The translations under genes and the position numbers were made by a program. From contig NC_090295.1 of assembly GCF_037392515.1 (NCBI RefSeq), forward strand, positions 21,778,001 through 21,842,000: 64,000 nt of DNA, in the 5' to 3' direction. Source of the stretch: Haliotis asinina. Its lineage: Eukaryota > Mollusca > Gastropoda > Lepetellida > Haliotidae. Below the pieces are notes generated by a model. It was not told where the DNA came from. It worked only from the letters and a program-made list of their open reading frames with translations, and did not search any database. Shown here piece after piece: positions 1 to 64,000 of the stretch (its first letter is position 1; each line of letters starts with the position of its first letter).

Positions 1-2003
1 TTATGAAATAGAATATCCAAAAGTTCAACAGGGCTGTCATCTTGAAAGAGCATGTCACAGAGGATAAACAGTGCTGTCATTATGAAATAGAATATCCAAA
101 AGTTCAACAGGGCTGTCATCTTGAAAGAGCATGTCACAGAGGATAAACAGTGCTGTCATTATGAAATAGAATATCCAAAAGTTCAACAGGGCTGTCATCT
201 TGAAAGAGCATGTCACAGAGGATAAACAGTGCTGTCATTATGAAATAGAATATCCAAAAGTTCAACAGGGCTGTCATCTTGAAAGAGCATGTCACAGAGG
301 ATAAACAGTGCTGTCATTATGAAATAGAATATCCAAAAGTTCAACAGGGCTATCGTCATGAAAGAGCATGTCACAGAGGATAAACAGTGCTGTCATTATG
401 AAATAGAATATCCAAAAGTTCAACAGGGCTGTCATCATGAAAGAGCATGTCACAGAGGATAAACAGTGCTGTCATTATGAAATAGAATATCCAAACGTTC
501 AACAGGGCTGTCATCTTGAAAGAGCATGTCACAGAGGATAGACAGTGCTGTCATTATGAAATAGAATATCCAAAAGTTCAACAGGGCTGTCATCATGAAA
601 GAGCATGTCACAGAGGATAAACAGTGCTGTCATTATGAAATAGAATATCCAAAAGTTCAACAGGGCTGTCATCTTGAAAGAGCATGTCACAGAGGATAAA
701 CAGTGCTGTCATTATGAAATAGAATATCCAAACGTTCAACAGGGCTGTCATCTTGAAAGAGCATGTCACAGAGGATAAACAGTGCTGTCATTATGAAATA
801 GAATATCCAAAAGTTCAACAGGGCTGTCATCTTGAAAGAGCATGTCACAGAGGATAAACAGTGCTGTCATTATGAAATAGAATATCCAAAAGTTCAACAG
901 GGCTGTCATCATGAAAGAGCATGTCACAGAGGATAAACAGTGCTGTCATTATGAAATAGAATATCCAAAAGTTCAACAGGGTTGTCATCATGAAAGAGCA
1001 TGTCACAGAGGATAAACAGTGCTGTCATTATGAAATAGAATATCCAAACGTTCAACAGGGCTGTCATCTTGAAAGAGCATGTCACAGAGGATAAACAGTG
1101 CTGTCATTATGAAATAGAATATCCAAAAGTTCAACAGGGCTGTCATCATGAAAGAGCATGTCACAGAGGATAAACAGTGCTGTCATCTTGAAAGAGCATG
1201 TCACAGAGGATAAACAGTGCTGTCATTATGAAATAGAATATCCAAACGTTCAACAGGGCTGTCATCTTGAAAGAGCATGTCACAGAGGATAAACAGTGCT
1301 GTCATTATGAAATAGAATATCCAAACGTTCAACAGGGCTGTCATCTTGAAAGAGCATGTCACAGAGGATAAACAGTGCTGTCATTATGAAATAGAATATC
1401 CAAAAGTTCAACAGGGCTGTCATCATGCTCTTTCAAGATGACAGCCCTGTTGAACTTTTGGATATTCTATTTCATAATGACAGCACTGTTTATCCTCTGT
1501 GACATGCTCTTTCAAGATGACAGCCCTGTTGAACTTTTGGATATTCTATTTCATAATGACAGCACTGTTTATCCTCTGTGACATGCTCTTTCATGATGAC
1601 AGCCCTGTTGAACTTTTGGATATTCTATTTCATAATGACAGCACTGTTTATCCTCTGTGACATGCTCTTTCAAGATGACAGCCCTGTTGAACGTTTGGAG
1701 CATGTACTAGAGGGTAAACAAAGCTTTCATCATGAAAGAACTTATCATAGAATATTAGCAGGGCTGTCATCATGAAAAAGCATGTCATATAAGGTCTTTG
1801 GGCAATCATCGAGAGCGAGGATCTCCTAGCAGATAAATAGGGCTATCATCATGGAAGAGCTTCTCATATAGGATAAACAGGGCTATCATCAGGAAAGCGA
1901 TTGTCATAGAAGATAAATAATCATGAAAGTTAACCAGGGATGTCATCATCAAAAAACATGTCACAAAAGGTACACATGAATGTCATCATGAAAGTGTAAT
2001 GTT
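1..2003. repeat. 79-bp minisatellite array, left end outside the window
   Basis: Near-identical 79-bp units run from base 1 to about 1424. Each starts like TTATGAAATAGAATATCC and ends like GATAAACAGTGCTGTCA. Each unit is itself a diverged dimer: both halves begin GCTGTCATnnTGAAA and are about 39-40 bp. One shortened unit, holding only the second half, lies near 1180-1220. From about 1425 to 1698 the units are inverted, and from 1699 to about 2003 they are degenerate and back in the original orientation. Short open frames across the array follow from the repeat and are not genes. Confidence 0.95.
1425..1698 (-). repeat. Inverted segment of the 79-bp array (palindrome arm)
   Basis: About 3.5 units run in reverse orientation here. 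The junction reads ACAGGGCTGTCATC, a 12-base spacer, then GATGACAGCCCTGT. The array is therefore a near-perfect palindrome with arms of roughly 240-260 bases centred near 1430. At the right edge the sequence switches back to the forward orientation at about 1698. Confidence 0.9.
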
Positions 2004-5000
2004 ATAGATGCATAACACAGGGTGAACATGTAGGGCTCTCTATTTCATTACACAAGGTGAACATGTGCTGCTCTGTCTTGCCCCAAAAAGGGTGAACATA
2101 TAAGTCTCTCTACTGCACCACCAATGGTGAACATGTGGGGCTCTCTATTGCCCCAAACAAGGTGACCATGTGGGGCTTTCTTTTTGCATTACACAGGGTG
2201 AACATGTGGGGCTCTCAGTTGTATTACATAGGGTGAACATGTTGGGCTCTCTATTGCATTACCCAGGGTGAATATGTGGGGCTCTCTATTGCCCCACATA
2301 GGGTGAATGTGTGGGGCTCTGTTTTGCATTACACAGGGTGAACATGTGGGGTTCTCAGTTGCATTACACAGGGTGATCATTGGGTTCTCTCTACTGCATT
2401 ACACAGGTGAACATGTCGGGGCTCTCAGTTGCCCCAGACATGGTGAACACGTGGGGCTCTCTATTGCCTCAAATATGGTTAACATGTTTGACTCTCTATT
2501 GCCTCACACAGGGTGAACATGTGGGACTCTCAGTTGGATTAGACAAGGAGAACATGTGGGGCTCTCTATTGAATCACACAGGGTGAACATGTGGGGCTCT
2601 CTATTGAATCACACAGGGTGAACATGTGGGGCCCTCTATTGCCCTAGACATGGTGAACATGTGGGGCTGTCTATTGCATTACACAGGTTGAAGATTTGGG
2701 TCTCTCAGTGTCCCCAGACGGGGTGAACATGTGGGGCTCTCTATTGCTCCACACAGGGTGAACATGTGAGACACAGGGTGAACACGTGGGGTTCTCTATT
2801 GCATTACAAAGGGTGATCATGTGGGGTGCTCTGTTGTCCCAAACATGGTGAACATGTGGGGCTCTCTATTGCCCCACACAGGGTGAACATGTGGGGCTCT
2901 CTATTGCCCCAAACATGGTGAACATGTGGGGCTCTCTATTGCATATCACAGGGTGAGCATGTAGGGCTCTCTATTGCCCCAAACATGGTGAACATGTGGG
3001 GCTCTCTATTGCCCCACACAGGATGAACATGTGGGGCTCTCTATTTCATTATGCAGGATAAACATTTGGGACTCGCAATCGCATTACACAGGGTGAACAT
3101 GTGGGGCTTTTATTTGCATTACACAGGGTGATCATGTGGGGCTCTCTATTGCCCCACACGGGGTGAACATATGGGGCTCTCTATTTCATTACGCATGATA
3201 AACATTTGGGACTCGCAATCGCATTACACAGGGTGAACATGTGGGGCTTTTATTTGCATTACACAGGGTGATCATGTGGGGCTCTCTATTGCCCCACACG
3301 GGGTGAACATGAAGGGCTATTTTTTGCATTACATAGGGTGAACATTTGTGGGTCTCAGTTGCATTACACAGGGTGATCATTTGGGGTTCTCTATTGCATT
3401 ACACAGGGTGAACATGTAGTGGCTATCAGTTGCCCCAAATAAGGTGAACATGTAGGGGTCTTTTTGCATTACACAGGGTGAACATGTGGGGCTCCCTATT
3501 GCCCCACACAGGGTGAACATATGGGGCTGTCTATTTCATTACGCATGATGAACATTTGGGACTCGCAATCGCATTACACAGGGTGAACATGGGCTCTCAA
3601 TTGGATTCGACATGGTGAACATGTGGGGCTCTCTATTGCCTCACACAGGGTGAACATGTGGGGCTCTCTATTGCATTACACAGGATGAATATGTGGTGCT
3701 GTCTATTGCATTACACAGGGTGAACATTTAGGGGCTCTTCATTGCATTACACAGGGTGAGCATGTATTGCTCTCTATTGCCCCAAACATGGTGAACATGT
3801 GGGGCTCTCTATTGCCCCACACAGGGTGTACATGTGAGACTCTCAGTTGCATTATAAAGGGTGGACATGTGGGGGTCTCTATTGGATTAGACAGGGTGAA
3901 CATGTGGGGCTCTCAATTGGATTAGACAGGGTAAACATGTGGGGCTCTCTATTGCCTCACACAGGGTGAACATGTGGGACTCTCTATTGCATTTATACAG
4001 GATGAATATGTGGTGCTGTCTATTGCATTACACAGGGTGAACATTTAGGGGCTCTTCATTGCATTACACAGGGTGAGCATGTATTGCTCTCTATTGCCCC
4101 AAACATGGTGAACATGTGGGGCTCTCTATTGCCCCACACAGGGTGTACATGTGAGACTCTCAGTTGCATTATAAAGGGTGGACATGTGGGGGTCTCTATT
4201 GGATTAGACAGGGTGAACATGTGGGGCTCTCAATTGGATTAGACAGGGTAAACATGTGGGGCTCTCTATTGCCTCACACAGGGTGAACATGTGGGACTCT
4301 CTATTGCATTTATACAGGATGAATATGTGGGGCTGTCTATTGCATTACACAGGGTGAACATGTGGGGCTCCCTATTGCCCCACACAGGGTGAACATATGG
4401 AGCTCTCTATTGTGCATGGTGAACATTTAAGACTGAATTGCATTACACAGGGTGAACATGGGCTCTCAATTGGATTCGACACGGTGAACATGTGGGGCTC
4501 TCTATTGCCTCACACAGGGTGAACATGTGGGGCTCTCTATTGCATTACACAGGATGAATATGTGGTGCTGTCTATTGCATTACACAGGCTGAATATTTAG
4601 GGGCTCTTCATTGCATTACACAGGGTGAGCATGTATTGCTCTCTATTGCCCCAGACACGGTGAACATGTGGGGCTCTCTATTGCCCCACACAGGGTGTAC
4701 ATGTGAGACTCTCAGTTGCATTACAAAGGGTGGACATGTGGGGGTCTCTATTGGATTAGACAGGGTGAACATGTGGGGCTCTCAATTGGATTAGACAGGG
4801 TAAACATGTGGGGCTCTCTATTGCCTCACACAGGGTGAACATGTGGGACTCTCTATTGCATTTATGCAGGATGAATATGTGGGGCTGTCTATTGCATTAC
4901 ACAGGGTGAACATGTGAGACTCTCAGTTGCATTACACAGGGTGAACATGTGGGGGTCTCTATTGGATTAGACAGGGTAAACATGTGGGGCTCTCTATTGC

Positions 5001-7150
5001 CTCACACAGGGTGAACATGTGGGACTCTCTGTTGCATTTATACAGGATGAATATGTGGGGCTGTCTATTGCATTACACAGGGTGAACATGTGAGACACAG
5101 GGTGAAGACATAGGGTTCTCTATTGCATTACAAAGGGAGGACATGTGGGGTGCTCTATTGCCCCAAACATGGTGAACATGTGGGGCTCTCTATTGCCCCA
5201 CACAGGGTGAACATGTGGGGCTCTCTATTTCATTACGCAGGATAAACATTTGGGACTCGCAATCGCATTACACAGGGTGAACATGTGGGGCTTTTATTTG
5301 CATTACACAGGGTGAACATTTGTGGCTCTCAGTTGCATTACACAGGGTGATCATTTGGGGTTCTCTATTGCATTACACAGGGTGAACATGTAGGGGCTAT
5401 CAGTTGCCCCAAATAAGGTGAACATGTAGGGGTCTTTTTGCATTACACAGGGTGAACATGTGGGGCTCCCTATTGCCTCACACAGGGTGAACATGCGGGG
5501 TCCTCTATTGCCCTAGACATTGTGAACATGTGGGGCTCTCTATTGCCCCACACAGGGTGAACATGTGGGGCTGTCTATTGCATTACACAGGGTGAAGATT
5601 TGGGTCTCTCAGTGTCCCCAGATGAGGTGAACATGTGGGGCTCTCTATTGCTCCACACAGGGTGAACATGTGAGACACAGGGTGAACATGTGGGGTTCTC
5701 TATTGCATTACAAAGGGAGGACATGTGGGGTGCTCTATTGCCCCAAACATGGTGAACATGTGGGGCTCTCTATTGCCCCACACAGGGTGAACATGTGGGG
5801 CTCTCTATTGCCCCAAACATGGTGAACATGTGGGGCTCTCTATTGCCCCACACAGGGTGAACATGTGGGGCTCTCTATTGCCCCAAACATGGTGAACATG
5901 TGGGGCTCTCTATTGCCCCACACAGGGTGAACATGTGGGGCTCTCTATTTCATTACGCAGGATAAACATTTGGGACTCGCAATCGCATTACACAGGGTGA
6001 ACATGTGGGGCTTTTATTTGCATTACACAGGGTGATCATGTGGGGCTCTCTATTGCCCCACACGGGGTGAACATGAGGGGCTCTCTATTGCATTTACACA
6101 GGATGAATATGTGGGGCTGTCTATTGCATTACACAGGGTGAACATGTAGAGACTCTTTATTACATTACATAGGGTGAACATCTTGGGCTCTCTATAGCAT
6201 TACACAGGATGAACATTTGGGGCTCTCTATTGCATTACACAGGTGAACATTTGGGGCTCTCAGTTGCCCCAGACAAGGTGAAGATGTGGAGGTCTTTTTG
6301 CACTACACAGGGTGAACATGTGGGGCTCTGTTTTGCATTACACAGGGTGAACATGTGGGGCTCTCTACTGCCCAACACATTGTGAACATGAGAGGCTGCT
6401 TTTTTGCATAGGGTGAACATGTGGGGCTCTCTATTGCCCCACACAGAGTGAACGGGTGGGGCTCTGTTTTGCATTTCACAGGTGAACATGTGGGGCTATC
6501 TACTGCCCAACACAGGGTGAACATGAGAGGCTGTTTTTTTGCAGTACACAGGGTGAACATTTGGGGCTCTCTATTGCATTACACAGGTGAACATGTAGGG
6601 GCTCTCAGTTGGTGAAGACAAGGTGAACGTGTGGGCTCTCTTTGCATTACACAGGATGAATGTGAGGCTCTCTGTTGCATTACACAGGATAACTTTGTGG
6701 GGCTGTCTATTGTTTTACACAGGTTGAACATGTAGGGGCTCTTCATTGCATTACACAGGGTGAGCATGTGGGGCTCTGTATTGCCCCACATAGGGTGAAC
6801 ATGTGGGGCTCTCTATTGCCCCACACAGTGAACATGTGGGGCTCTCTATTGCCCCAGACAAGGTGAACATATGGGACCCTCTGTTGCATTACAAAGGGTG
6901 AACATGTGGGGCTCTCTATTGCATTAGACAGGGTGAACATGTTTGGCTATCTATTGCATCATGACATTACAGAGGTTCAACATTTGGTGCTCTCATTTGC
7001 ATCACAGAGGGTGAACAAGTGGGGCTCTTATTTGCATTACACAGGGTGAACATGTGGGAATCTCTATTACATTACACAGGGTGAACATCTGGGACTCTTT
7101 ACTGCCCCACACAGTGTGAACATGTGGGGCACTTTATTACATTACGTAGG
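2004..7150. repeat. 35-bp minisatellite array (about 5.1 kb)
   Basis: The 35-bp unit is a variant of GGTGAACATGTGGGGCTCTC followed by TATTGCATTACACAG or TATTGCCCCACACAG, with roughly 145 copies. Higher-order structure is visible: a block marked by GGATGAATATGTGGTGCTG followed by GAACATTTAGGGGCTC recurs near 3690, 4007 and (diverged) 4551, so multi-unit blocks of about 315 bp were duplicated. Short open frames in both strands are a by-product of the repeat. Confidence 0.95.
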
Positions 7151-8085
7151 CTGTTAATAAGTTGAAAGTTGCTGTTCGTGTGAAGCTCATGATAGAAAAT
7201 ATGCTCACATTACATGATCAGAAATTAAAGGTCAATTCTGCTCTTCAATTGAAGCATATCAGAGAAGTTGCCCTTCATGTGAAGGATATTAGAGAAAGTA
7301 TGGTCATGCTAAATGCTCAGAAATTAAATATCAGTTCTGTTCTTTGTGTGAAACATGTTAGGAAAAGTGTAATGTATCCATTACCTGTTCAAAGATTAAA
7401 GCTCAATCCTGCTCTTTGTGTAAAACATATCAGTTAAAGCATGGTCACATTACATACTCAGAAGTTGAAGTTAAATGCTGCTCTTCATGTGAAGCATGGT
7501 CATGTTACCTGCTCAGAAATTGAAGGTCTGAAGTCTGAAGCATATCAGTTTAAGTATGCTCACATTACATGCTCAGTAGTGGTTAAATGCTCATCTTCAT
7601 GTGAAGGATATCAGTTTAAGTATGCTCACATTACATGCTCAGTAATGGTTAAATGCTCATCTTCATGTGAAGGATATCAGAAAGTATGGTCACATTACAT
7701 GCTCAGAAACTGAAGTTAAATGGTGCTCTTCATGTGAAGCATATTAGAGAAAGTATGGACATGTTACATATTCAGAGATTGAAGCCCAATTCTGCTCTTT
7801 GTGTGAAATGTTTCAATTAAAGTATGGTCACATTAAATGCTCAGAAATTGGAGTTAAATGCTGCTCTTCATCTGAAGATTATCAGAGAAAGTAGATTCTC
7901 ATTACACGCTCGGAAACTGAAGTCACATATGCTCAGAAACTCACAATGAATGCTGCTCTCCTCAAGAAACATATCAATTAAAGTATGGTGATGTTACATG
8001 CGCAGAAACAGTTCAATGCTGCTCTTCTTTTGAAGGATATCACAGAAAGTATGGTCACATTACATGTTCAGATATTAAATCACTA
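7151..8085. repeat. 69-bp degenerate tandem array
   Basis: The unit is about 69 bp and resembles TATGGTCACATTACATGCTC, then AGAAATTGAAGTTAAATGCT, then GCTCTTCATGTGAAGCATAT, then CAGAGAAAG. Because 69 is a multiple of three, open frames with a 23-residue period persist (7162-7437, 7441-7713). I see no splice context or recognisable domain and treat it as a minisatellite, though a repetitive exon is not formally excluded. Confidence 0.85.
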
Positions 8086-8585
8086 CGTCCATATCTCATG
8101 CTGAGAAACTTCTGGTCAACTTTCTTCCTGACTGAAACAGACAAGACAAATCCATGTAACAACCACCACAGATGGAATGTACATTATCGCATGCTTTCAG
8201 GATAGTGGGTTAAAAATTTCAGTTCAGTAAATGCAAATTTATAAGCTGCAGCTGTTACAATGCTCAAGGCCAAGGTCAGAATTATCAGTAAAATGAAAAG
8301 CTGGTTCCAGATAAACCTTATAGCATATATTCCAATAATAAACCATATTTGACAATATTCTGATACACTGAAATGATTGGTATCTGTGTTTTCAACCATC
8401 AGGCTTCGTTTGGAAGTGACGATGGTGGAAGAGAGACAACCTACCTTGACTTGGCTGTTTGTCACAGTTTGACCTTTGGTACAATGAATAGGGTTTAGTT
8501 CACTAGTAGTGTAACATTACAGACATACAGTATTGTTATCGATACAAGTCTCATGATATGATGTGATCTGTTTTACTCCTTTATG

Positions 8586-8730
8586 GGGGTGGCAGGGTTG
8601 CCTAGCGGTTCAAGCGTTCACTTGTCAAATAGAGGTTTGATTCCCTACATGGTACAATGTGTCATTCCCATTTCTGCTGGAATATTGCTAAACGTGGCAT
8701 GAAACTAAACTTGCTCACTCCTTCGTCATA
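8586..8730 (+). mobile_element. tRNA-like SINE, family A
   Basis: An A-box-like GGTTGCCTAGCGGTTCAAGC is followed by a B-box-like GGTTTGATTCCC, then GGTACAATGTG, GGAATATTGCTAAACG and the tail GCATGAAACTAAACTTGCTC. The same order recurs many times in this window. The element is tRNA-derived by box architecture and is not a functional tRNA. Confidence 0.8.
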
Positions 8731-11124
8731 ACACTGTTGTAACAGTGCTTGAGTTTAGTTCTCCGCTTCACTAAGCAATATACAAGTCGTAACATGCTTA
8801 TAGTGACCTAATTTATAGTAGCTAACTCAGTAGTTAGCTATATAAGAACCAGATTCTCTAGAACCTGTTTGGCTATAGATTGCAGAATCACATACTCCCA
8901 GGCTTTCATGTTACTGCCCAACTATATCCCATCTTTGCTTTCTGAAAATTGAAAACAGTTGATTAATGGTTGTGGTTCTGCTTAAATATATGAGATAATA
9001 TGAACTTTACACATTGGTATACCTGTTGTATCGCAAGCTCGCTGTATGGTCACCTACCATGTGCACAAAAATCAGGTGAGATAAAAGCAACATCTATCAT
9101 GGAGAAAGCAAAGATGGGTGAGTTTTTCAGCAGCTCACCAGCTGAGAGGTGACTTGTGTCCTGACCAACTGTGAAGCACGTATCAAACATGTTATAGATG
9201 AATGTTTTCAATATGTCTCATCCAGCACTGGTCCTTGGAGCATCATAGCGAACATTCTTGCACCTCACAGGCTGCCTGGGTTGTGTTCTCCTCAGGGAGC
9301 TGAGGGTGAAAATTGAGTACACACTGATCCATTGAACAGGGAAATAACTAGACCAATCATTGTGGTTTGAAAACTCATAAACTGAAAACTGATCTTGCCA
9401 AATTTACTGTGCAATAATAGTGAGGTTAAATTATTCATGCAGAAAACCAGTAGGTAACACACCAAGAGTTGATTATGTTTGTGATAAGGTGGGAATATTG
9501 TTGACACAAATGGGAAACAAAATCAACTTAAAATCTCTGTGAAATCTCTCCAGAATTATGAAGTGGTTTAGAGCACTTATACATTGAAAACAGAACTATC
9601 AAAATTTATATTACAAGAATTGTGACTGATGGCAATCAAATAGTTGTTCATGCAGAAAGCCAGTGGGTAACAGACCAAGACTTACTTAATTTATAAGGCA
9701 GCATCTGTTATAGCAGAATCTGTGATAATCCAGGAATATTGGTGACAAGAAGGGAAAGCACTATCAATTATGTTTGCATTATTAGATCGCTCCCAAAATT
9801 CTATTCTGAGTGCCACACCATTGATGACAGTGACCTCCTCTCCCCAGTAAAATTGTCATGACAAAACTAAAATTTGGTGTCAGATATTTCATCTACATGT
9901 TTTCATGGATAATATGTATTCTGTTGTTTCATTTGACATAGGGTGTGTATCATACAATTTTGATTTTTCTTACTAATTTTATACAAATTAAGAATTTAAT
10001 GTCCTGGAATTTTTGCATTGCGTACATAAAACATGGTTTGGTTTCATTCTCCACTGGAGATCATCAACAGCATTTAAGAGAATTTGATGGAAATGTGTCT
10101 TTCTGAACCCGCTACCTGTTGAAACAACATGTGGTTGACAGATGCCTGAAACACAGATGTATATTGATTTATTTGTTGACCCATATTTTTCTTCTCAAAT
10201 ATATTTTTTTCAGTTGAAAACAATCTCAGGTCATATTTGTGTTTGCCACTGCGGATAATTCAAGCTAAATTTCTCAATATCTGTGATTCAGGGAACAAGG
10301 GAAAGATATACAGACACCTTGTTGTGTTAACAGCTCCATCTCTTGACATCATCAGATATGAGCTGAAGATCTGAATTTAATATTGGGTAATAAAGGGTGA
10401 CAAGAGCTGAAACTTCATTCAAATAACTTAATACTATGTCTTTATTTGCTAACAGGAATTCGGTACTTCAGATTGGAGTAAAGACTTATAGAAATGGTGG
10501 AACAAGGTTTAAAAACTGTTCATAAGTGCCAAGAAATTGAGTTTCATTCGGGTAACACCTTGAATGGTCATCATTGTCAGTTACCACCTGTCCCTTTGTT
10601 TTCTGAAACACTGATGATGACCTATGTTCTCAGCTGGTGATAATCAGAGCAAATACCAGATGACTTTGTGCCAGCAGCTATATTTGAGTTATCTACAATT
10701 GCAATATTTTCTGAGCCATTTTTGCCAAAACCGTTATGTAAATGTGATTCATGTATACATTTTGTAAGTGCAATTTATTTATTGGGACCAAGTCATTTAC
10801 AGGTGTTTTTCACCATTTGCTGAAGTGGTGCTTTGATTTGTGAAAGAATATATCTTGGTGTCATATGAGATTATTTTTTGGACAGCTCTTTTTTCACATG
10901 TTGAATAAATGTAATTTTGTTAAAAAGTCTTCTTGAATTTTTTCACTTTAGTGTTGTAGGTGTTTGATTGTAGGTGTTATTGCAGATGGGATGACTGCAT
11001 GATTACGGATGCAGCGATGGTATTGTTTCCACTGTGACAAGTAGAATGCTTTTGTGCTGTTTTAGGCTTGATAGTGGAGGTTTTATGGTAGAGGTTGTTA
11101 ACAGAGTTCAATGGTGTCCAGACG
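8731..11124. other. No supported gene; one diverged duplication
   Basis: AT-rich sequence without an exon I can support. A segment of about 190-210 bp near 9345-9530 recurs diverged at 9565-9770: both contain TTCATGCAGAAA, CCAGTrGGTAACA and a GGAATATTGGTGACA-like stretch. An AATAAA at about 10904 could be a polyadenylation signal but has no gene attached. Confidence 0.5.
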
Positions 11125-12380
11125 TACAGCTATAACACCATTACAACTACTGGTTTGTCTGGTCAAGAAATACACCTTTAACACCATTACAACTACTGGT
11201 TTGTCTGGTCAAGAAGTGGAGCTGTAACACTCTCACAGCCATTGATTTGTCTGCTCCAGAAGTACAGCTATAACACCATTACAACTACTGGTTTGTCTGG
11301 TCAAGAAATACACCTTTAACACCATTACAACTACTGGTTTGTCTGGTCAAGAAGTGGAGCTGTAACACTCTCACGGCCATTGATTTGTCTGCTCCAGAAG
11401 TACAGCTATAACACCATTACAACTTCTGGTTTGTCTGGTCAAGAAGTGGAGCTGTAACACTCTCACGGCCATTGATTTGTCTGCTCCAGAAGTACAGCTA
11501 TAACACCATTACAACTACTGGTTTGTCTGGTCAAGAAATACACCTTTAACACCATTACAACTACTGGTTTGTCTGGTCAAGAAGTGGAGCTGTAACACTC
11601 TCACAGCCATTGATTTGTCTGCTCCAGACGTACAGCTATAACACCATTACAACTACTGGTTTGTCTGGTCAAGAAATACACCTTTAACACCATTACAACT
11701 ACTGGTTTGTCTGGTCAAGAAGTGGAGCTGTAACACTCTCACGGCCATTGATTTGTCTGCTCCAGAAGTACAGCTATAACACCATTACAACTTCTGGTTT
11801 GTCTGGTCAAGAAGTGGAGCTGTAACACTCTCACGGCCATTGATTTGTCTGGTCCAGAAGTACAGCTATAACACCATTACAACTACTGGTTTGTCTGGTC
11901 AAGAAGTGGAGCTGTAACACTCTCACAGCCATTGATTTGTCTGCTCCAGAAGTACAGCTATAACACCGTTACAACTACTGGTTTGTCTGGTCAAGAAGTG
12001 GAGCTGTAACACTCTCACAGCCACTGATTTGTCTGCTCCAGAAGTACAGCTGTAACACTGTCACAATCACTGGATTGTTTGATCCAGATGTAGTACTGTA
12101 ACACTTTTATAATCACTGGTTTGTCTGATCTGGAAATACAGCTGTAACACTGTCACAATCACTGGATCGTTTGATCCAGAAGTACTGCTGTAACCATTGG
12201 TTTGTCTGGTTCAGAAGTACTACTGTAACCATTGGTTTGTCTGCTCAAGAAGTACAGCTGTAACAATTGGTTTGTCTGGTTCAGAAGTACAGCTGTAACA
12301 CTGTCACAACTACGGATTTGTGTGATCCAGAAGTACAGCTGTAATCACTGTCACAATCATTCGTTTGTCTGATCCAGATA
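11125..12380. repeat. 46-bp minisatellite with 92- and 138-bp higher-order units
   Basis: The basic unit is about 46 bp: GTACAGCTATAACACCATTA, CAACTACTGGTTTGTCTGGT, CAAGAA. Three subtypes (starting TACAGCTATAAC, TACACCTTTAAC and GGAGCTGTAACAC) alternate in blocks of two or three. Copies decay after about 12,030. The decayed copies contain AATCACTGGATTGTTTGATC, close to a segment of SINE family B (GATCACTGGATTGTCTGGTC). Confidence 0.9.
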
Positions 12381-12385
12381 TGAAG

Positions 12386-12685
12386 GGTTGCATGCCAAAA
12401 CAACCTAAGTAATTTTTTGCAACTTTACAAGAGAGACGGAAAACAGTATTTTCATTTGTACTATAGATAGCCAGGCAAAAATAGGCTTAACTCATAACAT
12501 GAAACATACAATGGAGGATTATGAGTCGTTGCACAAGTTTTCAGTAATATTTCAACATTTATTGCAAAAAAATCAATTAAGACTTCTTCATTACCTGCCA
12601 AACTGACCTAAGTCAGCACACGTTTCCATGCCAAAACAACCTAAGTCACAAAAGTTACATGCCAAAATAAACTAAGTCACTAATA
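12386..12685. repeat. Four copies of a motif TGCCAAAACAACCTAAGT
   Basis: The motif occurs near 12,393 and 12,632 (exact), and diverged near 12,598 (TGCCAAACTGACCTAAGTC) and 12,659 (TGCCAAAATAAACTAAGTC), all in the same orientation within 300 bp. It could be a subterminal repeat of an unrecognised transposon or a cluster of protein-binding sites. The sequence from here to 13,680 holds nothing else that I can name. Confidence 0.5.
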
Positions 12686-13680
12686 TACTTAACTATTCTG
12701 ATTAACTCAGTGCAAATTACCCTGATTATGATTGTAACTATAATTATTATTCTATTTCAGTGCTAAATGATAACAATGACAATAGAATAGGTCCTGATAT
12801 GGGCATGCAAGCCATATGCAGTTCCCTAATCAATAATGTCGCATTATTTTAAGTTATTTCATTACATTTGACAATGCGACTGTTACACCGTTAATAATGA
12901 TGCAAAATTAATCAAAATACATCAACACAAACAGGAGAATATGGGAATCTAAGGACTAAATTATGTATCGGATAGGGACATCCAAATCGCTATTGCCTGC
13001 TTTTTTTATGTAGTACACTGGCATCTTTTCTTACAAAAGGTATCTTCTCACATTGGGGAACTTTATATTGGAATAGTTTGGTTCACTGTGAACAAAACAA
13101 CGAAAATATACTATCCACAGCAAATTCTCTCCATGTGATCTGAGTTACATTGACCTAATCTAAACCATAGCTGAGTTATGCCCCCTTATCTTTATACTTG
13201 CATGACCTCTCTGTCAACGTTTGACGTCATAGAAGAAAATCGATTTTTGACATTTATTGCAGGTCATTTTTGATTTTGTGAGCATGACGTTATGCATTAG
13301 CACACACATCCATTTCATATACACTTATGTCGTTCAGATATCAAGCTGTATTTTTTTCGCTCACACTTTCCGTAAAGATGCCAAATTAAAAAAATCGTAG
13401 CAGAGTGTTTTTATTGGTGCTCGATAAAAAAAACGGAGAAATTTACTGTTTTTCAACACACACAACAGTTTTGGACAACTTTTAACAGTGTCTGTTTCTC
13501 AAAACCCTGAGATAGCCGCAGTTATATTTATAGCAACGGATAGGAAATTAAATATTCTACATTTGTGTGCAAGTTTATAGCCGTACGCAGATCCAGTACC
13601 ACGCGAGCGCAAATCTCGCACAAAGTTCACTTTTCAAACCTGACGAATATGTGCTCCTGAAAAAAAAACCTCGGCATCCA

Positions 13681-14122
13681 CAGAGATGCTAACCTCTATG
13701 ATTTTATCGTAGTCGCTACGAATTTTAACTTCAAACTACGCCAGTACGATTCCACTAGAAATCCTACGAAATTTGAATAATATGCATTAAAATTCGGATA
13801 TATAGACAAAAGCATATATTTTCAACGATGAAATACGTTTTCGGACCTCACGTACCTTCCATTCATCATATTTAATGATATATTTGAACTGGAATGACGG
13901 CAAGTAACAAACTTAATTTTAGCGAATCTGATTTAAATACCTTTACGATTTGACACATTTAGTTCCCGTGGAAATAATTTAACCACGTGACAGTAATAGT
14001 CATATTTTGTCTCAGAATCCATCATGATTTTGTTTATTTAGTTGACTACAAATTTTATGGTCAAACTACTAATTTTGAACGTTGAAACTACTATTTGCGA
14101 CACTTTGGGGTTGGCATCTCTG
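13681..14122. mobile_element. hAT-like MITE with 6-bp target duplication
   Basis: The left end reads CAGAGATGCTAACCTC and the right end GGGGTTGGCATCTCTG. These are terminal inverted repeats of about 16 bp with two mismatches. The element is flanked on both sides by CATCCA (13675-13680 and 14123-14128), an exact 6-bp duplication. The CAGAGATG-type terminus and the short duplication fit non-autonomous hAT elements. There is no coding capacity in the 442 bp. Confidence 0.75.
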
Positions 14123-14128
14123 CATCCA

Positions 14129-14854
14129 TGGGGTTTTGTTTTGTCTGGTCTCTCGTATAGTTACCCTCTGGATTGACTGCAGATAGACGATAGACATCAA
14201 TAAACAACATTATATGTATTAGATTATACTCGTTGAATGAGCCATCCTGGTTGATGAATTGAATTTAACATCCTTCTGAACAGTATGACAGTAACCAAAA
14301 TTCGAAGTCCAAAAAAGATGACGCTAACAATGCACGCACCACCGTACTTATACGCACGCAACCCCCAACCCCACCAAAGTAAAGTATAGTTCTTTAGTGG
14401 GTTGAGTCTCATCAAGCATTCGAACCAACACTGAAGCACTTGGAAACGAAGAGGTGTAACAAAACGCAAGTAACTGCGGCGCCTCAGCCGACTTAGGATC
14501 CAATGTGCCATCAATGTTCCAAGGCATAAGTTATAGAACATGTGGAAGTCACGACTAATTTGGGGGATTGGGTGATCTCCGTGTATGATCAAACTGATTG
14601 CTTGTCAGCGTTATGTTCCAATGAAGTGGATCTTTGGTCGTTGGTCGTTCACTTTGGAATATTTGCTTCTTCCACCACTTTCTGCACCCGAGGTGAGCAT
14701 CACCCGAGGCGACTCCACTTCCATGCTCACCCCCGCGACCCTTCTACACCTCAGCTTGACCCATTCTTGTGGGAACGGCCCGGATGCCGTTGTACAAAGC
14801 GAAGACTGAAGACTTAACGTGCACTTAAATTAGTCTTGTCGCTAAGAAGGTTCT
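14129..14854. other. No supported gene
   Basis: Two overlapping + strand frames (14542-14817, 14585-14809) and one on the minus strand occur here. None has splice-supported neighbours or a recognisable domain, and I see no other organised feature. Confidence 0.4.
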
Positions 14855-14940
14855 GCACAACAACACCCAGGTCCAGACTACATTACTTACAGACCGCCAC
14901 CACTGGAACATTGCTGGGAGTGGCGTCAAAACAACCAATT
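14855..14940 (+). mobile_element. SINE family B, 3' fragment
   Basis: The segment contains GGTCCAGACTACATTACTTA, CAGACCGCCACCA, GGAACATTGCTGGGAGTGGC and GTCAAAAC. This matches the 3' half of the family-B SINE seen complete at 52,993-53,244. Confidence 0.65.
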
Positions 14941-15249
14941 TTAAACGGTATTAGGCCCGATGTTCAAGCACCATTCATTTTCATGTCAACTTGAAACTGA
15001 TGTTTTATGCCACAGATTTATGCCATAAAACGTAATATATTTTCACCATTCCCCTCTGTATTATGACCAGACATTTAACGTAGAAACAAATGGAACATTA
15101 TACAACATGTGACGAATGTCAACTTCTTCATTATTGTTTACACAACGTTTCTGGGCTGTTCCTTGGCACGTCGTCAGGTGGAACATTGCAGTACATGATC
15201 CCACGTTAATTCTTTGACGAAGTGCACATTTCAAAGGGGGAACACTTAA

Positions 15250-15850
15250 GGGGCACTGATGCGGAGCGAATAATGTTTCTCACCAACTTTCTAATTACGA
15301 AACCACGCTGCAAATTGGTCAGCACCCGCTCCCTCGACCGAGACGAACAAAGGGATCGACTGGGCTCCTGTCCACATTAGCATAATTTCTTCACACTAAA
15401 AGGTGAGGAGGCCGGATACTCATCACATGCCGTTATTTAAAAATATCCATGGTATTCCTTATCTGATTGTAACAAAATATCCCAGCAGTGTAGTGTTTTC
15501 CTGATGCCTGGGTGGTATAGTCACTGATCCAATTTAATCCTATTTCTTTGCTTTTTACCTCGATAATTAATCATGTCATTTGAAAATATGCTGTCTGCAT
15601 AAACGTAGCAAGCCATTTGTTTCATAGAAGTCCTAAAGATTGCAAAGCTTCATATTTAGATAGTTTTGAGGGTTGGCCCAGCTGTCATAGCAAACATCAT
15701 ACGTAAATTTTGGTAGCTACGACCCTGGTTTATTATCTACGATAATAAAAAACACACAGTTGATTTATCTGAATTCGTAAACTAATAACAACGACTTTGC
15801 CATTGGTAGAGAAATCTGAAAATTTCCTTACGTGTAAGATGCAGATGCAG
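15250..15850. mobile_element. TTAA-flanked element, copy 1 (3' end lost)
   Basis: The copy starts just after TTAA (15246-15249) with GGGGCACTGATGCGGAGCG. It then matches the element at 31,532 for about 600 bp, sharing for example GTGAGGAGGCCGGAT, ATATCCATGGTATTCCTTA and TTTTGAGGGTTGGCCCAGCT. Similarity stops near 15,840 and no matching right terminus follows. Confidence 0.8.
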
Positions 15851-15869
15851 AAACTGACTCCCATCAAAC

Positions 15870-16005
15870 AAGCCTTGCTTTATTCCTGGCTGAGCAATAT
15901 CACGCATCATGTTTTAGAGCACCTAATGGGTGTCCCCACATGGATACTATCTCTGAGGGCAATATTGTTGACACCGGCGTAAAACCATACTCAATCACTC
16001 ACTCT
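15870..16005 (+). mobile_element. SINE family A, 3' fragment
   Basis: Remnants of the family-A SINE: GGTGTCCCCACATGG, then CAATATTGTTGACACCGGCG, then TAAAACCATACTCAATCACT. It sits where the homology of the TTAA element breaks off, so its insertion may mark the truncation. Confidence 0.5.
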
Positions 16006-16403
16006 TCGTGGTTGTGGTATAAAATCACATTCCGATTGTCAAAATGTCTATGAGGGTTAAAACTGAAATAGCACCGGGCGGGTACCACGTCTTTAGAAGT
16101 GAATTACTCTCCATGGTTGATATTTCGCTCGCCATGCTGTAGACCCGGGTTATTTTCCACATGGATACATAGTGTGTATCATGATACAATATTTGGGAAA
16201 GTACGTTGTCTCTACCAAGCATTATCCATTGAAAATACTTTCTTGAGGTTGTCTTACATTAATGTCACTGGACTGACGAAAGGTTAGGCTGTGTTCCAGC
16301 GTTGCCCTGAAACACATGCATCGAAATGCAACGAGGTGAGAAATCGCGCGAACGATGCGTTTATGGAATACAACACTAACAGATCATGCGAATGCGTTTT
16401 ACA

Positions 16404-16416
16404 CACGTGACAGAAA
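16404..16416 (+). promoter_or_regulatory. E-box CACGTG immediately upstream of the ALG3 start
   Basis: CACGTGAC lies 8 bases before the ATG. It could bind bHLH-type factors in a core promoter or short leader, but position and core sequence are the only evidence. No TATA box is obvious nearby. Confidence 0.3.
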
Positions 16417-19400
16417 ATGGCAGCCTCCACAGCGAAGAAAGAAGGCAGTATGTTTTCAATAAAGTATTTTAAGCGATTCATCTTTGATCCAGATTCTTCG
16501 TGGCTGATTATGATTCTTCTACTTCTGGCCGAGGTTGCTGTCAATTTTGTCGTCATTAACAAAATCAGATGTAAGTACAAACATCAGAAGTGTCAATGTC
16601 AAGCCGGTAGTTCGATTTTCGATCACCAAATGGTCACGTTGTCTGGCTGGTATTTTTCGCCTCATTCGACAGAAATGCAAGCATGACATCGACGAATGAG
16701 TACACGGGGCATAGAAAACAACGGTGTGCGTATGTTTACGATGATTCACTCTCAACAAGGAGATACATGAATTTAATCGGGTTGGATTCTCAGAGTTGTT
16801 ACCAGTTCTTTGAGCTAAAAAGTCTCTGAAACGCCAGATGGGAAGTGATATTTTATGTTTGACATTGAACACGGACTTGTGGCAGCAATCCCCTGAACTC
16901 TTGCGCAGAAAGTTATTTTCGTATGAATGTCTACCACTGTCTACTGATCCAAAACAGGTCAACTCAGTCATCCCTAATTTTAAGCGATGTGTACTGGCGT
17001 CTCCTATTCTCGTGGTACTTACGGATATCGGCTGAAAAAATAATATAAACGGTTCTTTTCGTATGTATGCTTGTTGTTTTTAAATGAAGAGATTCCCTCT
17101 GCATCTATCAACTGCTTGATCCATCAGGTGTACTATTGCACTTGAGCTCGATGAAAAACTTGGTTGTCCGCTGCTGACTTTACAAGGCGTCTCCCACTCT
17201 CGCAGCATAACAAGAAAGTAACGTGATTAGGGGTAAGGAAGGGAAAATGTTGCGATTTTTCCAATTTGGTTTACGAATATTCGTTACATTGCAAAATTCT
17301 GATAATTCACAGACTTAGGCCACTTCCAAGTTACCGGCCAATGATGTAAACAACTGCTAAGTATCATGCATCGGCGATATCGACAGAAAATGTGTTTACC
17401 GCAAAAATAGGAGACGACCCTATATTACTTACTGTGCTTAGTTCTAATATGCTTCATGAATCCTTGGTAAGGCATGCATATTATGGTGTTATTGTAGCAG
17501 GGAACAGTTATTGTTCATATTTCATGAGCAAAGGTTAAGTGCATGCTGTACTTTTTTGAACGGTCAATCCTAAATAAAATCAGGCATGGTGTTTATGTTT
17601 CAGACACAGAAATTGACTGGATTGCGTACATGCAGGAAGTTGGAGGTGTCTTGAATGGCACATATGACTACATGAAGCTGAAAGGGGACACAGGACCACT
17701 TGTGTAATTATGCTGATACAAAACATGATATACCTGTGTGTTTTTTTATTTCAGTGATGGGAAAGATGGGGTGGAGGGTGGCTCAAATATTAAGTGTGGG
17801 TGCAAAGCGATCTACTACACCAATAATTAACAATAACAAGATACAAAGTATATCAAGGATTTAATCAAATAATAGCTTTGTCTGATGAAACCTGTTGACC
17901 AAGCACAAAATGCAACAAGAATTGTAAAGAAATTGTGGTACTGCAGGGTCCAATTGATATAAATTCTAACCTACACATACACATTTTGAAAGAGTGAACA
18001 AGTTTTCATTCAGTAAATAGCGAAAAGCTCGGGATATTAGGTCAGGTATTTTTTATGTTACAGATACCCAGCAGGGTTTGTATACATCTACAGCTTGTTC
18101 TACCATGTGACTGAGAAGGGCACTGACCTCAAAACTGGACAGTACATCTTCGCTGCCTTATATATGCTGACACTACTTGTTGTCTTTGATATCTACAGAC
18201 ACACAAGAAAGGTCAGTTGCAGTAATAATGTATTTCCCATTTATCACCCTGCTCCTCTCCAATGAGCAAGAAACTTGCATGGTATTTATAAAGAAATGTT
18301 TACAACAGACGAACTTGTAGTCTCTGAATGTATATGATTCTAATAGAAACAAATATTTCAATTTATTGAACACACAACTTTATCGTGTTTATGGATTACA
18401 ACTTCTTGTTCATTATGTCGAGTGATGTTTCGATGTAGATTCCTACATCCAAATGGTATCTACAACCAAATGGTGAGAATCTTATAAACATGGTATGTTG
18501 TGACAAACACAACATATGTCATATTTGGGATTTCACTTTCTTTGTAAAGTACAAATTCTAGTACTCTTTCGGTAGAGTCCCATCCGGGACTGTTTGACCC
18601 ATCCACGATGGCTGAGCGGGCAAGGCGGCTGACTTTGTGTGCTGGTGATTAGGTGCCTGACTCTGAGGCTGCGATTTCGAATCCCGGATGGGACTCAACT
18701 GAAAAAAGTACTAGAATTTGTACTTTACTAAGAAAGTGAAATCCCAAATATGGCATATGTTGCATTTGACCACTTTCTAAATGGCACTGTGTAATCATTG
18801 TGACAAACAGCTTATTAACACTGAACAACAGCATTGAAATAGCTCTCATATTTGACTCTCCAACTTCTGCTTAAACAATGTCCTTTCAAATTTAGAAGGA
18901 AGTCCCGTAAGACAGGAGATTTCAGAACATAAGGAAATTTAGACTTGCTTCATTTATAGTTTGGCATGAATGCATATGGACTCATTTTTTTTGTAAACTG
19001 ACTTTCCTGACACCACACTGCCGCTGTTACAGGTCATTGGCTCCCTCCCTCTGCAAGCAGTCTGTGTTCTGCTGTTCATTTTGTTGACCGTTACATAGAC
19101 AGATTCTTTCATACAAATGCTTAACGTGGGTGATTTACAATGTTAGGTTTTCTGACAAAACATTCACTTGCAAAGTTTGAGATTGATTGAATCATTGAAT
19201 GAAGAGTTATTTACAATAAAAACGGGTCCACATGCATTTCATGCCAAACTATAGGGTTTCATCATTGCAAAAAGGACTAGGTGGGAAGGGGATGCAGGGC
19301 ATAAGATTATTCCACTGCTTGTGTCAAGTTTTGTCTTCCAGGTGCCTCCATACATGTATGTGTTCATGTGCTGCACATCGTACAGGATACACTCTATCTT

Positions 19401-22400
19401 CATCCTGCGACTTTTCAATGATCCGGTTGCCATGCTGTTGTTATACGTTGCTGTGGCCCTCTTCCTTCGTGATCACTGGATGCTGGGCTGCTTCTTTTAC
19501 AGGTGAGGACAACTAACGGGAGTAGGTGGCTTGCTGACTTGGTTGAGACATTTTATTGTATCCCAGTCGCGTAGATCGACGATCATGCTGTTGTTCACTG
19601 GACTGTCAAGTCAAGACTCGGTTATTAACAGAATGATGTCATATAGCTAAATACTGCAGAGTGCAGTGTTAAACAAGCAACAGATGTTATCAGATTCTCT
19701 TTCATCTGCACTTTATGTGATATTTGAATTCTTTTTCAATGTCCAAGATGACACAGTTATTTTCCTTTAAAATTACAAAGATCCTAATACCAGATTTGTT
19801 TAGCTGTGTTCCCATCTTTGGTTTTGCATGTGTTTTCACAGCCTTGGTGTGTCTGTAAAGATGAATCTGTTGCTGTTTGCGCCAGCTGTCTTCTTGCTGC
19901 TCATGGTCCGACATGGAACGCTGGGTACTATTCTTCGTCTCGCTATATGTGCTGTCACTCAGGTACGTCTGTATCTGGTTTGTATGTTAACACCTGAATC
20001 TTTTGCTGTGTTAACACCTGTTTCTCAGGTTAGTGTTAAGAACTGTTTCTTAAACCGTGTTAATAGCTGCGTTACAACAATGTTCATATCTGCTTTCTGT
20101 ATATTGATAACATCCGGATTGTGCACAATGATAGCTCCTTGTTTTGGAACAGTAATAACTGGTTCGTATACATTGTTTTTACAGCTGGTTTATATGATAA
20201 CATCTGGCTTGTGTGTAATCTGTATACATGGTTTCAGTTAGATGATAATGCCTCGTTTCTATACTGAACGGCAAAAGAAAGGCAACTCTGTTTTATCGCT
20301 AAATGTTCAAACAAAAAACCTTGTCAATCATTGAATGTATAGCATCAAACAAACATGGTGGATCAGGGTGCAGTGAATTACAAATACACCAAGTTCTTAT
20401 AATCTGTTTCAGCTGTTACTTGGCTTCCCATTTCTGAAGGAGAATCCAGTCGGATATATAAGCAGAGCATTTGATCTGGGCAGACAGTTTTTCTTCAAAT
20501 GGACAGTAAACTGGAGGTTTCTCCCAGAAGAAATATTTCTGAACCGAAATTTTCATGTGGCGCTGTTGGCTGCCCATGTGATACTGTTGCTGGTGTTCTT
20601 CCTTGTTAAGTGGAGAAAGTGAGTGAAATAGTACCAGTGACCATTGATGTAATTGATATGCTTTGTCTGATATCTCAGGCCTGATGGAACAAGTGAAGAT
20701 CCCTGCTAGAATTGGTCTTCAGTAACCCATGCTTGGCGCAAGAGGCAACTAACAGGATTGTGTGGTCAGTTTGACTGACGTGGTTGACAAATGTCTTCGT
20801 ATCCCAGTTGCGAAGATCGATGTTCATTCTGTTGATCACTGGATCGTCTGGTCCAGACTTGATTATTTTACAGGCAACGGCCATATAGCTGGAATATTGC
20901 TATGTGCAGTGTTAAATAACCAACCAACCACATATTTAGGGAGATTGTTAAAATGTTTTGCTTTCTTTTTCAGGCTATTCCCAAGTACTGTATTCGGCTT
21001 CTTCATGAAAAATAGGACAAGAAATTTTTCTGCAGATCATATCCTTTTGCCCTGTTGATGCTCAGTATGCTTACATTTATGGTGGTACAGGTCCCATCTG
21101 AATGGACAGTAAAGAGTTACCTCCCTTAGACATATCACAAACCTGTCACCATGGAGTAGAACCCAGACTTTCCCTGCTTGCTTCTATACATGCTTTAAAC
21201 AGCTGAACCTTAATTTAATTTAGATTTTCTTCTAACATCAGTTGGAGTGGTGCCTAATGATTAGAGTGTCTGCTCATCACACTGAAGACATGTGTTTGAT
21301 TCCCCACATGGTTGCAAAGTGTGAAGCACATTTCTGGAGTTGCTCAGCTGTGATACTGCTGGATTATTGCTAAAATTGGCATCAAACCATTCTCACTCAC
21401 TCCAACATCAGTCTATGACATAATTATTGTAACAAGTGAGGCAAAACTGACTTTCCCACTCTCTAACATCAGTAGTTTTCACTGACCATCTTCTAAAGCT
21501 GGAAGTTTGGAGCTCTACAAATCCATATCATTATGATTATGTATTGTTATTTTTCCCTTAACTGTGTCCACAGATTTTATTGCCCCTTTTCACAGCTAAC
21601 TTCATAGGCGTGAGTTTTAGTCGCTCCCTCCACTATCAGTTTTATGTGTGGTACTTCCATACTCTACACTACCTTCTGTGTTCTACATCATTACCAGGTG
21701 TCGTACGGTAAGTCTTTGGGACTGTTGGTGATTGGTAGTTTAGTCTTAGAGATCATTCATAATTTATGTATATTGTCCTCACAAAGATGACATAAAGATC
21801 TGTATGCATTTATAAATCTTCATTCCTCTTGTTGACAATGTTATAATAAATCACTATGAATAGCGTTGAAAGTACTATGCATACTTATAGCCATACAAAC
21901 CCTGGAGTATGGGCAATGTTGAACATATGCTTTCACATGGAGCAGATGACTAGAAGGGAGGTCACTCTAACATGAGGTGTAATTAGTGAACTTAACATAA
22001 AGTGAATGAAGCCCTCATAAAGGATAGCAATGAGACCATGATGGGGAGCTACAGCCACGTCAGAATGGAACACAAAGGCATATAATTAATAGATGCAAAA
22101 TAACTAAGTGACCCTCAGTGGGGCACCACATATGGCTAGGGGGATTGTGATGACTTTTATGGAGAAGCAAGTACAATGTGAATGACTCCCTCTAAAATTT
22201 ATGTTAAAAGCAAGTGACCCCACCTGCATGTACAATATTAGTGTCCCTTCCCTCCCTCACAACCTCCCATAATTTTGAAATATTTTCATATGCAAAATTT
22301 CTGACCATCCGTAGTTTATAAGTACAAAACTGATGGCCCCACCACCTCCCTAAAATGTGTGAACCCCTCCTTAAAATCATTTTCACTCCCACAGGTCATA

Positions 22401-22760
22401 AATATGGACATGCATGGTCCCACTGAGTGGTCCTCATTTATTCACTACATGGGTTTAATGTCTGTGGACAATTTCTGGTGTTCCCCACCATGATGATGCT
22501 GGAATATTGCTAAATGCAATATATAATAAAACTCTCTCACTCTTTTCATCTTGTTTTGCATTCGTTTAAAACACGTTTAAATTTCGTTTGAGTTCTTTAA
22601 ACTCATTTCTATCTGCAGGATCTTGGTGCTTGGTCTGATTGAGCTGTGTTGGAACACCTACCCCTCCACAGTTCTGAGCAGCGCCACCTTGCATTGCTGT
22701 CACGCCGTCGTCCTTTGCGGACTTTTGTTAAACTCATGCTCGGACAAGAAAACGGAATAA
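16417..22760 (+). CDS. ALG3: ALG3, dolichyl-P-mannose:Man5GlcNAc2-PP-dolichol alpha-1,3-mannosyltransferase
   Basis: This ER membrane enzyme (GT58 family) adds the first dolichyl-phosphate-mannose-derived mannose to Man5GlcNAc2-PP-dolichol in N-glycan precursor assembly. Exons: 16417-16570, 17604-17703, 18064-18211, 19342-19502, 19842-19962, 20413-20618, 20974-21038, 21572-21707, 22619-22760. All phases agree, giving 1233 nt and 410 aa (human ALG3 is about 438). Recognisable stretches are [13 protein letters not shown] (from residue 52) with [70 protein letters not shown] and [16 protein letters not shown]. Many hydrophobic segments fit a multipass protein, and the C-terminus KKTE fits a KKXX ER-retrieval signal. 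Intron 7 is AT-AC (own entry). AATAAA overlaps the stop codon (22756-22761), but I cannot say whether it is used. Start chosen because MAAST precedes the first membrane segment in a continuous frame. Confidence 0.95.
18510..18762. mobile_element. Fold-back element with tRNA-like core
   Basis: Arms of about 80 bp (18510-18590 and 18683-18762) are inverted copies: CATATTTGGGATTTCACTTT pairs with AAAGTGAAATCCCAAATATG, and GTCCCATCCGGGA with TCCCGGATGGGAC. The core at about 18602-18692 has an A-box TGGCTGAGCGGGC, a long variable region and a B-box-like TTCGAATCCC, as in a class II (Leu/Ser-type) tRNA. Related copies lie at 28,128 and 50,009. The outer end GACCACTTTCTAAATGGCAC at 18770 recurs inverted in both. 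Confidence 0.75.
19506..19680 (+). mobile_element. SINE family B, 5'-truncated, touching the ALG3 exon 4 donor
   Basis: SINE sequence starts within a few bases of the splice donor GTGAGG (19503): ACTAACGGGAG, TTGCTGACTTGGTTGAGACA, CCCAGTCGCGTAGATCGACG, CACTGGACTGTCAAGTCAAG, GACTCGGTTATT, then a tail with GCAGTGTTAAAC. The copy is diverged relative to that at 52,993. Confidence 0.75.
19963..20240. repeat. About 24-bp degenerate tandem repeat at the ALG3 intron 5 donor
   Basis: GTTAACACCTG-type motifs recur at 19986, 20010, 20035 and 20059 (spacing 24-25). Looser versions (TTGATAACATCCGGATTG, TGATAACATCTGGCTTG) continue to about 20,240. The array starts at the exon 5 donor GTACGT. Confidence 0.6.
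20683..20935 (+). mobile_element. SINE family B in ALG3 intron 6
   Basis: A nearly complete copy: AACCCATGCTTGGCGCAAGA, GGCAACTAACAGGATTG, CCCAGTTGCGAAGATCGATG, GATCACTGGATCGTCTGGTC, GGCCATATAGCTGGAATATT and a tail of GTGCAGTGTTAAATAACCA. Confidence 0.85.
21039..21571 (+). other. U12-type AT-AC intron (ALG3 intron 7)
   Basis: The 5' end is ATATCCTT, the textbook 5' splice site of AT-AC U12 introns. The 3' end is CTGTGTCCAC, with CCCTTAAC as branch-site candidate about 10 bases before the final AC, inside the spacing usual for U12 introns. No GT donor within exon 7 keeps the frame. Joining at AT...AC gives GATC plus AGATT, that is, D-Q-I, restoring [12 protein letters not shown], which corresponds to NQI..LFTSNF in the human enzyme as I remember it. 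Confidence 0.88.
21243..21405 (+). mobile_element. SINE family A inside ALG3 intron 7
   Basis: GGAGTGGTGCCTAATGATTA, TGTTTGATTCCCCACATGG, GTGTGAAGCACATTTCTGG, GGATTATTGCTAAAATTGGC and CATCAAACCATTCTCACTCA give the family-A order in a diverged copy. Confidence 0.8.
22110..22425 (-). mobile_element. GGGACC-type MITE, second copy
   Basis: Read on the minus strand, it begins near GGGACCATGCATGTCC and contains AGTCATTCACATTGTACTTG followed by CTTCTCCATAAAAGTCATCA. These match the element at 48,177-48,741 (AGTCATTCACATTTTACATG, CTTCTCAATAAACATGATCA). It lies in ALG3 intron 8, and the far terminus is unclear. Confidence 0.65.
22440..22545 (+). mobile_element. SINE family A, 3' fragment
   Basis: CACTACATGGGTTTAATGTC, TTCTGGTGTTCCCCACCATG, ATGCTGGAATATTGCTAAAT and a short ACTCTCTCACTC tail. 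Confidence 0.7.
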
Positions 22761-23101
22761 AGACATCAACCAACTTTACGTCAAAATTGTGCACCTGGAG
22801 ATTTGAGGTTGATAAAGATGTGACATTAAAATGTTTTATCATGAACAGTTGTCTCCCTTGTTGCATGGCAGCTAGTGGTGAAGGAATTCTGGATGACATC
22901 CATTTGTGTTTCAAACAGACACCAAAAGTGCCATATTACTCTTTATGTTGTTTGTGTGGTGTGTATGGTGTGTGGCTGAACAGATAAAACGTTACAGAAC
23001 CATATTGTGTTGATGCAAAAACTTTATTATGCAAACTGAAATTATGTATTTTTAGGTTAGGCCAACTCCCACGACAGCGAAGAGGATAAATTTTAATGGA
23101 T

Positions 23102-23213
23102 AGACTTCTTTGTTGCAGTAGATACGATTTTTCAGTGTAGATGCAGACAGCATTGTCCGTGAAGTTAGCATCTACACCAAAACTTCACATCTATTGCAAC
23201 AAAGAGTTTGTCT
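23102..23213. repeat. Inverted repeat (hairpin) downstream of ALG3
   Basis: Arms 23102-23144 and 23168-23213 are separated by 23 bases. GTGTAGATGC pairs exactly with GCATCTACAC, and CTTTGTTGCA with TGCAACAAAG; the parts between are imperfect. It lies 340 bases after the ALG3 stop, so it may be transcribed in the 3' UTR. A small fold-back transposon is the alternative. Confidence 0.7.
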
Positions 23214-24179
23214 GTTCATAAAAATATTTCCTCTTCATCATTCCAACCTCTAAATTCCATTTGGAGAACTTTGATGTAAATATTTTGTATTTTACAAAGC
23301 TGGGGATAAAAGTAATTGCTATGCTGTAATGTTGCTTATTTTGACAATATTTATGCCAGTCCCAGGGACCAACAGAATCAAGAATCAGAAAACATGAACA
23401 CAATGTGAATGTGAAGATCAAAGCAGTCTACACCAATTCTGAATTCTGTATAAGGATGCATTGTACAGGTAGCATTGTTTCTTAGTATTATCCTTGTATT
23501 GAGTTGTAAGAAATAGCTGAAAGATGAGAGGTGTGACAGTTTGTCTCTCATTTTCTGACCTGTATTCTTTACTTAAACTGCTTGTTTATAATGACTTAGA
23601 GAGTGGTGCAAGTGTCCTGCTTGCCTAAAGTGCTGGAATCAGATGTGCAGAGTTGCCTCCCTTGGTGTGCCAGAATCCTATGACCATGCTTTTCTAGTCC
23701 ACGTTTGTTCTATGTTTTCTGTTTTGTTTGTCCATCTGTTATGAAAGTGTGTGGTGTAATCATGTCAACAGGAAATGCTATTAAAACCCATTGACAGTTG
23801 TAAATCATGAATAGATATTATCGAAATCTTCTTTCATTTTTGTTGTGTTCAATTTTCATACCTGTGTTGATACTGGAAAGGAATAATACCTTTGATTTCC
23901 TTGTAAGGATCAGCTTACTGAGATGGTTGTTATGAATAGTTAAAAAAATATGGCTCAAATAAACAGTATTTGGCAATGATAAAATATATGGAGAAAATAC
24001 CACGGACATATTGTCTTTGCTTTGAAAATATACCGCTCACAAAACGTAGAGGATATTGCAGAGGATAAACAGAGCTGCAAAACAGAGGAATGTACATTTC
24101 TCCGAGTACTTTAGGTATGATGCCTTTTAGTGACATATATGAGTTATAGGTGACCAACATTTTCTGTGGATAAATCTTA

Positions 24180-24470
24180 ATCTTTAATCTTCAGGGGTCG
24201 TTCCAGACCATACTTCATCCCTTCATACAATTGGCCCACCTTAGCATGTTGCACATTGACCACCAGGTCTACATCATCATGCCACACATCCTGCCATTTT
24301 CACACTGCCACAGACTAGGATAGTACCAGGGTCACCTTGCTCATGTAGTCCTTGAGCATAGCAAGCCATCTCCAGCAGCACCAACTCCAAACTTCCACGG
24401 CCAGCAATGTCTGCCAACCTTTACCCCACAGAAAATGTGAGGGATATGCTTGGACAACAGTTTTTCACTA
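24180..24470 (+). pseudogene. Decayed Tc1-like transposase C-terminal fragment
   Basis: At 24,392-24,462 the translation runs through PAMSANLYPTENVRDMLGQQ, a clear relic of the Tc1-family block around SPDLNPIE.VWDMLG. The block just before (LQQHQLQT) is in another frame, so at least one frameshift has occurred. The catalytic DDE region is not recognisable as an intact domain. Confidence 0.6.
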
Positions 24471-25084
24471 ACCTCCATCACATTGGCAGAGTTAAAATTG
24501 AACATTAAGCTTTCCTGTTTTTGCTTGATTTTAAATGTTATGGAGAATAGTCGCCACCTATGAATAGAATTGAAAGACAAAATACAATCTTGGCCGAAAT
24601 AACAATAATTACAAATTTGATGAAATCCTCTCAGTTTTTTCAAAGACCGATATATTTGATCTCTGTTATTTTGAACCAGATTCAAACAACATATACTGGT
24701 GCTTAGAATACATTTTACTCACGTGTGAAAAGACAGCAATATCTCACATGCTGACAAAGGATATGACATGTTTTGACTGGCCCTTAGACAGATGGACTCT
24801 CCACATTCATCTGGCATACTTGCATCCCTAAGATGGATTATAGAATGCTGCCCAGATCACCTCACTTTGCTATACAGCCATAGTTTTATTCCATTGATGT
24901 GTCAGGATCTGCTGTTTGTGGATAGAATGCTGCTCATATCTCACTGTACTGAACAGCCATATCCCCTTGTGTGCTGGATCGGCAGTTAGTGAATATAACA
25001 CATGGACAGATCATATTCAGCTGTGATCTGACATAGTTCTGCCCTTCTGATGTTCCTTTCAAGACTGTTATGAGCTTGGTCTGT

Positions 25085-25200
25085 TGAGTGAGTATGATTT
25101 CACTCTGCTTTTAGTGATTTTACAACAATATCCCTATAGGGGACACCAGAAATGAGCCTCACATGTAATAACCACTGGGCTAACCCTACACCCCTATTTA
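25085..25200 (-). mobile_element. SINE family A, degraded
   Basis: On the minus strand the order GGGTTAGCCCAGTGGTTATT, ATGTGAGGCTCATTTCTGGT, GTCCCCTATAGGGATATTGT is recognisable as family A. The B box is eroded. Confidence 0.5.
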
Positions 25201-25374
25201 TCAGAACACATCCACACCAGATTGAAACGATTAAGGGCAGTCAAGTGTATGGTAGTTTACAAGATGTGATAGTAACCAGTTGTCTCCCCCTTACATGTCA
25301 CGCCATAAACTACTTAGAACTTGAAGATTAGATAACTTGTGTTTTAATTAAACAAGAGTGATTGATTGATTGAG

Positions 25375-25575
25375 CAAGTGAGTTTAGTTTTGCACCATCT
25401 GTATGGAGACGGTCTGTAAATAATTGAGTCTGGACCAGACAATCCAGTGATCAACAACATAAGCATCAATCTGTGCAATTGGAAATTGAGTATGTGTCAA
25501 CCATGTTAGCCTTTAATGGCAAGCTTGGGCTGCTGAACGCCTGAAGGCCTGTTCTATCCTGGACCTTTACAAGTC
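25375..25575 (-). mobile_element. SINE family B
   Basis: The + strand shows the reverse complement: GTGAGTTTAGTTTTGCACCA, CGGTCTGTAAATAATTGAGT, CTGGACCAGACAATCCAGTG, ATCAACAACATAAGCATCAA and GCCTGTTCTATCCTGGACCT. Confidence 0.85.
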
Positions 25576-26120
25576 AATTGAAAAAGAAATTAAAATGTTT
25601 TTTAAAATATGATCGTATCTTCCATACATTAACATATAATGTTGTCGGTTTGAGGCTGGTTTGTAAACAGGTAGATTGAATATTGACAACCAAGAGGACA
25701 AACATGGAACCTTGCCCACAATTTCAATCAATACATTTGCTGATTAGGAGTTAAATATTTTCTAGCCGTCATGAATGTATTTAACACGTTTTCAGTACTG
25801 AACGATAAACGCATACTGCAAACAAAACAAACTGCCAATTACTATGTGAAGAATTTCTCATCTGGATTTGAACCAAAAGAGGATATTTGGCAGATTTCCA
25901 ACACGCACCTGCTTACCAGAGTGGGTAGAGTAACCTCCCTTCACCTATTCCTCAGGAAAAGTTCTGCAAACTAACACAAAACACAAAAACTCACCACAGT
26001 TTTCCTACACCTTAATATCCAATATTAAGTCGTTTTGTTTTTCAAAAAGATCATAATTTATCACAATCAAATAAACTATTAACGCGCCACAAAAAATATC
26101 GACGGTGGCGCTGGGATTTG

Positions 26121-26128
26121 TGACGTCA
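26121..26128. promoter_or_regulatory. Palindromic CRE, TGACGTCA
   Basis: A perfect cAMP-response-type site 167 bases before the proposed start of the coiled-coil gene, within a locally GC-richer stretch (ACGCGCC, GACGGTGGCGCTGG). It is a plausible core-promoter element, but position is the only support. Confidence 0.45.
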
Positions 26129-26153
26129 TACAACAACAAGGGTTTGTTTGAAA

Positions 26154-26275
26154 ATGGCTGCCTCCATGGCCTGAGGAACCCTCTCGCACTCAGGTTTTCG
26201 ATAAAAATGGCCTGTGGTCAGGAAGGATATTTTTCGTGATGGTTTACCGTGATGAAATAACGTGACTGGATGTAG
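26154..26275 (+). promoter_or_regulatory. Cluster of upstream ORFs in the putative 5' leader
   Basis: Short ORFs precede the main start: 26154-26174 (six codons, with a second in-frame ATG at 26166), 26207-26239 (10 codons), 26239-26265 (8 codons), 26252-26260 (ATG AAA TAA) and 26270-26275 (ATG directly followed by TAG). None overlaps the main ATG at 26295. If transcription starts upstream they would be expected to reduce translation; if it starts further down, fewer apply. The first ATG lies in AAAATGGCTGCC, a YY1-like core-promoter motif. Confidence 0.45.
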
Positions 26276-26294
26276 AAGATTGTGCGCTATTGCC

Positions 26295-29200
26295 ATGGCA
26301 GATATAGGGAACCAGAAAATATCGGTAAGTCAGTCGCTTTTCAGTCGGGCGTGACTGTCAAATGCTTGTCTGATCATGACTTGAAAGTGAAGACGGGGTG
26401 ACTAAATTTCATTGTCATGATCTGTCTTATTGAAGCGCATTTATTTTGTGCCAGTTTTCTTCAACGAATACCTTAGAGCCTAATGGAATTCTAACGGCAA
26501 TGTTTAGAAAAGAAATTCGGAAGAAAAACTTGCAAGCCGGGAGACCTAGTTTTTTCAATCAATATTTGTGAACTGGAAGAATTTGAAAATTATCTTATAG
26601 CCTACACAAGCCATATTAAGAAAAGTTTGACCATTTTAATTTTCAAAATCCCATGTTTTAATAACCTTTCTGTTTCATGCATATAATTAATAATATTGCA
26701 TGGTTAGAGAATATGTTCACCAACACCACTTATCCAAGGATCCAAAGTCGGGGTGAATATTCACTGTCTTTACAAAACTAATCCTGGCGTTTGAGGAGGC
26801 ATGGGACTCACTGAGAGATCAGTGTAACATTCAAAAACCTACAGTCAGCTAGGCTATCCAACTGTCCCTATTCATGAAATGGTTCATATAGTATTCCAAA
26901 GTTAGTGAGAAGAAAATGCTGCTAACAACACTGACAAATTGTCGTTTGAAACAATTATGATCAGTAATTAATTACACATGTGTTGATTCCACATCAGTAT
27001 TTTACTGTCAAGTATTTACATTTTTATTGGAAGATAGAACTTGCAAAGGGCAAAATCAGAGGTAAAAGTTCTACCCATTACCAAAAATTACTTCTGAAAA
27101 TCCCATTGTTCAGGTAAAGGAAGAGATTTCACCATTTGCTCCGGAGTGATCCCTGGAAATGCATTATATTCATTTGGATTATTTTGAAGGGTTAAGATTT
27201 AGATTTAGGGTTAGGTTTACGCTTTGTATACAATGATAAATAATGTGGGTGACAGGTGGAAATCTTTCCAAATCAGATTCTTTGACCATGGTGAAATACA
27301 GTTCATGAGACACACAGAAAAAATAACCATAAATTATTATTATCAGTGATTGACTGTTTGATAACGTTTTTACGAAGCAAGTGAAATTTGGATGTCTGTT
27401 GTATGAGACGCATGGAGTGTAAACCTGATAAATACAAGATTTTGTATTGACTCACAATCGAGAATCCTTACTGTGACTGTAGAACATTGTTTATATGGCA
27501 ACAATTTCATGAATCAGTGTGTGAAATAGCCAATGGCCTGCTCGCCGGTCTCAAGGCAAATTCAGTCAAGCCAGTAAATCGCTGGCCTGGCTGTCTTGTA
27601 AAATTTCATCATGTTCATGGGGTCATTTTGTAGCTATATCACTCTCTCTGACTTGTTCAGTTCCAGTTTAAATAACACACTTTTAAATCATGCAAGATTG
27701 TGACTTGCTAAAAATATTCATTTGTTCAACTTATTGTTGAAACTGGTGTCTATATTCACATTTTGGACTCGTGAATCGTTTTTTTGGCGAGTAACTATCA
27801 GGCATAGCAAACCTGACTGGGTGGCAAAATTTGGAAACTATTAAATCACACACTGTGAGTTTTGTCAATATGTCTACAAGTGGAAGCAGTTTGGTCTGGA
27901 CATTGTAATAAGTGTCAAGCAAGAAACTGAAAGGTTATCATGAATTGCTTGATTTTACACATGGTAAAATATTTTGTTTGTTTGTCTGTTTATTTTCTTT
28001 TGTGTATATTTATTGTGTGGGTAAGCAGACAAATGTATTAAATCAATATACGAGGACTGTCAGTCAACATCATTACATTAGAATGAGCTATAACGACCTT
28101 GCTCTAACACTAGAATGTATTTTATGCACAGTGTCATTTAGAAAGTGGTCAAATGTAATATATGTCACATTTGAGATTACACTCCTTCAGAAACCATATT
28201 GTGTTGATGACAAGGTGCCTGATTCAGAAGATTAGGGTTCAACTCATGGATAGACCCAACCAGTCAAAAGCACTGGAATCTCTACTCACTGAGGAAGTGT
28301 AATCCCAAAAGAAGACATGTATAGTGATCCACTCCCAGAATCTTTGTAGTTCTTTGACTGATGTTGTAATTTTATTGTCATTTCACAAATTCTCCTGGAC
28401 TAACAGCTAGTCTCTGAAATGAACATATTTTACTGAAAAACGTTCATTGTGAAAAAAAATAATATAATAATATAATGAAATGGAGCCCGGAGACTTTCTT
28501 CATGAAGCTAAGGAAAGCTAGACTTGCCATATTTTCTAGACTTGCGTGGGCTTTCTTGGATATATATACTTCAGGGTCTGTACGACAGACTAAAATTCTC
28601 CATGCAGATGATTTGACCACATTTACTGCTGAACATATTCAGTTGTAAACAGTGTTAAATTTCATGGTCCTGATAGGATAAGGGATGGCTATCCATACAA
28701 CGCAATGACATGACTTCAAAAGTATTTGAGGGCTTTAGGAGTGAGATTGTTCAAATTGCTCTTAAGGCCAGACCAGATTTATTTCTTGTTTTACAGGTCT
28801 GCTTGTCATATTTTTTCAAGAATAAAACAAAATTAATTTTCTACACTAAATTAACATCCTAATGTTTTTATGTGGCCAAAATGTAAACTTACACTAAAAA
28901 TGATTTTAGATCGTTTTACACTCCATATATACTTTACAAATTGCCAAAAGTAATTACTTTGAGTATTTAGAAGGAATGTTACTTTTGTGTGCATCCCTTG
29001 GGATGCAGTGACCCATTTCATTATAGTGCTACTAATATGGTAACTCCACATTAAAGTGAGGAAGTTACCATAGTTGTATTGAATCAGGACCCAGTATATT
29101 TTGGGATGGTATTTTTCGCAACATGCTAAACAAGTTAAAGGTACATGGTTTTTAAACTTTGGTTCAAACAGTATATGTCATCTCCTGCTTGTCTTTAGCA

Positions 29201-32200
29201 TTTATACCAATCTTTGAATGTGAAACATGGCCCATATCCATGGTTGTTTAATGCGGACAGCACAATGCATAACAAAGATACCTGTGTACAGTCATGTGAT
29301 AAATTACTCTTAATCCTATCAACAAAGTGCTGGCGTGCAGTATCTAGTCTCAGAGGGGTCAGTTTCAGGAACTGAAACTCTTCAGCAGTAACCTGACACT
29401 GTGCCTTTATCGCCTCTCCTGTGTCTGCTCTTGGAGATGGTTGCCAAGATGGTTGGTTGGTTGTTTTTTGTTTAATGGTTCGCTCAGCAATATTTCAACT
29501 GTATGGCGGTGGTCTGAAAATAATTGAGTCTGAACCAGACAATCCAGTGATCAACAGCATGAGCAGTCAGTATGTCAACCAGGTCAGCAAGCTAGACCAC
29601 CTGTTAGTCACCTGGTATGACAAGCACAAGCTAGACCACCTGTTAGTCACCTGGTATGACAAGCACAAGCTAGACCACCTGTTAGTCACCTGGTATGACA
29701 AGCACATGCTGAGATGGAATGAAGGTTATTTATGCTTAGGTCAGAACTGTTTTTTAAATATTTTAATATATTATCTTCCAAAAATGTGTTCAAGATACCA
29801 TTTATGAGATATACAGAAAAAATGGCAAATGATTATCATGGAACATGTCAACCAACATTTGACCCAACCAACTGAAATTTGTGTCTCTGTTGTTTGAGAC
29901 ACCTAGAGTGCTGACATGGTAAATATCTCTTGATATACTGGAAGTCATGACAAATGAAATGAAAGGGGGATGTGATTTACAAAATGTTTACATTTTATGT
30001 TTATTAGTATGTCTTGTATCAACAGACAAGAATAAGTGCTGCCATTACTCAGTGTGTATCATAGCGTAGTGGTTAGTGCATTTGCTTCTCAAGCTCATAA
30101 CCCAGGTTCGATTCCCTACATGGGTACAATGTGTGAAGACAAATTCTTGTCCCCACTGTGATAATGAGTGAGTGAGGTTAGTGTTACGCCACACTCAGCA
30201 TTATTCCACTATATTGCAGCAGTCTGTAAATAATCGAGTCTGGACCAGACAGTCCAGTGGTCAACAGCATGAGCATTGACCTTCGCAATTGGGAACCGAT
30301 GACATGTGTCAACCGAGTTAGCTCAGTCTGTCGCCTCTTAAGACAAGCATAGTCGCCTTTTATGGCAAGCATGGGTTGCTGAAGGCCTATTCTAGCCTGG
30401 ACCTTCACAGGTGATAATGTGATATTGCTAGAATATTGCTAAATGTGGTGTAAAACCAAACTCACTCACTCACTCACTCGCTGACTATGTCATCGATTCC
30501 CAGTTGCACAATATTTTGCTAGTTTTTAGGTTGTTTAGTTTACAGAATTTAATTAAAGGTAACTACATTAATTGGTGATATTGGAGTACCAGTGCTGAAT
30601 TTGGAGGGGTTTGAATTTACAGTAAGCATCTAAGATTATTTTGGACAGCACATTTAGCTGTAGAAACAAAGTGACAAGCCTCACATTCCCCTTTCATGTT
30701 TACAACAAACTAAATGTTAAAGTAGGCAATATAGACATGTATGAATGTGCCATTGATTTTATATTCAGACAGACCATCCCTTGACAGAGCTTGAGGGAGA
30801 TCAGTGGTAATGTTATTGCCACTGGCATAGTTCAGACATTATTGATCAGTGTTATATCACTTCTGACTCATGCACCTGTACAGATTACGCTATCTGGAAT
30901 AAACAAAACTTTATCTGTATTATCAAGCATTACAATGGAAATTCCAGTGTGTGTCATCCCATGCTTGCACAACAGAGCATGAATATTCTCATCTCAGTTG
31001 ATGCGATAGCCTTGGTCTCTAATGAGCTTCCTATTTGATCACATTCAATAATGTTTTAAAAAATAGAGTAATTGAAAAATGGTATCTTGCAGGATTTCAA
31101 ATGCCTTCTTTTAAACTGCGTGTCAAAAAATAAGGTTTATCTACAGTCATGTACAGTCTTGACACAAGCATGAATTTTTATACGTCCAGGTCAATTAAAT
31201 TGATTTAAAACTTTTAACATCATTTTCATTAGAATTTATTGTTAATTCGAGACTATTTTTAGTTCTCATATACCAGACTGAACAGTGTCTGCAAACTGGA
31301 GGGCAGCTGGAGACTGATGGGAATGGGAATTGGGTGTTCCAGATTTTTCCCCCCCAAAATGTTTTTGAAACTTTGGATCGAAAGTTTAAGGATAATTCTC
31401 ATGGAAATAAAGTACTTCCATGGTGGCATATTTAATTTGAAGGTACATGTGTAATTATTTAAAGTATTTAAAAAAGGTTGTTACAAATTTGTGTCAACAT
31501 GTTCAAAGAGCATTTGTCTACCTTTGTTTAAAGGGGCACTGGTGCGGAGCGAATAATGTTTCTCACCAACGGTCTAATTACGAAACCTAGCTGCATATTG
31601 GTCAGGACCTGCGCCCTCGACCGTGATGGACACTTTCTCCACCGTAAAAAGTGAGGAGGCCGGATGCCCATCACATTAAAATATCCATGGTATTCCTTAT
31701 CTGATTAAATATAAGGATAAAATATCCCAGCAGTGTAGTTTTTTTTCTGATCGTATAGTCACTGATCCAATTTGATCCTATTTCTGTGTTTTTTACCTCC
31801 ATATTTTATCATGTCATGTGAAAATATGATGTCTACATACATGTAGCAAGTCATTTGTTTCATATAAGTCTGAAAGATTGCAAAGCTTTATATTTAGATA
31901 GTTTTGAGGGTTGGCCCAGCTGTCATAGCAAACATCATACGTAAATGTTGGTAGCTATGACCCTGATTTATTATCTATGATAATAAAAAACACATAGTTG
32001 ATTAAATATCTGAATTCGTAAACTAATAACAATGACTTTGCCATTGGTAGAGAAATCTGATTAAATTTTCTTACGTGTAAAAAAACTGATTATACCCATT
32101 TACCCAAGTACACAGCAAACACCTATGTGCATTTCTTATGTATCAATGAAGTTCCGTTGGTATCCTCAAAACAGTTTCGGCCTATAAGTGTTTTCAGGCT

Positions 32201-35200
32201 GCATGCGACACAGAGATTACATCTTCCTTGCTGTAACTCACATTTGATGGTATAAACCTACACATGTTATTTGTCATCATTCACTTGATGGCCAGTTAAT
32301 GAATTTATAATGGGCATAAATAGTGGTAACACCACTAAAATTACTTGACATAGGTTCCCATTTGGCATTTCTCCTGTCTGGAGTAAATACACAACATTAT
32401 AAATTAAAGTCTGTAGTGGCAACTGTATTGCATGTTATGTACTATGTGCATGTAAGTGATGCAAGAGGGTTTGTCAGCTGACAAACAAACATAGATCAAA
32501 GGATTAACCGATAACACACTGACTGATTTATTACTTCCACAGTGGATTTGTAAAAAGGCAGTGTTTATGAGTGTAGATTTATGTAATCTATACTAAATAC
32601 ACCCTGTTGTGAAGTACAAGTGTAAAAACAACATCCTTCCTACAAAGAATTTTTTTTCATATCACTGGCAGATGAGTAAACTTCAGGGTGTTTGATTTAT
32701 TTTCATAATAACGAAGTAAAATGACTTCATCTTTGTTGATCAGTCTACACATAAACTATAAATTGCACATATGGGAGGTGCAGTCGAGATCACGAACCAG
32801 TTACAAATTCTGGGATATCATCTGGGTACTCAAGGGAGAAAAACAATAACAAAAGAAACCAGTCGTCGGAAATTGCTCCACATCAGTGCCCCTTTAAGGG
32901 CAATTGATCAATCATCTGAAAAGCAGTTTTATGCTGTGAGATGTCTTAGGCCATGTTTCCACAGAATTAGTAATCGAAAACATTGATTGGCATAAAAACT
33001 GGAGGAAAACCTTTAATACAGGTCAGTACATTTAAAATGTATATATTTTGATTACAATCAATAATCGTTCACCACACGTCCTCCGATAATCGACAGTGCA
33101 TGGATTTGGTTTCTGATTCCCAACAGATGTACATGTGTTAGTAAGTCCTGTACTTGTAGAATATTTGTAAAATCAGCCTAATTTGCCCCACTCACTCCTA
33201 TGTTGAACCAAGCCAGTTCAAATGGTTAAATGTATTCCCCTGAAATAAGCCTATTAGCTTTCCAGAAATTTAATAATTGGGGATGTTTCTTAAAGTCATA
33301 CACTTTTGTTTTATACAAGTTTATCATCAGAGATCAAGCACTCAGTAAGTCAACAGCCTTTGTTCAAACATTCATGAAACTAAGTAGTTTGGGGCTGGAC
33401 GTACATGTATTAATCCCTTAGAATCTACACTCCTGTGTACTGTAGATGAATACCTGTCATGTACACAAGAAAATATGGACTGTCATATAAACCATAGATC
33501 ATAGAACCATAAGAGTTATTGGGTGTTGATTACTTGCAAACTGGTATGAAAGTTCGTAAGGCCTGCTAATATTGCCCTGCCCTGCCCTGCCCTACCCTAC
33601 CCGGATACGAATTTTGTTAATTCCTGACATCAAATTTGCCAGAAATGACAAGATGTTCTTCTTCCCAGGCTAAAATTGTGAGTTTTTCAACATCTAAGCC
33701 ATGAATAATTCATAAAACAAGTGACTATAAATTATGTCTAAAGCTTCAAAGACAGTACTACCTTTTAATCATCACAGAACAATATTTTACATTGTTTAAA
33801 CTATACCATTCCCAAATAGTAGGGAATATTCCATTCTGCGAGCATACCATTAGCCAATGCCTATGCATATGAGAAAAAGCAATATATATTCATATAGATG
33901 AAGCATTTCCAAACGAATGGAATAAATTGTCACATTTAACTTAATTTATCTTCATCATCTGATCCTCCTTTTCTTCCATCATTTGTATTATATCAATGTT
34001 GTAAATCTAATATCCCCTACTTTTTTTGAATGGTATGTTAGTCACATGATCATAATTGGTCCAGGTATTGGGGCAAACCTTACATTATGAATGGTCCTTT
34101 AAATCCTTTTTGGCTTTGGTACATAGTAAAATATGTAACTACCTGACCTAACATGATACAAAGGTCAGTCTTCTTTAGTACCTGTAATTGGATATTATTG
34201 TGTATCGCTCGGGATGTAATATATACATTTTTTTTTCTCATTCATTTTACATCTGGAGTTAATGCTGAGCGGACACTTCTCACAAAATCCCCAAGGACAG
34301 GTGTCAGTTATTACGCAGGCTAGCAAAGACTTGGCATTAAATCTTTATTGGCCCTGGTACGTTGTAAAAACTAAAATAATTATTATTACTCTGCCCTAAC
34401 ACCATATGAAAGGTCTGTGTCGTTCATGTCCCCTAAACTGCAAACTGTCACACTCATGGTGTAAATATTCGTAATGCCTTCCCAATCCTGTAAGCTCATA
34501 TATTACTCTGGGCTGACAATATAAACCAGTGTAGGTTGGAGGAATGGAATTGTTTTGACAACCGACTTGGAATGGAATGTGTACTGGTGAATGATACTGG
34601 GATATATAGAATGGCTGGTGAACTGTTTGAATAACTTTTCCAGGAATAAGATTAACTTTCTGTCAGTGGGTTCTATTGACACTCAGGGGTGATGGGCTTG
34701 GCCTCAGAATAAATGGTTTTGTTATGATTTAGTACAGGGCATGTTTTATGTATGATACACAGAGTTTCATGCATGTCCACAAGGGACTTGAGTTCAATAT
34801 TCAGTCTGATAACATCGGCATGTACGTACTTGTTCACCAAATATTTGGCTTACTGACCATGGCTGTTGTAATCATTTCCATGTTATGAGAGTTTATGTCA
34901 GATATAAGTGAAAATAGAACTATGTCAATTGAAATCTGTGCATTGGGGAAACTATCTGAGGCTTTGTAATGTTTACAAATGTGATTGTATTACAACATCT
35001 ATGATTCACTTCAACAATGTTGTTTTTCTCTGCAAAGTCACAAAAATAAAATTATTATGAAATCTGAAAGTGAATATCCAAAGGTCCAAAATATGATGGG
35101 TGGTGGGGGTAGCCTAGTGTTTAAGGTGCTCGCTCATGATGTGAAAGCCACAGATTTAATTCCCCTCGTGGGTACAGTGTGTGAAGGTCACTCTGATGTC

Positions 35201-38200
35201 CCCTGCTGTGATGCTACTGGACTATTGCTAAAAGTGTCGTAAAACTAAACTTACTCTCACCAAAATATGGACCTCAACCTTTTCAAAAGCAATATTTACA
35301 ACCACAAAGTTTAATCACATTCAGTGCATAAATTGACAGTTATTTTTTTCCAAGTTATCAGTCAAAGCATCCTGTACTTAGTCAGTACAGGAACCTGTCC
35401 CTTGTCCAAGACAGACTTAATTAGATTCCTGTGAAAACTCTTTGTGCTCTTAGGAGTTAAAAGATTTCAATTTTGCAAGATCTTGTAGAGGCAGATTTAA
35501 TGACAGTGTCATAAACCAGGTTGTGAATGTTGAAGGTGATGTCATTAATAATTTTTAATCCTTCCAAGGAAATTGATTTCTGATAAACCTGTTACAAGTT
35601 TGTGTTTCCAATTAAACAATAATAATGCTCGGTTACTGTATGAACATGGGTGTGTAGCAGGTGCTTGTTAACATACTTACATATATTGAACTCAGTGACC
35701 TTGGACCCTGCCTCTGATGTGCAAACATAGGTTCATGATATGGTCTTGTCCGTGACATTTGACAGACCATTAACATCTTTCTGCTAATTTGCAGTCTCAG
35801 GATGTTTGATTTAACTCCTATTTGTCTGCTAAACACATTAAATTAAGTTGGTTAGTCAAGGACAAACAATAGGCCTCTGTGTTACTATGTAACACGAGGT
35901 ATCTATTACAGTATCTATGGCTTGGCACTTATTGCAGAGTCTAGAGTGAGGCACCAAACATCTATGTTAATGTATCTAGGACTTGGCAACTTCTTTGAGT
36001 AGCATTTTTAGAAGTTGGGACATAGCGTAATGCAGGACTGGGCACCAGATACAGTGACAGCTGTTTTATATGAACCACAGGTCTAAAATACAGAAGAGCT
36101 ATTTCAAAAGCCACGAGTATCCATTGGTCTCCTGTTTACATGCTCTGATTAGATGTAATCACATAATGGAGACGTAAGTAAAATGTGCTTGCCAGCACTC
36201 CTCATGGAGTACATGCCCATCAAGACCTGGGTTTTTTAGACATGATCTTCAGTAGCCCTGAGGGAACTAACTGGATCGGGTTGACAGTGATGTCTTCATA
36301 TCCCTATTGTGTAGGTCGATGCTCATGCTGTTGGTCACTCGGTTCTTTGAAAAAGACTTTACTGTTACAGACAGCCACCATTATTGCTGGATTATTGCTG
36401 TCCATGGCTTATACCTGATCTCGGTTTCTTACGTGGTGCACATGCACGCCTAATCTATTGCCACAGAATCCTCACAGTCTAGCAGTGGGCACATATATTC
36501 TACCCCGTTTTCTCCCATCTGTAGGGTTCCACTTTCAGAAGATTACTGGAACCTACTCTATCCCAGAACATCCACAAGGTGACCAGCATTAGTCACTTGG
36601 GATAAATCTCACCCATGATGCCACACACAGAGACAAACAATTAGTCCACTCAGGACCGATGTAATCTCAAACCCCCACATGGCTTCTAGAGATGTTATGA
36701 AGAAAACTGACACTTATCCCTAAGTCACCCGTAACCTGGGGTATAGCCTTGCTCCAAGGCAGGTCTGAATGGTAATCCTGTGGATGTATGTAATTCTGTC
36801 CTTTAAAGAGGCAAGTCTAGGTAAGCAGACACACGACACGTGTCAATATCTGCATGGGTGTTCCAATGCAAATCCAGATTTCATTGTTTTTGAACATGTC
36901 AGTCTGTTATTTTATTTCTTTTTGGAAATGACAAATTAAACTGTTAATCTTTTATGAGACTCGTGCATTCTTTGACTTGTTGTACTACCAGGGCCCACTT
37001 CCACAAACCAATTTTAGCACTACGACTATCATAATGATTAAGCCTGTGCTTGAGAATGGGAGGTACAATCATTGTTCCGCTAAGATTTCTGTGAGCAAGT
37101 GTACCCTGTAAAAGAAACCTTTCAACATTGCTAACAAGACCATGGGAACAGTGAGTGGACAATAATCAATTGTCCAATCGGTACTTTTCACTGCTTTAAA
37201 ATATAAATTGTAAATTTGGGGGAAAATTCACTGATCACCAGGACCACTACAGACTTATCCTTTAGTGGTCCTGATGAGTTTTTACTAGACAGGGACCACA
37301 GGACCGGCCTAAATTTTGCTCACTGTTCTATACTCAGTGTCCCTATCCAGCTTAGTGCAACCAAGCCTGTGATATCTTGTTTGCAGTAATTACTGAATCG
37401 TAAGCAAGCCATTCAGGGACTTACTCACCGGGTGACAAAAAGCCTAATGGAGGCACACACCATATAGTGTATGTTTATGTATAAAGGAGCTGAATATAAT
37501 CTCCTGTGGTCATGTCCAGGGTATATTATGGATAAATACTGGTGGAGATCAGTGGACATTAGCTGTCTTCTTTGTGAGAACTTTCTTTCAACTTTCATGA
37601 ATGTATTTGTGGTTTATTGATTTCCTTGATTAAGTTGGGGGCTCACTCTCAGTCTGGAGATCGTATCAGTTGGTGGAACGTGGACATGGGGTGGATTTCT
37701 GGGTTTGACTTTGAGTGAATAGGACACTGACATTCTCTGGATGTTTGGGTTGCAAGACGTGACAAATTCCATGTTGAGGGAAAGAATCAAGAATTCATTT
37801 TTCTAACACTTGAGATTGGGGTTTACATGAATCGTTTGATTACCGGACTTTGTTACGGTTAATTTTATTTTTTTACCTGTGGCTTCTTTCTTAACTTCCT
37901 GTGTGTGTGGAGGGGTTAGGGGATAGGGTGGGATGGGAGGAGAGGGGTGTGTGTGCATGCATGAGTGTATGCATGTGTGTGTGCATGGATTTAAGTCTCA
38001 TCATAGACAAGTGAATTTGTTTATTATTTGCTTCTGTTCACCCAGCAGTGAATGGGTACCTGATGGGATGAGTCATGTGACTGTTAACCTTCTAGCACCT
38101 CACAGTCTGGGTTGTTCGGGGTAATATTATGCAATAGTGCTTTGAACATGCATGAGTGCTTGGAAACAGGTGCTTTATTATGTGTGCATCATGTGCATAA

Positions 38201-41200
38201 ACATGCCTCAACTGTGCTTAAATCAAGAATCTTAATGATTCAGGTAGGTAAAACATATTTAGATCACACATTGTTGGCAGTTGACTACTTAGTACATAGG
38301 TCACCTGGGTGTCTCACCTGCTAAAACAGAACCAAAGATTAGTGATAAGACAATCACTATTTAGCTTGGTTGGTAAAGTCATCGGAAGATTTGTGTCACT
38401 GTAATCGTCAAGCATGACTCAAGAATCCCCTAATCCACGCTAGATGAAGTTATTCAGATCCCTCACACCTGGTTAATCACAAATCCTTATCAGATTAAGT
38501 ACCAGCGGTCAGCCTAGGCTGCACATTGTCTCACCTGACCAGGCCACCTGAGTGAATTGTATGTGATATATCAAGTATGAATGGTCATTACGATCTGCTA
38601 GTATTAAAGTATTAAAGTATGAAAGATTAGTATTAGTATAATAAGCATGTCTGGAGTTGTCAGTATAGTGAGTGAATTTAGTTATTTTTCAAACAGTATA
38701 ACAGCAGGGGACACCAGTAATGGGCGTCACAATTTTACCCATGTGGGGAATTGAACCCTGGTCTTCGATGTGACAAGAGAACAGTTGAACCACTATGTCC
38801 TCGACTGCCCCCATGAGCGTTGGTCATGAGTGTTTGCTGAGTCTTATTTGTTGATTGTGTTGTGATAATCATGATAAAATTAACTATGCTTTGGCAAAGA
38901 CATTGTCTTGCAACATACTGTGATACACCTGAATCTGTATTGTTCGATAGACTACATACTTTGTGTCAGCAAAGAAATCATATCACAGAATATGAGAAAA
39001 AGGCGTGCACAGTGTCATACATGTTGTGATATACTGCGAGCTAAAGTGTTTGATAGTAGACGACAGTGACAGTTCATCAGGATCCAGTATTCTTCATTGA
39101 AGGACCTCCAAAATAAATGCTTCCATTTCTTTAACTGCAGTATCAAGATAAGGTTAAATGAATTTCTCTTTTTATTATTTTATTGTATGTTAATGTAATG
39201 AATATTAAAACTGCATACTGAGATCTGTTTTGTTTTAAAATCATGTCATATATCATCTCTTGACATGTGCTGTTTTTCATGGGAGGATATATTGAGAATA
39301 TATTCTCCTTGTAGGTGTGACAGATGAATGCCTTAATTTGATTTGTACCTTATACTTAAAGTGACAGAACAAATCTTTTATGATTTATGATTTTAATATT
39401 GTTTTTTTTAGCCATTTTGGTTTTGAATTGAATTTTCCTGCCCAGATACATTTTGTATTAGGGGAGACCAATTCTATTTCTTGTTGTACGGATCCACCTG
39501 CCATATTTTTTCAAGTGGAAAAAGAAAGATAAAAATCAATTTTCTCCACTCAAAAAATAAAATCCTAATGTTTTTATTGGCTGAAAATGTAAACTCGCAA
39601 GAAAATACTTTTTAGGTTCTTTTTTTTTACCCATATTCACTTCATAAATTGTCAAGAGTAAAATACTTTATTTATTTGGAAATTTCATTTGTATTTTTTT
39701 TTCACCTGTCTTTAGGTTTTCAGAGGAAAAAAATCTGTAAAACAAGAAATAAAATTGGTCTGGCCTTAATTTCAAATGTTGCCAGTGTGAACTTTCAAAA
39801 CATGAACAAAGGGTATGTGCCTTCGTTTTAAAAATAAGCCCGTCATTTCACATCATATTGTATTGATAATGCCTCTGTTGCAGGAAAGTCCGACTGACGT
39901 CCAGTCCCAAATTACTGACCATTTGTCTAAGGACGGTCTAAACCCAAAATGTGCAGATGCAGAGAAACTCTTGTATCTATGGCGACTATACCAGAATTGT
40001 CAGGTAAGGTCCTGAATGAAAGTTTTCTGTCAACATGGGCATCCTGTCATCATGTATGTTGTATTTGATTTCGTGTGTCTTTAATCATTTAATGTCAATC
40101 TGTCTGTCCACCTGTCTGTCTGTCATCCGTCCATTCTTTCGTCAACTTATCAATGGTGTGAGTGGGTGGAGAGTCTGACTGGAGAGTGAATTTGAGAAAA
40201 AGGAGAGGGAGGTGTACACACTTGAGAAAGGGGGCTGCACACTTCATTTTCAACCATTTTCATGAGCGTTTCAATGATTATTCAGTAAACTTTCAGGACA
40301 AAAGAAACGTGCACACTCAATCCCCCTCTGGATCTGTCTATGCACACTGATATGCACACACCAGCACACACATTGTGAACTAAGTGCACAAGTCTTGTGT
40401 TGAATAATCAAGCCCATTATACTCTCCTTCATATATCATGTTGAAAAAGAAAGTGATAATAAACAGTCAAGTATTGAAAAAGGTAGTAGCTGAAAGTACT
40501 TAAATACTGTTGTCCTCAGGTACTCTCATCCTCGAAAAAGAGGAAAACGTATTTTAATGGTGTTTTGAACAGTAATTACGTTTTTGTTTCAGGTATGAAC
40601 TTTAAGCTTTTGCCATGTGTTCTTTTAAAAAAATATCTGACAGCCAAAGTAGATTTTATGTGTACATTATAATTGAAGCCCATTCAATAAGAAATAAACA
40701 CTGAACTTCTATGTTGGGGCCAGCACTATTTCATGTGGAGTGAGATGGGTGAAAACTCTTCTTGGACTTAACCACCTCATACTCGAGTACCCGGGTACCC
40801 ATTTCTGCCCTTAAACTGTCCAGAGGAAACGTAATAAACAGAAATTAATCATGGAAGAATTACCCGATCAATATGACAATAAAGAGTCATGGTGCCCGTT
40901 TCACTGACTGCTTTTCAACATACAAACATTTTAAATGAATGTAAGACAGCACTAGATGTATTCCAATGATTGAAAATAATCAAAAATTGATTGAAGTGAG
41001 GATAAAAAAAATAATTATCAATTGGGAAAAACATATTTCCAATCAATTGTAATGTTGGTCTTTAGTGTAACACCCTTGAATTAAGTAAACAGATCATTAA
41101 ACTTGATGAATGTTTGTTACATGTGCTCAACAGCATAAAGCTATGCTATTGTAAAATTTTCACCACCTTTATTGTTTATTTAAAATTCCAGTGTCTTGCA

Positions 41201-44200
41201 TGCATGCATTTCAGTGCATGACAATATTAATGAAAAAAACCACATTAATTGAAAAAAAAAAACTGGAAAAAACCCTTAAAATTGGTGATTATGTAAAAAA
41301 TGTAATTGATTGTAATCGTTCACCTCAAGTCATCCGATAATCGATTGTGGATTTAGTGTTCCCAACACGAGACAGCACAGAGCACAGTATATGATATCTC
41401 CCTTTAAAGAAACTAGTTGAAACATGTCATAAATGTCAAAGGGATATTGGCTTTGGAAGTTCTAGCAAATTTGATCTGTTTACAATAGATATGAATCTTT
41501 CAAATAAGGACCACCTATACAGTGTTAGAAACCTTTCAAAATTTCCTACAGGACCAGTGAGCGGACAATAATTAGAGGTCCTGTCTATACTTCACTGGCC
41601 CAAAATAACATTTGTGTATTTACTTACTATCAATGCAATTATATTTATCTGAACTTTTAAGATCTTTAAAATGTTTTTTAAAATTTAAGAACTCACTAAC
41701 CACTAGGACCACTGGATCACTTTTTTATGTGTCAAAAATTAAAATTAAAGTTGTAAAGCCCTCGTCACTTTTGTCGGAGAAACATTTAATTTTTTTTCAT
41801 GCAGCCTAAGTCGTGTTAACAAGATACACAGATGTGGTTCAGTGTATAATGCCTGGACATAATGAACCTTAGATAAGCAAGAGAGTATTGAACACACAAA
41901 TTTAAAGTTGCAGACCTGAGTATTTATATAACAGCTAACAAAACTAACTTCAGAGATTGATTTTTCATCCTTCACCTAAAAAAAAAATGTTGGCAGTAAT
42001 AACAAACTGTGTCACTGATAATGATAAATCAGTGTTATAGTGAAATTGTGAAACAACTCATCCCCAGCTTGCTGAATTTTCAACTAATCAGGAAACAGGA
42101 ATCCGCAAGTCACTGAGTATCTCATTTATTTTTCTCTTTACAGAAGCAAAAATAATTGCTGGATGATAGAAACCTTAAAGAATTGGAATCATTAATCCCT
42201 AAATATGTATAATTTTGATGGTAACAAATAAATCCATTTAAACTGAAAAGGAGCCCCAGTGAGTTTTGAGTTTCTGGGAACGAGAACCCAAGTAAATGTG
42301 GACTTGCTTCATTTAAGGTTGTAGCATTGCAGTCTGTGGGCAAAAATTGCGATAGGGAAAATAATGTGGTTCTGGGACTGTGAGAGAGACTATGAAATGA
42401 CTTTCAGTTGATGTTTTAGAGCACTGAACCGCATGGTGATATCTCAGTTAGTACAAAACATGTTAAACATCATAGAAATGATCACATGAACATCACAGGT
42501 ACATGACAGGAACATCACAGGAACACCATTGTCACACAACCAAGATTTACCTGCTTTCAGCATCACAGTGTACACCTGAACAAGTTTTACCTGTACAGGT
42601 GCACAGCCTGTTCCTATGACAACTGCATAATCGGACACTGGTATGCTATTTAAAATTAGGTCACCTCTCACCTGAGCGTACATATGTTTTGTTGTGCTTG
42701 ATCCGCGTTACACCTGGAACCCTTGTGTTCAAGTGCATTGTTGACATTGATTAGATGGGTTAGGGGATGTGAACTGACGCTGATGGAGGCACCTGTCTTG
42801 CTTGTTGGATGTGACGAGACATGGCCATCCGATGTTTGAGACGAGCGTCTCTAGGGGTGTATGCAGATTAATGCTGATATTATGGTAATGCACTTGTTTA
42901 CATAATAAAGCTTATCATGTGACAGATATATGTCACTTGTTTGTTGGCTGACCTAGTTGTTATGGCATGTGTGCCTGAAGTTGTTTAAAACCTTTCTGTA
43001 TTTGAAGTTATTTTTTAGACATTCTTTTGTTTTTTGTTTTTTGACTTAACTAATATGCAGAAATTTGGTTACTTTCTGTTTCTTGACAATGATAAGATTT
43101 AAATATCTTTGTTTACAATCATGAAACTAGCTGTTGATAATTTTGATGCCATCTGGTTTTAAGACTGTTTGGAAAGTTTAAAGTGAAAGTAAAAATGCTT
43201 TACATATGTGGCATTGTTTGAAACTTGAACTTTTCTAATATATTTGTTGGGTTTCATGGGGAGAATCAGTTATCAGCCAAAGCTTTTGCGAACAGTTGAA
43301 TTCTTCAAGATCCAGTGTGACTGAAAGGAGTAGGAATTTGGAAATCTTAAAAATTCTTGAAATGTGAGAAGGAATAGTCTGCAGTGAAACCATACAGGTA
43401 ACCAAACGTGTCCACCTATACAGGTAACCAAACGTGTCCACCTATACAGGTAACCAAACGTGTCCACCTATACAGGTAACCAAACGTGTCCACCTATAAA
43501 TGGAATACTATAATTTGGCATGGGATTGAGTGATGTCTACCCCTGTCAACAGGAGGTTGGGTGTTTTCTGCCTCTGAAAGTGGGGATTGGATGGTTGACT
43601 ATGAATTGCCTGTATATACAATCTGGCTTACCGTTGCTTACCAGATAATTATTTCCCACTCTTTAGTGCTTATGTGTGTATTTAGCAAAAGAATAATATT
43701 ATCAGAAGCAGATTATTAGTAGCATCGAAGAATTTGGAGGATAGGTGTCATGGAGAATGCAGATGTTACAGTGTACAAAAGGGCTCCGGAAAATATAGAG
43801 GACCTGGGATTTGAATAGAGAACATTGATAATGGGCCATTTTCTGGATTATTAGCCATTTTCTGAATTTAGAATGGGCCACTGCCCTTGTATCAATAGTA
43901 AACGTCAAAATTCAATGGGACATATTTTATTCTAATGCACAAAATGGCCCATGGCCCCTGCCTGTCCCAATCGCTGCAGGACCATTAATTTACTGATTAC
44001 AATTTGTGATTTCAGAATTAGACTGAAGGAGACTGATTGCACATGAACTTTAAGTGTGTCTCTTAAAATAACAGAAATGTGTGTTATACTTCTGTGTGTT
44101 AAAATGATCTGAATGGCCTTGCTTTTTTTTATTTATCCCTGATTTATATAGATAACTCACAGTGGACTACGTTTTCAATTGGGGTATATGGGGTCAGATT

Positions 44201-47200
44201 CGACAGAGATATCAAGGGATTCAAAAATCAGTTTTCATTTCGAGCAATCAAATAATAGTATCTTACTTGCCCGTGGGCTGCTTCAGACTGCAAATAAACC
44301 TGGATTTCATTTCATATCTGCTCAAAATATAGATATTAAATTTCACAATGCTAATTTAGTAGAGTTACCTTTCTTTCCTATTTATCACTTCTCAATAAAT
44401 AGTCCAATAAACATTGACATCAAGTATTATGTTGATTAGTTCTTTCATAATTACAACATCATGATTATGTCATAAAAGTCAGGAAAATTAGTCAGGGAAA
44501 GCTATTTTCTTAAAGTCACTTGAACTGTTGGTATCAAAGTGGGATGATGATTGTACCCGAGTAATGATTGTTACAGAACTAAGATCTCATTGTTGAAGAG
44601 GAACTCAGTGTTTTTAATAATGGCTGATGTGTTGTTCAGATGAAGGTGAGTTATGGCAGACATGTTGTTCAGACGATTGTGTTGTGAGTAATGACTGATG
44701 TTTGGTCAGACGAATGCTTTGTGAGTAATCATCAGGCTACATGTTGTTCAAATGAATGTTATGCCATTAATGAGTGATGTGTTGTTCAGACGGACCTGAA
44801 GCTGGCGCGGGAGTTGGAGGAGAAGCTCCGACAGTCCCAGTCGGAGGAGATGAAGGAGGTGGAGAACTACGTGGAACATATCCGCCACCTGTCAGATGAG
44901 AGAGAGGCTCTAATACAGGAACTGGAGGGCGAGAACGAGGCTCTCAAGCTGGAGGTGGAACAAATCAAGGCCAGTGAGAGTAAGTTGGAATCAGGGGCAT
45001 TTATTCTTTCAGCTGATGTAATTGTATATTACTGATAACCGTATTTCCACTTAATGGGCGACACAATATAAGTGGTGGTACTCAAGTAAGTGTCGGGGGT
45101 AAAACAGTGGTTTAAAAAATATGCACTGAGCCTCTAATAAGAGCCGGGTATGTTTTTTAAATGAATTGTTCCTTGATTTGATAGCAGATATACTAAGGAA
45201 TGGTTTCTTTACTCCTAACATCATGTCCTCCACATGGCATGGGCTGATGGATAGTATAAATTGTTCACTGGTCTTGATGGGAGAATGGGTTCAGGTACCC
45301 TTGATGTTTGTTTATGTTCACTGAGGCTGAAGGGCAATGGGAACATGAACAAACATCGAGAATACCTCAACTTATGGCCCCCGAGTGACCAGTGAACAAC
45401 ATATTTTCTTGCTGAACACCTCAATGTTAATTTTGAACTGTTTGAAGCATGGGTATCAGACCGTACACTTTAGCCAGTCTGTGTGAATCAAACGATTCTT
45501 GCATCTTGCTGTTTTTTCATGTAGGTATTGTCTTAGTAAAGTCGCCGTGATGTAATTCCCCTTCTTAATATTCACAGGGACAACATTTGAACTCTTTGTC
45601 AAAATTTATTTATTGGAATGTGAGGCAATTTTTTTCGTAACCATTGCTAGATATGGCAGACGACACAAAAACAGATTTACAGTTGTCTATTTCCATCGAT
45701 TTGCATTCGTAATGCACCAGTAAACTCTGTGCATCATGAGTGATGCAATGTTAATATTGTTATTCACGATAACTGCCATGAAGTACCAAATGAGTTGCTA
45801 TTGGCAGCAGGGTGTCTTGCAATACTTATGAATGTACTAGAATGTATCAATGTTCTGATATTTGCAGAAATATTTTTGTGATTCTCAATGCTGATTATTT
45901 ATTTGAAGCGACATGACATGACATTGGTTCATTGTTGAGAACAGTACAGTATGGAATCATCCATTACCCCTCCCACAAAGTGATTGTAGCAATGTGATGA
46001 CTGTAACTCCCTGGTACTTTATCGTAAGGTTACAACTATCACTTCCTTCTGGAATATGATTCTTGCATCTTCTGAGTTTCTCTTTATGGTTGAAATTACA
46101 CGTTTTTCCTCCATTTTCTTTCGAAGACTGACACAGAGTGTAATTTAATGTGAATCATGAAATGTTAATATATCACCAAATTAAAGCCGTTCTTAATATC
46201 TGGTACAAATGTGTGATGAAATTATGCAAAGCTTTATACCAAGACTTTAAATTTAGAATCTCATGATAAAGCTGAGGTGACATTAGTTAAATGATGGACA
46301 AGGGGCATTAGGGTAGCTTGATAGTTAAAGCATCACCGCGTCACACAGAAGATCCAGTTTCAATTCCCCCAAAGAGTACAATGTGTGAAGTGTATTTGAT
46401 AGTTTATGTTGTTTCCTTCTCAATGATTTTGCTGTAATATTGCTAAAAATGGCTTCACACCATGCTCACAATTTGGACAATGCTACTTGCTATCCCTGTC
46501 GCTGATACTGACCCATTTGTAACAAAACTTCATTTGTTTGCTGACCTCATGTGCGTGTGTTAAATGTATGCAGTACAAGACTCATATTCTACAACTTTAG
46601 ATGGATGTCACTATTAGATCTCATTCTTGCTTCATCAGGCGATGAGATTCGGAAAGAAACAGCAGAGATGCTTTCACAGCAGGGTCTGGATGAGATTGCC
46701 AAGGCAACAAGCAGTGAACAGATTGCCTTCCTTCTGGTGGAGCGAGCAAAGCTATTGGACGAGTTGGAAGCAGAGCAGAATAACAGCCAATCGGGGGACA
46801 AGCATTCAGAGGAGCTGAAGAAGATCCTGGAACGAGAACGTGACGACTTCGAGGAGGAGATGCAGCAACTGCGACAACAGGAGAACCGGGTACGGAGTGC
46901 ACTGAAACATGAACATGAAGAGGAGATCGGAGCTCTCATGGAGGAGAACGCCAAGCTGGAGGATGACCTTAGTGCTTCAAAGGAAAAGGTGGAAAATTTG
47001 TTGCAGTGTTTTCTTGATTCATCCAGTTCAGATGCTTTTCTTACTTTGTTTAATGATTTTTTTTGTAACAAAGGGAGGGAAGTGGGAATGCTAAACATGA
47101 AGTTATTAAGGATGCCAACCAAATTACATCGGTCATTGATCATTGGAACAAGTGACTGGCATGTCAGTGTTGTTTTAACCCTGCTCTCAGCAATTATTCA

Positions 47201-50200
47201 GCTAAGTGGCAGCAGTGTGTTAAGAATCAAGCCTGGACCAGACAATACAGTGATTGACTCTATGAGCATCAATCTAACTTACAGAGACAGGTTGCATTAG
47301 GTTTGAGTGATAACTTAGGATGACATATATGACAACTAACATTGTTGTTTACCGAATAAACAAGTCACAGGAATTTATGTTATCATATTTCAAATTATTG
47401 GTATTGAAGAATTTCCAAATCAGATGTTTAAAGATGTGGAAGGAGACATAATAATATAGAATAATATAAGGAGAAAGTGTTTTTTAATTGTCAAGGTGCC
47501 ATGGTAGTAAAGTCACATATTCTGAAACTGTCTTTAACACAGCTAAAGGAGCTTGAAGCTGAGATCAACAGACTCACTGACGACCTTGAGAATGAACACA
47601 ACCTGCGACAGAGTGAACGAGAAGAACGTGATGAAGAGAGAAGGAAGGAGAAGGAAGATAGAGAGAAGGAAAGACAAAAGGACAAAGAATCCCTCATGGA
47701 AAGTAAGTTAAAAAGGGCAGATGGTTGTTTCCGTCTTATTGGAAACTGACAGACCAAAAATTGTCTCAGTGATTCATAACAGTTTTCTCATATTATTTTG
47801 AACATGGACTCTGTAAGGCAGAGTGGGGTAGGGTTGGGTAGCGTGGGTGATACACAATGATTTTAAAAGCATTTTAATTTAATAAGAGTTGTTGGTTCTT
47901 TCTGTCTATTTTCAAAGAGGTCAAAAACTGTTTCATTACAGTTTATCTAATATTGTGGTGGGATAGGTGTATGAGACACCATGTCTTTTTTTGAAGCCAG
48001 CACCATACATTTAGTTTCCTCTTTACAGAACATCTATGCATGTCCCAAAATGAGGACAAATAATAGCAATGAACGTTTATCACTAAAAATATATGGACTT
48101 GAAATGCAATGACAGTGATGTTTAAAGTTGATTTTTCAATAACAAGTCAATAAATGCTTCAGGGTTTGTGAAATTAGGGACCGTTCATAATTTATGGCTT
48201 GGAGGTGATGATGATGATGATGATTAAGATTGGGTTCTGGGGAGTGTGGGCAATAATTTTGTACACATACCAGGTGGTGTCACCCATTTTGTACATTATG
48301 AAGAAAATGTTAGACTGGGTAAAGCTCCATGTGATGTGCTTGAAGTCAGAAATGGCCGTTATTTATGACTGTGTGCCAAGAAATTTGGGGATCACATTTT
48401 TAATTCACAGGTGTTTCGATTGAAGGTATATAAACTGATAAAAAGATTATATATTCAGAAAACTGAAAATTAGAGCATTCAATGCATAATTCATATGATG
48501 CGTAAATCCGACTTGTTGAAAAATTATTGCAAGTTTCATTTGGAGATGTCATTATCCTGCACTCCAGTCAAATGGGTTCGACAGTAGCATTGAGAGGATT
48601 TAGAAACATGGGAGTCGGGAAGGTCAGAGATGGGGCATTGATTTTGTGCATGGCATGAATTTTCTGGGGAGTCATTCACATTTTACATGCTTCTCAATAA
48701 ACATGATCATCATCCCCTTATCATTAATTATGAACAGTCCCTTAGTTAAATATATGTAAACAGATGGAGGAAAGATTTCTACCTTCATTGAGAAGCATTT
48801 AGAAGTTGGTTCAATGGGAAGGATGACAATTTACGGATAAACAGCTTATTACAGTGAGAACTCATCTTCATCCATCTTCATCCATCTTTGAAAGATTTCT
48901 TGTTTTTAATTTATCCTGTCTTCCTTGGAGCATCTATGAAAATGACGACGACAAACCAGCCAAGGCGTGCTGAGAGTTGAATGTTGCTAAAGAGCAGAAA
49001 GATTACCTGAAGCGCCACTGAATGTTAAATATCTTGCCCAAATAGTAAAATTTAACCTTGCAAAACACGGAACTTACACATGGTCTCATTGGTTATGTTT
49101 CTCTATGAGATTACAATGCACTTAGTTTTGTTTCCCTACCAGGTCCACGGCCACAAAGAGGCGGGTTAACGCGGTCAGCGAGTGATGTGTCTTTAAGGCG
49201 AATAATAGAGGAGAAGACTAAAATTGAGGGAGAAATTATCCCCCTTCGGAGCAAGATACGCAGCATGGAGACGGAAATCATCAAGAAAGATGAGGAAGTA
49301 AGTTTGTTTCCTGCATATTTCACTCTTTGCTCATTATTAATTACTTACCTCGGATGTAGCGATGGGCTTTGTTTTTTTTACTTCTAGACCTGGATCTGGC
49401 AAGAAGTCTGTAAGACTTTGGGCTGTGGTTAAAGGGTTGGCTTTTTAAAGTAAAGTTCTGGTTTGATTCTCCATATAATTACAGCAGATTTCAGTCCATT
49501 TCTGGTGGTCTCTACTGTTATATTGCTGGAATATTGCTTCGAATGCTATGAAACCATACTCACGCACTGAAGGATGAAATTTAAGTGAGCCTTCAAAAGT
49601 AAACAAAATAGAGGATTTGTCAGTTTTCACCCAATCAGATGCCAGCTTTCTAAAACAGTGTGGTTTTATGCCAGTAACAACACGTTATCAGATATTTTAA
49701 CACAAATTGTAAGGGAAAAGTGTCATGAGAATTGTTATAGACCAGGCTCGTTCAACTGTTGACAAATATTGCCGATGTGACGTTAAATATTAACTCACTA
49801 ACTCAACTCTTGACAGTGTGTGAAGTCCATTTTTGATTCAAACCATCTTTGTCATAGTGGTGCACCCAGTCGCTAGCACACAAACTCAGCAATGTAACCC
49901 ACTGAGCCTCACAAACATGGAATCAGACAAAGTCCCTATCCCATGGTCTTTGTGTACCCATCTGACATGTATAAATTGGCATGGTACCTATTCCTGAAAG
50001 CCTGAAACACACAATGGCATGTAGAAAGTGGTCAAATGTAACATATGAAATATTCAGGATTACATTTTCCCAGGTTTTTTTTGTCTTTTCTAGAATATGC
50101 CTACTAAGTTACTGAGAGAGTGTATTATCCTACGTATAATGTTACATTTGACTTTTTCCTAACTGGCTTTGTGTATTCTTTCATTGGGCTGACTACTAAA

Positions 50201-53200
50201 TCTGTTTGTTGTTTAGCTGAAGAAGATGAAGAATGAAATGGATAAGGGGTTGATGCAGCAGCAGCAGCTCCAGCTGAAGAACAAGAACCTGCGAGCTGAG
50301 GTGGAGGATCTGGAACAACAGCTGGATGAGGCAGAGGTAAGAGAGGGAGGGTGAAGTAACAGCTGAATGAGGATGGGGTGAGAAGGGAAGGGTAAAGTGG
50401 CAGTTTGACAAGGTAGAGATAGACAGGGAGGGTGAAGTAACAGCTAAATGAGGATGGGCTGAGAAGGGAAGGGTAAAGTGGCAGTTTGACAAGGTAGATA
50501 TAGACAGGGAGGGTGAAGTAAAAGCTGAAAGAGGCAATTGCAAGACACTGAGGGTGAAGTACTAGTTTATCATGAAGCTGAGGCAAGGCAGGGAGGATGA
50601 AGCAACAGCTGGATGAAAATGAGGTGAGACAGAGTGAGGTCTCAACTGGATTGTTGGCCAGAGGTAAGACAGGGAGGAAGACATAACATCTGGAGGAGGC
50701 AGTGGTACTATTATCACAGGGAGGAGGATGTAAGAGCTTCTTGAAGCTGACATAGGACAGGGAGGGTAAAATTCCAAATTCAAATTAAATATTTACTATT
50801 GTGTTTGCACAAAACACTTCAGTCAGCAAACTCCGATTCATCGCTAATGACCATGAGGGACAAAATGACATACGGTTGTATTTATAGAAAGGAAATTTCA
50901 GGTTTCCTTAGTAAACTGTCTAATGGAGTGATTGATCCATTACTTAAAACATGTTAAACAACCTAGTGATGTAGAGCTCTGGTTTTGAAGTGTTTCTGTT
51001 TATTCCTAGTCAAGTGTTGAGAAGCTCTCAGCCAACAACGAGGAACTGTCAACGAAGTTTTCAGCTTTACAAGAGGAGGTGAAAGTACTGAGAACAGAGT
51101 CTCAGAAGGCCTCCACACTCCAAGATGTTGTGGACATTCTTAAGAATGACAAACAGACAATCACAGACCAGATGGCAACCTTGAAGAAAGACCTTGCTGA
51201 AGCTCAGGCTGAAAGGGAGGATTTATCCAAACAAAATACATTGCTGGAAAAGAAGGAAGACGAACTGACCAATCACATAGACTCTCTTAAACAGACAATA
51301 GAATTAGCCAATGAGGAGAGAGTAAAGATGTGTAGGGACAAGGATGATCTTCTTGCCTCCAGGGAAGAACAGGAGGGTCAACTGAGGTCACTCCATAAGG
51401 AGCTGGAAGAACTGAAGGTTGATAAGAGTTCTCTGAGCGAGAATACAGAGTCTATGACAAAGGAGAACAAAGAACTGACCAATCAGATAGCCCAGCTTCA
51501 GGAGGAGATTAAGAAAAGTCAGCTCACACATAGTCAAGAACTTGCCAAACAAGAGGTGTGTTTTTAGACTTTTAGAAAAATATACTGAGTGGGTTCAATT
51601 TTACTAGTATTTCTTGAGGTGATGTTAAATTAGGTTTGATATCATGCAGCAGAAGTACAGTGTAATTCACTACATCCACTACATTCATCCACTACAAAGG
51701 CATTCAGGATTATTTGGCAGGATAACGATATGCTTGCATGAATTTTTTGTGTGTGTCTGCTTGCTCCAGTACCTTTGCTGGTTCACTGGGATACCATACG
51801 GCATGGATATCCGGAACCAAGACATTTTCATTAAGGTGCACGGGATGGTGGGGTAGCCTTGTGGTTAATTAGCTTATCATACTGAAGACCAGGGTTCGAT
51901 TGCCCACATGGGTTCAATATATGAAGCCCAGTTCGGGTGTCCCCATGTTGCTGGAATACCGTTAAAAGTGGCGTAAAACTAAACTCACCCACTCACTTAC
52001 TCCCTCCCTTACTCTCTTAGCATATTGGGGCAACACGATCGAAAATGATTATTACGAAAGTTGTCTCATCCATTCAATCCATCCAATGTACCAACTTCAA
52101 AATGCCACAAAGACTTCATTGCAGAATTTTAAATATGTTTACCAGATTATTTCGTCTCACATGCGAGATCAAAACCAGAAATTGACTAGTCAATTGTCAG
52201 AGGTCCAGGCAGAACTCAACGAGACCAGAGTCAATGAAAACACACTTCTACAAACACAGGTTGGTCCTTGTCGTCATCATCATGCAGGGATCGATCACAC
52301 CAGTTTGATTGTTTCTCCATGTCCTGACTCATGCTTATTGCTTACCTTTCTCTTTTTGATGGTTTATTGTAAAATTTGATTCCCTTTCAATTCCCTGAAG
52401 CAATCAGAATATCACTCACCATAAGTTGCCTCCCTTCCCCCACCAAAACGGTCCCATGTGACCTGAGCCTAGCACTCATAATGATTTGCCAACCAAAATG
52501 TTTTCACTATCTGACAAGTTGTGCTGTGTTAAGAAAACATTGAACTGTTTTCCATGATTACTGATGAGGACCGATTGATTTGGAAGAAACTGATAATGAA
52601 CAATGATGATAAACTCATTGTGTGTCTTTCTTTCTTTCAGAAGTCACTTATGAGTTCAAATGATGAGCTGGAAAAGAAGTAAGTGCATAAGGTCTTTCTG
52701 ATATTTTTGTCCTGGACTGAATAAACTTTACCTAGAGGTTACCTGTATTGTGAGTGTGGGAGTGAGTGAGTGAGTGAGTTTGCTATATTGCAGTGGTCTG
52801 TAAATAATAGAGTCTGGACCAGGTAATCAAGTGATCAACAGCATGAGCATCTATCTCTGCAGTTTGGGTACAATGATATGTGTGAACCCAGTCAGCAAGC
52901 CTGACTAGCTGATCCCGTTAGTCTCTCTTTTAATAAGTATGGGTTACTGAAGATCAATTCTAATGCCATGATATTTCAGTAAGTACAGTCAACCCGTGAA
53001 TGTCCAGGGTAGAATAGGCCTTTAGCAACCCATGCTTGCTTTATATTTTTTCATAAAAGGCGCCCCAGCTTGTCATAACAGGTGACTAATGGGATTGACA
53101 CATGTCATCGGTTCCCAATTGCGTAGATTGATGCTCATGCTGTTGATCACTGGATTATCTGGTCCAGCCTCGATTATTCACAGACCACCACCATATAGCT

Positions 53201-56200
53201 GGAATGTTGCTGAGTGTGACATAAAACTAAACTCACTCACTCAATAAGTACAGTCAAGACTCATTAATCAGACATCATCTGTTGCACCGCAAATTGTTGG
53301 ATTAACGAGGATGTCAGACCAAATAATTGAGACTAAATTATGTTTATTCAATTTGTTACCAACAAAAGCGTCGGATAAAGCTGTTTGTCTGAAACGGAGT
53401 TTGGATTAACGAGACTTGCGGGTTTGTTGCAAAAATGCCGCATAACGATAGTCACTCATTCCATGTACTTAAGGTATAAGCTGGAGATGGATGACATCAC
53501 CGCCAAGTTGCAGATGACTCTGTCGGAGCTGACTAAGACACGGACCAACCTTGAACGTGAACATTTAGAGAAAACTTCACTCTCCGACCAACTGTCTTCG
53601 TCGGAGATCCGAATCCAGGAACTGACCCAGCTCAGGGCATCACTTGAACAGGAACGAAAATCAAAATCAGATTTAGAGGCGAAAGTTCAGGAAACTGAGA
53701 TGAAGTTAGCAGAACGGACAATGGTTGCGGATGGGTTTGAGGATGAGCGTAAGCAGAGGATTGAGTTAGAACAGAAGGTGTTTGATTATGGCAATTTGGA
53801 GGTCGAACTGACGACAGCCAGAGAGAGACTAGAGCAGGAGAGACGGATGAGGAACGACCTTGAGGCCAAGGTCCTGGATTTGGAGCAGATTCTGGATGAC
53901 CTGCGGATGGACAATGAGAATTTGCAGCACACAATGGGCAACAAGGTGGGTTCCTGGTAGTATCTTTAAACTTACAGTAAACCATGGGCATTAGATAGGT
54001 ACCTGGTGGTGTCTTCAAATTGTAGTTCACCATGGGCAACAGGGTGGGCACCTGCAGGTATCTTCAAACTCGTAGCTCACCATGGGCAACAAGGTGGGTT
54101 CCTGGTAGTATCTTTAAACTTACAGTAAACCATGGGCATTAGATAGGTACCTGGTGGTGTCTTCAAATTGTAGTTCACCATGGGCAACAGGGTGGGCACC
54201 TGCAGGTATCTTCAAACTCGTAGCTCACCATGGGCAACAAGGTGGGTTCCTGGTAGTATCTTTAAACTTACAGTAAACCATGGGCATTAGATAGGTACCT
54301 GGTGGTGTCTTCAAATTGTAGTTCACCATGGGCAACAGGGTGGGCACCTGCAGGTATCTTCAAACTCGTAGCTCACCATGGGCAACAGGGTGGGTACCTG
54401 GTAGTATGGTCATATCTGCAGCACTTCATGAATTATGTTAGCCTGTGTGAGCCCTTTAACACTTTTCCTTCAAAAATGTTCCATAAAAACATCTATATCT
54501 TAAACGCTTTCTTCAAGTCACATGGCCATTATGTTGTCAGGTGAAGTCCTTAGAGAACCGTGTCAGAGCACTGCAGGACGACCTCTTCACAGCACAAGAT
54601 GAGCTGCAGATAGCACAGGAGAAGTATGAACAGGTAGGACGCCTGAAACTCTGGTTGCCATAGAAATAGACAAGCTTAGTTATTCCATAGCTGTTTTGAT
54701 TATGACTGTGTAAGTAGAGGCTATGTTTACATAACCAGTACATGTGAATTGTTAAGAACAGACAAATGAACAAATCAACATTTTGCAGGCAGCAGCAGAG
54801 TTGGAGGCATCAAAGGTGGAGTCGAAGATCCAGCAAGAGACACTGTCCCAGCTGCAAAAGATGTCTTCGGCGCCAGCGCCACCAAACCAGATCAACACCA
54901 ATGGCCACAACCAGCCCAAGTCACAGGACCTTGTGGATGGTGACAACCGTACCAATGATAGTTCCAAAGATGTTTCTGTGAGTGTATCCATTTTTTGTGG
55001 AACAGTGAGGCTGAAATGGATAACCACCAAGTTTGCCCCAACAACTGTGCTATATATCTTCATTTCCAAAATTCCTGAAGGATAAACTTATGAAACTTCC
55101 TGCTTTGTGACTATAACCAAATTGTCTTCTAAAATATACATGTCTTTTCATGGTTTATTTTTGGGTTTGAATTGCAGTCCATCTGTTTCAACTGAGGTCT
55201 TTCCTGTAGTGTCTTTGAGAGTCAAATACAAAAGATTGTAAAGACTTTTGTGATCCACTGAAAATGTCAAATTCTATAGTCACAAAATCTTAAGGATGTT
55301 GGTGTGAGATGGTGTGTCTTCTTTACACATATAAGCTCATTAGACTTCAGGCATGACTAAATATATCAGTGTGGCTAGGATGAGTTGAACATACCTGTCT
55401 GGCCTTGTTAGGAGATCATGATTAAAAAATGTTGAACCCAGCCGTTTACATTTCTTCAGGAACTTGAGACAAGCCTGGAACTCTCCAACGCCAAGCTGCA
55501 GGAGACGTTTGGTGCACTGCAGACGTCCTCCAACAAGGTGAGTCAGCTGCAGCAAGAACTCAGGGCATCCAATGAGACGCTGCAGCAGCTGGAACAAGAC
55601 TTCCATCATGCGGAGAAGTCCCTTGAAAAAACTGAAACCCAACTTGCTGAGGCAAAGAGAGAACTCTCCCAAGTGTTGAGTTCTCGTGATGAAGGAGAGG
55701 TTCGAGTGAAGGAGTTGAAAGAGAAGGTTGAGGCTGTGACTCGTGAACGGGATGGGTGTAAGCGGGAGGTTGAGCTTGCAAAGACAGCCAATCAGTATGG
55801 TGCAGAGGAGAGACAGAAGCATCTTGACAGGATAAAAACTGCAGAGGAAATCTCGCGACAGCTGGAGCTTGATAATAGAGAGATGGCCAAGAAGGTAGGA
55901 CTGTTTATGGGTAAAAAGGTAGTACAGATAAAGTTTTAGAAATCTGACATCTGATAGAGTTAAGAACCTAGGTGGCCTTCATTTAGAAGGGCTTATCCAC
56001 TGTAACATCTTTTGAACATTTGCACAGAGAGGTATCGTCTGAAAGACCTTGTAGGGCACGACAGTATCAGGATGTGGGCACAACGTTCACTTTTCATTTT
56101 CAAAGATGCAAGATTCATTCCCACAAAGAGGTCATTTTTTGTGTAAATTTTGCTGAAATATTGCTGAAAGTGCATGAATCACTCCATTTGTCACAGAATC

Positions 56201-59200
56201 ACTGAAGATTAGCACGAGTCTATAGCATACATTTTCTTTAAACACTTTCAGTAGAAATACAAACAGTAAAGTCTTTGAATTTTAATTTCTAATTCTATTT
56301 GTCTGACAGATGACTTTGCTATTGATTGTTCAGTTTAGGCCATCACATCCAATTTCTATTTCCAATGTTTCCATTTAACCTATTATAATTAAAAAATCAT
56401 GGGAAAATGTAGTGAAACCTTTTTCCTGAAAACTGTTTACCTGTGTCCAAATATTACCACTGAAAATTTTGTTGTTCTCTGTAACAAATGATGTTCACAT
56501 GATGTTAAATGGTGTTTTCAAATTGTGAACAAAGGAACTGAAGTCAGCAAAATTTCCCAAGTCTTGCAATTTTTACTGTTGTTACCACAGATACAGCATG
56601 TGAAATGTTTTCATTTAGCACGTAAGAATTTTAGGAATGATCATTAACATGATTAGGCCAGACCAATTTACATGCATTTGTTTGTTTTTTTATTCTCCTG
56701 GCCCTGTTTATTTAGTCAAGGGTTTATGATCAACCCACACAGTTTTGTGAAAACACCCAAATGAACTCAGACTCACGGTTCCCAAACCCCAACAAACCAG
56801 GTAACCCTTACAGCTTATAACATGACCGTGGTCCAGTGCGCAGCTTATCTCCTACCAGTTACCTATTTCATACAGCAGACCAGCCCAAACACTTTCAAAT
56901 TAAGAGAATGGTTTTAATGATTTGAAATTTGGAATCAAATTTAGATTTTAAAGTGCATAAATATAGAATGGAAGCTTTGCAAACATTGGACATTGAGAAT
57001 ATAGCGAAACTGACTACTTTTGGAATGGCCCTTGCATATCCCTTCCAATTAGGGATGACCAAGCTCAATGGTCTGTGTTTGTGAATAATACACAGAAATT
57101 AGTGACATGATAACCATGAATTTTTGCATGCTAAAATTTTCAACCATTCTGGGATGAAAATCTATTTTACCGCTATTAAATTTGTCTGGCCTTCACATTT
57201 TAAATGAAACTGCAGCTTGATTATCGTTCACTCACCCATTCTGGCATAATTATAAGAGGAATCTGCATGTTTATCACTTCGTTATTCACTGGATGCTGCT
57301 TGTGATATGTTCAGTTGTCTGAGACCATGACAAAGTGTGCCACCCTGAAGGATGAGCTCCACACAGAGAAACAGAGAGGTACAGGTGTGTGGCGAGTTTA
57401 TACTAACCATCTGGCTGAACACAACAAGCATCTAGTCTTTCAGTTTTTTAGCTAAAACATCACTTGCAGCATTCTCTTCCCACAGTGGTTACTTCTCACA
57501 TCTTCCTATGCAACCTCTGTTCCATTACGACCCTTTCATGGTGCGAGTGTTCAAGACTTGTGATTGGGGGCAATCAGATTTACTACATCATTTAGTAGTG
57601 CAATAAGCAACCTTGTTTCAAAAGTGATCGTTCGAAAGATCTTGGTAATTTCCGGATGCATCGTGAAAACTAGAACCTCTTATCGAGCGCGATACTCAAA
57701 TGTTTCTTCTAGACAGAACTCAGTCATGTCATTGTTGTTTCTCCACATTGCTTGCATTTGAACAGAGGTTTGTAGGAAGATATGACAAGTAACCTCTGTG
57801 GGAAGAGAATGCACTTGCAGATGTCAAAAATCATTTGAAATCCATGATACACTGAAATCACTTTAAAGAAAAACTGTTAGATGTTTTTAAACAATGAAAA
57901 GAAGTCAGTTTCTCCTTAGATTCATTTTTATGTACTTTACTTACGATCTACTTAAAGTTGAAATTTTGATGAAATTGTGTTCTCTTTTTTTTTCTCTCTT
58001 TTGTGAAGTTGTGTTTTTTTGCCTCAAACATTCCCTCAAAAACATTGTTCCATGCTTTTTGGTTCAGCACAGATTTTTGCCTAAATCGTTTAAGGAATGA
58101 GCTGATCATTTGTGCATGATGTTCACAATTACTGTTTGAAATGTTTGTTTAAACACTGAATCTTCACAAATTTATGATTTTTATACTGTTTTTTGTGGCC
58201 ATATACAACTGTGGTTTCTGTGAATGAGAATAATCTGTTGTTTGTAAGTTTTGTCAAAAGTCTGTAGAGATATATTCATCATTTATTATCTTATTTATTT
58301 ATTTGACCTTTGTTGGTTTGACAAAAGGTAACAATTATTTATTTATTTATTTGACCTTTGTTGGTTTGACAAAAGGTAACAATTATTTATTTATTTATTT
58401 GACCTTTGTTGGTTTGACAAAAGGTAACAATTATTTATTTATTTATTTGACCTTTGTTGGTTTGACAAAAGGTAACAATTATTTATTTATTTATTTGACC
58501 TTTGTTGGTTTGACAAAAGGTAACAATTATTTATTTATTTATTTGACCTTTGTTGGTTTGACAAAAGGTAACAATTATTTATTTATTTATTTGACCTTTG
58601 TTGGTTTGACAAAAGGTAACAATTATTTATTTATTTATTTGACCTTTGTTGGTTTGACAAAAGGTAACAATTATTTATTTATTTATTTGACCTTTGTTGG
58701 TTTGACAAAAGGTAACAATTATTTATTTATTTATTTGACCTTTGTTGGTTTGACAAAAGGTAACAATTATTTATTTATTTATTTGACCTTTGTTGGTTTG
58801 ACAAAAGGTAACAATTATTTATTTATTTATTTGACCTTTGTTGGTTTGACAAAAGGTAACAATCACTACAGCATTGTCATTCTAATGAAAGTTAAGAGTT
58901 TATGAAAAGTATTTCTGGAAGACATAACCTCGGAGAAAGAAATCATCTCTGTTTTTCATGGCCACACACTGCAGTAGATTTGCTTGTGTTTGGGAGTTTT
59001 TTTAATGGAATGTTAAACATATAGCCACTTGTTGGATGTTTGTTGTGTTTCTTTCCATTCGTTGTTCAGATTTACAGTTGTATTTTGACTCACAGGTCAT
59101 GTGAATTGCTTGTCATAAGTCCATCAAATGGATTGGGTGGTCAGAATGGTGATTTGATTTATTGCATGTCATTGTGCCTTGATGATGTAATGTTGCTGAT

Positions 59201-62200
59201 AATATCGACCACTGGATTATCTGGTGTAGGCTGGATTGTTATACGCCTCCAGGAACACAAACAAATTGTTCATATTGTCTGATCTTGTTGGTTGTGATAT
59301 AATTGTTGTTTGTGTTGTTCGTGTTATCAACCACTGGTTTGTCTACAGGCTGCAGGCAGAATATTGCAGATGACTGTTTAACACTGTTCCCTTTCTCATG
59401 CTTTAAAAATTGATAGCTGAAAAGATACAGAAAGTACCAATGCCCGTGACCTTGAGAACAGTGTTGAACCAGTGAGACTGAGTGAGTGATTTTAGTTTTA
59501 TGCCACACTCAGTAATATTTCAGCTATATGGTGGCAGTTTGTAAATAGTCGAGTCTGGTCCAGACAGTAATCTGAACAGTTGAGAACTGATGACAACCCA
59601 ACCAAATCAGCAAATCGTTAGTTGCCTCTTACGACAAACATTGGTAGCTGAAGATCAGTTCTAACCTGGACCTTCATGGATATAATACTGAGTATATGAA
59701 GATATTCTTCATAGATCAGTAACCCTGTCCTGATGGTGATGTCACTTTGTATGCCTCGCTTGCCTTCAGAGAAACAAGGGGCCAGTGTGGCCCAGTCGGT
59801 TTAGAGAGTATGTCCCTTAGGTGTTCCTTAAGCGCATCAAGGTTTCATACTTTTTCTGTTTTCACCCATCCTGTAGTCAGATAAGTCCATCCTCAATAAT
59901 CCTCTATAACAAAGTATTTGTTTTGAGTAGTAGCCAATCAGCTAAGCTGCCGTTTCAACCGACCTTGCTGTAGCAGCTGTGCAGGTTTGTTCGCATTGCG
60001 ACTCAGATTTGTGGGAAAATCATACAGACAAATTGACAGGTCTGGACCTTTAAACAAGTATATTCTTTCAGAGTACCTCTGCGTCATTTGTGTTGCCACA
60101 TTTAATTAGATAACTTAAGAAGCAAAAGTGAGTTGTGATTGGTATGCTCAACTTTCCAGTGTAGACACTTGGATAAAAAGACAGCCAAGGAATATCATCA
60201 GGCCGTAAATGCATCAAGGGTATACTGGAGATTTATTGTCACATATACCTTAGAAATCATTGCGGATGAGACAAGTCAAGATATGAATGAAAGCTTTGTA
60301 TAACCCAACTCACTTGCACCCTGCAGAGAAGCACAGCCAGAATGTACGATACATCCAACAGCTGGAGGCGGACCTGGATGTAGCTCGGGAGCAGAACAGG
60401 CAGCTCCGGGAGGAGCTCCACACGCACCAGACTCGGGTCTTCAAACTGGAGGCCAACGGGGTTGGACAGTCGGTGAGTCTGACAAGGATGGTCTATACTG
60501 AGGCATCTGATGGTGGAACTGATGCTGGGAATGTTGATGGTTGATTTTGATGCTGTTGTGCTGACTTTTAGTTGATTTATGCTGCTGCTGCTGATGATGA
60601 TGGTGATGATCAGGGGAGGATACACACCTTTTTGAGAAAGGGAGGATGCATAGTCTTGAGAAATGGGAAGGTGCACATTTGATTTTCACGAGAGTTTCAA
60701 TGGTTATTCAATGTTCAGAACAAAAAGAGGGTGTGCAAGAGATCCTTGCACCTGCCCTCTGGATCCACCGATGATAATGACGATGATAATGATGATGTGT
60801 TGAATCGAAAGTATCAGTGATAATACTCATTATAATATGATACTAGTTATATAATCTTATGATCATATTGATGATAATAATCTTAATTCATATTTACAAT
60901 AAAGAGTACAGATACATTGACTGTGAGGGTTGAGTTGATGATGATGATGGTGATGTTGCAGGCGAAGTATGAGAGCACCATCACAAGGAGGGAGATGGAG
61001 CTGAAGGAGGTAAAACTGTACCACAAGAAGGAGTTGGCGACATTAACAGAGAAGTTGGACCTAGCTGCCGCTGAGGCCAAGGACATGAGGAGTCAGCTGA
61101 GGGACCGAGAACAGGTTGGTCACATGACAGGAAGTTGAGGTTAGCTACAGCTAATAAGTATTGAGATTGGTGACACGACTTGGAGTTTGAGGTTGGTCAC
61201 ATGACAGGGAGTTGAGGTTAGCTACAGCTAATAGGTATTGAGATTGGTGACACGACTTGGAGTTTGAGGTTGGTCACATGACAGGGAGTTGAGGTTAGCT
61301 ACAGCTAATAGGTATTGAGATTGGTGACACGACTTGGAGTTCGAGGTTGGTCACATGACAGGGAGTTGAGGATAGCTACAGTTAATAGGTATTGAGGCTG
61401 CTGACTCAACTGGGAGTTTGAGGTGGGAGTTGAGGTTATCTACAGCCAGTGGGTTTTGAGGCTGGTGACACGATGGGGAGGTTGAAGTTGGTCACATTAC
61501 TGCAAGTTGAGGTGGGATGACGAGTCAAGGTTAGCTACAACTAATGTTTATTGAGGTTTGTGGCGTGACAGGGAGTTGAGGTCAGACACGTGACGGGGAG
61601 TTGAGGTCGGACACATGACGGGGAGTTCAGGTTGGTCACATGACATTACAGGGATTTGAGATTGGTCACATGACTAGGAGTTGAGGTCGGACACATGACG
61701 GGGAGTTGAAGTCGGACACGTGACGGGGAGTTGAGGTCGGACACATGACGGGGAGTTCAGGTTGGTCACATGACATTACAGGGATTTGAGATTGGTCACA
61801 TGACTGGGAGTTGAGGTCGGACACATGACGGGGAGTTAAGGTCGGTCACATGACATTACAGGGATTGGAGATTAGTCACATGACTGGGAGTTGAGGCTGG
61901 TCTCATGATGGAGTACAGGTTATCTGAGTTCTTTGTGTTGATTTGCAGATGAACTTGCCCTCAAATAAATAATTATCATGAATTTATAATAGTATGATGG
62001 AATACAAATGCTGTAAATCCTTTGTTGTCAGGAAATATGCAAAAGGTAGAAAATAGTAAGTTTGTCCATGACATTTTTGTAATGGTGCCACCATTCTTGC
62101 AGGAACTCCTGAAGCAGCAGAGCGACACATCCAGGAACAGGTCCACCATTGAGCGCCTGGAGGCCCAACTCGCCACCGAGATCAAACTCAGGACGGACCA

Positions 62201-63846
62201 TGAGAACAGAAACCAGGCTCTGGACCAGGAGATGACGAAGGTAAGTCCTCAGTGATATGGTCCAGGAACTTTCTTCTCATTTCAGAGATTTCCTAGTTAA
62301 AACATGGCACTGTTGATAGAGATATTCTGGAACATTGCTTGTTTTGGCTCAGTTTCAGTCATGACATGGTATTTGAATTACCTTTTAATTGAAGATGTCA
62401 AAAGCAAGGAGGTGTGTGCCTCGAAGGGATGGTTCAGAAAGTTTCAGGATTGACCAGACATGCTTTGGTTATATTTTCTGCTGCTGTTAATTTATTTCAA
62501 AATGGCTGACATCTGCATAAGTTAACTCATCATTTCAATGTAATTTCCTGGTTTGTTGACAGCAACTGGATGTGTAAGCATACTTTCCGCCTCTCACTCA
62601 TGTAATGTCATGCGCTCACGACTGAGATCAGTAATGTCATGCATAATCTACAAAAAGATTTTCAAAATACATTCTGACTTAAAAGACATCATTTAGGCGG
62701 CTTCAGTGGTAATAGACTGGTTCACTATTTTTGCTATGCAAAACTACAGTATAGTGATGATGAGCGCAGGCGATCTAGTACAGAAAGCCTAGTCTATTTT
62801 CCACTGAAAAAAACACGAAAAACAACACATATGTTTAGACTTCAAAGGGGGCTTTGCCACTCTGTAGACTCCCACCAGGCTCCACCCTGGACCTCGTCAG
62901 GATCTGCTGCCTGTGGACCCCAACTTCTCAAACCTTTCTTTAATTTTGGGTTGGAAGCTATTTGTAGGACCTTCAAGTCTTGTAATACTTCAGCGCACAC
63001 ACATTTATCTTTGTTCCACTAGTTTTGGGACAGTGCATAGATTTAGATTTGGTTTTCTATGACCTCTGTTTGACCTTGACCCCTGGCTGATGTGTTCTCC
63101 ATGATTGTCAAGGTGTGGAGCCAGGTCCGGACACTGATGGAGAAGAACGCCAACCTGGAGAACGCAAAGAGGAGTCTGGAGGATGAACTGGAAAGGGTGA
63201 GGAACAATTGATTTCACAGAGGATATTCTTTTAGACTTGTTTTATGTGGTCCACACTCAGTGCTTAACTGGAGGAATCTAAATGTAAAGCATATATCTAT
63301 AATATGCGTAACTTGTTGTGTTCTTTGTGCTCTTGGTCACTTAATATTAGGCGTAAACATTCCCCCTGGATTATGGTTGCCTTTTTCCTGTGGTTACCAC
63401 AGACACAAACAGAAAAAATCAAAAAGAAAAAAATGGGCATTAAGTCACAGTTCCCCTGGTGTATGCCCATCCTCATGGAGTTATCTCCCTTTAGCGAGGA
63501 TGTCAAGTTCCAACGCCTTTTAGTTTGTGGGATTCTGGATTTTCTTCAATGCTCGTGAGATTGAGAGGTAAGTCAAATTAGAGGGTATTTAGGATTCTTG
63601 GTTTAGGGCTGTTACCTCTAAGCTTTCACAGGCCACTAAAACAGAGAGTCCTATAAATCAAAAGTAGGGTCAAATAAGGTATGATACAACAGGATTAATT
63701 GGTGGCATAAAACAGCATTCACTCACCCCTGCTTGCAGAGAAGCAGCAGCTCAAGGCAGGCAGAGAGTGTGTTCGCCCAGACGTCTGCCAGTCAGGAGGC
63801 CACAATGAAATCTCTGTACAACAGAGCAGAGACTGCAGAACTGAAG
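26295..63846 (+). CDS. Long coiled-coil protein, partial (3' end beyond the window)
   Basis: Coding exons: 26295-26324, 39884-40003, 44790-44979, 46639-46988, 47543-47702, 49143-49297, 50217-50336, 51010-51555, 52125-52259 (or from 52146), 52641-52678, 53474-53945, 54541-54633, 54789-54977, 55460-55894, 57315-57378, 60327-60472, 60962-61114, 62103-62240, 63113-63196, 63739-63846. All junctions are GT-AG and in phase, for 1242 codons without a stop. The start MADIGNQKIS has a good context (GCCATGG). Residues 11-50 hold a short non-repetitive block, EKLLYLWRLYQNCQ. From about 51 onward nearly everything is Glu/Lys/Leu/Gln-rich heptad-like coiled coil. Exon 6 is a basic, Ser-containing break (TRSASDVSLRR, a possible basophilic kinase site), and exon 13 ends in a Pro/Asn-rich linker (APAPPNQINTNGHNQ). 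I do not recognise the family; a CCDC30/CCDC136-type protein is a weak guess from memory. Function, probably scaffold or tether, is unknown. Confidence 0.85.
28128..28335. mobile_element. Fold-back family copy (relative of 18,510)
   Basis: The left end GTCATTTAGAAAGTGGTCAA followed by ATGTAATATATGTCACATTT and GAGATTACACT, and the right arm GGAAGTGTAATCCC, match the outer arms of the 18.5-kb element. The core keeps GGTGCCTGATTCAG and GGGTTCAACTC, corresponding to the tRNA-like region. Confidence 0.6.
28766..29050 (+). mobile_element. GGCCAGACC-type MITE, copy 1 (right end not found)
   Basis: It starts after TTAA (28762-28765) with GGCCAGACCAGATTTATTTC. It aligns with 39,463-39,766 through CATATTTTTTCAAG, ATCCTAATGTTTTTAT and AAATTGyCAArAGTAA. 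Confidence 0.65.
29466..29720 (-). mobile_element. SINE family B with an internal 39-bp triplication
   Basis: The + strand shows TATGGCGGTGGTCTGAAAAT, AATTGAGTCTGAACCAGACA and ATCCAGTGATCAACAGCATG. A 39-bp segment, AGCTAGACCACCTGTTAGTC plus ACCTGGTATGACAAGCACA, is then repeated three times exactly (29590-29628, 29629-29667, 29668-29706). This makes a 13-residue periodic frame that is not a gene. Confidence 0.85.
30040..30480 (+). mobile_element. SINE A interrupted by SINE B
   Basis: Family A begins at about 30,040 (ATAGCGTAGTGGTTAGTGC, CCCAGGTTCGATTCCCTACA, GGGTACAATGTGTGAAG) and is interrupted after GTGATAAT (30158-30165). A full family-B copy on the minus strand occupies 30,166-30,410. Family A then resumes with GTGATAAT (30411-30418) and GATATTGCTAGAATATTGCT, ending in an ACTC tail. 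GTGATAAT is the apparent target duplication. Confidence 0.85.
31532..32893. mobile_element. Non-autonomous DNA transposon with TTAA target sites (1.36 kb)
   Basis: The left terminus is AGGGGCACTGGTGCGGAGC and the right terminus, read inverted, is AGGGGCACTGATGTGGAGC: 19 bp with two mismatches. TTAA lies on both sides (31528-31531 and 32894-32897), suggesting piggyBac-like TTAA targeting, though a TA duplication cannot be excluded. The left 550 bp recur at 15,250. No transposase frame is present; the frame at 32,771-32,986 runs across the right end and is not a gene. Confidence 0.8.
32965..33130. repeat. Dispersed repeat, pair with 41,225-41,370
   Basis: Both copies share AACTGGAnnAAAACC, then a GATTRYAATC-type stretch, AATCGTTCACC, then TCCGATAATCGA and GGATTTrGT..TTCCCAACA. 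The ends are not defined. Confidence 0.6.
35093..35250 (+). mobile_element. SINE family A
   Basis: GGGGGTAGCCTAGTGTTTAA, GATTTAATTCCCCTCGTGGG, TACAGTGTGTGAAGGTCACT, GGACTATTGCTAAAAGTGTC and GTAAAACTAAACTTACTCTC, in the usual order. Confidence 0.85.
36215..36415 (+). mobile_element. SINE family B, diverged
   Basis: CTTCAGTAGCCCTGAGGGAA, ATCGGGTTGACAGTGATGTC, GTAGGTCGATGCTCATGCTG and ACAGACAGCCACCATTATTG follow the family-B order. The tail is lost. Confidence 0.75.
37000..37320. repeat. Dispersed repeat segments, related to 41,520-41,720
   Basis: CAGTGAGTGGACAATAAT here and CAGTGAGCGGACAATAAT at about 41,555 are near-identical, and both are followed by AGGACCACT motifs. The first part (37,000-37,110: CCACTTCCACAAACC, TTCCGCTAAGATTTCTGTG) looks like a separate old MITE. 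Boundaries are uncertain. Confidence 0.4.
37912..37947 (+). other. G-quadruplex-forming motif
   Basis: Runs GGGG, GGGG, GGG, GGG, GGG, GG and GGGG are separated by one to three bases (first part GGGGTTAGGGGATAGGGTGG). It lies on the sense strand of intron 1, so both DNA and pre-mRNA could fold. A GT/GCAT-rich microsatellite follows to 37,990. Confidence 0.7.
38665..38820 (-). mobile_element. SINE family A
   Basis: The reverse complement shows GGGGGCAGTCGAGGACATAG, TGGTTCAACTGTTC, ACCAGGGTTCAATTCCCCAC, ATGGGTAAAATTGTGACGCC and GGTGTCCCCTGCTG, ending in a TCACTCACT-like tail. Confidence 0.85.
39463..39766. mobile_element. GGCCAGACC-type MITE, copy 2
   Basis: The left end GGGGAGACCAATTCTATTTC followed by TTGTTGTAC and the right end AAAACAAGAAATAAAATTGG followed by TCTGGCC are inverted repeats of about 30 bp. 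TTA or TTAA lies outside. It ends about 120 bp before exon 2 of the coiled-coil gene. Confidence 0.75.
40160..40345 (+). repeat. Dispersed repeat, pair with 60,615-60,775
   Basis: Both copies share TTGAGAAAGGGrGG, GCACACTT/GCACATTT, TTTCAATGrTTATTCA and CCCTCTGGATCyrYC. It is about 180 bp, probably an old transposon fragment. Confidence 0.6.
43396..43499. repeat. 26-bp tandem repeat, four copies
   Basis: The unit AGGTAACCAAACGTGTCCAC plus CTATAC is repeated exactly four times (the last base differs). Each copy carries CAGGTAACC, which resembles a splice donor. Confidence 0.95.
46305..46470 (+). mobile_element. SINE family A in intron 3
   Basis: GGGTAGCTTGATAGTTAAAG, AGTTTCAATTCCCCCAAAGA, GTACAATGTGTGAAGTGTAT, GTAATATTGCTAAAAATGGC and TTCACACCATGCTCAC. 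It ends about 170 bp before exon 4. Confidence 0.75.
47176..47290 (-). mobile_element. SINE family B, partial, in intron 4
   Basis: The + strand shows AGCAATTATTCAGCTAAGTG, AAGCCTGGACCAGACAATAC and AGTGATTGACTCTATGAGCA, matching the tail-proximal half of the family. Confidence 0.75.
48177..48741 (+). mobile_element. GGGACC-type MITE, full copy in intron 5
   Basis: The left end GGGACCGTTCATAATTTATG and the right end AATTATGAACAGTCCC are inverted repeats. TTA flanks both sides (48174-48176 and 48742-48744). A (GATGAT)n stretch lies at 48,205-48,222. The internal frame at 48,199-48,423 has no transposase motif. Confidence 0.75.
49415..49570 (+). mobile_element. SINE family A, degraded
   Basis: GGGCTGTGGTTAAAGGGTTG, CTGGTTTGATTCTCCATATA, CATTTCTGGTGGTCTCTACT, TTATATTGCTGGAATATTGC and ATGAAACCATACTCACGCAC. 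Confidence 0.75.
50009..50175. mobile_element. Fold-back family copy just before exon 7
   Basis: The left end ACACAATGGCATGTAGAAAG followed by TGGTCAAATGTAACATATG is mirrored by the right end GTTACATTTGACTTTTTCCT followed by AACTGGCTTTGTGT. It ends 41 bases before exon 7. The central tRNA-like part of the 18.5-kb copy is not recognisable here. Confidence 0.65.
50300..50765. repeat. Degenerate minisatellite at the exon 7 donor
   Basis: Units such as GACAGGGAGGGTGAAGTAAC followed by AGCTGAATGAGGATGGGGTG repeat downstream of the donor GAG|GTAAGA (50337). The exon end CAACAGCTGGATGAGGCAGA has a diverged copy at 50,604 (CAACAGCTGGATGAAAATGA) followed by GGTGAGA. A further donor-like GAG|GTAAGA lies at 50,661. 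Confidence 0.75.
51843..52012 (+). mobile_element. SINE family A in intron 8
   Basis: GGTGGGGTAGCCTTGTGGTT, CCAGGGTTCGATTGCCCACA, TGGGTTCAATATATGAAGCC, GGAATACCGTTAAAAGTGGC and GTAAAACTAAACTCACCCAC: a relatively well-preserved copy. Confidence 0.9.
52766..52970 (-). mobile_element. SINE family B (left member of an inverted pair)
   Basis: The + strand shows GAGTGAGTGAGTGAGTTTGC, TATATTGCAGTGGTCTGTAA, ATAATAGAGTCTGGACCAGG, CAGCATGAGCATCTATCTCT and AATAAGTATGGGTTACTGAA. Confidence 0.85.
52993..53244 (+). mobile_element. SINE family B, full copy with 13-bp target duplication
   Basis: It runs from CCCGTGAATGTCCAGGGTAG through AACCCATGCTTGC, TCATAACAGGTGACTAATGG, GATCACTGGATTATCTGGTC and CACCATATAGCTGGAATGTT to ATAAAACTAAACTCACTCAC. 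TAAGTACAGTCAA lies on both sides (52980-52992 and 53245-53257). This sets the element's ends and shows that it moves by retroposition. Confidence 0.9.
53251..53420. mobile_element. Possible pogo/Tigger-like MITE before exon 11
   Basis: The left end CAGTCAAGACTCATTAATCA and the right end GGATTAACGAGACTTGCG are inverted copies of a CAAGwCTCrTTAATCC-type terminus. TA precedes the left end. It ends about 55 bp before exon 11. Confidence 0.45.
53934..54410. repeat. 148-bp minisatellite that contains the end of exon 11 and its donor
   Basis: ATGGGCAACAAGGTGGGTTC, which spans the last 12 exon bases and the donor, recurs at 54,082 and 54,230. A close version (ATGGGCAACAGGGTGGGTAC) is at 54,378; the spacing is exactly 148 each time. 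Each unit consists of three roughly 49-bp subunits with CCATGGGCA cores. Confidence 0.92.
55895..57314 (+). other. Intron 14 with old repeats
   Basis: A degraded family-A SINE lies at about 56,093-56,190 (TTCATTCCCACAAAG, TTTTGCTGAAATATTGCTGA). A third GGCCAGACC-type MITE spans about 56,656-57,191, with left end GGCCAGACCAATTTACATG and right end AAATTTGTCTGGCC. I see nothing else. Confidence 0.6.
58291..58863. repeat. 48-bp perfect tandem array, 12 copies
   Basis: The unit TTTGACCTTTGTTGGTTTGA plus CAAAAGGTAACAATTATTTA plus TTTATTTA appears identical in all copies by eye. Because 48 is a multiple of three, a 200-codon frame (58303-58905, repeating TFVGLTKGNNYLFIYL) stays open. It lies in intron 15 and has no splice or start context. 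Confidence 0.95.
59477..59685 (-). mobile_element. SINE family B in intron 15
   Basis: The + strand shows ACTGAGTGAGTGATTTTAGT, TTTATGCCACACTCAGTAAT, ATAGTCGAGTCTGGTCCAGA, CAAATCGTTAGTTGCCTCTT and TCTAACCTGGACCTTCATGG. Confidence 0.85.
61115..61905. repeat. 77-bp minisatellite starting at the exon 17 donor
   Basis: It starts exactly at CAG|GTTGGTCACATGACAG. Units of 77 bp (GTTGGTCACATGACAGGGAG, TTGAGGTTAGCTACAGCTAA, TAGGTATTGAGATTGGTGAC, ACGACTTGGAGTTTGAG) repeat about four times. They pass into shorter units like GAGGTCGGACACATGACGGG to about 61,905. Confidence 0.92.
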
Positions 63847-64000
63847 GTAACCAATCAGATAGCTTGTTACATGCAGCTGTGGCTTTATTGGCTCATGTTG
63901 TAACAATAGCGTTTGAGTGATGTGATATATAACACTTTAATAAACAACAGGATCAAGAAACAATTTTTCATCTTTGTTCCATATTTTCAAAATTTAACTT

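Follow-up and report, generated by a model that had tools for sequence, protein, structure and literature searches.

The closest described relatives of the intron reported here are the U12-type introns of the AT-AC kind, which start with the donor ATATCCTT, have a branch site similar to TCCTTAAC at 10-15 bases from the end and terminate in AC, as stated in passages of PMC2426677. According to passages of PMC10639083, AT-AC introns make up approximately 26% of human minor introns, the phases of minor introns in animals and plants follow the order 1 > 2 > 0, and molluscs are relatively enriched in minor introns. Therefore, on the account given in these passages, a phase 1 AT-AC minor intron is to be expected in a mollusc gene. 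Passages of another paper name CENATAC as a factor promoting the splicing of minor introns with AT-AN ends, for which they state a relatively high basal retention (PMC8280824).

We found no report linking ALG3 with U12-type or minor introns, or with the minor spliceosome, in the open-licence literature taken without supplements, a scope that does not extend to minor-intron databases. One Arabidopsis paper contains the terms ALG3, U12 and intron; its passages on ALG3 concern readthrough transcripts, not U12 splicing. The one paper listed for abalone together with the minor spliceosome was on a giant virus.

We analyzed a stretch of 64,000 nucleotides from the abalone Haliotis asinina, further called the window, in which the ALG3 gene has an intron 7 with AT-AC ends. 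Like the introns described for the class, it has the donor ATATCCTT, a branch site similar to TCCTTAAC, an AC end and phase 1 (passages of PMC2426677 and PMC10639083). It departs from the standard in that the branch site CCCTTAAC is one letter off, the distance of the branch site from the intron end is close to the lower limit of that range, and a SINE fragment lies inside; no functional difference was seen. With the CENATAC-dependent A-type minor introns, as they appear in passages of PMC8280824, it has AT-AN termini in common.

ALG3 gene of the abalone

The window belongs to an assembly of 1.14 Gb in 159 contigs. The spliced coding sequence of ALG3 had 1233 nt including the stop codon and encoded an intact protein of 410 aa. 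The Pfam ALG3 family (PF05208) matched residues 34-385 with E 2e-142 and a score of 475.3 bits, compared with a cut-off of 23.6, which places the protein among the ALG3 mannosyltransferases. The sole solved structure that matched it was 9s6r_A, a Dol-P-Man:Man5GlcNAc2-PP-Dol mannosyltransferase (E 2.6e-67). Identity with the annotated ALG3 protein of Haliotis cracherodii (P0001) was 92%. Seven of the eight introns had GT-AG ends, and intron 7 was the exception. The coordinates are collected in Table 1.

Table 1. Features of the ALG3 gene and of its intron 7, numbered from the first letter of the window.
Feature	Position	Strand	Remarks
ALG3 gene, coding part	16417..22760	+	nine exons, reading frame open throughout
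Exons 1-5	16417-16570, 17604-17703, 18064-18211, 19342-19502, 19842-19962	+	
Exons 6 and 9	20413-20618, 22619-22760	+	
Exon 7	20974..21038	+	ends ...GCAGATC, phase 1 (GAT C)
Intron 7, AT-AC, U12-type by motifs	21039..21571	+	533 nt, phase 1
Predicted 5' splice site ATATCCTTTT	21039..21048	+	direct reading
Diverged tRNA-like SINE fragment	21272..21408	+	BLAST; intron bases 234-370
Predicted branch site CCCTTAAC	21555..21562	+	motif
Predicted 3' splice site TGTGTCCAC	21563..21571	+	the AG that follows is exonic (exon 8)
Exon 8	21572..21707	+	starts AGATTTTATTG; AGATTTTATTGCCC read as Q-I-L-L-P

A separate observation concerns intron 3 of the same gene, where two 66-base inverted repeats, 92% complementary and 133 bases apart, form a MITE-like element (18504-18768).

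Ends of intron 7

The first-pass annotation, made from the letters of the window, had described the intron as starting with the exact donor consensus and ending in CAC, with a branch-site candidate 10 bases upstream. All three features were present. By direct reading the first letters from 21039 were ATATCCTTTTGCC, so that the donor ATATCCTT stood without any mismatch at 21039-21046, directly at the end of exon 7, as in U12-type introns. The last letters, up to 21571, were GTGTCCAC, with the terminus CCAC. The AC terminus together with a join that keeps the frame agreed with a U12-type AT-AC intron. The branch site CCCTTAAC agreed with TCCTTAAC in 7 of 8 letters and differed from TTCCTTAAC in one position. 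Its candidate branch A, at 21561 or 21560, lay 10-11 nt before the end of the intron, which fits a U12-type branch site at the short end of the 10-15 nt range. We searched both strands of the window for the full consensus TCCTTAAC and found no copy.

Further, we asked how often such motifs occur in the window. The donor octamer ATATCCTT was found once on the forward strand and 6 times on the reverse strand, while 3.5 occurrences were expected from base composition on both strands together. The octamer is thus not rare and by itself proves nothing. However, its single copy on the forward strand fell exactly at the required join. The pattern CCTTAAC, then 4 to 14 bases, then YAC or YAG had a single match in the window, both strands counted, and it lay at the matching acceptor. 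We estimated the chance of a donor and a branch match together at approximately 1e-8 per candidate join (2.7e-5 x 5.2e-5 x ~10 positions), a value computed post hoc. What counts is the exact place of the donor and a branch motif properly spaced from the matching acceptor, a combination which chance would hardly give.

Scoring of possible joins

We tried all joins between exon 7 ends at 20,980-21,299 and exon 8 starts at 21,300-21,699 that left an intron of at least about 30 nt. There were 42,531 frame-compatible joins, which gave 2,105 distinct stop-free proteins. Each protein was scored against a profile of 23 homologues (alignment A1), from which the query and the aberrant models P0036 and P0071 were left out. 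The product of the AT-AC join 21039-21571 obtained the highest score, 711.1 bits. Two other joins, CA-CA 21038-21570 and TA-CA 21040-21572, produce an mRNA identical to that of the AT-AC join, and a TC-CC reading obtained 710.6 bits. The product of the AT-AC join reads ...ADQILLPLF. The ALG3 of H. cracherodii (P0001) reads DQIILPLF and is gap-free across the join, which is consistent with the AT-AC ends.

Apparent traces of the intron in ALG3 proteins from other species

Automatic gene prediction often fails to place AT-AC introns, and its failures are informative. We compared species at the amino-acid level, using protein models only. The set comprised 193 ALG3 proteins, namely the 120 matches listed of 4,200 obtained with the abalone ALG3 as a query and 73 proteins from a second search. 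The query of the second search was the HILL-containing part of the Sinanodonta model, and among the 120 matches listed of 180 there were 73 new ones. Since this query itself contained HILL, the trace counts from the second search are no frequencies.

Among the 120 matches listed of 4,200, 9 had an indel at junction 7, compared with 6 at junction 6, 3 at junction 1, 2 at junction 8 and zero at each of junctions 2-5. In two of the nine models with an indel at junction 7, P0066 and P0069, other junctions were affected as well. Gaps near junctions 6 and 7 may in part be natural, because the loop there is of variable length.

When translation runs on in phase 1 from the last C of exon 7 into ATATCCTTT, it gives H-I-L and then a codon that begins with T (L, S or F among others); C followed by ATATCCT reads H-I-L. 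HIL stood exactly at the junction codon in 9 of the 193 proteins, from three gastropods, one bivalve and five fishes. The mollusc models were Nucella P0011 (LQPLHILA), Sinanodonta P0035 (SPSHILLI), Biomphalaria P0036 (SADHILLT) and Elysia P0071 (GPHHILLK), and these four were the ones found among the 120 matches listed of 4,200. The fish models, obtained with the HILL-containing query, were Periophthalmus P0128 (SVDHILSF), Cirrhinus P0173 (NADHILFM) and the salmonid clusters named Oncorhynchus kisutch P0130, Hucho hucho P0131 and Salmo trutta P0132 (all TSDHILSS). The trace in Nucella is the weakest one, because its fourth place is A and the homologue P0032 has a gap-free H (LQPLHVLLPLF); the H of Nucella may be native.

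The 3' end of the intron seems to have left traces as well. The pattern LNxxSQ, which is the expected translation of CTTAAC-NNNNNN-TCAC followed by the exonic AG, stood directly before the conserved block in 5 models (P0136, Salarias, Takifugu, Sphaeramia and Centroberyx), and it was absent from the search query. In Elysia HILL was followed by SFLNRAVQ, so that apparently both ends of the intron were translated. With Elysia included, the only model in both the donor and the 3' sets, branch-site-like 3' end traces were present in 6 of the 193 proteins. As a background, in the 80,565 residues of these proteins LN..SQ occurred once elsewhere and HIL 12 times elsewhere.

The traces are amino acids, and H-I-L in other species could be coded in another way. 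The models P0011, P0035, P0036, P0071, P0128, P0130-P0132 and P0173 seem to contain translated intron and are likely to be annotation errors at the AT-AC intron. The comparison suggests one AT-AC intron, in the same position and phase, common to molluscs and teleosts.

Minor-spliceosome snRNA genes and pairing

The first-pass annotation had proposed a search for U11 and U12 snRNA genes in the same genome. We found genes of all four minor snRNAs above the Rfam cut-offs in the assembly: nine of U12, three of U11, two of U6atac and one of U4atac. The U12, U11, U6atac and U4atac searches each gave 0 matches in 14 unnamed control genomes. Within the window, the Rfam scan at gathering cut-offs gave no match and thus revealed no known snRNA gene.

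Pairing was possible at both ends of the intron with snRNAs of the same genome. At the donor, a pairing of 8 bp, G-T pairs allowed, is possible between TCCTTTTG (21042-21049) and the first letters of U11, TAAAAGGG, and TCCTTT can pair with AAAGGA of U6atac over 6 bp. At the branch site, CCTTACT, with the second A bulged, can pair with AGTAAGG of U12 over 7 bp. The neighbouring T-rich ATTTTTC, just before the branch site, also pairs with U12 (GGAAAAT), over 7 bp and unbulged. Because a pairing of equal length exists next door, length alone does not single out the branch site, and its pairing with U12 is consistent with the proposed role but not decisive.

Nine U12 genes formed a head-to-tail array with a period of 1134 bases (G000:C15:41926666-41935886, L001-L008). 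Two adjacent units, both in L001, agreed in 1122 of their 1134 bases; another seven copies differed from the L001 copy in 1-2 positions each (the ninth copy was left out of this comparison). On tandem U12 genes in molluscs, the open-licence literature listed nothing but a survey of Arabidopsis splicing genes. The three U11 genes lay in a row, all on the forward strand, with starts 647-707 bases apart (G000:C7:63269449-63270928, L009-L011).

SINE fragment and other repeats of the window

It had also been claimed that a SINE is inserted in intron 7 with both ends undisturbed. The fragment is a diverged copy of a dispersed repeat, is situated at a good distance from either splice site, and we saw nothing that suggests a role for it; the claim holds, with 'family A' being a label of the first-pass annotation itself. 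BLAST gave 10 rows elsewhere in the window with 72-85% identity, some of them pieces of one place. Several copies had a tRNA-like body resembling GGTTYRATTCC, and one contained exactly GGTTCGATTCC.

Other repeats were noted in passing. Long arrays of tandem repeats lie at 2009-7142 and 1-1704: a 35-base unit is present in approximately 148 diverged copies and a 79-base unit in approximately 18 copies, the 79-base array being followed by an apparent reverse complement of itself. Twelve near-perfect copies of a 48-base unit occupy 58285-58863; one frame is open and encodes a repeated 16-residue stretch, and the array is probably non-coding. At 46545-55939 there are several open frames on the forward strand which look coiled-coil-like by eye and may belong, as exons, to a single long coiled-coil gene.

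Discussion

We consider it very likely that intron 7 of ALG3 is a U12-type AT-AC intron which is removed by the minor spliceosome. It was probably inherited and not newly gained; an intron with identical ends, at the same place and in the same phase, seems to exist in teleosts, a bivalve and other gastropods. The basis is the sequence, the frame, the pairing potential and the four snRNA genes; from it we infer splicing in the cell, and from protein models the identity of the intron in the other species. The U12-type AT-AC intron of the first-pass annotation at this place is thus well borne out, as the gene identity, the termini, the phase, the branch distance, the four snRNA genes and the protein traces all fit it. 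To that annotation the analysis adds the trace across species and a set of snRNA genes that matches the intron.

Recognition by U11 precedes that by U6atac in the minor spliceosome. In the proposed course of splicing, U11 and then U6atac would recognise the donor ATATCCTT, U12 would recognise CCCTTAAC with the branch A bulged, and the cut between CCAC and AG would give the product ...ADQILLPLF.

The claim that only the AT-AC join keeps the frame goes too far. The product of this join was the best protein among those of the 42,531 joins, but the join was not unique, as an AT-AG join at 21041-21573 also keeps the frame and obtained 709.5 bits, 1.6 below the AT-AC join, and as the CA-CA and TA-CA joins share its mRNA. 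Frame alone leaves several joins, so the class of the splice sites is deciding. With other non-canonical termini such as this AT-AG pair, the protein would read ADHILLPLF instead of ADQILLPLF, and an H is indeed found gap-free at this column in some homologues, e.g. P0046 and P0084. However, such a donor would begin ATCCTTTT, which lies two bases within the consensus of the minor class, and the exact ATATCCTT would have no explanation. H. cracherodii, the closest relative, has Q in this column. We regard such termini as very improbable. Still less probable, and close to negligible, is the use of a major-class intron with the AT-AC motifs present by coincidence. The stop-free in-frame joins do include 8 GT-AG and 7 GC-AG pairs. 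However, the best of them scored 13-16 bits lower and deleted conserved residues: GC-AG 21032-21573 obtained 697.9 bits with conserved residues lost, and GT-AG 21054-21595 obtained 695.1 bits with part of the conserved block lost. Moreover, a GT-AG reading leaves the HIL and LN traces elsewhere unexplained.

The age of the intron is a matter of its own. It might have been gained within molluscs, with the traces in fishes coincidental, since the fish donor traces came from the HILL-containing query and the comparison with fishes involved proteins only. Against this, HIL occupies this same codon in the five fish models P0128, P0130-P0132 and P0173, and another five models, among them four named fishes, give a branch-site reading that lay outside the query. 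Gap-free counterparts exist too: other models of the same named species, O. kisutch and S. trutta (P0179, P0189), read TSDQMVLILF without an insert, and the trace in the cyprinid Cirrhinus has its gap-free counterpart in a relative (P0193). A gain within molluscs seems very improbable, though somewhat less so than the two alternative sets of splice sites. If the same intron is present in gastropods, a bivalve and teleosts, as the traces suggest, it would have been present in their common ancestor. Intron 7 is an ordinary member of a well-known class, and probably an ancient one.

An origin by duplication was considered in view of a near-repeat, seen by eye, between the start of the intron, CATATCCTTTTGCCC, and the start of exon 8, CAGATTTTATTGCCC. 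Since the intron seems to predate molluscs, we dropped this idea.

One could speculate that the AT-AC form has been kept since before the split of molluscs and vertebrates because slow splicing, limited by the minor spliceosome, serves as a control point in the early assembly of N-glycans. This thought is based on the role of CENATAC and the high basal retention of AT-AN introns as given in passages of PMC8280824, and we hold it to be rather unlikely.

In summary, ALG3 of the abalone, a conserved glycosylation gene, provides a clean AT-AC intron that is probably ancient, and it is at this very intron that public ALG3 models of several animals break. Where an ALG3 protein record shows HIL or LN..SQ directly ahead of the conserved block, an annotation error is therefore likely. 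The trace of the translated intron offers an inexpensive means of tracking minor introns in species for which only proteins are at hand.
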